From a virus: a stretch of 52,173 nucleotides of DNA. The stretch covers positions 1 through 52,173 of IMG/VR virus record IMGVR_UViG_3300023199_000094; one strand, given 5' to 3'. Below, in pieces: positions 1 to 52,173 of this stretch. The first letter of the stretch is position 1. Every line of letters begins with the position of its first letter. Position numbers and translations under genes: made by a program. Under the pieces are notes generated by a model that saw only the letters and a list, made by a program, of their open reading frames with translations, did not search any database and was not told where the DNA came from.

Positions 1-3000
1 CAACACATTTAGCTGATCAATACTACCGCTTACTTCACGAATATTTTCTAATTCTTGAAGCACGCTTCTAAGTCGTGCTTCTTGGACTCCAATAACTTGA
101 TTCAAAAACTGCAGGTCGGCAACTTGCTGATCTGACGCAAACTGAAAACCACCTGCCTCAGCAATTTCTAGTTCAAGAATCTGCCGATCACGAATAAAGC
201 GCAGCTGCGCTTGACCTAATTTTATAACCGATTGTTCAAGTTCTTTAAAGGCGGTCTCACGAGTACGAGCGATATCCGCAATATCTAGCGTTTCTATACC
301 GCTCAACTCACTACTAAGCTTTCCTCTAATTTCGTTAACTTGGTTATCAAAATCTTTAATAAGAGCTAAGTTACGTCGACGAGCAGTCTGGAGACTGGAT
401 TCTACAGCTTCAGCAGCCCTTAATAGTTCATCTGACACGCCTTCGGTGGTCTTGATCTGACCCACCAAACCGCCAATCTCACTAAGTATAGCTTCAGCTT
501 TTGTGACTTCGTCCGCAAGGCCGAGATCACCCGCTAGATTGCTAAGACCGGCACCAATAGTCGACCCAACATCTCCAAGAGTTTCAAAAGCAACCTTACC
601 TAAAGCTTCAACTTCCGGAGCAATATTTTTAATGGTTTTGGAAGCTTCCTCGCCTAATTCAGCCCCTAACTCATCAGCACGCTTCGCTAAATCTCTAGCG
701 CTCTGTTCTCGCTGACGTTTAATATTAGCGTCAATCCTGTCTACTACAGCAGAACCGGAAGTCAGGGCTTTTTGTTGAGCTTCTTCAAGTACGGGTAAAA
801 GACGTTCATATTCCTCTTGTTGTTGTTCTAAAAGCTCTTTTTCTTGTTCCAGTGCGCGTTGGGCAATACGCTGATCTCTTTCTGAATCTGACACACTCCG
901 CTGAATAAGCTCAAGATTATCTATTGCATCAAGTCTAATTAGAGATAGCTCTCTGACTCTCTCAATGGGAGCACTCGATCGTATAGCGTCGGAAATAGCT
1001 TCCTCAGCTTCAGCGACAGCTTCTTGCGCAGCTTGTAGTTCATTGGCAAGTTGCTCACTTTGTAAATTACTTTCGAATCTTGCAATTTCCGACTCAGTCG
1101 AACGTATCCTGTCTTGGGTTCTCTTAATACGTTGTTCAACATCTAAAACGTCGGAAAGGCTCGCCTGAAGGTTAGCCTGTGCTTGGGCTTGCGCTTGCTC
1201 TTGTGCTTCTGCTAAACCGAATTTTGCAAAATCAGGCAACGCTTTGTCCAGGTTTATTAAGAATTGGGTAATACTTCTTTGGATATTGTTTAATAAATCA
1301 TTAGAAATGGAATTAATTATTGACTCAATTGCAAGTCTAACCTGCCCTATGACAAAAGGTATAACTACTTCACCTACGAACTGAGCTACTTTAAACAGTA
1401 AAGGTTGAAGCTTAGAAATCAGCGTAAACACAATAGGAAGAGCTTCTTGTGCTTTTTGAACAAGAACTCTAAATAGATTTGAACCCGTTACAAAAATAAA
1501 CTCCGCTAGTCCGCTAAACACTCGTGGTGCGTCAGTGGAAATTAAAGTAAGCAACTTACCTGCTATACGAAGCGCCACTCCGAACAGTCTACCAATAGCG
1601 TCAATAGTTCCTAAAACGAGGTCTCTATTTTTGGCAAAGAAACCAACCACTGAATCAAGTAGCGACTGTAACTGCGGTGCAATAGCAGTGAACAAACGGC
1701 TCTGAAGACCTTCTAAAGCTACGTCCAGATTCACCATCTGGTTATTAAAATCTTTCGCCACAGCGATATCATCTTCCGTAAACAGATTCGCTACGGCAGA
1801 CGTTTCTTCGATAGCCTGTCTAATTTCATCTCCACCAGCCAGTACAAGGTTACGAAGATTACCAAACTGCGCGGCTGTCAAATCAAAAGCTTGTTGCACA
1901 TCTTCCGGCTGTATGAAACCACTGGCAGTTGCGTCAGAAACTCTTAAAAAGACATCAATAATATCTTCAGTCCCATCAGCAAAACTTCGAATATCAACGC
2001 CCAGCTTCTCAAAGTTAGCCGCCGCATCGCTAACAGGGTCCGCTACAGCATCTCTAAGCTGTCGGTCCAGCGTTAAGAAAATCGTCTCTAGACGAGTTGA
2101 GTCAACGCGAAATTTACGTACTGCCGTACCAAACGCATTAAACTTCTTTACAAAGTCTTCCGAGGTTTCGTCCGATGGGGCAAAACGTTCAGCGGCCAGA
2201 CCAAGGTCAACAATCTGCTCACCTAACTTCTTTAAACTTTCCAGACCAGAAGCTCTGGCCAGACTCTGAACGGTATTCTTTAGGTTTACGACACCACTAA
2301 TTAAACTCTTGATACCCTGAAAGACCAAACTTGCAGGGCCGAATATAGGTAGAAATGCAGCAGTGAGGGTAAAAGAAACCGCCCTAGATAAAGGGTTTTT
2401 CTCAGAAAGGATCCCTAACGAAATAAACTTTATCATCTTTCGGCCGGCATCCGAAAGGAAATTACCGGCTAAAGGACCGGAAAGCGGAGGCGATGCTGGC
2501 AGTTGGTTTTTAACGGAAGTCGTTAAAACTCCCGTCATAGACTTGAAAAGATCTTTATTACCTGCAATAATACCTTTACCTACCGTGCTGGTAATATTAC
2601 GACCGGCCTTGTTAAGGAAATTACCGGCTAAAGGACCAGTCTTCGGCGGGGAGTTAGGTACTTTATTAGCGACGCCTTCTTCAACCGCTTTATCCGTCGC
2701 TTTAGAGATATCAGGTATACCTTTTCGGATACCTCTAGCTAGACTATCAGCGGTAATCTTACCCGATCTCTCGAACAGTTTTTTACGATTCTCTAGGGAT
2801 TTCTGCTGTGCGGCGTCAATATCCTTATTAATCGAAGATAAATCCTTCTGCACAGACTTACCTGAAAACAGACGCTTAACACCTGAAAACAGACGCTTAA
2901 CACCTGAAAACAGACCTTTAGTACCGGAAAATAGACCTTTAAACACGGACGACACACCGCTAGATAATGTACGGGCTGCAGCCTGTACAACATCAAATGC

Positions 3001-6000
3001 ATTTTTAATTAACAGCGCCGAACGAGAGACGATTGTAAACACACCCGAAAGAGCTTTAAAAGTACCAGAAACGATTTTTAAAGCTTTGTCTAAACGCAAA
3101 GTTAAAACACCGACCACGCCTTCGATGATGTCGTTTGCGCCGGAGAAAACCTTAAATACGCCTTTAGCCACACCGAACAAGTCTTTAAAAGCGCCGATGA
3201 CAGGATCAAGTGTGCCTAGTTTTTGCAAGACGTCTCTAACTTTATTAAAACTAAAAACCAAACCTATAAGAATTGGCGAGCGTTTTCCAATGTCTTTAAA
3301 TAGATTACCTATAAACTTACTAGTCTCTTCAAAAGCTTCTCTAAGTTTACCTTGTGCTAGTTTAGCGCCAAAATTCTCAATAACTTGAGATGCAGAAATC
3401 GTACTTTGTCTGACGCCTTCCGTTACACGGGAGTCGAAACCAGCGCGAATCGTATCAGCCAGTAGTTCAAGCGATGCGGAAACAGGCTTAACAAGCAGTG
3501 TGGTATACGCCTGCTTAACTAGCGGTTGGTTTTGTTCAGAGCTTGCTATAAGGCGATTTGTAATCTTGCTACCGATCTGTGCTACGTTTTTATCTACGGC
3601 TGTAGCTACAGCGGATACCGCCTTTCCCAAACCAGAAGAAGATGCGCCCCTAAGACCTTTTGTAAGAAGGCTATAAAAACCTTGACCAAATCTTACACCA
3701 GCGCCACGCAACGGCGAGCGTGGGTTTTTTGGCTCGGATTGCGGAATAAAATCAACGACCGATTCCTGTAATAGATCTATAAAGGCGCTCTGTAGCCGAA
3801 CTTTGTCCGCTTTTGCTGCACCTTCTGCCGCTACTTTAATAAAGTTTGGTATTAACTTTCTAGCGGCGTCTTCACCCTGTTGCGCTAAAACAACACCAAT
3901 ACGGCCGACAAAACTTTGAAACTCTTTTTGACCGGGTAGCTTAACGTTTTTAACGCCTCTAAACTGCTCTTCCAGTCGTTGCCTAATCTTTGGGGATGTC
4001 TCATTTAATTTAAGTAGAAAGCCTTCTAAAGCATTGGCGAAATCAGTAAACTTTTTACGAGCTTCAGGGACGTCTCTCGACAGTGAATTAACACCAGACC
4101 GTACCGCACTAAAATCCTTCGTAATAGTACTTGCAGCCTTTCCGAAAAACTTTGAAGCGGTCTTCTGTTGCGCGACTCTAGTTTTTAAGAAAGCTGCTAA
4201 ATCACCACTCGCAAAAGCGGTGATAACATCCTGAGAAGACTTACCACCACCAAGAGCCGACCGGCCTGTAGCTCCAAGCAGTGCCTCAGCGCGCGCGCGT
4301 ATAATATCTCTGCCTATTTCAAAAACAGATTTTGAAATTACTTGCGCGCCTTGGGTAGATTGCTGCACGGTCTGCTGCACCGTGCCTTGTACAGCAGCTT
4401 CAACTTTACCTCTGGTTCCAGCAACAGCAGCTTCAATTTTCGCACCACTGTTTTCTATACTCTTCGTTAAAACGTCGCCCGGAGCACGGAACGTCGCCGC
4501 CTCGCGAGCCTTTCTTTCTAAAGACTCACTAAACGGATCGCGAGACCTAGCAGTAGGAGTACCGCGTGCGGATAGCTGTAAAGCGCGTTCTCTAATCAGG
4601 GCTTGTTCAACAGACTCTAACGCCTTTAATCGCTGTCTGTTAAAATCAATATCCTTTTGAGCTTTTTTCTCAATAATCTTGATTGAATCAGCAATTGCAT
4701 CATTTTCTTCTCGAATCTGTTGCTGAATCTTCAAACGATTCTTAAGAATATCTTGATTGGTGTCTATCACCAACTTCAGGCGAGCCTTTTCGCGCTCTAT
4801 CGTCTGATTTAACTCTTCCTGCTCACGATCAATAGCCGCAATAACCTGCTTTTGTGTGTCTAAAGCAACTTTAGAGGTATTTTTCTCTACTCTTGCCTTT
4901 TCAACAGTAGTTTTAATACTCTCTTGTTCGGCTTGGATAAACGCCTGTATTTTACCTAAATCAAAAGATTGATTAAAAGCTTCTCTAGCGACTCGAACAG
5001 CTTTCTCCTGCTCTCTCGTAGCTTTAGAAGCACTTTTTTGCTTCGCAATGATTTTAGATGTCGTATCGATTTCTCGTTCAATCGCTTCGACTTTTTCTTT
5101 CTGTTGACGGATACGTACCGAAGCAGCCGCTTTGTTTTTTGATTCAATCTCTAGAAGAGCCTTAGCAACTTTAATAGAATTTTGGGCCTTAACCTGATTT
5201 TCCCTATCTATAACCCCTTTCTCTTTTAGAGCGAGGATAGCCTTTTTGTCCTCCTTTATCCGTTTCGACAGAGCGACAGCAGCTTTCTTTGCTGCTTCTG
5301 CACTACCTTCCTGAGCTTTAGTCGTAGCTTTTAGCAAATCTTGTAGTGACGAGACGCTTTTAGCGTGGTCCTCGGCCGCAGTCGTGAGTCTAGCTAAACG
5401 CTGTCTCTCTTTGTCCGCAATAACAATGCTTTGTTTACGCTGCTCCTCAGCTCGCTTCGCTAAGGCTACACCAGCATCAAGTTTCTCTCGTAGGATATTG
5501 CGTTTCTTAATCTCTTGGTCGACAGCTTTCGCTTTTTCCTGAAGTGTTTTTATTTCTTCGTTATCGGTCTCTATCACCGCAATCGACGCACGTACCTCGT
5601 TTCGTAAACGCTGTATCTTTTTTTCGTCTTCAGAACCCGAAGACCTACTGACCTTTAAGAGAGCAGCTTCCGCGGCTTTAAGATCCTCAAACGCTTTAAC
5701 ATTAGCAGCAAGTTGTTTTTCAACGTCTTTTAAACGCGCCTCTTCCTCTTTGCGAGAACGATCAATTTGTGATTGGGCTCTTACAACATCCTTAGCAGTC
5801 CGCTGACGCAGTTCTCTAACACGGGTTTGAGCATTTTCTAACCTCTTTTGCGCCTCCGCGACACCATCCGTAGTCTTAATCTGACTACGTAATCTATTAA
5901 TTTCCTTATCGCGCGCCTCGCGAGACTTATTTATGGTTTTAACAACATCGTTTTGCTCTTTCTTAACCTCTTGGAAATCTTGAGAAATCCGACGCGTGGA

Positions 6001-7947
6001 CGGTGTAAAAATCTCACGAATACGCTTACCTAAACCAGACAGGGGTGTCGTAACGACTGCGCCAATCGTTTGACCAATACGCTTCAAGAATCCAAGGCCT
6101 GACCGAACAGACTTCGGCAATATCTTCTCGAATAGACTCTTAACCTGCCCGCCTATAATCTTCTGTACATTAATGGCGCGTTGTAAAATAAGAACGCTAG
6201 TCCTACGTACAAAACCCCGCACAACATTACCGAAAAATATGAAAGGTAGGGAAATTGTATTTACAGGGATTCTTAACAGCGTCGGCCAAAAGTTCGACAC
6301 GATCTTACTGAACCGTGTCGCCAGACGCTCAGTAATGATCTCATTTTGCTCAAGGTTAACACCCCACGCTTTAGATGCAGCGGTGTTGCTTATTAGACTT
6401 TTAGTCGTACGTTCAAGCTCGCCGGCAATACCAAAAACATCAACACGTAAATTAGCAACGTTATTGACCGTGGTTAAAAGAATCTTTGTAATCGTATTTA
6501 AAGACTGAACAATCGAGCTGATCGTGCTTCTAATAACGTTAAAAATCTTGATAATACCCACTCCCTTCGGAAGTTGTTTCCGAAGATCGTTTATAGCTTT
6601 GAACACAAAACTCAAAGCGTCGCGCGCTTGACCAAAGAATATAATAAATCTTGACCGACCGTCACCAAGCGCAGCTGAAATACGTAAGAAACCAGCCCTC
6701 GCCTTTGAGACAAAGTTACTTACTAATGGAGTAAGAATAGAAAAGACACCGATAATACCTGATAATCCTGCGGACAGGGTCGTGACGTTGAACACCACAC
6801 TGATTAAAACCGACGACGTTAAAGACACCAACCCTAAAATAGAAGCCACTCTATTAGCTAATATTGTGATAGGCGAGATAAGATTATTAATCGAGATGAA
6901 TAAAGTGTTGATTAAGGCTGCTAGTCGACCGAGTACCGATTCTGGCCGCTGCGATGCAAAAATACGAACCTGCCCAACGATACCTTTAAAGATCGCGTTA
7001 AACCCTAATAAAGTCACCGACACTAGACCGAGTGTCGAAATTTTCGTAACTAAAAAGCCTAGAATACCATCAATCTTAAACAGACTAGATCCGATTGCGT
7101 CAACTCGAGGGACAAGCGGACCAATAAAACTTTGAACCGTAGTGCCTATACCTTTAACAACCGAACCAATACCTTCCACTAAACTAAATATAGCGAAAAA
7201 AGTGTTTTCTAAAACAGAAAAAGTCGTTGAGAAAACACCTTCAATAAAAGAAGCAACGCCCGCAAAACCGGAAGTCAAATTAACAGCTACTTGCTGAATA
7301 TTGTCCGATAGAGTCGTGAGTGAAAAACCAAATCCAGACACGCTAGCCGTAGCCGCGCCGGTCGCTGCCGTAGCCGCGCCGGTCGCTGCCGTAGCCGACT
7401 GAATTGACGCCTCAGCGGTTGCGACAGACGCCGAAACAGTCTGTACAGCTTGTGCCGTCGCTTCCGTAGTGGTGGTAGCTGTCGTCATTGACGACACAAA
7501 ACCTGGTATGGACGTAAAACCAATAAACGAAATAACCGCCGCCCACTGACTGAAAGACTCAAAAGCTCTATTCACAAATCGAGTAAGAGTATTCGTCGTC
7601 TCGGACGCTTGTCGGCCAACTTCTTCTAGTGATCGATTAGTCTCTGCCCGAGTACGTCCGATAGCCCCGCCAACTGTCGACGTAGCTCTTACAATCGCAT
7701 CAGACGACGCGCCTGCAACAGCCGAAAAAGCTGCCCCTATCCGATCCAACGTAACTCTAATCTTAGATAGATTAAAATCAATACGCTGAATCGACGATGT
7801 CAGTTTAGTGTCGTCTGCCGCAATAGAAACGTTAAATCTCTGCTTTGACAGATTAGCAAGCCTATTGTCTAGTTTGCTAATCTGTTCAAAAACATTATCT
7901 AATTTCGCGACAAAATTAGTTACGACGTCGCCGACGAGTAAGGCCAT
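1..7947 (-). CDS. Tape measure protein, C-terminus beyond the window
   Basis: One minus-strand frame is open without a stop from the ATG at 7945-7947 to base 1, giving at least 2649 residues. The ATG overlaps the stop of the upstream chaperone frame as TAATG. The composition is that of a siphovirus tape measure: hydrophobic Ala/Val/Ile/Phe-rich helical stretches at about residues 80-640, a Lys/Glu/Arg-rich coiled-coil region at about 650-1100, and a second Gln/Glu-rich coiled coil from about 2230 to the edge. Two copies of an SPPxxGPLAGxFL motif occur near residues 1766 and 1826; comparable Pro/Gly motifs recur in phage tape measures. The position directly after tail tube and G/GT-type genes supports the call. 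The protein sets tail length and is threaded through the tail tube. At roughly 0.15 nm per residue (a family rule of thumb) the tail would be about 400 nm or more. Confidence 0.93.
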   Translation of the reverse strand, partial: MALLVGDVVTNFVAKLDNVFEQISKLDNRLANLSKQRFNVSIAADDTKLTSSIQRIDFNLSKIRVTLDRIGAAFSAVAGASSDAIVRATSTVGGAIGRTRAETNRSLEEVGRQASETTNTLTRFVNRAFESFSQWAAVISFIGFTSIPGFVSSMTTATTTTEATAQAVQTVSASVATAEASIQSATAATGAATAATGAATASVSGFGFSLTTLSDNIQQVAVNLTSGFAGVASFIEGVFSTTFSVLENTFFAIFSLVEGIGSVVKGIGTTVQSFIGPLVPRVDAIGSSLFKIDGILGFLVTKISTLGLVSVTLLGFNAIFKGIVGQVRIFASQRPESVLGRLAALINTLFISINNLISPITILANRVASILGLVSLTSSVLISVVFNVTTLSAGLSGIIGVFSILTPLVSNFVSKARAGFLRISAALGDGRSRFIIFFGQARDALSFVFKAINDLRKQLPKGVGIIKIFNVIRSTISSIVQSLNTITKILLTTVNNVANLRVDVFGIAGELERTTKSLISNTAASKAWGVNLEQNEIITERLATRFSKIVSNFWPTLLRIPVNTISLPFIFFGNVVRGFVRRTSVLILQRAINVQKIIGGQVKSLFEKILPKSVRSGLGFLKRIGQTIGAVVTTPLSGLGKRIREIFTPSTRRISQDFQEVKKEQNDVVKTINKSREARDKEINRLRSQIKTTDGVAEAQKRLENAQTRVRELRQRTAKDVVRAQSQIDRSRKEEEARLKDVEKQLAANVKAFEDLKAAEAALLKVSRSSGSEDEKKIQRLRNEVRASIAVIETDNEEIKTLQEKAKAVDQEIKKRNILREKLDAGVALAKRAEEQRKQSIVIADKERQRLARLTTAAEDHAKSVSSLQDLLKATTKAQEGSAEAAKKAAVALSKRIKEDKKAILALKEKGVIDRENQVKAQNSIKVAKALLEIESKNKAAASVRIRQQKEKVEAIEREIDTTSKIIAKQKSASKATREQEKAVRVAREAFNQSFDLGKIQAFIQAEQESIKTTVEKARVEKNTSKVALDTQKQVIAAIDREQEELNQTIEREKARLKLVIDTNQDILKNRLKIQQQIREENDAIADSIKIIEKKAQKDIDFNRQRLKALESVEQALIRERALQLSARGTPTARSRDPFSESLERKAREAATFRAPGDVLTKSIENSGAKIEAAVAGTRGKVEAAVQGTVQQTVQQSTQGAQVISKSVFEIGRDIIRARAEALLGATGRSALGGGKSSQDVITAFASGDLAAFLKTRVAQQKTASKFFGKAASTITKDFSAVRSGVNSLSRDVPEARKKFTDFANALEGFLLKLNETSPKIRQRLEEQFRGVKNVKLPGQKEFQSFVGRIGVVLAQQGEDAARKLIPNFIKVAAEGAAKADKVRLQSAFIDLLQESVVDFIPQSEPKNPRSPLRGAGVRFGQGFYSLLTKGLRGASSSGLGKAVSAVATAVDKNVAQIGSKITNRLIASSEQNQPLVKQAYTTLLVKPVSASLELLADTIRAGFDSRVTEGVRQSTISASQVIENFGAKLAQGKLREAFEETSKFIGNLFKDIGKRSPILIGLVFSFNKVRDVLQKLGTLDPVIGAFKDLFGVAKGVFKVFSGANDIIEGVVGVLTLRLDKALKIVSGTFKALSGVFTIVSRSALLIKNAFDVVQAAARTLSSGVSSVFKGLFSGTKGLFSGVKRLFSGVKRLFSGKSVQKDLSSINKDIDAAQQKSLENRKKLFERSGKITADSLARGIRKGIPDISKATDKAVEEGVANKVPNSPPKTGPLAGNFLNKAGRNITSTVGKGIIAGNKDLFKSMTGVLTTSVKNQLPASPPLSGPLAGNFLSDAGRKMIKFISLGILSEKNPLSRAVSFTLTAAFLPIFGPASLVFQGIKSLISGVVNLKNTVQSLARASGLESLKKLGEQIVDLGLAAERFAPSDETSEDFVKKFNAFGTAVRKFRVDSTRLETIFLTLDRQLRDAVADPVSDAAANFEKLGVDIRSFADGTEDIIDVFLRVSDATASGFIQPEDVQQAFDLTAAQFGNLRNLVLAGGDEIRQAIEETSAVANLFTEDDIAVAKDFNNQMVNLDVALEGLQSRLFTAIAPQLQSLLDSVVGFFAKNRDLVLGTIDAIGRLFGVALRIAGKLLTLISTDAPRVFSGLAEFIFVTGSNLFRVLVQKAQEALPIVFTLISKLQPLLFKVAQFVGEVVIPFVIGQVRLAIESIINSISNDLLNNIQRSITQFLINLDKALPDFAKFGLAEAQEQAQAQAQANLQASLSDVLDVEQRIKRTQDRIRSTESEIARFESNLQSEQLANELQAAQEAVAEAEEAISDAIRSSAPIERVRELSLIRLDAIDNLELIQRSVSDSERDQRIAQRALEQEKELLEQQQEEYERLLPVLEEAQQKALTSGSAVVDRIDANIKRQREQSARDLAKRADELGAELGEEASKTIKNIAPEVEALGKVAFETLGDVGSTIGAGLSNLAGDLGLADEVTKAEAILSEIGGLVGQIKTTEGVSDELLRAAEAVESSLQTARRRNLALIKDFDNQVNEIRGKLSSELSGIETLDIADIARTRETAFKELEQSVIKLGQAQLRFIRDRQILELEIAEAGGFQFASDQQVADLQFLNQVIGVQEARLRSVLQELENIREVSGSIDQLNVL
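2860..2943 (-). repeat. Four 21-bp tandem repeats inside the tape measure gene
   Basis: Units 2860-2880 and 2881-2901 are identical, and units at 2902-2922 and 2923-2943 are diverged copies. Each encodes a heptad of the type LFSGxKx (about residues 1668-1695), so the array extends a regular helical stretch in steps of seven residues. Changes in copy number would keep the frame and alter tape length by small steps. Confidence 0.85.
7346..7400 (-). repeat. 21-bp tandem repeat in the tape measure gene
   Basis: Two identical 21-bp units lie at 7346-7366 and 7367-7387, followed by a partial third. They encode an Ala/Thr/Gly-rich tract near residue 190 of the tape measure protein. The units are more GC-rich than the surrounding gene. 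The likely origin is replication slippage. Confidence 0.8.
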
Positions 7948-8570
7948 TATTCCCCTCTTGTCTTCTTCAGTTGGGCGAGCTTAGCTTCATACTTTAAGGT
8001 TTGTGTTTCAACAATACTATCTAAAGAAGGCACTAAGACGCCTGTATTAGACCGCAGCCAACGTCGGAAATTATCATGAAAAGCGCGGAACATCTGTTCC
8101 TTCTTTTTCTGAGACATTTTTTTAGATTTATGGCGTCGTTTCGTACGCACAGGCAGCTCGTATTCTTCGTCTTCCTCGTCATCTTCGTCTTCATCACCGA
8201 TGTCACGAAGAAAACCGTCTACCTCTTCAATCTTGTCTCCTAACTCATCAAATGCGGATCTCTGACCTTTTTTCGTAAACATAGTTGCGGCGGCAGCCAT
8301 AATCGTCATAGTTAAATAACGTTGTTGCTCTAGTGTTTGCTTACTTACCACCAAAACGACTTCTTGAAACACATCAATAGGCAACTCTACGACGTATTCA
8401 GCGTCCCAGCCCGCTCGCACCAAAGCGGCCACGGCTTCCACAATGTTGATTCTATTGTTGTTTTCATCGCGAAAATCCGTGGCCGCTTTTAGTGCTTCGG
8501 TGGAGCCTTTTAGGCTAGCGCGCCGCTTAGTGCGTTTTTTAGGCCGCCATGCTCCCAATTGACGACCCAA
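7947..8570 (-). CDS. Tail assembly chaperone, frameshift extension (GT-type)
   Basis: This frame follows and overlaps the upstream chaperone frame in the -1 register, and ends in TAATG with the tape measure start. It is probably not translated alone: the only start at its head is a TTG at 8570 inside the other gene, without a clear ribosome site. Slippage at 8534-8540 would join residues 1-171 of the upstream protein to 195 residues of this frame, giving a 366-residue fusion. The extension has a strongly acidic patch (Asp/Glu run) followed by a Lys/Arg-rich stretch. In lambda, gpG and gpGT are non-virion chaperones that hold the tape measure and recruit tail tube subunits. The location between tail tube and tape measure genes is the same here. 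Confidence 0.8.
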   Translation of the reverse strand: MGRQLGAWRPKKRTKRRASLKGSTEALKAATDFRDENNNRINIVEAVAALVRAGWDAEYVVELPIDVFQEVVLVVSKQTLEQQRYLTMTIMAAAATMFTKKGQRSAFDELGDKIEEVDGFLRDIGDEDEDDEEDEEYELPVRTKRRHKSKKMSQKKKEQMFRAFHDNFRRWLRSNTGVLVPSLDSIVETQTLKYEAKLAQLKKTRGE

Positions 8571-9046
8571 ACGCCTCTGAGGACCGACACAAGGTCGGCA
8601 ATACCCACTTCATCAATAAACGACGAATCTACATGCTTCTTGCATGTTTCATCACTATACACCGACCTAATCACAATCTCTTCAATATCGTTTTCAGACT
8701 CTGCAAGCAGGGTCATAATACCCTGCATGACTTTGGCGTTCCTCTGGCCGGTGGTCTCGCCTTCTTTCGTAGATTCAAAAATACCAATAGGTTCTAACTT
8801 AGACATAAGGGTCTGAACCTTCTTAATCATACCGAATAGATCACGAGCGCCCCACTCTTTGACGTAAACGTCATCCTCCGACGACGTCAACGTTACTTTC
8901 ATAATAGTCCGCTTACGGAGCGGCTGGCTCACCACAGTATAAGTATTAGATTCGTCCTTTTTAACTTGGTCTTCGGAAACATCTTCCGTCGTCTTAATAG
9001 GCGGCGGCGGGGGAGGTGTAGGACTCTTCGTTTCGGTGGTCGTCAT
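8510..9046 (-). CDS. Tail assembly chaperone (G-type)
   Basis: This is a 178-residue protein with a Pro/Thr-rich N-terminal tail (a run of six prolines near residues 11-16) and a mixed alpha/beta body. It is the major product of the chaperone pair; a fraction of ribosomes should shift to the -1 frame at codon 171. AAGGA lies 6 nt upstream of the ATG at 9046. No motif identifies the family. The call rests on position between the tail tube and tape measure genes, on size, and on the correctly phased slippery heptamer near its 3' end. Such chaperones act in the cytoplasm during tail assembly and are absent from virions. Confidence 0.8.
   Translation of the reverse strand: MTTTETKSPTPPPPPPIKTTEDVSEDQVKKDESNTYTVVSQPLRKRTIMKVTLTSSEDDVYVKEWGARDLFGMIKKVQTLMSKLEPIGIFESTKEGETTGQRNAKVMQGIMTLLAESENDIEEIVIRSVYSDETCKKHVDSSFIDEVGIADLVSVLRGVWVVNWEHGGLKNALSGALA
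8534..8540 (-). promoter_or_regulatory. Programmed -1 ribosomal frameshift site, A_AAA_AAC
   Basis: On the minus strand the zero frame reads CTA AAA AAC, so the heptamer A AAA AAC sits in exactly the register needed for tandem -1 slippage. After the slip the frame continues as CGC ACT AAG, which is the frame of the downstream overlapping ORF. A small stem-loop (8504-8507 with 8513-8516) lies about 17 nt downstream and could act as a weak stimulator. Dual-frame chaperones upstream of tape measure genes are a well-known phage arrangement. Confidence 0.85.
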
Positions 9047-9086
9047 TGCAATTCCTTATTATATAATCCCTAACTACACGTAAAAT

Positions 9087-9120
9087 AGGCCGAGAGGGGT
9101 GCCCGCACCCCTCTCGGCCT
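9087..9120 (-). terminator. Rho-independent terminator after the tail tube gene
   Basis: A perfect 15-bp GC-rich stem (9087-9101 with 9106-9120) has a 4-nt loop and is followed on the minus strand by ATTTTA. It lies between tail tube and chaperone genes. Partial termination here would keep the abundant tail tube transcript far above the chaperone and tape measure transcript. Confidence 0.75.
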
Positions 9121-9154
9121 ACCAATTCAATCCCACCGAACTATATAACTACGA

Positions 9155-10027
9155 TTAGCACTCGATACCAGTCGAGACCTTTTCGAAGTTATCGAACAGG
9201 TGGAACGAACCACGGTTACCGGTACCGTCAGCCAGAATCTTGCAACTAAATGACTGCGACATGAACGCCGCCGGATCAATAGTGGTATCGCCTTCGATAC
9301 CGATGCTGACGAACGGGAACTGGTAGGCGAACAGCGGACCAATGCGGTTAAGCGCCTGAATCTTCATAGCGCCTTCCAACACCGCGCCCGTCTGGATACG
9401 ATATTCAGTTGTTTCGCGGACGTAATTATACGTGATGATAACCTCGGCGCCGTCCACAATAGCACCAGACGACATACGAGCAGTTGTAGCCGGGGTACGA
9501 CCCGTGCCTGTGCCTGCAGCCTGAGTAAAGGTGTAATCCACACCCTCCACGTAGGTCACAGAGCCGTCCGTCGAACGGACGAGCACATCATCGACGGTAT
9601 CATCCTCCCAATACAGATCGACATAGTCTAGCGAGCCGTCTTCAATCGCTAGCGCATCAATGATCTCGGCCGTTGTACCCACAAGACGAATACGCTTCTG
9701 CTCAAGCACTTCATACGTCGACGCAGCATCCGGTGCAATATTCGGACGGAAAAGAAGCACAAGGTTATTACCGACAAGCTCATCAAGCGTGAACTTGATA
9801 TCGCCAGTAACCTTGTTGACGACGTGTTTATCCTCAGTCAGAAGACCGTTACGCGCGCTTTCGTGCGTAAGGTACTCGTCCGTGAGCGTCAGGGCAATCG
9901 ACGCTGCGTTGCCAAGATCAAACCACGGGCAAAGCGTGCCGTCATCATCGAATGGCGCAAACCAAATCGACAATGCCGACGGCATCATGTAGTTATCGGG
10001 ATTGTTAGGTAATTTTACAAGAGCCAT
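9155..10027 (-). CDS. Major tail tube protein
   Basis: This 290-residue, mostly beta-type, Thr/Val/Gly-rich protein lies between a probable tail terminator gene and the chaperone pair, which is the standard place for the tail tube subunit of long non-contractile tails. A strong site, CGGAG, lies 8-9 nt before the ATG at 10027. A strong hairpin terminator follows the gene, as expected for a virion protein made in hundreds of copies. No sheath gene is adjacent, which argues for a siphovirus rather than a myovirus. The family is inferred from context and composition; no signature motif was recognised. Confidence 0.75.
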   Translation of the reverse strand: MALVKLPNNPDNYMMPSALSIWFAPFDDDGTLCPWFDLGNAASIALTLTDEYLTHESARNGLLTEDKHVVNKVTGDIKFTLDELVGNNLVLLFRPNIAPDAASTYEVLEQKRIRLVGTTAEIIDALAIEDGSLDYVDLYWEDDTVDDVLVRSTDGSVTYVEGVDYTFTQAAGTGTGRTPATTARMSSGAIVDGAEVIITYNYVRETTEYRIQTGAVLEGAMKIQALNRIGPLFAYQFPFVSIGIEGDTTIDPAAFMSQSFSCKILADGTGNRGSFHLFDNFEKVSTGIEC

Positions 10028-10043
10028 TATGGTGTCTCCGGGA

Positions 10044-10547
10044 TTAGGTTAGGTCTTTTCGGACCGACGTTAACTCTAACCTGAACTGATACACCGCTAG
10101 GCCGTTATCCTCAATCCCGACAAGAATTGGTTCATTAAGTGGGTTAACGCTATGTACACAGAGACAGCCCACTTGAAACTGAACATTTATCCGTCGTTTA
10201 AAGAATAAGAATAACCTCGCTGCATCGTTTTGTGCTTTATCTCGGTGTCCACCGTAGATGTTGAAACTAACCGCTCCTCTGGTCTTAGCGGGGCGAGTTT
10301 GAGACCCAAAAGGGTCTAAAATAATCTCATTACGTATGACGACTACAATGTCGTCTCTAGCCGACTGACTAGCGCCGTCTTGATCGTAATATTCTTTCGG
10401 TAACAAATCCACGAAAAGGTTTTCCGAAAAAGCCAACGTACGGCCGTTCGATAGCTCGATCCCCAAGCCACTGAGGTAGATAGCCACCGCGCGGTCGTGA
10501 GTGACGACCGGGGGCAAAATCTCTGGGAACTCGGGGTTATACGCCAT
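10044..10547 (-). CDS. Probable tail terminator / tail completion protein
   Basis: This 167-residue protein starts at ATG 10547, one base into the stop of the upstream gene (TAATG). Its size and its place between the connector genes and the tail tube gene match the tail terminator (lambda gpU or SPP1 gp17 type). That protein caps the tube after polymerisation and makes the joint to the head. Features seen include an N-terminal helix followed by beta-rich sequence and a central segment with YGGHRDKAQNDAARLFLFF, the kind of helix found in these small alpha/beta proteins. The assignment is from gene order and size. Confidence 0.55.
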   Translation of the reverse strand: MAYNPEFPEILPPVVTHDRAVAIYLSGLGIELSNGRTLAFSENLFVDLLPKEYYDQDGASQSARDDIVVVIRNEIILDPFGSQTRPAKTRGAVSFNIYGGHRDKAQNDAARLFLFFKRRINVQFQVGCLCVHSVNPLNEPILVGIEDNGLAVYQFRLELTSVRKDLT

Positions 10548-10999
10548 TATACTTCTGGTTTACTCGACCGTTTTAATAGATACCGCTGGTGTATGTTCGT
10601 GTTGAATATACCTGCGTCGTGTTTGTCAGTGCTAATTATGAACCACGTCGAAAACGAATCAAACAACACCATATCGCCTGTGGTGAAATCTCGGTCAATG
10701 TCAGGGTGTTCTAACAGGCGTTCTTGTATCCATTTACTCATCTCCCAAACAGCGTCGACGTCTTCAGCCAGTACAGTCAATTCCTGACGGCGCTGCCGGT
10801 CCACGTCAACCCAAGTCTGCAGTATCCACGGGGCGATGTCTACGACTAAGTCTATCTCCTCGTACGACGGCTCTCCGGCCGGTGTGCGAGCGCCGTAGAG
10901 GTCCCTATATGGAGACGCTGCGGTCTGTCCCGTCTCATCAGCGCGTTTCTTTAACGCAACTTTTATAAGACGTGCGTTCGTAGTCGAATTATAAGTCAT
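10547..10999 (-). CDS. Probable head-tail joining protein
   Basis: This 150-residue protein sits between the adaptor-like gene and the probable tail terminator, where head-closure (SPP1 gp16 or HK97 connector) proteins are usually encoded. The C-terminal third is beta-rich (DMVLFDSFSTWFIIS). The start overlaps the upstream stop as ATGA (10996-10999). No diagnostic motif was recognised, so the role is inferred from gene order only. The alternative is an unrelated minor structural protein. Confidence 0.4.
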   Translation of the reverse strand: MTYNSTTNARLIKVALKKRADETGQTAASPYRDLYGARTPAGEPSYEEIDLVVDIAPWILQTWVDVDRQRRQELTVLAEDVDAVWEMSKWIQERLLEHPDIDRDFTTGDMVLFDSFSTWFIISTDKHDAGIFNTNIHQRYLLKRSSKPEV

Positions 11000-11565
11000 G
11001 ATTGCACTGATCTAAAAACGCGGTCAAGGTTACCAGTCTTAGCTAATAAAGGCCGGACTAGATTGTAAGCTTCCGGACAGAGTTTATGCGTACGCGCATG
11101 TCTTGGATCCGCTGACTCTGTTCCACCTGCTCGCGTCACACTAAAAATACCTTGCGCTTGATGATCTAGTCTCTCATCCAACTGAACACCGCGAAGTGTA
11201 TTATTTAATATGTACCAAGCCTGCTCACAACAGCCCTGAGCAATAATAACAGGTATCGACTGTTCAAGATAGAAAATATCACCATAACTACCAATACCAA
11301 GGTATCTCGGCCATTCGCGAATTTGTTGAATAATCAGTTTATGACCGACCCAATACTGTTGGTCTAGTTGCAAAGTCGCTTCGCGCAAAGCGCTTATACG
11401 GTCTAGGGGAGCCGACGGATCTTGTTCAGGAACAGAGAACCACGCGGCTTTACGCGTTAGCGTATCGCTAAAATAATCGTTAGAATAGTTCACTGTTGCG
11501 TACGGCAACACGGGCTGGTGAAAATCTAACTGCGTTTGATAACCATTATCCGTATTGGCAGGCAT
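10996..11565 (-). CDS. Head-tail adaptor, DnaT-like-fold type
   Basis: The 189-residue sequence has the pattern of phage connector proteins often annotated as putative DnaT-like ssDNA-binding: an ALREATLQLD helix, then a tyrosine/glycine segment, a WPR motif near residue 84, a helix with IPVIIAQGCCEQAW, and a PLL-type C-terminal helix. These proteins form the ring under the portal. The gene lies after the capsid genes and before the joining and terminator genes, which fits. It ends in an ATGA overlap with the next gene. The family match was made by eye and should be confirmed by a profile search. Confidence 0.55.
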   Translation of the reverse strand: MPANTDNGYQTQLDFHQPVLPYATVNYSNDYFSDTLTRKAAWFSVPEQDPSAPLDRISALREATLQLDQQYWVGHKLIIQQIREWPRYLGIGSYGDIFYLEQSIPVIIAQGCCEQAWYILNNTLRGVQLDERLDHQAQGIFSVTRAGGTESADPRHARTHKLCPEAYNLVRPLLAKTGNLDRVFRSVQS

Positions 11566-11578
11566 TTTACATCCTTTA

Positions 11579-12127
11579 CTATAACAGTCGTCCCAATACG
11601 GTCACAGAACCTATAACAGCGGCCAACATACCGACCAAACGTCCGGCGGTAGAGGCAAAAGCTCTCTTCTCTTTAGAGGCATCGGCTTTGGTTTGAAGAG
11701 CTTCTATCACTGCTTTCTGATCTCGTTTAAGTACTTGAATATTTGCGCGGGTGTCGTCTAGAGAAGTAGAAAAGATTTTAACACTACGCGATAATTTACT
11801 AAACGCGCCTTCCACTTTTTCCCAAATATCAGGATCGCGCTTGGCTTTTGATTCGGCTGAGGAGACTTCTCTTTTCACACTCCGTAGGCGATCAGAAATA
11901 TCCTCTAAGATGTCTTCTAGGTCTTCCGTGCGACGGCTGTTGATATCGCGCTCGTTCCTTGCCGAAATTATCTCTCGCTTCAGCGATTCAATAACTCGTT
12001 TAGCCGTGCTTAAACGTTTCTCTAAATCACGCGCCTCTCTGTCTATAAAATCAAAAAAGTCATCAACGTCGTCTAAGACACCAAAGCGATCTAATATAGT
12101 ATCTTTAAGAGAAGATAAAACACTCAC
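11579..12127 (-). CDS. Coiled-coil protein with C-terminal membrane segment
   Basis: Of 182 residues, about 30-150 form a charged coiled coil (many Glu/Arg/Lys heptads), and the last ~25 residues (AGRLVGMLAAVIGSVTVLGR) form a hydrophobic helix. The function is unknown. A tail-anchored coil in the connector region could be a minor virion protein. Its first ten codons lie inside the left 107-bp repeat, and a second copy of the same start is fused to CsaA on the other side of the GC-rich insert. In the uninterrupted phage this gene would directly follow the HK97 gp10-like gene with a short gap. Confidence 0.6.
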   Translation of the reverse strand: MSVLSSLKDTILDRFGVLDDVDDFFDFIDREARDLEKRLSTAKRVIESLKREIISARNERDINSRRTEDLEDILEDISDRLRSVKREVSSAESKAKRDPDIWEKVEGAFSKLSRSVKIFSTSLDDTRANIQVLKRDQKAVIEALQTKADASKEKRAFASTAGRLVGMLAAVIGSVTVLGRLL

Positions 12128-12203
12128 TGCACCACTCCTTAGTACTTAGACAATAAGAATAACTCATATTCCGTGGCTAAAAGAACTTGATAAAACTCTC
12201 CAT
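12097..12203. repeat. 107-bp direct repeat, left copy
   Basis: This is identical to 14133-14239 over its full length. It covers the end of the HK97 gp10-like gene, the intergenic gap and the first codons of the coiled-coil gene. This copy supplies the intact start of the coiled-coil gene, plus a useless fragment of the gp10-like tail. Confidence 0.97.
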
Positions 12204-14132
12204 CCGCGGATGGCCGCGGGATGCGGGCCACGGGCGGCTCAGCGGCGGCCGACCGAGGGCCAGCGCGCCACCGACTCGCGCACACGGGCAAACTCGCCGG
12301 CCGGCACGCGGTACAGCTCGCGCAGCAGCCGGTCCGCCTCGTCCTCCACGTCGCGCACGTCCGCGTCGGCGTCGGCTGAGAGACGCCCCGCCAGCTCGCG
12401 GGCCATCGCCGCCAGCCGGTCGCGGGCATCCACCGCCAGCGGCGGGCAGGGCAACGTGCGCAGGTGCTTCACCTTCACCTGCGGCGACGTCTTCTGCCGC
12501 GCGTCCGGCCAGGTCACCCGGTGGAACCACGCCAGCAACGCGCTGTTGAGCAGCACCGCAAGCGCCTCCACCAGCTCGTCGGGCGCCTCGCACGCCAGCA
12601 CGCTGTTGCGGAAGTACGTCGGCCGGCCCGTCCCGTGCAACGCCGCCAGCGGACGGTCGGCCGTCTGCCGCAACAGCAGCGGAACCGCCTGGTAGCGCTC
12701 CAGCTGCCCGATCCGTGGTGGCGTCACACCGGGCGGCACCGCGGCCGGCGGCGCGACCCGCAGCCACTCCGACGGCTCGCCGACGACAAACGGCCGCACG
12801 TCGCGTCCGCGTCGGCACGGCAGCCAGAACGCCCCGTCCACTCCCTCGACGCCGGACCGGCTGGCCTCCCCCGCCGGCCGCTCGCGCGCGATCAGCTGCG
12901 CGGCCACGCCGCCGGTGTGCACGCCGGGGTCGGCAAACGACACGCCCGGCAGGTCGACCAGCTTCGGCAGCAACGTCAGCCGCGCCAGCAGCGACTCGTG
13001 CCCCGTTGGCGTGGCATGCCCGACCACCGCCCCCTCGCTGGCCGTGGCGGCCGCCAGCCAGCCATCCACCGCCGGCGGCGAGTCGTCGGCGCGCGGCGGG
13101 CCGAGCACCAGGATCACCGCCGGCCCGGTCACGCCGTCGAACGCCGACTCGCCGACACGCTCGATGTGCCGCAGCCGGTGGCGGCGCAGCAGCGCCCGGC
13201 GCACGCCGCGGTAGCCGTCGAGGTGTGCGACCTGCTCGGGCACAATCGCGCCGATCACGCCGTCGTCGGCGACGAGGTCGGACGCCAGCTCGAGAAACGC
13301 GCCGTGCGCGGAGGGGAAGCCGGCCATCCCGAGCGGAAACGCCTCGCGCAGTGCCGCGCGCCGCTCGTCGGAGAGGGCGTGCGCCTGGCGGTTGCCCCAC
13401 GAGATCCAGGGCGGGTTGAGCAGCACCACGTCGAACGGCTCGACGCCGGCCCACGTCGCGCGGTCGAGTGCGTCAGCGGTGCGCAGGTTGGCGCCCGGCA
13501 ACGCGGCGCGCGCGGCTGCCACTGCATCGGGGTCCACGTCCACGCCGTGCAGCTTGAGCGCTGCAACCGGCTGCTGCGCGGCCGCCAGCAGGAAGACGCC
13601 GTGACCGACCGCCGGATCGAGCACGCGCACACCGCGCGTGCGCCGCAGCTGCGCGAAGGCAAGCTGCGTGATGTGCCCGGCCAGCTCACGCGAGGTGGCG
13701 TGCGCGCCGAACGGATGCTGCCGGGACGGGCGCGGCACGGCTACGCCACCCGCGTGCCGGGCGGCACGTCTGCGTCGGGCGCCAGCAGGATTACGTCAAG
13801 CGGCGTCCCCGCGTCCGCGTCCGGCACCGCGCCGAGCACGAGCACCTCGCTGCGAACGGACGCCACCTGCCGCGGCGGCAGGTTGACCACCGCGCAGACC
13901 TGCCGGCCGACAAGGCCGCGCCGTTCGCGCGGATCACCCGGATCACCCGCGCAGTCCGCTTCGCCAGCCGCCACACCACCCGCGCGGCCCGCCTTGCCGG
14001 GAAGATAGCGCCGCGTGATCTGTGCACTGCTGCGCTTCACGCCCAGCGGGCCGAAGTCGATCCACAGCTGCAGCGCCGGCTTGCGCGCCTGCGGGAACGG
14101 CTCGGCGCGCACCACCGTGCCGACGCGCAGCT
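12204..14132. mobile_element. GC-rich foreign insert between 107-bp repeats
   Basis: This is 1929 bases of obviously much higher GC than the phage, with abrupt borders exactly at the repeat edges. It carries a CsaA-like gene lacking its native first residues and a complete DNA methyltransferase gene, in operon order on the minus strand like the phage genes. No transposase, integrase or terminal inverted repeat is visible. A 107-bp duplication is too long for an ordinary transposition. Possibilities are single-crossover integration of a 2036-bp circle bearing the phage segment, repair of a long-staggered break, or an assembly chimera. The mobile-element type is used only because no better category exists. 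Confidence 0.6.
12239..13738 (-). CDS. N6-adenine-type DNA methyltransferase (Eco57I/TaqI-like)
   Basis: This 499-residue protein has a GTG start at 13738, just after the csaA stop. It shows S-adenosylmethionine motif I (LDPAVGHGVFLLAA, about residue 40) and catalytic motif IV (NPPW, near residue 109), as in N6-adenine methylases. The C-terminal half has an 'ALAVLLNSALLAWFHRVTWP' segment and a following 'LRTLPCPPL' segment, a pattern of the target recognition domains in type IIG and TaqI-like enzymes. No nuclease motif is seen, so it is probably a solitary methylase that could shield DNA from host restriction. Codon use is strongly GC-ending, unlike every phage gene around it. The stop at 12239 lies 36 bases inside the insert, so the gene is complete. 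Confidence 0.8.
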   Translation of the reverse strand: MPRPSRQHPFGAHATSRELAGHITQLAFAQLRRTRGVRVLDPAVGHGVFLLAAAQQPVAALKLHGVDVDPDAVAAARAALPGANLRTADALDRATWAGVEPFDVVLLNPPWISWGNRQAHALSDERRAALREAFPLGMAGFPSAHGAFLELASDLVADDGVIGAIVPEQVAHLDGYRGVRRALLRRHRLRHIERVGESAFDGVTGPAVILVLGPPRADDSPPAVDGWLAAATASEGAVVGHATPTGHESLLARLTLLPKLVDLPGVSFADPGVHTGGVAAQLIARERPAGEASRSGVEGVDGAFWLPCRRGRDVRPFVVGEPSEWLRVAPPAAVPPGVTPPRIGQLERYQAVPLLLRQTADRPLAALHGTGRPTYFRNSVLACEAPDELVEALAVLLNSALLAWFHRVTWPDARQKTSPQVKVKHLRTLPCPPLAVDARDRLAAMARELAGRLSADADADVRDVEDEADRLLRELYRVPAGEFARVRESVARWPSVGRR

Positions 14133-14163
14133 TAGTATCTTTAAGAGAAGATAAAACACTCAC
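13741..14163 (-). CDS. csaA: CsaA-like tRNA-binding/chaperone protein fused to phage N-terminus
   Basis: The body matches the CsaA family closely: LRVGTVVRAEPFP, then ARKPALQLWIDFG, KRSSAQIT, then QVCAVVNLPPRQV, SEVLVLGA and a terminal GTRVA. CsaA is an OB-fold dimer that binds tRNA and has been described as a secretion chaperone. The first ten residues (MSVLSSLKDT) are those of the phage coiled-coil protein and come from the 107-bp repeat, so the native CsaA N-terminus has been replaced in frame. A Gly/Ala-rich insertion of about 30 residues sits between SSAQIT and LVGRQV, where the usual family member is short. The phage start and ribosome site would drive translation. Confidence 0.8.
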   Translation of the reverse strand: MSVLSSLKDTKLRVGTVVRAEPFPQARKPALQLWIDFGPLGVKRSSAQITRRYLPGKAGRAGGVAAGEADCAGDPGDPRERRGLVGRQVCAVVNLPPRQVASVRSEVLVLGAVPDADAGTPLDVILLAPDADVPPGTRVA

Positions 14164-14239
14164 TGCACCACTCCTTAGTACTTAGACAATAAGAATAACT
14201 CATATTCCGTGGCTAAAAGAACTTGATAAAACTCTCCAT
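14133..14239. repeat. 107-bp direct repeat, right copy
   Basis: This is identical to 12097-12203, at an offset of 2036 bases. This copy supplies the intact 3' end of the HK97 gp10-like gene; its copy of the coiled-coil gene start reads into csaA. Confidence 0.97.
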
Positions 14240-14591
14240 TGTCTACTAACGGTTTTTCCAAAAACTTAGCAGGGCCGAAGAAACCTAGGCTGGGGTGATT
14301 AAAGGGTTTTTCGTGTTGTATTTTGGCGTACACAACATTGGCACTACCGTAAACGACACGCGCTACTTTTACAGCATCCTCCAGACTAGGCAGTTCTTCG
14401 ACCCTGCCTGATTTCAGTAACTCACCTGTCAAAACCGGGACGTACAGCCGTGAGTCTTTTAGTAACTCTTTAGCCACGACCCTAATCGCATGGTTCGCGG
14501 CTTCCGGCACCGTCTGAGCGTACCGCACCAGACCTTGCACAAGAGAGCTACTAGAAAACGAAACGTCAATAGTCCCGATGACTTTAGGCAT
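14175..14591 (-). CDS. HK97 gp10-like head-tail protein
   Basis: In this 138-residue protein the central segment, with a helix followed by YVPVLTGELLKSG (about residues 52-64), is the recognisable signature of the HK97 gp10 family, whose members have a (V/T)P.(L/D)TG.L..S motif and act in head-tail joining or tail completion. The start overlaps the upstream stop as TAATG at 14589-14593. The last ~20 codons lie inside the right 107-bp repeat, and a dead fragment of them is repeated at 12139-12203. In the phage without the insert the next gene would be the coiled-coil protein. Confidence 0.7.
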   Translation of the reverse strand: MPKVIGTIDVSFSSSSLVQGLVRYAQTVPEAANHAIRVVAKELLKDSRLYVPVLTGELLKSGRVEELPSLEDAVKVARVVYGSANVVYAKIQHEKPFNHPSLGFFGPAKFLEKPLVDNGEFYQVLLATEYELFLLSKY

Positions 14592-15349
14592 TACTCTTTA
14601 ACAGCGGGGGGTACCACCGGCTTTTTATTACTGTCTTCTGTTACAGGAGGGGCCGGCGGTATCTTCATAGCGGCCTTAACCTCTTCAGGAGGTAGTACCG
14701 AAGTCGCCTTTGCTGCCGAATAACCAGTAGTGACCGACTTGCTCCTCTGTTCGTAACGCTCGCCTGTTTCCGGCGAGTCAGCAATAAGATTACTTACGCG
14801 GAAGATATCCTTAACGTTCGGTCGTTCGTCCTTATTCTGAACAACCGAAACAGCGTTAGAACGCTGAATGTTATAGACCTTACGCCAAATTTCTCCTTTC
14901 ATAACCGAACGGATGTTATCATCGTTCGTGTCGAAATTATCCCAATATAGAAGATGGACATGTTCTCTCATGTCATCGCCAGCCGACCACTGCGTACGCG
15001 TCAACGCCTTATTCTGGTTGTTCACGTAGTCAATAATCTGTCTCGCCACAGGAAGCGTGTACGAGTTGGCTTTGGGACCTATGTAATAGCGACGTCGATT
15101 CCACAAAACACTAAACTTGTGCGACGACGAAATCCTAAACGTATTTTCTTTAATCTCTGCCTGTAGTCGCGAGCAGACAGGTTCGTGCTGGCGTGTTATT
15201 TCCTTCAAAATCTCGATAGGGGGTACTTCTTCCCCAATCTCACCTGCAGTATAACCCTGATTAATAAGCTTACGATAAGTGTGGGTCGTTATGTCTCGAA
15301 GCAGTTCTAGAGCGTTTGCACTTGAAATTTGAGCAGCGATCTTGTCCAT
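14591..15349 (-). CDS. Unknown head-region protein
   Basis: This 252-residue protein has a compact N-terminal domain of about 190 residues and a Pro/Lys/Ala-rich tail (for example IPPAPPVTEDSNKKPVVPPA) that looks disordered. It lies directly after the major capsid gene and its terminator, and before the gp10-like gene. A role in the head-tail connector or as a capsid accessory protein is likely from position, but no family was recognised. It ends in a TAATG overlap with the next gene, so the two are probably translated together. Confidence 0.6.
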   Translation of the reverse strand: MDKIAAQISSANALELLRDITTHTYRKLINQGYTAGEIGEEVPPIEILKEITRQHEPVCSRLQAEIKENTFRISSSHKFSVLWNRRRYYIGPKANSYTLPVARQIIDYVNNQNKALTRTQWSAGDDMREHVHLLYWDNFDTNDDNIRSVMKGEIWRKVYNIQRSNAVSVVQNKDERPNVKDIFRVSNLIADSPETGERYEQRSKSVTTGYSAAKATSVLPPEEVKAAMKIPPAPPVTEDSNKKPVVPPAVKE

Positions 15350-15373
15350 TTAAACCTTCCTTGTAGTAAAACG

Positions 15374-15418
15374 AAAAAGGGGGTGAGGTTGCGAACAATA
15401 ACACAAACCCTCACCCCC
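15374..15418 (-). terminator. Rho-independent terminator after the major capsid gene
   Basis: A 10-bp GC-rich stem (15379-15388 with 15409-15418) and a 20-nt loop are followed on the minus strand by CTTTTTCG. Its position right behind the capsid gene would cap the highly expressed capsid transcript started at 16475-16503. Confidence 0.75.
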
Positions 15419-15434
15419 TAATTCGACTTATGTA

Positions 15435-16391
15435 TTAAGCAGCAAGGTCGCGAATCGAAGCCGCGTGCCACGGATTCTCATAGGCGAACTGGCTGTAGTG
15501 TTTAACAAAGAACTGCGAAGCGTCAAAGGAACCCGGATCACGAGGCTCCACAGCAAAGTCCTGTAGAAGCTTCCACTTGATCTGGCTCATGTCGATAAAG
15601 TCCATGCGCCCCGGCTCGTAATCCGGCACCGCAACCACAGGAATGCCCGTGAATAGAAGGGTATCAAAACCACCCTCCATGCGTTGCGATTCTTGACGAC
15701 GGCGCCGCTCCTCAAGCAACGTACCATAAGACGTCCAAAGATCATAATTACAGAGAATATGCGAGACGGTAGCGCCGCGCGTTCTCATTTCATTATAAGC
15801 TTGGAACATCAAGGTTTCGGTAAGCGGGCGAGGGACACCGCCGTTGCTGAGAACGAACGATCTCCACCACGCATTTACCGACCGATCAATACCGGCATAG
15901 GTCGTAACAAGTGAACCATCGTCGATAGCCGCCTGAATACCGGTAATATTAGCGCCATCAGAACGCAGAACCGGATTGGCACCGTTAAGGTTACCAACAC
16001 CATCCGCCAGAAGCTGGAACTCAATCTGACGCTTCAGGTCACGCATGGCCTGAGACGTCTCAGTAGCAATCGCATTAATAATCGAGTTCTGCGATTCCGA
16101 CTGAGCCTGAGCCAGACCAGTCACACGAATAACAGCTTTATTTAGCTTCCAATCAAGCTTTGCCGTTTCGTATGCCTGCTCACCGGCGCTACCGAAATTT
16201 TCAGTCTCGAAGTACGAACCAACCGAGCTGTTGCCCGCGTAGTTCACCTTCCACTGAATATCCTTCTCTTTATAAGTCTCAACCTTCGGCGCAACAATAT
16301 TACCAAAAACCGTATCGCGACGAAGAGTTTCTCTGAACGCAGGGCCAAACTGTTCACGGATTAGTTTGGCCACTTCAGAAGCTTCGAACAT
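15435..16391 (-). CDS. Major capsid protein, HK97 fold
   Basis: This 318-residue protein has features of HK97-type capsid proteins. An extended N-arm comes first, followed by a segment with 'FGSAGEQAYETAKLDWKL'. A spine helix (TSQAMRDLKRQIEFQLL) lies near residues 105-125. A C-terminal beta region has 'FTGIPVVAVPDYEPGRMDFID' and ends with 'AYENPWHAASIRDL'. AGAGGAA lies 7 nt before the ATG at 16391. It has its own near-consensus promoter upstream and a terminator downstream, and follows a scaffold-like gene. All of these are typical of the main head subunit. Confidence 0.85.
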   Translation of the reverse strand: MFEASEVAKLIREQFGPAFRETLRRDTVFGNIVAPKVETYKEKDIQWKVNYAGNSSVGSYFETENFGSAGEQAYETAKLDWKLNKAVIRVTGLAQAQSESQNSIINAIATETSQAMRDLKRQIEFQLLADGVGNLNGANPVLRSDGANITGIQAAIDDGSLVTTYAGIDRSVNAWWRSFVLSNGGVPRPLTETLMFQAYNEMRTRGATVSHILCNYDLWTSYGTLLEERRRRQESQRMEGGFDTLLFTGIPVVAVPDYEPGRMDFIDMSQIKWKLLQDFAVEPRDPGSFDASQFFVKHYSQFAYENPWHAASIRDLAA

Positions 16392-16474
16392 TTTCGTTCC
16401 TCTTTACAGAAGTGCCATTGTTATTTTCCATGGTCCCTGCGTCCACAGGCGTACCCTCTCTGTGTACCGTGTGT

Positions 16475-16503
16475 AGGATAGAGTATCTAGGCGTAGATGT
16501 CAA
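16475..16503 (-). promoter_or_regulatory. Sigma70-like promoter for the major capsid gene
   Basis: On the minus strand a perfect TTGACA (16498-16503) is separated by 17 bases from TATCCT (16475-16480, four of six matches to TATAAT). The -35 box overlaps the stop of the scaffold-like gene. The start would fall near 16468, leaving a leader of about 75 nt before the capsid ATG. A dedicated promoter would give extra capsid transcript. Confidence 0.65.
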
Positions 16504-17681
16504 CCTTTGTTTTGCATCGCTTTCATGCGTGCTATAAAGCTTTGCTGTGCTGACTCTAACGTCACCGGGGTGGTTTTCTTAGAGGTTGGTGCCGTCGACT
16601 CAGCTAGTCTCGTTCCCACACTGGTCTTTTTACTGGACTCTGTAACGTTTTCGGACGGAGTTTCATTCCCGGTTTCGGCGGCTCTATGGTTCTGGGCGGC
16701 AACTTCCTTCTCCGCTCGTCTAATAAGACCTTTATGCTTCGAAGAAATATCTTTAATAACAGATGTCCATGGTTGCTTCTTACCATTCAGGTGTAAAGCC
16801 TTTCTCGCTTTATCGAACAGTAGCATAGCATCTTCATTAACCTCGTAACCGCTTTCCTTGAGAGCGTTAGAATACTCTAGACGTAGTTGGTTCGTACGGG
16901 CTTCGTCTCTCTTTTGAAACGCTTTCTTAGCTTCCCTGTTAAGGAAATTACGGTCCGAAACATTTTTATTATGGTCGGAAATCAGTTCAGAAATAATATT
17001 AGCAAACTGCTCCGGCACTGCGTTCGGATCTAACCCAAACCGACGTTTAAAATTACTTTCTGTAATATACTCACTATCCTTAACTTCACCAGATTCAATT
17101 TGCTTAGCTTTAAAACTCTGCCACATAGAGGCTTTATCAAAAGAAACAGGCTTCAGGCGCGACTGGTCTTCAAGAGCCTGTTTCTGCTCTTCGGTGAGAT
17201 CAGTACGAGCATTAGCTAAATTCGAATCCGATTCGGCTTTAGATAAGCGTTCTTTGCGGGCTTCTGCTTGGTTCATAAACCACTGCAGGGTGTTCGGCTC
17301 TACCGTCTCGGACCAAAGCTGAAGAGTTTCTAATACTCGATCTTTTTCGTCAATATTAACAACTGCTTCGTCAATCAGAGCTTGATCTTCAGGAGATATT
17401 TCCGCTTCAGTCTCCGTAGGCTCTTCAGCATCTTCTTCAGGCTCTTGGTCCGTCGCGACCGCTGGGGCATCGTCCGGCGTCGCGGCATCAACGTCCTGTT
17501 GAGGCTCCTCAGCGGGCGTCTCGCCGTCTTTCGGCTGCTCCGATGGCTGAGTACCCGTGGACGAGATCTCCGAGGCTTGAGAAGCTTCTGTAGCGCGCGG
17601 TAGACTCGGCGCCTTCTGAACAAAATTAGCAACTGCCTTTTCTAACGAGGGTGTGTTGTCCGCAGTGTTTTCTTTACTCAT
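16500..17681 (-). CDS. Probable capsid scaffold protein
   Basis: This 393-residue protein has the typical scaffold composition. The N-terminal ~110 residues are acidic, Pro/Glu/Asp-rich and probably disordered. A long charged helical middle (about 120-300) is rich in Lys/Glu/Gln. The Lys/Thr/Ser-rich C-terminus ends in a basic helix (FIARMKAMQNKG) like those that contact the capsid shell. It lies between the minor head protein gene and the major capsid gene, the usual place. Scaffolds guide procapsid assembly and then leave. No protease domain is seen in it or nearby. Confidence 0.7.
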   Translation of the reverse strand: MSKENTADNTPSLEKAVANFVQKAPSLPRATEASQASEISSTGTQPSEQPKDGETPAEEPQQDVDAATPDDAPAVATDQEPEEDAEEPTETEAEISPEDQALIDEAVVNIDEKDRVLETLQLWSETVEPNTLQWFMNQAEARKERLSKAESDSNLANARTDLTEEQKQALEDQSRLKPVSFDKASMWQSFKAKQIESGEVKDSEYITESNFKRRFGLDPNAVPEQFANIISELISDHNKNVSDRNFLNREAKKAFQKRDEARTNQLRLEYSNALKESGYEVNEDAMLLFDKARKALHLNGKKQPWTSVIKDISSKHKGLIRRAEKEVAAQNHRAAETGNETPSENVTESSKKTSVGTRLAESTAPTSKKTTPVTLESAQQSFIARMKAMQNKG

Positions 17682-17692
17682 CAGGTCATATC

Positions 17693-18535
17693 CTATTTAT
17701 TGAAACCCGCAAAATGCTTGTTTACTATTGTGGGTAAGTCTTTTATTCCAAAAACCTTACCTGAAAAATTGTCCGAAACAGGTACTATTCTATGTCTACA
17801 GTTCGGGTGGAACAGGTGTACTGACAGTTCTTTAGACTCTGTCACAAACTCCAACGCTTCTAAATCTATCACCTTTTCGTTACACCATCTGCAAGTAGAA
17901 GCTGAATTATGAACAATACCTCCCACAACCTTAAACACCTTGTTTTTTATATAAAACCTAACAAAAAATTTGGTTAGGTCACGTTCAAGATTATCAGGTA
18001 TTGTTTTGAATAAGAGTTTCACGTACGGCACCAAACCTAAATTTACTTTACGTCCCTGTCTCTTAGGCTTGTTTAAACCAAATATATTAAGTATAAAACC
18101 TAGAATACCGCCCTGTGGTTTAGGTTCGGGTCGTCCTCGTTTGATAGCCAACAACCGACGCCGCTCATTTTCTTTACGTATTTGTCTTTTAATCTCCGCG
18201 GTCAGCTTTTCAACATGTTTCTGACCTATACGAGCCGCGACAACAAACCCTTTATTTAAAGATTGTTCCCAAGAGTTAATCGACCTATCTTTCAACAGCT
18301 TAAAAATAGAAGGTACAGGGTCGTTGCCTATGCGCGGGCGTATGCGATTTTGTACGTAGTTCTCAAATAGCTTGTTGGTCTCGGAGATGGCATAAGACAT
18401 CAACACATCTTTAATTTTAATCAGCTCGCCTTCGTCAAATCGTGTGATATCAGCTTCTACGGTCTTGACATAATTTCTCAAAGTGCGAAGATGCGAATTA
18501 ATATCCGCGGCAAAGAACGCTCCGAATATAGCCAT
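17693..18535 (-). CDS. Minor head protein (Mu F / SPP1 gp7-like)
   Basis: This 280-residue protein has an N-terminal helical region and a basic middle (about residues 120-165). The C-terminal zinc-binding-like motif CRWCNEKV plus HPNCRHRIVPV (near residues 215-250) is characteristic of the phage head morphogenesis domain of Mu gpF and SPP1 gp7. Such proteins bind the portal, enter the procapsid and help DNA ejection. The gene directly follows the portal gene with a TAATG overlap (18533-18537), exactly as in the reference phages. Confidence 0.8.
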   Translation of the reverse strand: MAIFGAFFAADINSHLRTLRNYVKTVEADITRFDEGELIKIKDVLMSYAISETNKLFENYVQNRIRPRIGNDPVPSIFKLLKDRSINSWEQSLNKGFVVAARIGQKHVEKLTAEIKRQIRKENERRRLLAIKRGRPEPKPQGGILGFILNIFGLNKPKRQGRKVNLGLVPYVKLLFKTIPDNLERDLTKFFVRFYIKNKVFKVVGGIVHNSASTCRWCNEKVIDLEALEFVTESKELSVHLFHPNCRHRIVPVSDNFSGKVFGIKDLPTIVNKHFAGFNK

Positions 18536-20355
18536 TACATTATGTTATTAGAGTTAAATGTATCCGTTAGAGTCTCTTGGCCGGGAGTTAAACCCGTACC
18601 GCCGGCCGTATCCAAAGGACTGTTAGCCTCCATACCAAAGTTTTCTTCCTGCTTAATCGCCATACCAAACGCCTCATCCGCCCCTGTCATATCTTCTTTA
18701 ATACGATCCATCTCTACGCTAATTTCATGATCGGATAAACCATCCACATCACGAAGCACGCGCTCAACAGAAATAGACTGCTGCCCTTGCAGTCTCTCCA
18801 GCAACATACGCTCATCCTGCGGTAGCGTTGGCTTAAATTTGATTTCAATATTCTTAGCTTTAAAAGCATCAAGGTTCAGAGACCCAGGTAGCACATCTCC
18901 CACTTCACGTTGGGAAGTAAGTACTTCATCTTCATCCTTGGTCGGGTCGTCAAGAACCTCCGAATCCGAATACCGCAACTCACCTGAAGCATGCAGCTGC
19001 ATAACATACACCCAAAGCAACCGTCTTAAAGCTGTTTTAAAATCTTTTTCTTTGCGGCGGACACGATTCAAAGTAGGTGTGAGGCGCATTTTATAAGCCA
19101 CACCTGACTCTGGTACCACTTGTTCGTGGTTAATAATCAAAGAACCGCTGATTTCTGCTAAAGTACAAAACATATTGACGTCATTTTTAAACTCGTCCGT
19201 AGCTTCCTGAAGCTGAGCATCCCACGTCAGGTATTCCGGTTTAAAATCAGCGTTCTCTGGAGATATGAATAGTACCTCGTCTCTGAAAGCACGGACCAGA
19301 ACTTCCCCAGTAAAGGGGTCTTTCTGTTGCATGTCCTCAGGGACGAGTAATTTAGGGTCGGCGTGGATGTTTAAGATACGAGAGCGTTGCGTACCCCTAA
19401 CGTTAATAGATAGCTGAAGTTCGGTCAGATCATCATAATCAGTAATAAATTGTTTCATAAATATCTGATTAGGGATGATCTGTAACAGAAAATCGTCAAT
19501 ACCCGTCTCTTGATGCGAAATGCCTTCCTCGTCAACAGGAGGCAGGTTATCGTCTAGCCACCGAGGATCTAAAACCAACAAAATAAAGTCATCTTTAACC
19601 GTATAGAGATAGTACTCAATGCGACCTCGATAGTGCCTCTCCTCAAAGATTATGCCGTCTGGCTGGTCTCCTTCATCGGGTTTATTAAACCCTAAATCCT
19701 CTAGTGTGTAGCCTTCCGGAAGACGAAGTTGGGACGGGTCAATATTTATCTTCTTGGCGACCCACTCAAACCTATCGTTGCTTCCAGATTTCCACTTATA
19801 GTAGAGCTCTTTTGGGTGGATAACAACAATATCGACACCGTCGTCATCCGTAACCACCTGCAAGCCTAACAGGCCCATTACGGACACTGCGGTGGCCCAG
19901 TCAGAAAAGTAGTCTGGTAAGCCTGCCTCATCGCGAATATAATCATCAATCTCCGAGATGCCGGTTAAAATCTCAACGCCGCCTCCCATCATAAGATCGA
20001 CATACGTCTTCGTAGCAAAACGTAAAAGATTATATTTCTTATAAAAGCTTTTACCAGTCTTCATCCACTCAGGGCGTAAGTGCTCTTCGTGCTCGCCCAT
20101 ATAATACGCAAAGTTCTTCTCATAGACAGACGCCCGTATCTTATCTGCGTCTGTGCGCCAGCGTATTTTATTCGCCTCGTCCTCATTGACATCGTCTTTT
20201 AGGAACTGACGGGCATATAAATCTCGCTCAGCTAGCCTATCTATGACATTCTGTGTGTACCGGCTTTTACTGATAGCGGTCTTAATCTGCGCTTCAAATA
20301 TATTGACAACGCCCGGCACGCCATACTGCGAAAACCCATTAGGACTTAGTGGCAT
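18535..20355 (-). CDS. Portal protein
   Basis: This 606-residue protein shows an N-terminal region with 'YYMGEHEEHL' and 'FATKTYVDLMMGGG' typical of SPP1/DUF935-like portals, a beta-rich wing with 'DGVDIVVIHPKELYYKW' and a C-terminal helical part rich in Glu/Gln/Lys. Portals form the dodecameric ring at one capsid vertex through which DNA is pumped. The gene lies downstream of the large terminase and immediately before the minor head protein gene. GGAG lies 6-7 nt before the ATG at 20355, just behind a perfect GC hairpin. Confidence 0.85.
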   Translation of the reverse strand: MPLSPNGFSQYGVPGVVNIFEAQIKTAISKSRYTQNVIDRLAERDLYARQFLKDDVNEDEANKIRWRTDADKIRASVYEKNFAYYMGEHEEHLRPEWMKTGKSFYKKYNLLRFATKTYVDLMMGGGVEILTGISEIDDYIRDEAGLPDYFSDWATAVSVMGLLGLQVVTDDDGVDIVVIHPKELYYKWKSGSNDRFEWVAKKINIDPSQLRLPEGYTLEDLGFNKPDEGDQPDGIIFEERHYRGRIEYYLYTVKDDFILLVLDPRWLDDNLPPVDEEGISHQETGIDDFLLQIIPNQIFMKQFITDYDDLTELQLSINVRGTQRSRILNIHADPKLLVPEDMQQKDPFTGEVLVRAFRDEVLFISPENADFKPEYLTWDAQLQEATDEFKNDVNMFCTLAEISGSLIINHEQVVPESGVAYKMRLTPTLNRVRRKEKDFKTALRRLLWVYVMQLHASGELRYSDSEVLDDPTKDEDEVLTSQREVGDVLPGSLNLDAFKAKNIEIKFKPTLPQDERMLLERLQGQQSISVERVLRDVDGLSDHEISVEMDRIKEDMTGADEAFGMAIKQEENFGMEANSPLDTAGGTGLTPGQETLTDTFNSNNIM

Positions 20356-20372
20356 TTTATTCTCCTATGGCA

Positions 20373-20410
20373 CTTGGCTGGGGCGGGGCGAAAACCCCGC
20401 CCCAGCCAAG
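20373..20410 (-). other. Perfect 16-bp GC hairpin upstream of the portal gene
   Basis: The stem is 20373-20388 with 20395-20410 and the loop is CGAAAA. It is very stable, but neither strand has a T-tract behind it, so it is not a standard intrinsic terminator. On the minus strand it ends about 12 nt before the portal ribosome site. It may be an mRNA processing or stability element, or may pause polymerase between the accessory genes and the portal. Confidence 0.6.
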
Positions 20411-20436
20411 ACACCGTGCGTTTTAAACTAAAACTA

Positions 20437-20700
20437 TTACTCCGCTGGTTGAGGCGCTTGAGGCGCCGCTGGCGTTGATGGTCCCATATTGTCGGGGTTA
20501 ACGGCTTGACTTTGCTGAGCTTCTGTCAACTCCATCATCGCCCCGACACAACCAGAAATCTCATCCACACAAGTCATAATCTGGTTGAGCTCATCACCGG
20601 CGTACTCTTCTTGTGCTTTTTCACGCAAGGCGACAGTAATGTTACCAATCAAACGCATTAAATCTACCGTCCCTAGTTGTTGAATATCAAAACTTGGCAT
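20437..20700 (-). CDS. Unknown small protein upstream of portal
   Basis: This 87-residue protein has a helical body (MRLIGNITVALREKA...) and a Pro/Ala/Gln-rich tail (TPAAPQAPQPAE). The gene lies between a large unknown protein and the portal gene. The composition resembles small virion or assembly cofactors, but no family was recognised. A good ribosome site (AGGAGG) overlaps the gap to the upstream gene. Confidence 0.55.
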   Translation of the reverse strand: MPSFDIQQLGTVDLMRLIGNITVALREKAQEEYAGDELNQIMTCVDEISGCVGAMMELTEAQQSQAVNPDNMGPSTPAAPQAPQPAE

Positions 20701-20708
20701 GTGTCCTC

Positions 20709-21869
20709 CTACTGATAGATGGGCGAATTGGACGGATCACCATTTAAGTCAAACGGTAAAATCAGCCACGGGTCAGGAGCAAACCCTGCCAGTGAATCGT
20801 CTTCTATAACATCGGCGCTAGTGACCAAGAGCACAGCGAACTCCCACCAATCAGAGGGATTTAGCGCCTCTTGGCTCAATCCAGACGGATCGCCGGCAGA
20901 GGGATCCACACCCGACGGGTCGTACTCTTTACCCACCACTTGCGTAACACCGACAGGCAATGTCACTGTGGCGCCATTGGCGAGCGACACACGCTGTATC
21001 GTCACACTCGGATTATCAGTGTCCTGTGTCTCCAACACGTCGACAACGGTATACGGCGAAGCCCCTTGTCGGATAGCCCGCTCATTATGCTGAGGGTCAT
21101 CCGAAAGGTTCTCAACAATATAAGCGTTGCGGCGCGGATACGCCACGGCCTGATCGACGTGAGTATCAAGCACTTGGTGGTTAAACCGCGTACTCTCAAC
21201 ATCTAGCGGCCAAGGCGACCCCACAGCAGGTTGGTCTGCCAACACATTGACGTCTACCAACGCCGAAGCACCGTTAGCAAACGTCAAAGTGTAGGTATTG
21301 ACAGCGCTCGGATCCGACGGGTCACCCGTCTCAACCGTATCGACATACACCACAATATACGGCCGCAGATACGACGCACCAACCGGAGCAGCAGCATCTT
21401 TATCAGCTATAAAGTCATAAGCACCGCCCCACCGTGTCGACGTCGGGATCACATTTCGATCCTCTAACGACCCCGGTACAGTACCCGGCCAATCGCCGGG
21501 GCTATCGACATAAAGAAGGTACATCGAAACGGTATCGCGCGAACGAATAGCAAAAATAGGACGCACAATACGCGAATCGCTCGGGTCAGGATCAGGGTTG
21601 CTCGGGTCGATGACATCTACCGAAAACGGGTGGGCATAAGCACCTACAATAGCACGACCCGTAAGATTCGGAATCTTAATGTCTTCAAACAACGGAATAG
21701 TCGCCGCCGAAGGATCCGGCGGCGATACGCGCACGCGCATCCGAAGAAGGCTGACCTGTAGCTTACCTAAAAAAGGTAAAAACTCTCTAATGTATAAGTC
21801 ATCACTATACTTTAGAGGAAAGTCACGATGGATTGCGCCGTCATGATCTAGAGGTAAAGGAGCTGGCAT
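20709..21869 (-). CDS. Unknown virion-type protein with DPS motifs
   Basis: This 386-residue beta-rich protein has no recognised domain. It contains at least eight Asp-Pro-Ser or Asn-Pro-Ser triplets, clustered as DPSNPDPDPSDS, GDPSDPS and DPSGVDPSAGDPSG, which look like surface loops or linkers. The same motif appears in three other putative virion proteins of this phage. Internally the phrases 'TYTLTFANGASALVDVNV' and 'IQRVSLANGATVTLPVGV' look like two copies of one beta unit about 90-100 residues apart. Its position between the large terminase and portal genes suggests a head or decoration protein, but that is inference. Confidence 0.55.
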   Translation of the reverse strand: MPAPLPLDHDGAIHRDFPLKYSDDLYIREFLPFLGKLQVSLLRMRVRVSPPDPSAATIPLFEDIKIPNLTGRAIVGAYAHPFSVDVIDPSNPDPDPSDSRIVRPIFAIRSRDTVSMYLLYVDSPGDWPGTVPGSLEDRNVIPTSTRWGGAYDFIADKDAAAPVGASYLRPYIVVYVDTVETGDPSDPSAVNTYTLTFANGASALVDVNVLADQPAVGSPWPLDVESTRFNHQVLDTHVDQAVAYPRRNAYIVENLSDDPQHNERAIRQGASPYTVVDVLETQDTDNPSVTIQRVSLANGATVTLPVGVTQVVGKEYDPSGVDPSAGDPSGLSQEALNPSDWWEFAVLLVTSADVIEDDSLAGFAPDPWLILPFDLNGDPSNSPIYQ

Positions 21870-21915
21870 ATCTTTTCTCCTGTGTTTTCGCGGACTAGTA
21901 CTTTACTTTATTAAA

Positions 21916-22245
21916 CTATCTGCCTTCGTCAACACCAACGTCAACTATACTTTCGCGTCCGCGAAATTGTAGTGGTGTATAGCCGTCTTTAGCACGAGCG
22001 CGATCTACTAAAGAAATAAGCTCATTTTCCCAATCTTTTACATCTTCGGCTAAAGACTTACGCACAACACCTAAAACACCCCATTTAAAAGCAAAACCAT
22101 AAAACTTAAGGCGTAGCGGAGTACCTTCTTCCGATTTACCGGGAGAATAATACTCATTAGAAAAACCTGCCGTAGTTCCCCAAACGACTCTTGGAAGCAC
22201 GTTTAAATATAACCAAACCAAAACTTTCATCACTTTAGCTTTCAT
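21916..22245 (-). CDS. Unknown small protein with N-terminal hydrophobic segment
   Basis: This 109-residue protein has an N-terminus (VMKVLVWLYLNVLPRVVWG) long and hydrophobic enough for a membrane anchor or uncleaved signal. The remainder is mixed and charged. The gene overlaps the end of the large terminase gene by 11 bases, so it is co-translated with it. No family was recognised. Confidence 0.5.
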   Translation of the reverse strand: MKAKVMKVLVWLYLNVLPRVVWGTTAGFSNEYYSPGKSEEGTPLRLKFYGFAFKWGVLGVVRKSLAEDVKDWENELISLVDRARAKDGYTPLQFRGRESIVDVGVDEGR

Positions 22246-24079
22246 AAACCACCTGTTTTCTTGACTTTAAGTAATTTTCGACCGCAGGAAACGACTTCAA
22301 GTACTGTTCGTGAGCTTCTTGAACCGCGGGACCGTAATGGCCTTGATACGTATATCTTCTCTCTTCGCGTATTAACACAGAGTATGCGCGTTGAAGAGCG
22401 TCACAACCGTCATCGTACGATCCTTTAGGAAAGTCATTTAACTCGTCCATCAACCATTGTAAACGATTGTCCTGTGCAATAGACTGGTCTATTTTGTTAA
22501 TACGGCTACCTGCCGGAAAGAACAGCCGCCTCTGTTCCACCATAGGGGAGACACTGGCTAGACGCTGCTGTTTATCGACGGAAGTCTCTTCCCTAGGGTA
22601 GTACCTGAGATCAGTAATGCCAAACTGGTTAGCGAATTTTTTCAACCAGTACTGTATCGTGTGCTGGTAGGCCACGGTCTCGATCACAAACCCGAGATGC
22701 AGCCAACCGCCGTCCCCGTCCCTGAACTGCTGTCCCCACTTCAGCGCTTGGTTAATCATCATCATCACTTGTCGTTCAGGGGACGGTCTATCCCGCTCCG
22801 CGTCGAGTACGTAGTAACACCGTGTCGTAGGAGAGAAACCCATAGTCAATACGACAGTGTAGTCCGCGCTGTCTTTCTCACGGGTGTTCGGGTCTATAGA
22901 GGTAACCAACAATAAGTCTTTTGGCGGCGGTCGTAAACCTTGATGAAACATCTGCGTAGCGTGAGTCTGTGTAGCGGTATGGTCAATATACAGTTTAAAC
23001 CAGTCGTGTCGGAAGTACGACGCGTCATCATCACGAGGATTCAGTAAAAACTCACGCGCAAAAGCTAAAGACCCAATATTGTTTCGGCGTTGTAACAGCT
23101 TCTCAGCAGGCCATCTGTCAGGCCACAAAACCTCCGTTGGGTATCCTTTTTCATTAAGGATACAAGCGGGAGTTTTTCGTTTTACCCAACCATCAGTTTT
23201 ATCTTTGTTTTTCCACGTCCTCTCAAGTAAATCATCAAAATGAAGCACCGTACCTACAACTATGAGATCCCCTTTCTCAGAGTCCATCGCATTGAAGACG
23301 GTAGAAAACAACCATTCTTCCATTTCATCGCGAAGGTCTTTATTCTTAACATTTTTGTCATTAATTATGTCGTCTAGTACAACAAGATCAGGACGTTGCA
23401 GCCTGTTCAGTATGGTTATCTCGCCTTCCTCTGTCTCTACTTTTTCGGGTCTGTTGAAATTTAGTCCTCGAATCTGAGAGCCGGGCGAAAACACCTTAAT
23501 CTGCACACCATTAGCGGTAACAACATGCTCCTCGTCCCATTTCCCGCCAACTTCCCCACCCGCTGTGAACTTCTTAGGTTTACCTTGAAGCTCTCCAAAG
23601 TCTTTAATTATACGACTGTTACTAGAGAGCTCCGTCTTAATATTCCGCAAGAACTCCTTAGCCTGCTTCTGGGTATCTGAACAAATAACAATGTTTGATT
23701 TCTTGTTATAGCAGATGCACCACAGGGTGTGGGCAAAAGTGATAATAGTTGTTTTAGCGTGTTCGCGAGGAAACAGCCAAAGTATGCGTTTTCTAGTCTT
23801 CGAAGTCTGTAGTTCTTGACAGAGCTGGTAATGCGCCGGAGCAAACTTATTAGATAAATGAGCTTCGAGATAATGCCTAATGAAGTATATTAAAGAATTC
23901 TCGCCGAGTTCTTTATCGCTAACAGGCACCGCTTCTAACAGTGCTAATTGCCAAGCTTCTTCAGACCAACCCGCAGGTTTATCAAATTCTTCAAGACGTA
24001 AAATGTCCGCAAACTGCTCCGCAGAGTTTATCTCCGTTTCCTTGTCGTACTGTAGTGGGTCGTTCCAATAGTAAGTCAT
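22235..24079 (-). CDS. terL: Terminase large subunit
   Basis: This 614-residue protein has the ATPase and nuclease domains of the DNA-packaging motor. A Walker A-like 'FPREHAKTT' (about residues 101-109) replaces the textbook GxxGxGK(T/S), as is usual in this family. Walker B is 'LVVLDDI'. The C-terminal RNase H-like nuclease shows 'SIDPNTREKDSADYT' (first acidic residue), 'FVIETVAY' and 'SYDDGCDAL' (last acidic residue). It cuts concatemers and pumps DNA through the portal. The usual small-subunit partner is not adjacent; a candidate lies at 41673-42266. Confidence 0.9.
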   Translation of the reverse strand: MTYYWNDPLQYDKETEINSAEQFADILRLEEFDKPAGWSEEAWQLALLEAVPVSDKELGENSLIYFIRHYLEAHLSNKFAPAHYQLCQELQTSKTRKRILWLFPREHAKTTIITFAHTLWCICYNKKSNIVICSDTQKQAKEFLRNIKTELSSNSRIIKDFGELQGKPKKFTAGGEVGGKWDEEHVVTANGVQIKVFSPGSQIRGLNFNRPEKVETEEGEITILNRLQRPDLVVLDDIINDKNVKNKDLRDEMEEWLFSTVFNAMDSEKGDLIVVGTVLHFDDLLERTWKNKDKTDGWVKRKTPACILNEKGYPTEVLWPDRWPAEKLLQRRNNIGSLAFAREFLLNPRDDDASYFRHDWFKLYIDHTATQTHATQMFHQGLRPPPKDLLLVTSIDPNTREKDSADYTVVLTMGFSPTTRCYYVLDAERDRPSPERQVMMMINQALKWGQQFRDGDGGWLHLGFVIETVAYQHTIQYWLKKFANQFGITDLRYYPREETSVDKQQRLASVSPMVEQRRLFFPAGSRINKIDQSIAQDNRLQWLMDELNDFPKGSYDDGCDALQRAYSVLIREERRYTYQGHYGPAVQEAHEQYLKSFPAVENYLKSRKQVVYES

Positions 24080-24083
24080 TAGA

Positions 24084-24746
24084 TCAATACATATCCATAC
24101 GGATACCTAAAAGATGTACATTTATAGACGCTGAAGGATTAGACGGATTAGAAGGATCTATATGCTGGATGTCTAAAACAGACATTAAAATAGCGGCTTG
24201 TTTAGTGTCCACAACATTTTGCAACTCTGTTGTCACATCCAAAAACATAAGAGTATCTTTAAGTAAATAAACATTTTCTATAATGATTTCGTCCGGTGTA
24301 AGAGCTAATTCATGAGTGTCGGCTACTTTATGGCAAAAATGTATATCTACTAGACACTCTTGGTCAGCTTGTAGACCTATAAAAGACGCTCTCATAAAGT
24401 CGTACTGCTGTAAATTCTCAATCGCTAAAAAGCCTTTACCTCCGTTGTTAATAATCGTAGTGGGCATACACCCTATGTTTGACGTCACAGGGTGAGATTG
24501 AAATGATATAAACTCTGCGTCATCGGGGTGAGTGTGGTGTTTTACTATTCGATCTAAATGTAAAATATCCGCTTCCGATAGCTCGTTAAGCATCGTGATT
24601 ATAACCTGCTTATTAGCTACGTCCCAAAACGGCAGTGCTATAATGTTTCGATCGCTTAGACAGGCATCGCGTGTGACTAAAAGGTAGAGAGACAGAGGGT
24701 CTATTCGTTTATCTTCAATTAAATTAAACGTATAGTTGACTGGCAT
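24084..24746 (-). CDS. Unknown protein downstream of repeat fibre
   Basis: This 220-residue alpha/beta protein starts within a TGATG overlap with the stop of the long repeat fibre gene. It ends just before the terminase gene. Near its C-terminus it carries a DPSNPSNPS motif shared with other putative virion proteins. Translational coupling to the fibre suggests a fibre chaperone or tail accessory protein, but there is no sequence signature for that. Confidence 0.5.
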   Translation of the reverse strand: MPVNYTFNLIEDKRIDPLSLYLLVTRDACLSDRNIIALPFWDVANKQVIITMLNELSEADILHLDRIVKHHTHPDDAEFISFQSHPVTSNIGCMPTTIINNGGKGFLAIENLQQYDFMRASFIGLQADQECLVDIHFCHKVADTHELALTPDEIIIENVYLLKDTLMFLDVTTELQNVVDTKQAAILMSVLDIQHIDPSNPSNPSASINVHLLGIRMDMY

Positions 24747-26929
24747 CAGACCGCCTCCGTTATGCGCTCGATAATAAACACTATATTAGAAGTAAACTGA
24801 TTACCCGAACCCGAAATACGACCCGCCAACAAGTCCATGGACATAGTACCAGAGGACGACGTTGACACTATGTAAGATATGGTGAAAGGTGTTTGGTCGT
24901 TTTTATCTTCAAACTCAATACCAACATAGTTATTTGGTGTGCCTTCAGGTAAAAGGTTAGGTGATGGTGTTGAGGTGCCTCCTAAATCCAATTGCCAGCC
25001 GTTACTAGACGCCACAGACGATGAGCGGGCCACAAAATGGCACGTAACGAGATAGTCACCCGCTTCAGGAATATCAGTGAATGTGTAAGAATACACTGTA
25101 GCCGGAGATGTCGCAACCGCATTAGACGTAAACTCACCTGGCTCAGCATGGACTCGTTTATAAGGTTCGTTGATAGTGACCTCATTCGTATCTTCCGTGA
25201 TACGCATGTTTTCACTAGTCGTAATACTCCTAAACTGTAAATCCGTACCGGTCTTTTGTTTAAAGACCCCAGCACCTGCACCTACACTCGACGCCGTCTG
25301 GACGGCCGTCCCATTATAAGCAATAGTCAAATCATTAGAATTGGTAGTGATGGATATATCACTACCACCAACTAAAGACCTAAACTCTAAATCTACCCCA
25401 GACTTCTGTTTAAAGACTTCGTTACCAACACCAATATTACTAGCGGTATTCGCTTCACCCGCACCGGCCGCAGAAGAAATCGTAATATCATCTGAGTTTT
25501 GTACCACAGTGATATTCGTACCTGCTAAAATAGTACGAAGTTCAAAATCTACCCCAGACTTCTGCTTAAAGACACCAGCACCAACGCCAACATTGGACAT
25601 GGTGTTGGTTTCGCCGAGCGTGCCGTTAAAAGCGATAATGACGTCGTCAGTATTCTCAGTAACAGAAATATCTGACCCCGCAACAATAGATCTAAACTCT
25701 AAATCGGCACCGACCTTTTGCTTAAACACATCAACACCAGCACCAACGTTGCTGGCAGTATTTGCCTCACCTGCCGCGGACGCATCAATAGTGATGTTGT
25801 TAGAGTTTTGCGTCAGGGTAATGTTCGACCCGCCGACTAGTGTCCTAAACTCTAAATCTACGCCAGTCTTTTGTTTAAAGACGTCAACACCCGCACCAAC
25901 ATTGCTGGCGGTGTTAGTCTCGCCGGAAGCCGAAGCTGAAATAGTAATTTCATCGGCGCCAAGAGCTAAACTAATATTCGTACCGGCAATTAATGTCCTA
26001 AACTGTAAATCCGTACCGGTCTTTTGTTTAAAGATAGGCTCACCTACACCTACACTCGACGCTGAGTTAGCCTCTGCAAGAGTGCTTATAACTAAGGTAT
26101 CTGGGGGTGTTGCAGACTCTGTTATTGTAATTAAACCAGTATTGAGAATGCTCTTAAATTGTAAATCAGAGCCGATTTTCTGTTCGAACAGTCCAAATCC
26201 TATACCTAGATTGCTGGCAGTGTTAATCTCACCTGCCGCGGACGCATCAATAGTAATATTGTCTACATTCTGCGTCAGGGTAATATTCGTACCGGCAATT
26301 AATGTCCTAAACTCTAAATCTACGCCAGTCTTTTGTTTAAAGACGTCAACACCCGCACCAACATTGCTGGCGGTGTTAGTCTCGCCGGAAGCCGAAGCTG
26401 AAATAGTAATATTGTCTACATTCTGCGTCAAAGAAATATTCGTACCGGCAATTAATGTCCTAAACTCTAAATTAGCAGCGGTTTTCTGCCTGAATACGTC
26501 AGCACCAGTACCGACGTTACTGGCAGTATTGATTTCGCCAGAAGCCGCGACCACATCAATAGAAACTGTGTCCGCATTTTGAGTAACAATAGCGTCATTC
26601 AGGCCAACCAGTGTCCTAAACTCTAAATCGGCACCAGTCTTTTGCTTAAAAACCTGACTCCCACCGCCAGTGTTACTGGCGGTGTTCGCCTCACCTGTAG
26701 ACCCTGTCGTCACATCAATTGTAATCGTATCGCCAACCTGAGTGACTATAGCATCATTCAAACCAACGATTGTTCGAAATTGAAAAGACGATCCAGATTT
26801 ATTTTTAAACAGCGGACTCCCACCGCCAATATTCACAGCACCGTCGACTAAAGGCAGACTAGCTGCTAACACTGCCCCTATAGCTGAGTCTATTTGAGGA
26901 CCTGTGTAAGGTCCTTGATATGTTGCCAT
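24746..26929 (-). CDS. Long repeat fibre protein, eleven repeats
   Basis: Starting from the ATG at 26929, two bases after the upstream stop, the protein has 727 residues. A short N-terminal segment (TYQGPYTGPQIDSAIG) is followed by eleven tandem repeats of about 50 residues. Their core is GxxVFKQKxGxDLEFRTL, then GTNIxxTQNxDxITI and GExNTASN. A C-terminal beta-sandwich-like domain of about 140 residues (GDYLVT, STPSPNLLPEGT) ends the protein. This layout is that of a tail or head fibre with a terminal binding domain. The protein at 27337-28110 has the same N-terminal motif, two repeats and the same C-terminal domain. An upstream TTG at 26956 gives a longer frame but has no ribosome site. Confidence 0.7.
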   Translation of the reverse strand: MATYQGPYTGPQIDSAIGAVLAASLPLVDGAVNIGGGSPLFKNKSGSSFQFRTIVGLNDAIVTQVGDTITIDVTTGSTGEANTASNTGGGSQVFKQKTGADLEFRTLVGLNDAIVTQNADTVSIDVVAASGEINTASNVGTGADVFRQKTAANLEFRTLIAGTNISLTQNVDNITISASASGETNTASNVGAGVDVFKQKTGVDLEFRTLIAGTNITLTQNVDNITIDASAAGEINTASNLGIGFGLFEQKIGSDLQFKSILNTGLITITESATPPDTLVISTLAEANSASSVGVGEPIFKQKTGTDLQFRTLIAGTNISLALGADEITISASASGETNTASNVGAGVDVFKQKTGVDLEFRTLVGGSNITLTQNSNNITIDASAAGEANTASNVGAGVDVFKQKVGADLEFRSIVAGSDISVTENTDDVIIAFNGTLGETNTMSNVGVGAGVFKQKSGVDFELRTILAGTNITVVQNSDDITISSAAGAGEANTASNIGVGNEVFKQKSGVDLEFRSLVGGSDISITTNSNDLTIAYNGTAVQTASSVGAGAGVFKQKTGTDLQFRSITTSENMRITEDTNEVTINEPYKRVHAEPGEFTSNAVATSPATVYSYTFTDIPEAGDYLVTCHFVARSSSVASSNGWQLDLGGTSTPSPNLLPEGTPNNYVGIEFEDKNDQTPFTISYIVSTSSSGTMSMDLLAGRISGSGNQFTSNIVFIIERITEAV
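25841..25948 (-). repeat. 108-bp exact repeat within the fibre gene (copy 1)
   Basis: This is identical to 26303-26410, with the copies 462 bases apart (154 codons, in phase). The other fibre repeats are diverged at DNA level, so this pair marks a recent duplication or gene conversion between repeat units. Confidence 0.9.
26303..26410 (-). repeat. 108-bp exact repeat within the fibre gene (copy 2)
   Basis: This is the second copy of 25841-25948. Recombination between the copies would remove or add three fibre repeats (154 residues) without a frameshift. Confidence 0.9.
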
Positions 26930-26931
26930 GG

Positions 26932-27327
26932 TTAGCTCACCACAAGGTAGTAACAACCGTCCGTAAGAAGATAAGCCTCATTGCTCACGGTGCAGTATGT
27001 ATTATTTAGGGTACTCACGGGTACGACGTCTTCAATTGGCGGCGATACCCAACCTTTACGAGGCGCGCTGTCAGAGAGAAGCACAAACTCCACCATACCT
27101 GTCGAAATACGATGATATAAAAATACAATATCAGAAGCATCAAACTCTGGAGGTAGTTCTACATTATCTCGAAGAGCGCGCGCCCACGCATTGCGGTCTA
27201 CAACTCTAGTGTATCCATAAAGACGATAACCCGGGAGTGCTGCAATCGTTCTGGCAGGAAGTAATAGCCGATACACCGGCTGACTCTCGAAAAAATCTCC
27301 TGTTGGTCGGTAATCGAAGACAGTCAT
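26932..27327 (-). CDS. Paralogue B of the fibre-associated 131-residue family
   Basis: This 131-residue protein is clearly homologous to the product of 28112-28507. Both have an N-terminal PTGxxFExxxVYR-type motif and a middle containing F-L-hydrophobic-HRIS(T/S)GM-E-VLL, then D-APR-GWVSPP. It is encoded immediately upstream of the long repeat fibre gene, as its paralogue is upstream of the short one. The pairing suggests a fibre adaptor, base or assembly chaperone, but the family itself was not recognised. The stop is two bases before the fibre ATG. Confidence 0.65.
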   Translation of the reverse strand: MTVFDYRPTGDFFESQPVYRLLLPARTIAALPGYRLYGYTRVVDRNAWARALRDNVELPPEFDASDIVFLYHRISTGMVEFVLLSDSAPRKGWVSPPIEDVVPVSTLNNTYCTVSNEAYLLTDGCYYLVVS

Positions 27328-27336
27328 CGTTTCCTC

Positions 27337-28110
27337 TTAATTGACTTTCTCAACAGTAATGATGATATCCTCCATGGTGTTTGTGTCACCGGCGTCAGTG
27401 TTAAATTTTAGGTCTAGCGTCACGTTGCCGGCAGATGACACCGTAAACAAGCCAATCAAAGAAACAGGCTGTATATCTATTGAGCTTGTCAGAACGTTAA
27501 GACCCGATGCTGGGGTCTGGGGCAGCGACGTAGGAGAGGGGTTGCTTGGGCCTGAGAGTGAAAGCAAATAGTTCTGACGCGAGTTGGTTGGCGAAGACGA
27601 CGCCAACCACCAAACAGTCACTAAATAATCACCAGACTCAGGTAAATTAAAAACTTCAGACACTGCAATGTCTGTAGGCGGATTATTCACATTCGTAGTA
27701 GAAGCTACTGCGTTATACCTTACCTCCTTAAAAAAACTGGTGGTGTTCGTGACTTCAATCGTATTAACGGTCGTGTTAAGAACTATTCCAGTGCCTGCGG
27801 TCAGTGTTCGAAAGTTTAACGTATCTCCAGTCTTATCTTTATAGATATTCGCTCCACCACCTACGTTGGCGCCAACTACGTCAGGGTAAGCTGGGGCGCT
27901 TATCGTAATTGTATCAGCGTTTTGCGTGACGGTTATAGGACCAGTAGATGTTAAGGTTCTAAACTCAAATAAATTGGAGTTTTTTTGCTTAAATAAAGCT
28001 TCTCCACCACCAACATTACTTCCGTTATTGACTAAAGGAGAGCCAGCTGTATTTACAGCTGTTACTGCTGAATCAATAACAGCGCCTTCGTGTATGCTTG
28101 CGTAAGCCAT
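27337..28110 (-). CDS. Short repeat fibre protein, two repeats
   Basis: This 257-residue paralogue of the long fibre has an N-terminal motif with ASIHEGAVIDSAV, two repeats of the GEALFKQK...LFEFRTL type and a C-terminal domain with SGDYLVTVWWLASSS and GPSNPSPTSLP. It may represent the ancestral or reduced form, whereas the paralogue expanded to eleven repeats. Two fibres sharing a stem type but differing in length could sit at different sites on the tail tip or carry different binding specificities. It starts two bases after the stop of the 131-residue gene. Confidence 0.65.
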   Translation of the reverse strand: MAYASIHEGAVIDSAVTAVNTAGSPLVNNGSNVGGGEALFKQKNSNLFEFRTLTSTGPITVTQNADTITISAPAYPDVVGANVGGGANIYKDKTGDTLNFRTLTAGTGIVLNTTVNTIEVTNTTSFFKEVRYNAVASTTNVNNPPTDIAVSEVFNLPESGDYLVTVWWLASSSPTNSRQNYLLSLSGPSNPSPTSLPQTPASGLNVLTSSIDIQPVSLIGLFTVSSAGNVTLDLKFNTDAGDTNTMEDIIITVEKVN

Positions 28111-28111
28111 T

Positions 28112-28507
28112 TTAGTCTGCGGTTAAGAATACTTCGCCTGATGCTGTTTCAAAAAACTGACCAGACGAAGTGACTAGTTGATTAACAGGAAACAACTCTC
28201 CTACCGCTTCGTTTGCCGGCGGTGAAACCCACCCTTCGCGCGGAGCGTCATCAAACAACAAAACATACTCCAACATTCCCGATGAAATCCTATGAAACAG
28301 AAATTTCAGTGGGGTGGGAGAGAAGTCAGGAATAAAGATGTATTTATTGATGTGAGTAGCCCAATTCGGTCCGTTTACAAACCGCGGCGCACCAAAGAGA
28401 CCGTAACACAGCTTCTCAAGGTCTTTGAGAGGGCATTTTACACGATATACCAACTCACCTTCAAAAACTTCGCCTGTTGGTGCGCTCTCAAAGTTATAAC
28501 CAGCCAT
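28112..28507 (-). CDS. Paralogue A of the fibre-associated 131-residue family
   Basis: This 131-residue homologue of 26932-27327 shares 'FHRISSGMLEYVLLFDDAPR' followed by GWVSPP. It lies directly upstream of the short repeat fibre gene, two bases apart. Function is unknown. The conserved pairing of this family with repeat fibres in both cassettes implies a joint role in tail fibre structure or assembly. Confidence 0.65.
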   Translation of the reverse strand: MAGYNFESAPTGEVFEGELVYRVKCPLKDLEKLCYGLFGAPRFVNGPNWATHINKYIFIPDFSPTPLKFLFHRISSGMLEYVLLFDDAPREGWVSPPANEAVGELFPVNQLVTSSGQFFETASGEVFLTAD

Positions 28508-28510
28508 TGT

Positions 28511-28783
28511 TTATCCCCTTTTATGGCTCGACAAGTACACGCAATCGTCAACCACCTCAAACAGCCAGATCGCATCAGCGTCGAGGTACCGCATCACAAC
28601 TGCTCCATCGTTGCCGATGCCGAATTCGTGCGGTGCGGGGGTCCCTCGCTCCCTTAGCCATTTCACCAGTCTCAACGACAAGGAAAGGTCACCTGGCTGC
28701 GGGTCGTCCTGATCCGCATTTGTGACCCACGCCCCGCCACGCCAGCCCTCAATCTGCGCAATCACGCGCTGCCAACTGGCCAT
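28511..28783 (-). CDS. Unknown small protein
   Basis: This 90-residue protein contains the pattern WRGG-acidic-QPGDLSLSLRLVKWL, then GTPAP and GNDGAVVMRYLDAD. It recalls a widespread uncharacterised family in which a small domain reads 'W.G......P...AL..A..FL......P......DG.I...W'. That likeness is from memory and unproven. It lies between a terminator and the fibre cassettes and might be regulatory or an accessory gene. Confidence 0.5.
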   Translation of the reverse strand: MASWQRVIAQIEGWRGGAWVTNADQDDPQPGDLSLSLRLVKWLRERGTPAPHEFGIGNDGAVVMRYLDADAIWLFEVVDDCVYLSSHKRG

Positions 28784-28804
28784 TGTTTATTCCCCTCGTC
28801 AAAA

Positions 28805-28846
28805 GGGGAGAGGTCTCGCGTCACTGGCTGCACGAGACCTCTCCCC
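28805..28846 (-). terminator. Rho-independent terminator
   Basis: A perfect 14-bp stem (28805-28818 with 28833-28846) has a 14-nt loop and is followed by TTTTGA on the minus strand. It closes the upstream transcription unit and isolates the fibre cassettes, which then need their own promoter or readthrough. Confidence 0.7.
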
Positions 28847-28862
28847 AGACACGCGCTCTCGC

Positions 28863-29783
28863 TTAATGGCGCTTTCTACGACGCGCCTTGGCGCCTGCTG
28901 CGCGCCTACCTGCACGGTTCAGCTGCTTGGCCATGCTCATAGCGGCATCTGCACTGACTTGACCACCTTCACCAGCCACTATGAGATTGCTTTCTTTCGT
29001 CTGTGTGTCAATCTCTCGTTGCTTCTCTTCTCTAAGCTCTTCCAACTTACGTTGCGCTAGCGAGTCACCGGACTTTGCCTTTTCCACTAATCGGCGAAGT
29101 TCATACTGACCATGAGCCTGTCCATATTGCGAACGTAACTCAACAGCACGTTGCACAATATACTTCTTGAAATTAGGGATAAAAACATCTGTATAAAGAC
29201 CCAACAACCACTTCTGCTCCTCGTCAGCCGTGTTATGAGTATTAAAAGTGTCATAAGGTTCTTTGAGCTCGTCAGCTGGTACACTGAAAACAAGAGGATG
29301 TCGGCGATCTTCGTAAAGAAGATTACCTTCTTCATCTTCTTTCCAAAGCTCTGAGCTCTCCAACACAGGAGCAGGAAACATAAACTCCTGCTTGAAGACG
29401 ATCATTTTAACTGTCTGCGAGTCATATTTGTATTGGACCGAAATAGTCAAAGGTAGTTCATCGTCCGTCTCGTACGTGTGAGTCTCTACGATCTCAAATG
29501 AGCGATCTTCACGTTCTTCAGGTATCTTGACGCTAAACTTATCTCGGGTCTTTTCGTCTTCTTCGGTTTTAGGAACCGCTGTCGACTCTTCTAAAAGACG
29601 TCCACGCAGGTTCTCTATAGCTTCTTCCTCCGCAGACCCGTACGCCCTACACGACACAAAAGAAACACTAGAAAAATGAGTAGTGTCGGCTTCCGCACAC
29701 CAAACGCCTTCCGGCTCTTCTCGAACAGTCACTTCCACAGTCCCAAGACCTTCAACGTCAATCATTACTGTAGACATAGTCAT
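28863..29783 (-). CDS. Unknown protein with basic C-terminal tail
   Basis: In this 306-residue protein the first ~60 residues (GTVEVTVREEPEGVWCAEAD then EEEAIENLRGRLLEE) have a beta-alpha pattern like small HicB-type domains. The middle is acidic and the C-terminus is a charged helix ending in a strongly basic tail (NRAGRRAAGAKARRRKRH). Such tails are common in phage proteins that bind DNA or sit inside heads. The start overlaps the upstream stop as ATGA. Function is unknown. Confidence 0.55.
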   Translation of the reverse strand: MTMSTVMIDVEGLGTVEVTVREEPEGVWCAEADTTHFSSVSFVSCRAYGSAEEEAIENLRGRLLEESTAVPKTEEDEKTRDKFSVKIPEEREDRSFEIVETHTYETDDELPLTISVQYKYDSQTVKMIVFKQEFMFPAPVLESSELWKEDEEGNLLYEDRRHPLVFSVPADELKEPYDTFNTHNTADEEQKWLLGLYTDVFIPNFKKYIVQRAVELRSQYGQAHGQYELRRLVEKAKSGDSLAQRKLEELREEKQREIDTQTKESNLIVAGEGGQVSADAAMSMAKQLNRAGRRAAGAKARRRKRH

Positions 29784-30010
29784 TCAAAACTCCTCATTGT
29801 CAGTATTAGCACTCCCCATATAACAGAGAGCAGTAAACACAAAAAACTTGTCATCATCAACAAACCATCAAGGTAGTCGTGACGGTGAAAATGAACCACA
29901 ACAGCTCCTGCCGCAGTGCACAAACCACCTAAAAATAAAGCATACCACACCGCTACGACAAGGTGTTTAATGCGCTGTCTCACACGAACAATTCCGTCAT
30001 CTGTGCCCAA
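29780..30010 (-). CDS. Small protein with two membrane segments, holin-like
   Basis: This 76-residue protein has two hydrophobic helices (about residues 19-40 and 47-70) separated by a short polar turn with HFHRHDY and flanked by charged ends. Small two-segment membrane proteins in phages are often holins of the two-helix class, but no endolysin is visible next to it, so this is only a candidate. The start lies within the end of the deaminase gene and the stop overlaps the next gene as ATGA. Confidence 0.45.
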   Translation of the reverse strand: MGTDDGIVRVRQRIKHLVVAVWYALFLGGLCTAAGAVVVHFHRHDYLDGLLMMTSFLCLLLSVIWGVLILTMRSFE

Positions 30011-30882
30011 GCGTCAAAACAAATCTTCTCAAAATGTACTCCAGACTCACGAAACATTTCAAGAGCAATCTCGCAATGCTTCACCCACGTGTCATCCGTG
30101 CGGCCAAGAAAGTTGTGTACTTCAGGTATATACACGGCTTTAATACCTACTTGGATCAAACCTCTAGCACAATCCGAACAGGGTGGGCCTGTGACGTAGG
30201 CTTCACAACCTTCAAGACTCTGTGAGGCGTTGTAAATAGCGTTGCGTTCGGCGTGCTCCGTAAAAAAGTACTTCTCAGGTCGCTTTTTCCTTTCTGCTCT
30301 CTCCTGTACTTTTCGAGGAAACCCATTATAACCCATCGCCACTTGACGATGTGTTTTCGGATCTACAATAACACAGCCACACTTCGTACTGTCATCTGTG
30401 CTGCGACTCGCCGCCACATGAGCTAACAACATAAAATATTGACGCCAAGGCATACGGGGTCGGCGTGTCGGTAGTTGATTCTGCGCGTTTTTAAGACTGG
30501 CCCATGGTTGAAAGTCTTCTATAACGTCCAAAGAAGGGAAGACACCTCGAAAAAGCAACGCTCTGTCACTAATGGTCAAAAAAGCCGAAGGTTTAGATGT
30601 TGGCCATCTAAGATCATCCACAATTCGCTTTGCTTCGTCGGTATCACTAAAATGCACAGAAAGATGATAAATCAACCACCGTCTCATGTCATCTATAGCC
30701 GCCATTTGCCAACTACGTCTGTCGTCATAGATAGCTACGATATAACCGACTTGCTGAAGTCGGGCTATAAAATCAAAAGCACCAGCAACCGGTTTACCGG
30801 CAACAACTCTTACATCACTGACTTCAGTCTGGTCGGCCGTGTTGTGGATAACACCATCAAAACTCAGACAGATAAGTCTCAT
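29980..30882 (-). CDS. HAD-like domain fused to dCMP deaminase
   Basis: This is a 300-residue two-domain protein. Residues about 1-125 resemble a small HAD-fold domain (LICLSFDGVIHN, 'GYIVAIYDDRRS'). Residues about 145-300 are a dCMP deaminase with CGCVIVDP, MGYNGFPR, the zinc motif HAERNAIYNA and GPPCSDCARG. The deaminase converts dCMP to dUMP and so feeds thymidylate synthesis during phage replication. In motif I of the HAD domain the nucleophilic first Asp is Ser (S7-F-D-G), so that domain is probably not a standard phosphatase. The start overlaps the upstream small gene as ATGA. Confidence 0.85.
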   Translation of the reverse strand: MRLICLSFDGVIHNTADQTEVSDVRVVAGKPVAGAFDFIARLQQVGYIVAIYDDRRSWQMAAIDDMRRWLIYHLSVHFSDTDEAKRIVDDLRWPTSKPSAFLTISDRALLFRGVFPSLDVIEDFQPWASLKNAQNQLPTRRPRMPWRQYFMLLAHVAASRSTDDSTKCGCVIVDPKTHRQVAMGYNGFPRKVQERAERKKRPEKYFFTEHAERNAIYNASQSLEGCEAYVTGPPCSDCARGLIQVGIKAVYIPEVHNFLGRTDDTWVKHCEIALEMFRESGVHFEKICFDAWAQMTELFV

Positions 30883-31028
30883 CGCTTATCTTTCTTAGTA
30901 TCCTTAACAACGCGGACTTCCCCGGATGCCAACTCTTTACGAAGTTTCTCTTTCTCTTCTTCCGAAAGCGGCGAACCTTTAGAAAGAAGAAACTTCACCT
31001 GCGACTCAGTCTTGACTTTACCAGCCAT
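30879..31028 (-). CDS. Small charged protein, 49 residues
   Basis: The frame from ATG 31028 to the TGA at 30879 encodes 49 residues, largely Lys/Glu (SEEEKEKLRKELASGEV). It is tightly packed: two bases after the metallophosphoesterase stop, and an ATGA overlap with the deaminase gene. The coupling on both sides supports a real gene. Function is unknown. Confidence 0.6.
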   Translation of the reverse strand: MAGKVKTESQVKFLLSKGSPLSEEEKEKLRKELASGEVRVVKDTKKDKR

Positions 31029-31030
31029 GT

Positions 31031-32068
31031 TTATACCTCTTCCAGGATAATCGGAGCTACGAACGTACGCCCCCGTCTACTATCGAGCAAGAAAAAAGTC
31101 TGACGCGGAGGTTCAAAAGTACCTTTTATAGACAGAGCATATGCGTTGTATCCTGCTAAACTGCCGTTACACATAAAATGACCGCCGTCCACCTGTTGGT
31201 GGAAGTGGCCAAAACAATCTACCGATGCTTTTCGAGCTTTGTTCCACTGAGCAATTGCTTTATTGACAGGTATGTAAATACCGCCAACCCCACCGTAATA
31301 ACGTATATGATGACCGTGATGAAACCGTACCGTATAGCCATAAATATCTAAGTAACTGTGGTAGCTGTCGGAAATTTGAAACGTGACTCTTTCGTCGTTT
31401 TCAAAGAACTTCGCCAAATTGTGATACATGAAAAACTCTAAAGAGTGTGCGTGTTCCTTGGCGTGGCGGTTCTTCTTCGTAATACGAGCGTGATTTCCAC
31501 TGTGGCAGGGGATAGTAAGAGATACACCGTCGAGCTCATTCAGTAAATACTTTATACCCCCTGCAATAAGCCCTTGCACCCATATGCACGCCTCTACTGG
31601 ACCCATTGCTGTGTTCTCCATGAGCTCTTCATGGATATGACCCGAAAAGAAATCTCCCAGCAAGGCTAACACAACATGGTTTATTTCAACATCTTTACGT
31701 AAGAGTTGGACTAAACGCGCCCCGTTCTGAAAGAACCTATTGATACGGGCTTCTGCAATCTCAGGGTTGAACTTGTTAAGGTTGTTGACTGATTTTGGAG
31801 AAATAATCTCTTCAGCGTGCCAGTCTGACGCCAAAAGGAAAGCTGTAGCCTCTGAGTGTTTAGACGATTTGCTACGCTTCTTAATGGCAATAGGTTTAAC
31901 ACCCTTAACCGCCTGTACCTGAGACAGGTAGTTCTGGTCAGTTCGATGTCTCTTAATAAGCTCTTTCTTCTCTCGTTCGAGCTGCTTAACCTTATCCTTA
32001 AGATGCGTGTTAGCTAATGCCTGATCTATCGACAAGGCTACGTCATTCTTTTTGGATTTGGGTCTCAT
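31031..32068 (-). CDS. Metallophosphoesterase (calcineurin-like)
   Basis: In this 345-residue protein the metal-binding motifs of the calcineurin/Mre11-type superfamily appear in order: SDWHAEE (about residue 82), LLGDFFSGHIH (about 142), CHSGNHAR (about 203), HHGHHIR (about 262) and FGHFHQ (about 300). An N-terminal coiled coil of about 70 Lys/Glu-rich residues precedes the catalytic domain. The substrate cannot be told; phage members may act on nucleic acid or on small phosphodiesters. AGAGGT precedes the ATG at 32068. Confidence 0.8.
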   Translation of the reverse strand: MRPKSKKNDVALSIDQALANTHLKDKVKQLEREKKELIKRHRTDQNYLSQVQAVKGVKPIAIKKRSKSSKHSEATAFLLASDWHAEEIISPKSVNNLNKFNPEIAEARINRFFQNGARLVQLLRKDVEINHVVLALLGDFFSGHIHEELMENTAMGPVEACIWVQGLIAGGIKYLLNELDGVSLTIPCHSGNHARITKKNRHAKEHAHSLEFFMYHNLAKFFENDERVTFQISDSYHSYLDIYGYTVRFHHGHHIRYYGGVGGIYIPVNKAIAQWNKARKASVDCFGHFHQQVDGGHFMCNGSLAGYNAYALSIKGTFEPPRQTFFLLDSRRGRTFVAPIILEEV

Positions 32069-32125
32069 AGTTACCTCTAGTTATAGGTGCTTTTTGTGGA
32101 TCTAAAGTCATATTAGTTCTCCTAT

Positions 32126-32806
32126 TCAAGAAAACAGCTCTTCTTTACTCCACCAGACAGGTACAAACTCTCGATACACACTGCGGTATGAAAGAGTGAA
32201 CAAATACCGACCGTCCCGCTCACAAGACGCCATCACAGTACGTAAAAATTTCAGTACTTTGTTATCATGGTGCAAGTTATTAAAGACTTGACGACCATCA
32301 AAATGTGAAGGGCCTTGGACGCTATAACCATCAATACCAAGTAAGAAAATGTACTTAAAGCCCATCATCCAAGCGATATTCAGGGCTACCATACCGACTG
32401 TACCGCAGTGATAAATCTTTTCGTAATTCGGTGAGCCAACAGTATCTGCTAGACGATAATAAATGACTTTATATCTCGTGTCTTTATACGCACTTGACCA
32501 CGTCTTCTTTGGTATGTGATTACCCACCAAGAAAAGAGACTTTTTAGAAGACTTCTTTATCGAGGGTGCGTACCTCTGCGCAGCAACAGCATCCGTAATC
32601 ACATAATAAGTAGGGGTAAACACCTTTCCAATGTTGTTGACTCCGATTGTCACGTTCTGGGTGAAAAAAGGATCCGTCAGGTCATAGTCTAGCAGCGAAC
32701 TACCGTTGCCCATCACAATGCAAACTTCGTCTTTGTGCTTACACTTCAAATATTCAGGTATAGCACTGAAACTTCTCTTATTTGACTTTCTCTCAGTCTT
32801 TCTCAT
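32126..32806 (-). CDS. Sialyltransferase/DUF115 (MptE-like) protein
   Basis: In this 226-residue protein the N-terminal CIVMGNGSSLLDYDL, followed by TIGVNNI and PTYYVITD, and then a helix leading to FKYIFLLGIDGYSVQG, match the architecture shared by CstII-type GT42 sialyltransferases (GNGPSL ... SGIDFY) and the MptE/DUF115 family. Members transfer sugars or related groups using nucleotide donors. It lies in the same block as NeuC-like and NeuD-like genes, which favours a glycan role. The start lies within the end of the upstream membrane protein gene. Which of the two families it belongs to needs a profile search. Confidence 0.6.
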   Translation of the reverse strand: MRKTERKSNKRSFSAIPEYLKCKHKDEVCIVMGNGSSLLDYDLTDPFFTQNVTIGVNNIGKVFTPTYYVITDAVAAQRYAPSIKKSSKKSLFLVGNHIPKKTWSSAYKDTRYKVIYYRLADTVGSPNYEKIYHCGTVGMVALNIAWMMGFKYIFLLGIDGYSVQGPSHFDGRQVFNNLHHDNKVLKFLRTVMASCERDGRYLFTLSYRSVYREFVPVWWSKEELFS

Positions 32807-33044
32807 GTTTCATGCTTGCGTGTATCTCTTCCACAGTATCCATCATTACCTCAAACTTAGCGTTGGCGTCTTGGAACACTCTTTTTTCGAGTTTATATAA
32901 GTAGTCTCTAGTGTGCTCGTGCTGCTGGTGTATATGCACCCGCAAAGCTTCAAGCTTAGCGTGTCTTCTCGCTCTTATATCTAATATCCACCAAAGCAGA
33001 AACAACGCAAGCGACACACCTCCAACTATATAAACGCTATCCAT
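32793..33044 (-). CDS. Small single-span membrane protein with coiled coil
   Basis: This 83-residue protein has an N-terminal membrane helix (VYIVGGVSLALFLLWWILDI), an Arg-rich stop-transfer segment and a helical, His/Glu-rich cytoplasmic-type tail. Topology resembles Rz-like inner-membrane spanins or DUF-type phage membrane proteins. No overlapping Rz1 lipoprotein gene is seen here, although a lipoprotein is encoded at 44135-44542. Confidence 0.5.
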   Translation of the reverse strand: MDSVYIVGGVSLALFLLWWILDIRARRHAKLEALRVHIHQQHEHTRDYLYKLEKRVFQDANAKFEVMMDTVEEIHASMKHEKD

Positions 33045-33070
33045 TTTACATACCTCGTAGTTTCTATCTC

Positions 33071-33106
33071 AGTGTCATCTTTGAGTGTCATCTTTGAGTG
33101 TCATCC
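33071..33106. repeat. 13-bp tandem repeat at a gene end
   Basis: The unit AGTGTCATCTTTG occurs twice, followed by a partial third (AGTGTCATC), across the stop of the 80-residue gene. The copies place extra in-frame stops, so the protein end is unaffected by copy number. It is probably slippage. Confidence 0.7.
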
Positions 33107-33330
33107 TCACAGTCAAAATCAGTCACAGCGCTAAGGTCAATACACTTCAGACCTGTCTCCGAATTGAAGACACCATCTCTAAGGATCTGCTCAGCCACCA
33201 TATACTGCCTTTTAGTCAAGTCAAAGATCTCCTCTCCCGCCTCGTAGTCTCCGCTCTTCAAAATAAGCTGTTTACGCATCTTATCTAGGATCAGAAGGTC
33301 TAGTGATTCCACCGAAATCCAAATAATCAT
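33088..33330 (-). CDS. Unknown 80-residue protein
   Basis: The protein is mixed alpha/beta with an acidic C-terminus (TDFDCEDDTQR). The start overlaps the stop of the upstream zinc-finger protein gene as ATGA, supporting translation. No family was recognised. Confidence 0.5.
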   Translation of the reverse strand: MIIWISVESLDLLILDKMRKQLILKSGDYEAGEEIFDLTKRQYMVAEQILRDGVFNSETGLKCIDLSAVTDFDCEDDTQR

Positions 33331-33965
33331 TTTTTGCCTTTCTTTCTCTTCTGGATGGCTGTCTTCAGGTTCTTCTTCCGCACATGAGAGATAGCCTTTT
33401 TAACTGTGCTTATCTCTTCTGCAGGTAGTACCTGTACCGCAACAGGATCCGAAATATCAGTGGCAAACGTAAGGATAGGCGGGGACGTTGAGTCTTTATT
33501 GTACTCCGTCGCTATATCTCGGACTATACTCGTCAATGATGGGTGGTAGCTCAAGGCTGGGATCTGATTGTGCTTCAGGATGTACTTTTCAATCTCCTCA
33601 ATCACAGACATAATCTGCTGTTTCTTATCCTTGAGCCGACTCACTTTCTTAGTCTGTGTCTCTACCGCCGCTTGTCTAGACTCGCTCTGAGCCGTCTCAG
33701 ACCCATCACCGCGGCAACAACCCTCATCCTCAGATTCGGCCGGTCCTAGATTGCTCTGAGCTTCTGTATCGGGCTGCTGTGTGTTGCGAGTGGCCGGGTA
33801 ACGATCAAGCGTGCCATACCCACCACATTTCGGACACCTACACCAGCCTACATTAGCGCTAAACTTTTTAGCATCAGCTAGACCGCGACCGTCACAAAAC
33901 TCGCAGTTACCCTTATGGTCAAAGACAGGATCCCCTAGCTCGGCAAACATATCCAGATCCACCAT
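33327..33965 (-). CDS. Protein with DnaJ-type zinc-finger repeats
   Basis: From ATG 33965 (MVDLDMF) the protein has 212 residues. AGAGG lies 8 nt upstream and the previous stop is one base away, so this start is preferred over ATGs further upstream in the neighbouring gene. Two CxxCxGxG motifs (CEFCDGRG and CPKCGGYG) lie near residues 20 and 43. They form one half of the DnaJ cysteine-rich module, which normally has four. The C-terminal part is Lys-rich. There is no J domain, so it is not a complete co-chaperone. It may bind unfolded protein or nucleic acid. Confidence 0.55.
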   Translation of the reverse strand: MVDLDMFAELGDPVFDHKGNCEFCDGRGLADAKKFSANVGWCRCPKCGGYGTLDRYPATRNTQQPDTEAQSNLGPAESEDEGCCRGDGSETAQSESRQAAVETQTKKVSRLKDKKQQIMSVIEEIEKYILKHNQIPALSYHPSLTSIVRDIATEYNKDSTSPPILTFATDISDPVAVQVLPAEEISTVKKAISHVRKKNLKTAIQKRKKGKK

Positions 33966-33966
33966 G

Positions 33967-34251
33967 TTAAATCCTCTCTTGATTACGCCTCTTGGGCCAC
34001 TCATCAATCAACTCTTGAAGGTCTTTATCTCTTGGCTTATCTCTTAAAACGCTACTAGACAGTGCTTCTAGCACGATATCTTGCAACAACTCAGCAGCGT
34101 CATCAGCCCAAACCACAATAACAGGCGTCATATTACATTCACAAAACTCAAACTCATAACAATCACAGCTACCTCCTGACTCAATGTAAAAAGGCGCGTT
34201 TTCCACCAAAGCCTCTAAGACGTACTGACCGAGCTCATAATTATGCGGCTT
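33967..34251 (-). CDS. Unknown acidic protein
   Basis: The most sensible start is GTG 34251, 7 nt after the upstream stop, giving 94 residues; an upstream TTG at 34332 would overlap the previous gene by 74 bases. The sequence includes a Cys cluster (GGSCDCYEFEFCECN) of unknown meaning and an acidic helix. No family was recognised. Confidence 0.45.
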   Translation of the reverse strand, partial: KPHNYELGQYVLEALVENAPFYIESGGSCDCYEFEFCECNMTPVIVVWADDAAELLQDIVLEALSSSVLRDKPRDKDLQELIDEWPKRRNQERI

Positions 34252-34258
34252 CACGGCT

Positions 34259-34492
34259 TCACTCGCTTTCTTTTGACTTCTTCTTCCGCTTATCAAACAA
34301 CCTCTTCGGTCCTTCTTTATCAAACAGCTCAAGCAGGTAACGTATCATCGACCGATGCTCCATATTGCAAAAGTTAGGTACCTCATCGTTGAACAGGGGG
34401 TTAGGATATGTGCAGAAAGCTTCAAAATGCTCCGTGTTGATAAAATGCCTACGTACCAGTCTCTCTAACGAGTCACCCGGCAGATCTTTCAT
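34259..34492 (-). CDS. Unknown small basic-tailed protein
   Basis: From ATG 34492, preceded by AGGTG, the protein has 77 residues. An upstream GTG at 34519 is possible but has no ribosome site. The sequence is helical and ends in a Lys-rich tail (FDKRKKKSKESE). No family was recognised. Confidence 0.45.
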   Translation of the reverse strand: MKDLPGDSLERLVRRHFINTEHFEAFCTYPNPLFNDEVPNFCNMEHRSMIRYLLELFDKEGPKRLFDKRKKKSKESE

Positions 34493-34532
34493 AATACACC
34501 TAACTTTCACGCCTTTCACGTTGTGTCTTTAG

Positions 34533-35513
34533 TTACGCATCTGTGGGCTTATCTGTAGCGAAAAAAGACTCCAGTAAAGCAGAAATCACACTCTCATGGC
34601 CCGGCTCCATAGCGACACGTCCGTATTGACGATCTCCATAAAGCGTGACGCGCTTCGAGTCTGCTCCAGCAGGGCCAATATCATGTACAAAACTGCTGCT
34701 GTTACCTGCAATCCAATCGGCTTCACGCAATACACGAAGGTAAATCTCTCTCGGTATGGTATTCGGATAGTAAATGACGAGACGCTTAAAGCTACCAGCA
34801 AAAGCCCTCCAAGCTTTCAGGATACGATCACTACCCGGCTCACCATTAGGGTTCATCACAATAAGATCTAAACCCATCTCTTCAGCCTGAGTATAAATGT
34901 CCTGAACGTACTCCTCATAAGGCTCATCTTTAGCCGTGTTCGGATGTAACCTCACTAAGGCATAAGGCCGCAACCAACCCTCAAAACCCTCCAAGCTTTC
35001 ATCAGGCTTATTAAACTCAGGAGGATACGACACCTGACGGCACGTAGTCGTCCAATTACAAGCAGCTGTAAGAAGACTTACCGCCACCTTTGCTGATTCA
35101 GTAGAGAAAGCATAAAGATGATGGGCCAGAAGACTCAAAGCATGTCTATACCGATCATCTAAACCTCCACTGCAATCACCAGCGTAAAGATGGTGTATCT
35201 GAGCACCTGTAAAGCGCCAACTGATCTCTAAAGCTGCCCGAAGATCAACATATCTATCTCCGAGTATCACAACATGGTCAGGAGGACACCTTTCTGCGAT
35301 AAAGTCAATATACTTCGGAAACTCCAAGACTGTAGACTCCCACCCCTTATCCTCCACAAGCTCAATAAGATTGGATGCTCGTGCACTATCACCTAGACAA
35401 TAAAAGTCCACAAACAAGTTAGGGTGCCCCTGTAACGCCGTAACTATAGGCTCCAGTAACCCCCAATCAGCCTGATCATAAGTCGTAAACGTGAAAGCTA
35501 CCGTCTTACTCAT
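34533..35513 (-). CDS. UDP-GlcNAc 2-epimerase family protein (NeuC-like)
   Basis: From ATG 35513 the protein has 326 residues. The start overlaps the upstream small gene as ATGA and has GGAG upstream, so it is preferred over a TTG at 35582. Motifs seen are LGDRYVDLRAAL, IHHLYAGDCSGGLDDRYRHA and LYAFSTESA. They correspond to the GDR-(E/D)xLAA, HxxGGExxGxxDDxxRH and STE segments of NeuC/WecB epimerases, which have a GT-B fold. NeuC turns UDP-GlcNAc into ManNAc, the first step to sialic acid. The usual HxxGGE is altered to HHLYAGDCSGG, so the activity may be modified. It is paired with a NeuD-like gene. Confidence 0.7.
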   Translation of the reverse strand: MSKTVAFTFTTYDQADWGLLEPIVTALQGHPNLFVDFYCLGDSARASNLIELVEDKGWESTVLEFPKYIDFIAERCPPDHVVILGDRYVDLRAALEISWRFTGAQIHHLYAGDCSGGLDDRYRHALSLLAHHLYAFSTESAKVAVSLLTAACNWTTTCRQVSYPPEFNKPDESLEGFEGWLRPYALVRLHPNTAKDEPYEEYVQDIYTQAEEMGLDLIVMNPNGEPGSDRILKAWRAFAGSFKRLVIYYPNTIPREIYLRVLREADWIAGNSSSFVHDIGPAGADSKRVTLYGDRQYGRVAMEPGHESVISALLESFFATDKPTDA

Positions 35514-35632
35514 GGTATACAAGCTCCACACGATCCAATGATAATTAACGTCGCCACAGCTCCTATACCAGCTAACACACAAGCTCTAAAAAACCCATAC
35601 CAGTCGAATACATCGTCATCAGGGTCAAACAT
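35510..35632 (-). CDS. Very small membrane protein, 40 residues
   Basis: The ATG at 35632 follows a strong site (GAGGAG, 5 nt spacing), and the TGA overlaps the epimerase ATG as ATGA. The product has an acidic N-terminus (MFDPDDDVFDW) and one hydrophobic helix (ACVLAGIGAVATLIIIG) ending near two cysteines. It links the NeuD-like and NeuC-like genes. Function is unknown; a membrane tether or leader peptide is possible. Confidence 0.55.
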   Translation of the reverse strand: MFDPDDDVFDWYGFFRACVLAGIGAVATLIIIGSCGACIP

Positions 35633-35634
35633 GA

Positions 35635-36390
35635 CTACTCCTCTGTATCAGTGACTTCTTCGTATTTATAGTGTCTCGGTCTTGACCTAAAGTTCTGCAT
35701 AGTAACCCCATCCTGCACATCATGACAAACGTTAGAGCCCATCTGAATGAAAGCTCTTTCACCGATAGAAAATGCAGGAGCAACCTTACTGCCAGCGCCT
35801 ATAAAGACGTCTTTACCAACCGTCACAGACCCACACAGAATAGTACCGGGACCAATAAAAGCATTCTCGCCGACTGTACAATCATGTTCCACTATAGCAT
35901 GCGTGTTTACCAAAGCGCCACAGTGTATATTAGCACGGGCACCAATATGTACGCCGGGATGTATCACAGATCCATTATTAATCAGGACGTGTGCTGAAGG
36001 ATCAACATATGCCGCTGGATGTATAAAAGTGTGGTAAGGGATACCGTGAAATTCAGCCATCTTACGAGCTAAACGCCACAAAGCATTGCGTCCAATAGCT
36101 CTCGTCATAGTTACACAAGTCTCTTTTGATAATTTCTCAAGTACTTTTTCACTATTCAAAGCTGTCCATAAGTCCCCTACATACCTCACTCTCTCCGAAT
36201 ACTGCTGCATTAAAGCCTGTAAAGCAGGGTGTAATTTAGGTTCAGGAGCTCCCTTATGCCGTAATGCACCTATCCAAATATGATCCTCTGCACCATAAGA
36301 TAGAAGAGAGTCAATCTTACCTATATCAATCATCCACTGTGCAATAAGACTCGCTTCGCTGCCGCACCCCGCAAGTAAATAGATATTCAT
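35635..36390 (-). CDS. NeuD/PglD-like sugar O- or N-acyltransferase
   Basis: This 251-residue protein has an N-terminal Rossmann-like domain (MNIYLLAGCGSEASLIAQWM) followed by a left-handed beta-helix of hexapeptide repeats (IHPGVHIGARANIHCGALVN, 'AIVEHDCTVGENAFIGPG', 'VTVGKDVFIGAGS'). This is the layout of NeuD, PglD and related acyltransferases that modify sialic or bacillosamine-type sugars. The conserved active-site His of the family probably lies in AIVEHDC. It is next to an epimerase-family gene, which suggests the phage alters a host glycan or decorates its own proteins. Confidence 0.75.
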   Translation of the reverse strand: MNIYLLAGCGSEASLIAQWMIDIGKIDSLLSYGAEDHIWIGALRHKGAPEPKLHPALQALMQQYSERVRYVGDLWTALNSEKVLEKLSKETCVTMTRAIGRNALWRLARKMAEFHGIPYHTFIHPAAYVDPSAHVLINNGSVIHPGVHIGARANIHCGALVNTHAIVEHDCTVGENAFIGPGTILCGSVTVGKDVFIGAGSKVAPAFSIGERAFIQMGSNVCHDVQDGVTMQNFRSRPRHYKYEEVTDTEE

Positions 36391-36761
36391 ACATCTTCCT
36401 CGTTTCTAATCTCCGGCGGTTTACGAAGTATCTCATTATGATCCTCTTCTAAACACACGAAAAACGGACGCAAACACCCTTTTTCTTGTTTATTCTCTTT
36501 ATCGAGTAATACTGACGGAAATACAGGCTCCGTTTCGAGTTTGGATTGAAAACTGGGCGCTGGTCTCCAATCTTTAGGCTCGGCATTTGAAACTTCGTAA
36601 TCTTGTAGGGCTAAAGAGATAGGAAGCTCTGAATAGTTCGTCATCAAAATAGATAACACAGTATGACACTCATTACACAAACCTATATCTTTTCCATCTA
36701 TGTCATGCATCTGTGTTATCGGCCTAGAACAAGGGCACTGTCCTTTAAACATCAGACTCAC
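36387..36761 (-). CDS. Unknown protein with Cys motifs
   Basis: Likely start GTG 36761, with GGAGG 10 nt upstream; the frame also opens at TTG 36770 and ATG 36752. It has about 124 residues. The N-terminal third has CPCSR and CNECH, possibly a zinc ribbon. The remainder is Pro/Glu-rich. The stop overlaps the NeuD-like start as ATGA. The function is unknown. Confidence 0.5.
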   Translation of the reverse strand: MSLMFKGQCPCSRPITQMHDIDGKDIGLCNECHTVLSILMTNYSELPISLALQDYEVSNAEPKDWRPAPSFQSKLETEPVFPSVLLDKENKQEKGCLRPFFVCLEEDHNEILRKPPEIRNEEDV

Positions 36762-36853
36762 ATTTTCCAATCCTCCGTAGTATTTGTCTCTGGTATAGAG
36801 TCCGAGACAATCTCAACGCACGGAGTGCAGACTAATTTCTTTAAAGAGTGCAA
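36758..36853 (-). CDS. Possible 31-residue Cys-motif peptide
   Basis: The frame from TTG 36853 to TGA 36758 encodes a 31-residue peptide with a CTPC motif. Its stop overlaps the GTG start of the next gene as GTGA, the coupling style of this phage. There is no clear ribosome site at the TTG. Apart from this peptide the gap 36771-36868 holds nothing recognisable. Confidence 0.25.
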   Translation of the reverse strand: MHSLKKLVCTPCVEIVSDSIPETNTTEDWKM

Positions 36854-36868
36854 ATAAACATTTCCATA

Positions 36869-37372
36869 TCACTTTTTTAATTCTTTTGAACTGTCTTTAC
36901 GAGCCTGTTGAGACGGTGACTTGTCCTCTTTCATACTTGCAACAAGTTTTGTTTTCTCTGTATCAGATGTTTCTTTCGCTCTCAGGGAGGCGGTTAAGAT
37001 ATCTACTTGTCTTTCTTTAATGTGGTGTAAATCACTCTGGATATCTTTAACTATAAGCTCTTGTCTTTCGTCTGCCGCTGCAATCGCCGCCAAAAGCTCA
37101 TTCTGCGCTTTCGCAGTAAGAGTACCGTCTTTTAAAATCAAAATCAACTCAGTGTTTTGTTTCACAAGATCATAAATATTCTTTTCGAGGCTCTCTATTC
37201 GGGTGGCGAGCTCTGCTACACTGCTGCTTACAACCTTGTACATAAGGTAAAGACCAAACCCGCCTATACCTAACTGAGCGATAGCGTCAAGAGCCGTGCT
37301 CCCTGTGTTGACGGCTAAAATAGAGCACGAAGACAATGCCCCAATGACTGACATTTCTGCTATTTGCCACAT
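36869..37372 (-). CDS. Membrane-anchored coiled-coil protein, BhlA-holin-like topology
   Basis: This 167-residue protein has a hydrophobic stretch near residues 28-50 (IAQLGIGGFGLYLMYKVV), followed by a long coiled coil (LATRIESLEKNIYDLVKQN ...) and a Lys/Ser-rich tail. The short N-terminal membrane helix plus coil resembles BhlA/UviB-type holins, but the coil is longer than usual. There is no lysin beside it. The alternative is a virion or membrane protein of unknown role. Confidence 0.45.
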   Translation of the reverse strand: MWQIAEMSVIGALSSCSILAVNTGSTALDAIAQLGIGGFGLYLMYKVVSSSVAELATRIESLEKNIYDLVKQNTELILILKDGTLTAKAQNELLAAIAAADERQELIVKDIQSDLHHIKERQVDILTASLRAKETSDTEKTKLVASMKEDKSPSQQARKDSSKELKK

Positions 37373-37394
37373 GTTTATAACCTAGTTGTTTGTC

Positions 37395-39650
37395 TTAAGG
37401 ACCGAGCCAAGGGGCCATATCAGCTGAAATACCTTTGACAGCTACAATGGCATCTCTATTTAATTTTTGATTAGCTACATTGTACGGACCGTGCCAGGCA
37501 GCAGAAAAATGCGCTATGTCCCAATCTACATTTACATTACCGATAGAAGTCGGAGCGGACCCACTTGTAAAACTATTAGTGTTACTTGTATTAACTTTTA
37601 CGCCGTTTAGCCAAAACTCTTGAGGACTGCCGTTGGAAGTTAAAGCAACATACTGCCACTCTCCAGTACCTATGATACTTTTACCAAGATCATAGTCTAA
37701 ACCGCTAGTTGAACCCCAGCAACTTAGGACAGTATTACCTGCGCCCGAAACGTAAAACCCAAGTCTATAATAAGGCTGTCCGCCAGAATTTGGTCTTATT
37801 AACTCTTCAATAGTGGCGTCGGGGGAGTCTTTATCGTTGAGTCTAAAAACAAACTCATAAATTACCCTGTTGCCCGACACAGGACAGTTAATATTTTGCG
37901 TCCATTTCGGAGGCGATGCCGTCGGATGTGTTACCTCATAAGGCTGCACACGATCCATACTGTACCAATTACCTTTTTTAACTGGTTTAGACGGTCCGGG
38001 AAACTCTGTAAATAGAAAACTAAAATCTAAAGAGTCTCCGTTAGGCGCACCAAGTAAAGGATCACGTCCCCAATAATCTATCACAAACTGTTCTGTCAAG
38101 TCTTCATCAAAACCATAAAGCCAACCTGCACGGCAAGTATTACTTTCAAAATCCCCAAATTCAGGGGTGGAGTACCCTTCAACGGCAAGAGACTCGTGAT
38201 ACGTTGGTTCTGCAAAAACATCAAAAGGGTCTGACAAAGCTGTCGTGATATCCGGGTCGTCCGCTACCGCCAACAGACGTACATCTATCAAATCATTTTC
38301 GATATCTGAAACAGATAATTCGTCAAAGGTCACAACACCCGCGACAGCTTGTTTCGTAATAACACCAGATACCTCGCCTTCGGCCGGTGAAGCACCTGTA
38401 TTAGTCCTTATACCAACAGTCACTTTAGTAATGTAGTCGTTGAGCTCAATGCTCGTATCGGCTTTACGTAAAGTAATCTGCGGAGACGGTGAAATAAGAT
38501 CATCTTCGATAGCGTCCGTCGGTTGGACTTCCCATTGTAAATAATCACTTTCAATCTCAACCGACTGAGGATTCGTCTCGGAGACTACGCGGATAATCCA
38601 CACACACTTAGCATACACCGGCACAGTCTCTGACGCCCCCGAAGCGTCGAGATACTGCGGAGACGAGGGATCAGACGGGTCGTAGTCAGGATTCACGACC
38701 TGCGGGCCTGTGAAGCCATCCACAGGAAACGGCCCACTGTCATAGTTGCCGCTGGGTACAGTGGACGTACGCCCACCACCCATAAGAGCAATATCAGTGT
38801 CGGCACCCGCTGTCACGTCAAATAGACCTTCTAAATGCTCCGTACCGTCATAAGGCGGGTTCGGGTAATGGTTGTGGTCCCTAATCTGGTCTTCAAAAAT
38901 CTGCCCTAATTCGCCCGTAGAGGCGTTATCATCTGAACCTCTCAGGAAGACGCCACCATCTGCTCGATCCAACACACCAGTGGCATTATTCAAGTCAGGA
39001 AGCTGTACGCCAAACAAAGGTGAAAACGGGTTGTCTACAAACTGACCGTCACAGCGAAGATAACCATTGGGTAGTTCAATCGAGCGGCCAGCTTCGGCTA
39101 AAAGATTAGGGAACCAAGCGATAACCGCTCCAATAGGCGTAACGTTTCGATCATCAAAAAGATCACCTATTTCGCCTTTAGGACCTTCATAGCGGTATCC
39201 AGACCACTTAAAAGGCGTAGCGTAACCAGAAACATTACCATTAATTGTCAAGATGCCGGTTTTATAGTCAAAAAACCAATCTAGAGCATCCGTTGGGAAA
39301 ATCTGGTTATCGTTGTTATCAAATAACATGCCTTCAAAATCGGCACCAAACTTATCACTAATCCAATCAACTAAACGGGCCGCGCCAGCGGACCCTGTTT
39401 CAGATAAATACCACGATTGTGAATCCGAAACCGAACTATCTTCAATAAAAGTTATTTTGTCATAAAATACGGCATTACCTAAAACTTCAGTAACACCGGG
39501 GTCATTCTGAACAATGGTACCTGTCCACATTTCACTGAAACTGATATTTACAGTCTCCGCGCCAACCTCTTCATAAATAGCCTTATCTTCACTCGTAACC
39601 CTCTTGTTTAAGAGAATCTTCTGAGACCTGTCAATAGGATCAGTACTCAT
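37395..39650 (-). CDS. Tail fibre with collar domain and LamG-like C-terminus
   Basis: This 751-residue protein has a phage tail-collar domain at about residues 185-320: 'VTPIGAVIAWFPN', 'LPNGYLRCDGQFV', 'PLFGVQLPDLN', 'GGVFLRGSD'. The last ~200 residues look like a concanavalin/LamG jelly roll (VIYEFVFRLND, GEWQYVALTSNGSPQEFWLN) that may bind a surface glycan. A DPSDPSSP linker lies between. The architecture is that of a receptor-binding tail fibre or tip protein. Confidence 0.75.
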   Translation of the reverse strand: MSTDPIDRSQKILLNKRVTSEDKAIYEEVGAETVNISFSEMWTGTIVQNDPGVTEVLGNAVFYDKITFIEDSSVSDSQSWYLSETGSAGAARLVDWISDKFGADFEGMLFDNNDNQIFPTDALDWFFDYKTGILTINGNVSGYATPFKWSGYRYEGPKGEIGDLFDDRNVTPIGAVIAWFPNLLAEAGRSIELPNGYLRCDGQFVDNPFSPLFGVQLPDLNNATGVLDRADGGVFLRGSDDNASTGELGQIFEDQIRDHNHYPNPPYDGTEHLEGLFDVTAGADTDIALMGGGRTSTVPSGNYDSGPFPVDGFTGPQVVNPDYDPSDPSSPQYLDASGASETVPVYAKCVWIIRVVSETNPQSVEIESDYLQWEVQPTDAIEDDLISPSPQITLRKADTSIELNDYITKVTVGIRTNTGASPAEGEVSGVITKQAVAGVVTFDELSVSDIENDLIDVRLLAVADDPDITTALSDPFDVFAEPTYHESLAVEGYSTPEFGDFESNTCRAGWLYGFDEDLTEQFVIDYWGRDPLLGAPNGDSLDFSFLFTEFPGPSKPVKKGNWYSMDRVQPYEVTHPTASPPKWTQNINCPVSGNRVIYEFVFRLNDKDSPDATIEELIRPNSGGQPYYRLGFYVSGAGNTVLSCWGSTSGLDYDLGKSIIGTGEWQYVALTSNGSPQEFWLNGVKVNTSNTNSFTSGSAPTSIGNVNVDWDIAHFSAAWHGPYNVANQKLNRDAIVAVKGISADMAPWLGP

Positions 39651-39657
39651 AAACTCC

Positions 39658-41217
39658 TCACGAACTAGTGATATTAGTGATACTATCGTTATTATTACGG
39701 AAAATGATAATCACTCGATATTCATTACCGTTGTCACCGGTGCTAGCGGTTCCAAAAGAAAAGTTTACAGTTCCCGCTGACCCACTAGTGCGGGCACCTT
39801 GGCTATTAGCTCGAGAACTTCCCGAACCATCCCCATTGTCATCGCCAAACACACGACCAAGGTCAAAATACAAATCGTCATCATCTAGTTGCAACAAAAC
39901 ATTTAAATCACCAGTACCATAAGGGTCTATATCAATAAATGAAATACCAGAAAACGTCAGAGCGCCATTACTAGCGGATGCTTTAGTGAATTTGCGCTGA
40001 TACTCCTGATCTCCTGTCTTTGCAGGGTAGTCAGTATCACCGTACACAAGCGTACCATTTCTAACCTGAGCATCGCCATTATCCAACGAAGTGGTCGAGT
40101 CAAACGAAGTATCAGTATCGTTTTCTAGTCGTTTATCCTCATCTAGGAAAGCGTCCGTGGTGTTTGTAGACACAACACCATAAGTATTGATACGTCGAGA
40201 AAGAGCCGACGCCGAATCTGAGACTTGCTGTCCATCCGGTTTGTTAAGATCAACGGACAATACGGCATCGTTAGCTCCCGAAGAGCCATCCGCCCCTAAA
40301 GTAACTAATTCATTAGAAATAGCAAAAGTGTCATTTACACTAGGGACAGAACCAGGATTAACCGCTTTATTAACGGTGCCTGCGTTATCTGTAATTCTCG
40401 AAACCGCCGATGGGTGGTACGTCTTACGGAATATACCGGACGCCGCGGTATAGGATACGTCAAACGTTGAGCCAACTCCATAGTGGTTAATACCGGATAA
40501 CCACTTATCTACCGGAGTGTTTTCAGCCGACGTAGGCGACACATCGAACGCCGGCGCAGAAGCAACATCATCATGATAAACAGTTGTGACGTTAGTGTCA
40601 CCTGCTTCATCGTGTTTAATTACGATCTGCTTACGACCTTCTGTCAAGGTAAGATTGGCTTGGGCATTTGCTTTTTGCCAAATGTCGTTATAAACATCTA
40701 ACGCTGTAACTTCTAAATCAACTCCAACACCCACCCCATTATCGGCGATAGAGTAAACTTCTTGGTCAACGCCGTCGCACTCTAATGTAAGCACACCAGC
40801 CGAAGACTGGTTATTAGCCTGTCCAGCACGAAAACGATCGGCTGTATTAGGCGTCGAGGCGACTATAGTAGAGTCGTTGGTTACATTTTGTACAGTAGTA
40901 CCGGCCGTGGTAACCCAATCACCAGAAAGACCGTTGGGTAAAACACCTGTGTAAAAAGAAGCACCGCTTAAAACCAAACTCTGACCAGTCAACAAGCCAG
41001 CTTGAGGATCTGCTAAAGCCAACAAAAGCTTATTGACAGAATCAAACGTATTGGCAACGGTATCCGTACTGGCCATAGGTAAAACACCATCAGTATAATC
41101 ACCGTCTGACGGAATGCCTATAGTACCAGTAGTGCCGTCCCCGCCACCACCGCCTATACCCGACCCTTCAAAAACACTACCTCCTACAGGAAAACTATAG
41201 TTAATATCTTTAGCCAT
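39658..41217 (-). CDS. Probable virion / fibre protein
   Basis: This 519-residue protein is low in Lys/Cys and rich in Asp/Ser/Thr/Gly/Asn. It has an N-terminal Gly-rich linker (GIGGGGGDGTTGTIG), long beta-type repeats in the middle and a C-terminal jelly-roll-like segment. No enzymatic motif is seen. Composition and position beside the collar fibre gene indicate a fibre or base structural protein. Confidence 0.55.
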   Translation of the reverse strand: MAKDINYSFPVGGSVFEGSGIGGGGGDGTTGTIGIPSDGDYTDGVLPMASTDTVANTFDSVNKLLLALADPQAGLLTGQSLVLSGASFYTGVLPNGLSGDWVTTAGTTVQNVTNDSTIVASTPNTADRFRAGQANNQSSAGVLTLECDGVDQEVYSIADNGVGVGVDLEVTALDVYNDIWQKANAQANLTLTEGRKQIVIKHDEAGDTNVTTVYHDDVASAPAFDVSPTSAENTPVDKWLSGINHYGVGSTFDVSYTAASGIFRKTYHPSAVSRITDNAGTVNKAVNPGSVPSVNDTFAISNELVTLGADGSSGANDAVLSVDLNKPDGQQVSDSASALSRRINTYGVVSTNTTDAFLDEDKRLENDTDTSFDSTTSLDNGDAQVRNGTLVYGDTDYPAKTGDQEYQRKFTKASASNGALTFSGISFIDIDPYGTGDLNVLLQLDDDDLYFDLGRVFGDDNGDGSGSSRANSQGARTSGSAGTVNFSFGTASTGDNGNEYRVIIIFRNNNDSITNITSS

Positions 41218-41226
41218 AACAGACTC

Positions 41227-41676
41227 CTATCGAATGTTTTTACCCATTAGACAAAGCGCTAAAGATACATCCAGTCCTGAATCTTGATAGATATAAACGG
41301 TTTCTGGGTCAATGTTAAACGTCGAAATGCCTGGAGTAGCGCATGTGCCGGCACCCGTACCGTCAACGGTAGCGGCAGGGATAGGTACACCAAAATCTCT
41401 GGTGACTTGATCATCCCCCCACCACACACACGTTGCGCTAAAGTTAAGCACCATCCAGCCAATTAACTCTAAAGTTTTAATAGGTAATTCAGAGGCGGAA
41501 GGATCGCCAGAAGGGTCTCCGTCAATAGCGTCAAACACTCGTATAGGCGTATCGTTAGGTATAGTCAGCTCAAACCATCTATTATCACCCCAGTCACCGG
41601 GGATTACGGCCCCAACGGGAACGTTATCCGCTCTTGGAAAAGAGTCGGGAATTTGCCGCATGTTTTCGCCGCTCAT
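41227..41676 (-). CDS. Unknown small virion-type protein
   Basis: This 149-residue beta-rich protein contains the GDPSGDPSAS motif found in other putative virion proteins of this phage. The start overlaps the upstream stop as ATGA (41673-41676). No family was recognised. Confidence 0.5.
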   Translation of the reverse strand: MSGENMRQIPDSFPRADNVPVGAVIPGDWGDNRWFELTIPNDTPIRVFDAIDGDPSGDPSASELPIKTLELIGWMVLNFSATCVWWGDDQVTRDFGVPIPAATVDGTGAGTCATPGISTFNIDPETVYIYQDSGLDVSLALCLMGKNIR

Positions 41677-42266
41677 TTTTTACTTTCCTTGTCTTTTACA
41701 ATAGCTTCACCTAAAACGCCTAGGCGTTTACGCAACTCTTCTTGCAAGCTAGGGGGAAGGGCTGTAGATGTATTTTTAGCAATTGATTGCGAAGCTTCCG
41801 AAACACCCATTGCAGCCGTCGCCTGCATAACCTCGGCAATCTGAAGACCAAATTTTTGTCTATCCGTTGACAGTCTTTGCGATAGACTCATCAATAACTC
41901 TATCGGCATAGGAGCAGTAACGATCTTTTGAAACAGTGTGCTCAACACCGCAGAGATACACTTATCATAGTCAACAATCCGAGCTTCGGCACTCTCAATC
42001 CAATTAATTAAGACAGTCGGATCTTTCTTTAAAGATTCTCTAGCGGTGAACAGGTCTCTCTGTGTGAACGCTTTATGAAAAGATTTATAATTTAAGCCGT
42101 GAACACTGCAGAATACCGAAAATTTATCATGCGGACCGGTTAACCACTCCTGTATTATATGGTTCTGACCGTGCGCTTTTAAATCAGACCATTTAACTAA
42201 AATGTCAACTTCCGCATCGCCATCAAGTAACGATGGAGGCTTGATAGGTTTGTTTGGCATGTTCAT
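41673..42266 (-). CDS. Helix-turn-helix-like protein, candidate small terminase
   Basis: In this 197-residue, mostly helical protein the N-terminal segment (about residues 36-66) runs IIQEWLTG, KFSVFCSVHGLNYKSFHKAF, resembling a helix-turn-helix of small terminases. The C-terminal half is coil-like and could oligomerise. The gene is far (about 18 kb) from the large terminase gene, but no other small-terminase candidate is seen. A regulator is equally possible. Confidence 0.4.
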   Translation of the reverse strand: MNMPNKPIKPPSLLDGDAEVDILVKWSDLKAHGQNHIIQEWLTGPHDKFSVFCSVHGLNYKSFHKAFTQRDLFTARESLKKDPTVLINWIESAEARIVDYDKCISAVLSTLFQKIVTAPMPIELLMSLSQRLSTDRQKFGLQIAEVMQATAAMGVSEASQSIAKNTSTALPPSLQEELRKRLGVLGEAIVKDKESKK

Positions 42267-42268
42267 AG

Positions 42269-42727
42269 TTACTCATTATCCCATACGCCCCTCTTCGGTT
42301 TCGGAACAGGCGGTCCCGGTAAGGACGGGCGTTCGTCTTCAGAGAGGGTCAGAGTGTTCTTGGGTTCGATCGGTACGGGTCTTTTGCTCTCATATCTTCG
42401 ACGAACTTTTGACGCTTTAGGTTCTTTACTAACCGGAATACGCCTTCTTGAAGGTCGTGGAGCTACACGTTTTGGCTTCTCGACTCCAGTGACGTCGTGG
42501 TCGATCTCAATCGATTCTAGCGTCTCTGGTTGTTTCACTTCAAAAGCAGCAAAAGTTTGAGCACTCCTGTAGCTTACAACGCGCCCATCGTCAAGTCGAA
42601 CCTCAACTGTCCGACGACCTGCCCGACCGCCTTCTAAGATGCGCGACACCACCCCTCGCATCGATTTATTCGATAGGTAAATACGGTGACCTGCCTTAAC
42701 AGTGAAAAAATTCGCTCTTTTATGCAC
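42269..42727 (-). CDS. Small basic protein with SH3-like N-terminus
   Basis: In this 152-residue protein the N-terminal ~60 residues (GHRIYLSNKSMRGVVSRILEG, 'VEVRLDDGRVVSYRS') look like a KOW/SH3-type beta barrel. The rest is a Lys/Arg/Pro-rich disordered tail. Such proteins often bind nucleic acid. It lies just after a hairpin terminator. Function is unknown. Confidence 0.5.
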   Translation of the reverse strand: MHKRANFFTVKAGHRIYLSNKSMRGVVSRILEGGRAGRRTVEVRLDDGRVVSYRSAQTFAAFEVKQPETLESIEIDHDVTGVEKPKRVAPRPSRRRIPVSKEPKASKVRRRYESKRPVPIEPKNTLTLSEDERPSLPGPPVPKPKRGVWDNE

Positions 42728-42740
42728 AGTAACCCCCTAT

Positions 42741-42768
42741 AAAAACAGCCCCGTTAGGGGCTATTTTT
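42741..42768. terminator. Short bidirectional-type terminator
   Basis: The stem AGCCCC/GGGGCT (42747-42752 with 42757-42762, loop GTTA) is flanked by A5 and T5, so a U-tract follows on either strand. It separates the ParB-like gene from the basic protein gene. Confidence 0.7.
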
Positions 42769-42781
42769 ACAAATACTTATT

Positions 42782-43873
42782 TCACTTTTGTGGTATGTTT
42801 ATAAGTTTTTTGCCGGTTGCTCCTGCAGCAGTCGGTTTATCTGTCAGGATAGGAGCTCCTTCTAGATCGACAGAAAAACTGTCAAATACCTCTTCTACTT
42901 CTTTAACTGGTTTCTCTTCATCGACGTCAGTATAAACTATACCGCTGTCTTGGTAAGTAAGCGCTGCCAAGAAACCATCCAAAAACCCTTTATCATACAC
43001 CGATAACTGATCGCTTTTCTGGGCTAGAAACTCCTGTATATTCTGTTTAATATACTTCCTAGAAGCCCCCTTCATCGAAGAAGGTTTCTCTGACGTTGTT
43101 TTCTTCTCTTCCGGAGCCGTCAAGTACGTCTTATCGACGTAGTCTTTAATCTTGTTTAAAGACCATTTTTCCTTAATGGCTTTAGCGCGCTCTTCACCAG
43201 AGAGATAACCGCACTTAAAAAGCTGAGTAATACGGGATTTCGAATTTTTAGTGCGGTGTGCTAATTGAGTCTGGTTCCACCCAAAACGGTCTTTAAGCAA
43301 TTTTAAGTTTTCGTAATAATCAATAGGGCTTAAAGGACGCTGAGACGTATTGGCAATAAGACCAATCCAACGGCCGATATACTCATCCGAGGTATTAATG
43401 ACTTTAAAAGAAATTTGATGAGTGTCGGGGTTTTCAGCGTTAGAAAGCTCCTCTTCAAAGCGCCCAAAACCGTCAATAATGATATAAAAAGGGACGAATT
43501 TTAGTTTGTCCTCATCTGGAATATTAGAAAACCAAGACTCATGCTTGTGCAGCTCTAGCCACCTTTTTCGCTCTTTTGGAGTAGCGAATCTAACCAAAGG
43601 GTTATAAAAAGCTTCACGAGTCGGCGCGCCATCGCCCATGATTCCGGATAGAGAGCTAGCGGCGTTACTGTCTTCATCTGTCGTGTAGTACGATCCCGCA
43701 GCAGTGGTTCTGATATAATTAAACTCAGGGTCGTGTATTACTTGGTGTCGTGTGAGATTAACCCAAGGCTGATCGGGGTGGTACTCAATATTGAAATCGT
43801 CCGGTAAGACGGAAGGTTCTACTACAGGAGCTAACAGTACATCCAACTCCGAGCTATCTAAATTATCAAACAT
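42782..43873 (-). CDS. ParB-like protein with helix-turn-helix
   Basis: This 363-residue protein has a central segment with FYIIIDGFGRFEEELSN and a helix-turn-helix near residues 195-235 (GWNQTQLAHRTKNSKSRITQLF) like the KorB/ParB DNA-binding domain. The C-terminal part is low complexity, Lys/Glu-rich, with a helix that may dimerise. It could be a segregation-type or regulatory DNA-binding protein. No ParA-like ATPase is seen in the window. The ParB call is by motif likeness only. Confidence 0.5.
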   Translation of the reverse strand: MFDNLDSSELDVLLAPVVEPSVLPDDFNIEYHPDQPWVNLTRHQVIHDPEFNYIRTTAAGSYYTTDEDSNAASSLSGIMGDGAPTREAFYNPLVRFATPKERKRWLELHKHESWFSNIPDEDKLKFVPFYIIIDGFGRFEEELSNAENPDTHQISFKVINTSDEYIGRWIGLIANTSQRPLSPIDYYENLKLLKDRFGWNQTQLAHRTKNSKSRITQLFKCGYLSGEERAKAIKEKWSLNKIKDYVDKTYLTAPEEKKTTSEKPSSMKGASRKYIKQNIQEFLAQKSDQLSVYDKGFLDGFLAALTYQDSGIVYTDVDEEKPVKEVEEVFDSFSVDLEGAPILTDKPTAAGATGKKLINIPQK

Positions 43874-43901
43874 TTAAACACCTCCACAGTTTGCCTTTGA
43901 A

Positions 43902-44138
43902 TCAAAAGATCTTAGAAAGGCTTTTTAACACATTAATCACACCTGAAATATCACCAATATACTTCTTAACTTTAGCCAGCTCGGACTTATTTAGCTTATT
44001 AGCAAGCTTCAGGTCAGTCAGCACCTTTTGAAGGTCGTCTTCATCCAGACGCATCAAAGACGTCAAAGTCTTTTTATCTAAAGAAAGAAGCTCGGAAAAT
44101 TTATCTACAATAAGCCGTCGTAGCGTATCAGGGCTCAT
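43902..44138 (-). CDS. Unknown small helical protein
   Basis: This 78-residue protein is almost all helix and rich in Leu/Lys/Asp. The start overlaps the lipoprotein stop as ATGA (44135-44138). No family was recognised. Confidence 0.5.
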   Translation of the reverse strand: MSPDTLRRLIVDKFSELLSLDKKTLTSLMRLDEDDLQKVLTDLKLANKLNKSELAKVKKYIGDISGVINVLKSLSKIF

Positions 44139-44542
44139 TTATCCTCCTCCGTTTTTAGATCATTAAGGACGGACTCAACCTCTTTCAAGCCTTCGCCGTC
44201 ATAAAGACCTAAAGATGCCGTCAAAACGCTGATAGAGAGTGACCGCACCCTTACATAATCCTCGTCACCGCGGCGTTTATAAATATCAAGCAAGGCGTCC
44301 TTAATTCGCTCAAACTTTTCTTGATCTAAGTCAGAAAGATCCATATCCGACAGCACCATAAAACGATTAATAGCTAGCGCTGTATACCGCTGAACTAAGG
44401 TGTGATCGTCCGCATGTCGATGAACCTCGTCAAGGGCGTCAACCGTGTCGTAGACAGCGGATCGAACCTCAAAATCAGCTACACCTATTGCTTTGCAGCC
44501 GGTCGCAACAAACAAGGCTAAGAATAGAATCAGGAGTCTCAT
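44135..44542 (-). CDS. Phage-encoded lipoprotein
   Basis: This 135-residue protein has a clear lipoprotein signal: MRLLILFLALFVATGC with a lipobox ending at Cys16. The mature part is helical and acidic. It would be lipidated and held at the outer leaflet of the inner membrane, or moved to the outer membrane. Phage lipoproteins act as Rz1-type spanins or in blocking superinfection. At about 120 mature residues it is long for an Rz1 and lacks its proline-rich run, so superinfection control is more likely. This is inference. Confidence 0.65.
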   Translation of the reverse strand: MRLLILFLALFVATGCKAIGVADFEVRSAVYDTVDALDEVHRHADDHTLVQRYTALAINRFMVLSDMDLSDLDQEKFERIKDALLDIYKRRGDEDYVRVRSLSISVLTASLGLYDGEGLKEVESVLNDLKTEEDK

Positions 44543-45438
44543 TTGAAAAGGCTTTCGATATAGGTTTCGTAGGACTCTACCACGGCGTTACAATCCGTGA
44601 ATAAAGCCGGAGTGACACGCATGGCCTGCTCAAACATAGTCTTTTTGATGTAAAAAGACTCTAAAGACTGGCTCTCGGACATGATGAAGTTACGCCAGTT
44701 GGATATAGGTTTACTAACTGTCGTTTGGATGATGCTACAGAGTGGTAATAAAGATAGAGGTAATTCGGTATGGTGTTTTTTCTCAAGGATGGAGAAAATA
44801 CCGGCTTGGCAAATCTCTAAAAAGTCTTTAGTGTCTTCGACAGCCTGCTGATCTGTGAAATAAAGAACATTTGTAAAGGCGATCTTATTATTGTTCGTCT
44901 GAAGGTAAAGATCGCCTTTAAAATCTACAACCCCACCAGTCTCAAAACCGTGTATATCTGGCCATTGGATTGCCGTCGCCCCGAGCTCCAAAGCTGTCTG
45001 AATGCTGACGGTAAAATCACACTCTACATAAATATGATCTAAAATCTGCGGTGTGAAGCCAGACTTTATTGATTCACAGACAGATTGGTAAGCTAAAGAC
45101 CCGTAAAAACCTTCCACCTTTGCTAGCCGCCAACGAACACCTGAAGAAGACGTTCTGTCAGGAAACCCAACTGGCGTCTTTTCGAGATCTGTGACGTTGT
45201 CAGGTCTAACGCCATTAGGCCAGTAATTTTTTAAGTCAAACGTATTTCCATAAGACGTTTTTACTTGAGGGGCTAGAAATTGTTCTATAGTAACCGGCGA
45301 ACCCACTTCATCAAGAGGTTTTTTAAAAGTTTTTTCTACAGTTTTTTGGAAGTGTTTGGGAGAAAGTGCCCAACGAAAAGATGGTGTTACAAACCGTAGA
45401 TTATTACTGACTTTTAAACTAATCGGTAGATTCGACAT
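44539..45438 (-). CDS. Unknown 299-residue protein
   Basis: The middle of the protein contains 'LELGATAIQWPDIHGF' and 'GGVVDFKGDLYLQT', an alternation of strands with acidic residues reminiscent of PD-(D/E)XK nuclease folds, but no clear catalytic D-ExK was found. ATGA overlap with the lipoprotein gene. No family was recognised. Confidence 0.5.
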   Translation of the reverse strand: MSNLPISLKVSNNLRFVTPSFRWALSPKHFQKTVEKTFKKPLDEVGSPVTIEQFLAPQVKTSYGNTFDLKNYWPNGVRPDNVTDLEKTPVGFPDRTSSSGVRWRLAKVEGFYGSLAYQSVCESIKSGFTPQILDHIYVECDFTVSIQTALELGATAIQWPDIHGFETGGVVDFKGDLYLQTNNNKIAFTNVLYFTDQQAVEDTKDFLEICQAGIFSILEKKHHTELPLSLLPLCSIIQTTVSKPISNWRNFIMSESQSLESFYIKKTMFEQAMRVTPALFTDCNAVVESYETYIESLFK

Positions 45439-45883
45439 TTTGTAACTCTATATCTAGATGATTAATAAAATGAATCATAAATATGAAAACATCCGGCTCT
45501 AATTTAACATGAAAACGAGTAGATACCCTAAGCATATGCGCTGGTTTATCTAAAGTCAAGTTTGGGTTAGAAATTTGGTGTTCTGGGTCTACAAACTCCA
45601 CCCCCGGAACTAAAGATGTAATTAAAATAGATTCCCTGACAAGCGGCGAAAACCTCCTGTCAGGGAACAATAAAACCTCTTGCTTATACTTTAAATCTAA
45701 CTCTGTCTTAGTTCTAAAAGCTAAAAAAGGACCATACGGTCGTGGTTGAATGTTACTAACCACACAATGTTTATAAAACTGAGCAACTTCATCTAAATCA
45801 GCAATATAACACAGCTCAAGATCAACCTGCCCATGTTCAGCTTCTACGTAATGTATTAGCTTAGCGTCTCGTCTATTCTCCAC
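45419..45883 (-). CDS. Unknown 154-residue protein
   Basis: Mixed alpha/beta protein with no recognised motif. It overlaps the next gene by 20 bases and the previous one by 28, so it is part of a tightly packed early or middle operon behind the SF2 helicase gene. Confidence 0.5.
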   Translation of the reverse strand: MENRRDAKLIHYVEAEHGQVDLELCYIADLDEVAQFYKHCVVSNIQPRPYGPFLAFRTKTELDLKYKQEVLLFPDRRFSPLVRESILITSLVPGVEFVDPEHQISNPNLTLDKPAHMLRVSTRFHVKLEPDVFIFMIHFINHLDIELQNVESTD

Positions 45884-46119
45884 CGGTACAGCTCCATTTG
45901 ACCATCTTCCCCGTGCTTCTCAATTATACCAAGATTAAACATTTCACGGAAGATGTCAAGCGGAATATGGCGGATAGGCTGGCGCATAAGACGAGGATCA
46001 GGGTTGTACATATACGCCTTGTCCTTATTCGGGCGATGGCGGGATGGAAAGACCTTGATGTACCAACCGTCTCTCATGCGATTAAACACGTCCTGCAGGA
46101 TGTGGACTGTCGCGTTCAT
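45856..46119 (-). CDS. Small winged-helix-like protein
   Basis: This 87-residue protein has a pattern of helix, helix and beta hairpin (LDIFREMFNLGIIEK, then MELYRWRI) that would fit a small winged helix. It is coupled by ATGA to the helicase gene upstream. This could be an accessory DNA-binding protein; the fold assignment is tentative. Confidence 0.45.
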   Translation of the reverse strand: MNATVHILQDVFNRMRDGWYIKVFPSRHRPNKDKAYMYNPDPRLMRQPIRHIPLDIFREMFNLGIIEKHGEDGQMELYRWRIDETLS

Positions 46120-47612
46120 TGGAGCTCCTCTTGATCGAAAATGGTCACTGGTTCGTTCGGGTCTAAGTGGTGGATATCAAACCCATGCTCTCTAGCATCG
46201 GATTCTCTAATACTACCATGACGCCGTAACTTTAGCAACCCATAGTCCATAAAATCTAAATACCAACACACACCTAACTTAGACTTACGAAGCACTCTTC
46301 CAAACTCTTGATCGCGAAGGTGCTTCGACTTCTTTCCACAAGCTTGAATCAGCACATCCACTCCCGGCACACTGACACCAAGGCGCCACGCGCTGGTGCA
46401 GATCACACAGACCGCCTCTCCGCTTTCTAGCGCTTTACGTACGCGGCGATTCTCGTCTCTCTGGCCCCCTAGTACCAGCGAGGACTCAGGCAGCCTCTGG
46501 TGGAGTCTCCGGGCGTGATCTTTGTGCTCAACGAAGATCATAACCGTTAAACCACGAGACATCGCTTCTTCCGCATACGTTTGAATAAGACCGTTACGCT
46601 GTGGACACAGTTTTAAGCATTTATATTGCTCGTGAAAATCATCACTATTAGTCACGCCGTTTGGTGTAATGCGATTTTTAATAAATGCTATGACAGGGCG
46701 GCTCGAATACCCCGCTTCGACCATTTGGCGGTTACTAACGCGAGCAATAAGCGGACCCGCTAAAGCAGTCAAAGAAAACTCATGAAAATTATCGTCTTTT
46801 TTATATGCGGTACCGCTCATCCAAAATCTATAATAAGCGTCACAAACCTGTGCGATTTCTTGGTATCTTAAACTAGTCCCAATATGACCTTCGTCAATAA
46901 TCAAAGCGGAAAAACTATAAGGTAAAGATCGGTGAGTTTTTACACAATCAGCGACGCTATTTACGACGCCCACAGTACACGACTTCCATGACTCGTAAGA
47001 TGCTCCCACCCGACCGATTTCATCTTCTTTAAGTCCGAAAAGATTAGCTATATCTCGACTAGTTTGATCGAGCAAAGCTTGAGTAGGGACAAGCACTAAC
47101 ATACTTAAGTAATTTACTCTATGCCAAAAACGAGCAATAAGATATGTTTTTCCATAATTTGTTGCTAAATCACAAACACCCCGCGTCGATTTTAACATAC
47201 GGTCGCAAATGATTTCTTGGTCAGGGCGCGGAATAAATTGTGGTTTGGCATGAGGGTAATGATTAGTGGCGTCGGGCTTGCGTCTGTCACATTCATACTG
47301 AAAAGACACTCCCTGAGCCGACAAAGACGAAAAAAGATAAGGCAACAAACCCGACGGTACATAAAACCACTTTTCATCTGCGGGTGAACAATACTGCCGT
47401 ACTTCAAACTCACCTGTGAGATAATTTATTTGGTTGCTTTTTATGCGAGTTGCCCAAATTAACAACTCTGTTTCTTTAAAATTATCGCAACCAACTAACG
47501 AAAGAGCGTTTCGTTCGATAACACGCATAGGTTTGTATGCCGTAACAAAATACTTCACTAAATTCTTCTTTTTAGCTACTGCGATCCTACGTCGCAGGGA
47601 GAGCCTCGTCAA
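46116..47612 (-). CDS. SF2 DNA/RNA helicase (UvsW-like)
   Basis: The protein has up to 498 residues. The superfamily 2 motifs appear in order: a Q-type PRPDQEII, Walker A 'ATNYGKTYL' (the usual GxGK is degenerate), 'LVLVPTQALLDQT', the DEGH box in 'ALIIDEGHIG', 'FWMSGTAYK', 'MIFVEHKDHARRL', 'VCTSAWRLGVSVPGV'-like V/VI segments and 'QEFGRVLRKS'. This is most like the phage UvsW and ComFA/XPB-type helicases, which remodel replication forks and recombination intermediates. The start is uncertain: TTG 47612, GTG 47558 or ATG 47528, none with a strong ribosome site. It is the first gene of the minus-strand block, next to the putative origin. Confidence 0.8.
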   Translation of the reverse strand: MTRLSLRRRIAVAKKKNLVKYFVTAYKPMRVIERNALSLVGCDNFKETELLIWATRIKSNQINYLTGEFEVRQYCSPADEKWFYVPSGLLPYLFSSLSAQGVSFQYECDRRKPDATNHYPHAKPQFIPRPDQEIICDRMLKSTRGVCDLATNYGKTYLIARFWHRVNYLSMLVLVPTQALLDQTSRDIANLFGLKEDEIGRVGASYESWKSCTVGVVNSVADCVKTHRSLPYSFSALIIDEGHIGTSLRYQEIAQVCDAYYRFWMSGTAYKKDDNFHEFSLTALAGPLIARVSNRQMVEAGYSSRPVIAFIKNRITPNGVTNSDDFHEQYKCLKLCPQRNGLIQTYAEEAMSRGLTVMIFVEHKDHARRLHQRLPESSLVLGGQRDENRRVRKALESGEAVCVICTSAWRLGVSVPGVDVLIQACGKKSKHLRDQEFGRVLRKSKLGVCWYLDFMDYGLLKLRRHGSIRESDAREHGFDIHHLDPNEPVTIFDQEELQ

Positions 47613-47651
47613 GTCTTGGGTCTCGAATCAATTTATAAATAACTAGATAAC

Positions 47652-47673
47652 GACGCGGCCGTCAGGCCGCGTC
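47652..47673. other. 9-bp GC hairpin
   Basis: The stem is GACGCGGCC/GGCCGCGTC with loop GTCA. There is no T-tract on either side. It lies just upstream of the helicase gene on the minus strand and may be a leader structure. Confidence 0.6.
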
Positions 47674-47713
47674 TAGCTTTCATAAACTAGCTCTTTCTCT
47701 CCATTTCCCGAAA

Positions 47714-47730
47714 CACCCCCGAAGGGGGTG
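47714..47730 (-). other. UUCG tetraloop hairpin in the helicase leader
   Basis: On the minus strand CACCCC and GGGGTG close around C(UUCG)G, an exceptionally stable tetraloop. It would lie in the untranslated leader of the minus-strand operon if transcription starts in the origin region. Confidence 0.6.
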
Positions 47731-47814
47731 AGGGGAATAGAGAAAATGTTAATTTATGTAAACTAGTAAATAAATAAACTTTCTCCCAGACAATATATCG
47801 CCTGTCTATATTAG

Positions 47815-47875
47815 TTTTCCACAAGTTTTCCACATCTCCACAAGTTTTCCACAAGTTTTCCACAAGTTTTCCACA
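47815..47875 (+). repeat. Tandem DnaA-box array
   Basis: Five perfect TTTTCCACA boxes start at 47815, 47826, 47845, 47856 and 47867, with a truncated sixth (TCTCCACA) at 47835-47842. They have an 11-bp period within AGTTTTCCACA units and all face the same way. TTTTCCACA fits the DnaA consensus TTWTNCACA. AT-rich tracts flank the array and could serve as an unwinding element. The sequence indicates recruitment of the host initiator DnaA at a phage origin, or titration of it. Confidence 0.75.
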
Positions 47876-47900
47876 GAGTAAAATAAATAAATAGCATCTC

Positions 47901-47958
47901 GGAACCTCCCGACTCTCTATCTCCCCCCTATTAGGGGGGGAGAGAGAGGCGGGGCTCC
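47901..47958. other. Long imperfect hairpin beside the DnaA boxes
   Basis: The inner stem of C6/G6 is extended by CT/AG repeats and by an outer segment (47901-47910 pairing with 47949-47958). There is no T-tract, so it does not look like an intrinsic terminator. Possible roles include a single-strand initiation or protein-binding structure at the origin. Confidence 0.5.
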
Positions 47959-48032
47959 AGCTAGCTATTATTCATTCTGTAATTAGAGAGGGTTATCGGA
48001 CTGACCAAACACCCCAAATCCGCTCGGATAAT

Positions 48033-48062
48033 TTGACGTAGAGGCTGAAATCGGCGTATGGT
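48033..48062 (+). promoter_or_regulatory. Sigma70-like promoter facing the plus-strand operon
   Basis: TTGACG (48033-48038), an 18-base spacer and TATGGT (48057-48062). The predicted start is near 48069. It lies about 150 bases before the first plus-strand gene and about 55-60 bases before a strong terminator, so it should make a short RNA or an attenuated leader. Confidence 0.5.
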
Positions 48063-48068
48063 GGAAAA

Positions 48069-48157
48069 CCGTCGCAGTCGATATACCCCTGACACGAACG
48101 AGATTTATTCTCGTATCAACCAAGCCTGCGGGACGCACAGCCTCGTAGGCTTTTTTG
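48069..48157 (+). ncRNA. Candidate small RNA or attenuator leader
   Basis: From the predicted start to the terminator U-run the transcript would be about 90 nt, with no credible reading frame. It would fold into a hairpin ACGAG-AUUUAUU-CUCGU (48098-48114) and the terminator hairpin (48123-48151). Readthrough would enter the replication operon. Whether it is a free RNA or a regulated leader cannot be told from sequence. Confidence 0.45.
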
Positions 48158-48164
48158 TTTTATT
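48123..48164 (+). terminator. Rho-independent terminator before the plus-strand operon
   Basis: A ten-pair stem (48123-48132 with 48142-48151, two G-U pairs) is followed by TTTTTTGTTTTATT. It is the strongest terminator signal on the plus strand here and has no coding gene upstream of it, which implies a short upstream transcript. Confidence 0.75.
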
Positions 48165-48170
48165 ATAACT

Positions 48171-48212
48171 CTCAACTCAACCCCGCCAGTACTCAACTTA
48201 ATCCCGCCAATA
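48171..48212 (+). repeat. 21-bp tandem repeat just before the first plus-strand gene
   Basis: Two units of 21 bp (48171-48191 and 48192-48212) match at 18 of 21 positions, with a core of CTCAACT followed by CCCGCCA. They end two bases before the ATG at 48214. The position suggests an operator or translational control site. No Shine-Dalgarno sequence is visible in it. Confidence 0.65.
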
Positions 48213-48213
48213 A

Positions 48214-49116
48214 ATGAATGGTATAAACCAGCCTTTGACTCTACGGGATTTTGAAAAACGACACATAGGTAAGCCTTTGCTCGTGATTGGAACAGGTCCG
48301 AGCGTTTGGTCTGCACCGCCCCACCTAAAACAACTTATCGAAAAATACAAACCTCCGACTATAGCAATCAACAGAGCTTTTGACATATGGTCTGACTTAC
48401 CGCCTACCTATCAAATCAGCACGGATAAAATCTGGAAAGCTCTAATAGGCCCAACGAGTTATAAGGGACAGGCAAAACAGGTATACACGCTCCTGCAAGG
48501 TTATTTCAAAAACTGGAAACGTAATAATCCTCATGAAGCGGAGAATTGGAGTTTTGAAGACTTTGTAGGTGCTTATAGAGACGTGTTGCTGCCTAAAAGA
48601 CATGACCATTTATTCGCACAGCAGGAAGTGTGGCGGTACTTTCGGTTATGTTCTCCCCATGCGCCTTTTATTCGTTTTTCGTGGGATGGAAACTCCCAGT
48701 CGTGCCCTTACCAGTCAATACGGTTCCGCCAACAGAAAAACCAAAAAGATATTCAATATGGCCAATCCAAAGACGGCGCTCTCATGGTCAAAGGAAATAC
48801 TGCGCAATCGGCTATACACCTTGCAGCAGTAATGATGGCTCAGCCTATTTTTATGATAGGTGTTGACCTTACAAAAAGAGACGATAAAAACAGACCTTGG
48901 GAAAACCGAGCACATTATTTATCTGATAAACGTACTTGCTCTATTAGCCAAGGTTTTAGAAGACTCTCGTCTTGTCTCAGACAAAAAGTACATATTGTAA
49001 ATCTTAACCCCAATACGCGTTGTAATTTCTTTGAAGTTGTACCTACACAGGAGGCGGGTCTTGAATACTTTGAAAGAGAACTTAAACGAGCATCCCACAT
49101 CATTGACCGAGTCTGA
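48214..49116 (+). CDS. Sialyltransferase/DUF115 (MptE-like) protein, second copy
   Basis: In this 300-residue protein the N-terminal LLVIGTGPSVWSAPPHLKQL, then TIAINRAFDIW, PTYQISTDK, and the later KGNTAQSAIHLAAVMM, then IFMIGVDLTKRDD form the same series of motifs as the minus-strand protein at 32126-32806 and as CstII/DUF115 enzymes. It is the first gene of the replication operon, so it may be early and could act on host glycan soon after infection. The ATG at 48214 has no good ribosome site; a later start is possible but would cut the first strand. Confidence 0.6.
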   Translation: MNGINQPLTLRDFEKRHIGKPLLVIGTGPSVWSAPPHLKQLIEKYKPPTIAINRAFDIWSDLPPTYQISTDKIWKALIGPTSYKGQAKQVYTLLQGYFKNWKRNNPHEAENWSFEDFVGAYRDVLLPKRHDHLFAQQEVWRYFRLCSPHAPFIRFSWDGNSQSCPYQSIRFRQQKNQKDIQYGQSKDGALMVKGNTAQSAIHLAAVMMAQPIFMIGVDLTKRDDKNRPWENRAHYLSDKRTCSISQGFRRLSSCLRQKVHIVNLNPNTRCNFFEVVPTQEAGLEYFERELKRASHIIDRV

Positions 49117-49714
49117 GCTTAATCAGATTGTGTCAGATTTTGAACAGTTGCATTTACAAGAGTTAAAATATCGCCCTAAAGTTAGAAACGCCCAAGGTCG
49201 AGTTAGCCATATCGCTACGTGGAATAAGATATCTGATTTCTGTAAAGAACAAGGCATTTCTTATAACACTTATTTCTCGTTTATTTTGGATTGGCGGAAC
49301 CGTCAGGGCGTGAAACGTATAGGCGCTAATTGGTACGGTACTGCCCGAGCGTTTGACATTTATAAAATGCATTCTTCTCGGCATCAAAGAAAGTATAAAT
49401 TTCACGTCGGATTGGCAAGCGAAATTGATATAATGAAAGAGAAGGTGCGCGTCGGTATAAGACTCATAGCCGAGCATTTTCCAAAGTACCAAGACGGTAT
49501 TCTGACACGTAAAGCTCTGTCTGGGTCTATCCCTGCCGTGTTCTTTGCTATAGATTCGTACTGGCCCCAAGTGTGTGATTCTGTGTCGGCGAGCGTTCGC
49601 AAAGCGGTGGACACTGAACGTTTAAAGATCATTAAAAAACCTACATACTATCTGCAGCTTATGGAGGTTTATAGTGACTGGAAGCGCGTCGCCTTCTCCA
49701 GAAATAACGTTTGA
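49061..49714 (+). CDS. Unknown protein of the replication operon
   Basis: The start is TTG 49061, placed 6 nt after AGGAGG; the frame opens earlier at 49031 but without a ribosome site. About 217 residues. It contains a possible helix-turn-helix (KISDFCKEQGISYNTYFSFI) and otherwise basic alpha/beta sequence. It overlaps the upstream gene by 56 bases and the helicase N-part by 41 bases. The location beside helicase and primase suggests a replication accessory, but nothing else shows that. Confidence 0.55.
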   Translation: MNTLKENLNEHPTSLTESELNQIVSDFEQLHLQELKYRPKVRNAQGRVSHIATWNKISDFCKEQGISYNTYFSFILDWRNRQGVKRIGANWYGTARAFDIYKMHSSRHQRKYKFHVGLASEIDIMKEKVRVGIRLIAEHFPKYQDGILTRKALSGSIPAVFFAIDSYWPQVCDSVSASVRKAVDTERLKIIKKPTYYLQLMEVYSDWKRVAFSRNNV

Positions 49715-49937
49715 GTTTGATAAAGACTTCCAGTGGGCTATATTATCTTTATTTCTTAAACACCCTAATGCTCTTACTAAATATCGCCATCTTATAAAAT
49801 CGAATTATTTTACCGACACAGTTACTCGAAATCTTTGCGAATGGTGTTTAAACTATTACGATCACTATAATCTCTTATCGCATTGCTTATCAAAACCATT
49901 TACAAGGTCAAGAAACTTATTACAGCAGTTGTGCTGA
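49674..49937 (+). CDS. DnaB-like helicase, N-terminal part (frameshifted)
   Basis: The start is GTG 49674 with GGAGG 7 nt upstream. The first ~65 residues (FQWAILSLFLKHPNALTKYR, NYFTDTVTRNLCEWC) are a DnaB-type N-terminal helical domain, which normally continues into the helicase core in one protein. After about residue 65 this frame turns to Leu/Ser/Arg-rich sequence and stops at 49937. The frame of the core is open back to 49852 and reads plausible domain sequence (QGQETYYSSCADFLYQCD) before the listed core start. A +1 shift near 49855-49880 would join them. Confidence 0.6.
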   Translation: MTGSASPSPEITFEFDKDFQWAILSLFLKHPNALTKYRHLIKSNYFTDTVTRNLCEWCLNYYDHYNLLSHCLSKPFTRSRNLLQQLC

Positions 49938-49941
49938 CTTC

Positions 49942-51072
49942 TTGTATCAGTGTGACTTAAGCGGTAGTGCCGATTATATTGAAGACAGGATCAAAAGCTT
50001 CGTTGAAGAAAAAGAATATGCGTTAGCTTATAAGCGTACTCTTCCTTGGTTAAACGATCCTGAAAAGCGGCATTTAATTGCGGCTGAAATGCAAAAAGTG
50101 CGTCTAAGTTTAGCTCGCACGTCAGGAAGTCTCGGTCTCTTTGGTTTGGGTCTTGATCCAAAATCAATGGCCGATCAGTTTAAAGAGGAGGTACGGATTT
50201 GCGTGCCTAGTCTTTGGCCCGGCATGAATGCTTGTTCTGGCGGTTTTGCCAAACGTGAGTTAACTGTTTTTGCTGGCGTAGCTAACGTGGGTAAATCATG
50301 GATGCTTGCCCACGCTGCCGCATCAGGTGTTGCGGCTGGAGACAAAGTGATTGTTTACACCTGTGAAATGGAAGAGTCTTTAGTACTACTTCGTATACTT
50401 TCTATACTAACTGGCAGAAGTACTGAAGACGTGAGACATGCTTTAGAATTTCAAGACCCGGCTATTTATGCCCAGCTAAACAGTTACTATCAAGCAGGGG
50501 CCCAGATTGTCGTTAAAGAGTTGATCAGCGAAGGGGTCGATGCGATACGAAATAACCTCATGTCCATCAAAGCTACCACTGAGTGGTCCCCTGATCTTGT
50601 GGTGATTGACTACGCAGACCTTTTACTTAAAGATAGTAATAACGACAGTAAAGAAACACGTCACCAACTAGCAGCGATTTATCGAGATTTAAGATCACTT
50701 GGCCCCGAGTATGAAACGGCAGTGGTGACCGCCAGCCAGCTGAATAGACAGGCCGCGAATAAAGAAAGACCTACGATGTACGAGTTGGCGGAGTGTTGGG
50801 AAAAAGCCGCTATCTCAGATGTCATTTGGGTTATAGGTCAAACAGACGATGAAGAGAAAGCAGGCCGACTACGTCTTTTCAATGCTAAAAACCGAAACAA
50901 AAAACGAGGCAGTATTATATCGCTTCAAGTGAATTATAGCATTGGGCAGATGGAACAAATAAGCTTAGACCAAGATCAATTTGCTAACACAGGATTTTTA
51001 CAGTCGCAAAATCTTATCAACAATCACCTACCTACTGACGTGCCCTTTAATCCTTATGGACAGTCGCTATGA
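49942..51072 (+). CDS. DnaB-like replicative helicase, core
   Basis: The RecA-like core shows Walker A 'GVANVGKSW', 'VYTCEMEESLVLLRIL', Walker B 'DLVVIDYADLL', and a 'TASQLNRQA' sensor, as in DnaB-family 5'-3' replicative helicases. The frame begins with TTG 49942, which has no ribosome site; the true protein probably starts at 49674 and reaches this frame after a +1 shift. If a single-base error is restored the protein would be about 455 residues, normal for the family. ATGA overlap with the primase gene. Confidence 0.8.
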   Translation: MYQCDLSGSADYIEDRIKSFVEEKEYALAYKRTLPWLNDPEKRHLIAAEMQKVRLSLARTSGSLGLFGLGLDPKSMADQFKEEVRICVPSLWPGMNACSGGFAKRELTVFAGVANVGKSWMLAHAAASGVAAGDKVIVYTCEMEESLVLLRILSILTGRSTEDVRHALEFQDPAIYAQLNSYYQAGAQIVVKELISEGVDAIRNNLMSIKATTEWSPDLVVIDYADLLLKDSNNDSKETRHQLAAIYRDLRSLGPEYETAVVTASQLNRQAANKERPTMYELAECWEKAAISDVIWVIGQTDDEEKAGRLRLFNAKNRNKKRGSIISLQVNYSIGQMEQISLDQDQFANTGFLQSQNLINNHLPTDVPFNPYGQSL

Positions 51073-52100
51073 CCGACAACGTAGTGTTTGATGATTTTAT
51101 TTACTCTCGTTATTCAAACGTACGGCAAGTGCACCAAGATGAACTTTTGATGGATTGTCCAAAATGTCAGGCGGTGCAACGCTTCTGTATGAACCCTGTC
51201 AAAAAGAAATACAACTGCTATCGCTGTGGAGGCGGACAGTTAGTAACATTTTTGCAGGAGGAGTGTGGTCTGTCGCGAGTAGAAGCGTTTAAATTGCTGA
51301 AGGGTTATGAAGTTGAGACGTTAGACGATTTTGCAACTCAAATCAATAAGCACCTTTATAATCCGCAACGTGTGGATTTACACACGGTGACGGTGCGAGA
51401 CGGAACCACGATCCAAGCCTACCTGAGAGCGTTTCTACCCCTCGACACGAGTGATAGTGCGCGTTTGCTGACTTCGCCGTTCCTAGAAAGACGTGGGTTT
51501 ACTGCTGAGTACGCCAGTAGGTGGGGGTTGCTCTACGCCGGGCAGGGGAAGTTTGCGGGCCGTATCATCATACCCGTCTGGTATGGCGGTAGGATTGTGT
51601 ATTTTCAGGGACGGTCTATAGTCGGAAATGAGCCAAAATATTATAATCCGTCTCTCAAGGATTCGGTGACTAAAGATGATTTCTTGTTTAACATTGAAAA
51701 CGCCGCGAAAGCTTCACTACAAACTGGAGTTGTTTACATATGTGAAGGCGCTTTTAATGCTATGTCTATCGGTGCTCATGCTGTCTGTATTTTTGGTAAA
51801 CACCTTTCTCACCAACAAGAACATTTAATTCGTAAACACATTCCAACATCTGTTCGTCTTGTATTCGCTCTAGACTACGGAGCGGAAGACAAGGCGTATG
51901 AAGGCGCCTCTCGGCTTTCAGGGACGTACTCGGGCCGGTCTTGTTTGTGGATGGATATTAAGGACGACATCAATGATGTTTTTGTAAAAGGTGGTTATAC
52001 TTCTGTACAGCGTTTATTACGTGAGAATGAAAGACACCCGATTTGGGTGTATCAACAAGCCTTGCAAGAGGGTCGCGTTAAGATCCGCCACCGTCGTTAA
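51069..52100 (+). CDS. DNA primase (zinc ribbon plus TOPRIM)
   Basis: This 343-residue protein has a zinc ribbon CPKC (30-33) and CYRC (50-53), a linker, and a TOPRIM-type domain with VVYICEGAFNAMSI, then LVFALDYGAEDKAYEGA. The zinc ribbon and TOPRIM place it with DnaG or T7 gp4-type primases that lay down primers for the lagging strand. In the DxD motif the second Asp is Gly (D-Y-G), so metal binding may rely on a neighbouring acidic residue. The gene overlaps the helicase gene as ATGA, the usual primase-helicase partnership. Confidence 0.8.
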   Translation: MTDNVVFDDFIYSRYSNVRQVHQDELLMDCPKCQAVQRFCMNPVKKKYNCYRCGGGQLVTFLQEECGLSRVEAFKLLKGYEVETLDDFATQINKHLYNPQRVDLHTVTVRDGTTIQAYLRAFLPLDTSDSARLLTSPFLERRGFTAEYASRWGLLYAGQGKFAGRIIIPVWYGGRIVYFQGRSIVGNEPKYYNPSLKDSVTKDDFLFNIENAAKASLQTGVVYICEGAFNAMSIGAHAVCIFGKHLSHQQEHLIRKHIPTSVRLVFALDYGAEDKAYEGASRLSGTYSGRSCLWMDIKDDINDVFVKGGYTSVQRLLRENERHPIWVYQQALQEGRVKIRHRR

Positions 52101-52173
52101 AATCCCCAATTTGCGGATTTTGTAAAAATGAGTACGTGAACCTTTTACCCTGTGACCGGCGCGGCGACGTCCG
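52101..52173 (+). other. Right edge, possible start of another gene
   Basis: One plus frame is open from 52082 to the edge and reads a CGFC motif and, later, a Cys-Asp-Arg-Arg segment, possibly a zinc-binding protein. There is no clear start with a ribosome site, apart from a GTG near 52130. It cannot be called from so little sequence. Confidence 0.2.

Follow-up and report, generated by a model that had tools for sequence, protein, structure and literature searches.

Two Bacterial-Type Genes between Perfect 107-bp Direct Repeats in the Late Operon of an Uncultivated Tailed Phage: a Possible Illegitimate Capture

Introduction

The mycobacteriophage Giles reportedly captured host DNA by illegitimate recombination, as Morris et al. 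are said to have described in 2008. We found no repeat longer than 21 bp within 6 kb in the first 50 kb of the Giles genome. Ordinary transposition leaves a short target duplication, about 2 to 14 bp, and end joining with filler DNA at filled-in staggered breaks is known mainly in eukaryotes. Illegitimate recombination is named as a route by which phages take up DNA in the part of PMC8136500 that cites the Giles paper. In the isolate mycobacteriophage LRRHood, 1.35 kb of extra DNA at genes 43 to 46 is flanked by perfect 29-bp direct repeats, of which relatives have one copy (PMC3029335); we recovered these repeats at 15042-15070 and 16398-16426. The mechanism by which morons are acquired has been termed mysterious (PMC4378225).

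The locus described here lies in an IMG/VR virus record, a linear sequence of 52,173 bp (the window, that is, the whole stretch of DNA analyzed), a single contig in which the region is present once. The present locus and the reported Giles case share a piece of bacterial chromosome in a phage genome with no evident homology or recombinase. Giles, however, has been isolated and its host is known, whereas the present phage is uncultivated and its insert is bounded by a 107-bp duplication. The locus shares with LRRHood extra DNA between phage genes and perfect direct repeats, but the LRRHood repeat is 29 bp long, the DNA between the copies carries phage-type cargo (a repressor), and relatives with an empty site exist. 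In its anatomy, the insert is a longer-repeat case of the kind known from LRRHood. Filled-in staggered breaks offer a further likeness, namely, foreign filler flanked by a direct target duplication.

Results

The contig belongs to a tailed phage, and the late genes listed in Table 1 are all on the minus strand. The tape-measure-like frame runs off the left end of the window, which implies that the tail is very long and that the contig is incomplete; a 59-bp imperfect direct repeat (2435-2493 and 2594-2652, 75%) lies within this frame. Searches with the capsid, terminase, minor head, and major tail proteins and with the repeat DNA recovered phage relatives at only about 25 to 36% identity. The preliminary description had proposed looking in related phages for the uninterrupted junction; we ran this check and found no uninterrupted A-B site among these relatives, none of them close. 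Elsewhere in the window, a UDP-GlcNAc 2-epimerase-like gene beside a hexapeptide-repeat transferase-like gene (34533-36390, minus strand) suggests sugar modification, and two proteins (32126-32806, minus strand; 48214-49116, plus strand) have weak MptE-like (pterin diphosphokinase-like) matches under the curated cut-off.

Table 1. Features of the insert and of the surrounding late region
Feature	Coordinates	Strand	Remarks
Tape-measure-like frame	1-7980	-	about 2,660 codons, off left end
Major tail protein	9155-10027	-	
Head-tail adaptor	10996-11565	-	
Phage gene B, coiled-coil-like protein, intact	11579-12127	-	182 aa; GTG start in left repeat
Left 107-bp direct repeat copy	12097-12203	+	repeat search, string comparison
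Perfect 14-bp palindrome CCATCCGCGGATGG	12200-12213	.	across left junction: 4 bases phage, 10 insert
GC-rich insert, bacterial origin	12204-14132	-	1929 bp, 75.7% GC
Predicted N6-adenine DNA methyltransferase, TaqI/BseCI type, intact	12239-13738	-	499 aa; Pfam N6_Mtase, Eco57I
csaA-type (chaperone/tRNA-binding-like) open frame	13741-14163	-	fused to gene B start
Right 107-bp direct repeat copy	14133-14239	+	repeat search, string comparison
Phage gene A, minor head protein-like, intact	14175-14591	-	PHROG 556; relative in L002 36% identical
SU10-like major capsid protein	15435-16391	-	
Portal	18535-20355	-	
Terminase	22235-24079	-	

By whole-window repeat search and direct string comparison, the two repeat copies are identical at 107 of 107 nucleotides, with a spacing of 2036, and the next base differs on both sides. 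Read on the minus strand, the repeat comprises the last 65 nt of gene A, an 11-nt spacer, and 31 nt from the start of gene B, beginning with its GTG; the spacer region reads TAAGGAG, in which TAA is the stop of gene A. In the left copy, the gene A part is only a fragment, and the gene B start belongs to the whole gene B, which has its own ribosome site (GGAG ahead of the GTG, read directly from the sequence). The right copy completes gene A and lends the 31-nt gene B start to the csaA fusion. The repeat edges track no gene feature, which fits random breakpoints, and inspection by eye showed no nicking-site symmetry at either edge. A palindrome such as that across the left junction is expected in about 0.1% of random joins and is possibly the trace of a 4-base microhomology with a donor palindrome.

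Another perfect long repeat in the window, of 108 bp (25841 and 26303, 462 apart), belongs to a repetitive tail-fibre-like gene (24746-26956, minus strand, 736 aa) with about 10 internal repeats of about 153 bp. Several perfect direct repeats of 31 to 115 bp also occur within 2.5 kb of a distantly related virus contig (L028:17323-19791).

The GC content of the insert far exceeds that of the repeat (33.6%) and of the remaining window (44.9%). Other 1929-bp stretches of the window reach at most 51.5% GC (mean, 44.9; standard deviation, 2.2), so chance is excluded. The preliminary description had reported perfect repeats, a far more GC-rich interval between them, and intact phage genes at both edges, and all three observations held, gene A ending in the right copy and gene B starting in the left. 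At third codon positions, GC is 86 to 92% in the insert genes and 37 to 52% in phage genes, which marks the insert as DNA from the chromosome of a very GC-rich bacterium.

Both insert genes are sense oriented with the late operon. The csaA frame lacks its own first ~10 codons, which are replaced in frame by the gene B GTG and following bases, ten phage codons in all (VSVLSSLKDT), after which the frame reads on as CsaA (KLRVGTVV...). Twelve residues precede the RVG motif, matching the shortest N termini among relatives, and alignment to a solved CsaA is gap-free. The fusion scores 115.8 bits against the CsaA model TIGR02222 (cut-off, 119.65), its N terminus being drawn from phage codons and some 26 residues being inserted internally. 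CsaA genes occur in 2 of 50,697 phage records, and we know of no use of CsaA to a phage.

The second gene starts 2 nt past the csaA stop and ends 35 bp from the left repeat. Motif I (DPAVGHGVF, residue 41), an NPPW motif IV (residue 108), and similarity in the catalytic domain to BseCI (E = 2.1e-12) and also to TaqI predict that its product is an N6-adenine DNA methyltransferase of the TaqI/BseCI type. No relatives at E<=1e-5 were present in the phage or plasmid records searched.

We searched for a donor with both proteins against genome_contigs and about 300 to 400 genomes from each of two phyla. The closest csaA match in this set was 53% identical and came from a Bacillota metagenome-assembled genome, and the closest methyltransferase matches, at about 30 to 35% identity, were from Chloroflexota. 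The csaA-methylase pair was side by side in no locus examined in genome_contigs and the sampled genomes, and the insert had no near match in the genomes or viruses searched. The donor is probably not the host of this phage, since the two are 31 GC points apart. The preliminary description had spoken of host genes, but nothing ties a very GC-rich bacterium to this 45%-GC phage as its host.

The insert contains no transposase, and no terminal inverted repeats pair its ends; the duplication is 107 bp, not 2 to 14 bp. Neither an integrase (insert and window proteins scanned) nor Ku (window proteins scanned) was found in this incomplete linear fragment, whose left end cuts the tape-measure gene; to that extent, the earlier statement that transposase and integrase are absent is correct for the insert and the window frames scanned. 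Rfam gave no match in 11500-15000 up to E = 1, and thus no self-splicing intron or other known RNA element was found there. Physical genome ends with 107-bp terminal repeats are unlikely at this site, which lies within the head-neck operon and has no other mark of an end. We also set aside assembly k-mer overlap as the source of the 107 bp: 107 is not known to be a standard k value of the usual metagenome pipelines, and the 52,173-bp window has no Ns, and thus no N gap.

Like a moron, the insert has genes of foreign composition between two intact phage genes, at 75.7% versus 44.9% GC. It differs from one in that no sigma-70-like promoter (the only type covered) and no terminator beyond chance were found within it, so that it reads as part of the late operon, and in that a long flanking duplication lies outside the moron definition. 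The insert works like a moron, yet we do not file it as one, as no promoter or terminator of its own was found.

Discussion

In our assessment, the insert is real rather than chimeric with a probability slightly better than even. We give an even chance to a capture event that was recent and independent of homology, in which donor DNA was taken up between phage ends that overlapped by 107 bp and was retained as nothing essential was broken. The nearest precedents for such an event are Giles and LRRHood. A bacterial chromosome fragment, holding csaA minus its 5' end and the methyltransferase gene, would have been joined by illegitimate recombination to two ends of phage DNA. A single break staggered by 107 nt and filled in ahead of the joining could account for the overlap, as could ends belonging to two copies of the replicating phage genome; the duplicated 107 bp would be the scar of the join. 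The insertion would be tolerated because the duplication covers a gene boundary, so that genes A and B each retain a whole copy. The long duplication may thus be a survivor's mark, with no special enzyme needed. The preliminary description had offered three routes without choosing among them; a staggered break, or overlapping phage ends, fits the anatomy best, and its 2036-bp circle is unsupported.

A phage possessing this structure may express the insert within a late operon ordered A, csaA fusion (with the ribosome site and start of gene B), methyltransferase, and B. It could benefit if the methyltransferase shields progeny DNA from restriction, which is plausible. More tentatively, and with some doubt on our part, the locus may be a non-host bacterial operon captured very recently at a staggered break, with a long duplication that left the late operon unharmed and also provided the csaA start; it would then be a moron-like insert at birth, its repeats not yet lost.

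The main competitor, to which we assign a substantial probability somewhat short of even, is a chimera that arose in vitro or during assembly, in which GC-rich DNA of a second organism was joined into a phage contig. Whole-genome amplification may have switched templates, copied ~1.9 kb of bacterial DNA, and returned 107 bp behind; possibly, instead, a bacterial contig was placed between two phage contigs that share 107 bp at their ends. Much of what favors a chimera also counts against capture: the record consists of one metagenomic virus contig, which is incomplete, the composition of donor and phage differs by 31 GC points, and the donor gene is cut within csaA. The insert lacks a near match, our searches yielded no relative with an uninterrupted site, and the formation of chimeras during amplification is well documented (PMC1855051). 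In addition, perfect 107-bp direct repeats should recombine and shed the insert quickly, so the insert would have to be very recent or selected, which counts against capture, as does a truncated CsaA with no known benefit for a phage.

Against a chimera, both ends must join one phage spot within 107 bp, and a join that returns so near its exit point in a genome of >50 kb needs a physical link between the ends. Among 475 amplification chimeras, 85% of joins were inverted and only 2.3% were direct joins within 10 kb (PMC1855051); near, same-direction joins are thus rare, and return to the same template has no obvious route. The window also lacks an N gap. Finally, the insert amounts almost exactly to two whole genes that are sense oriented and in frame. 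By a rough model, only whole genes are contained in 0.9% of donor pieces of 1929 bp taken at random, and the share of late-region sites at which insertion leaves all genes intact is about 4% for a duplication of 9 bp, 16% for 107 bp, and 60% for 500 bp. When the 0.9% and 16% factors are further multiplied by 1/2 (strand) and 1/3 (frame), the observed layout is expected in about 2 in 10,000 cases for a fragment and site drawn at random. This rough figure favors selection over a random chimera, but we give it only moderate weight, as its criteria were chosen once the sequence had been seen.

Integration of a 2036-bp circle carrying one 107-bp copy, by Campbell-type single crossover or by site-specific recombination with a recombinase acting in trans, is very improbable. 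The geometry fits, with one repeat per end and a spacing of 2036, and islands that rebuild a gene end look alike; such a circle, however, would have to carry, next to bacterial DNA at 76% GC, 107 bp of phage sequence at 34% GC that includes two structural gene ends. No such sequence turned up elsewhere in our searches, and the insert has no integrase and the record no second copy. Equally remote is a cassette mobilized by an element that generates target duplications of roughly 100 bp, which would explain the precise, nearly intact gene cargo and the long perfect duplication but is opposed by the lack of terminal inverted repeats, of a second copy, and of any related cassette in the viruses, phages, and plasmids searched, and by a cut inside csaA that is unlike a cassette boundary.

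If the insert is a chimera, it calls for caution with lists of phage-borne bacterial genes taken from single contigs. If instead the capture between overlapping phage ends is real, an insert bounded by its own duplication would reveal the breakpoints of bacterial gene capture by a phage. It may also suggest why long duplications are favored, as the modeled share of surviving sites rises from 4% through 16% to 60% at 9, 107, and 500 bp.
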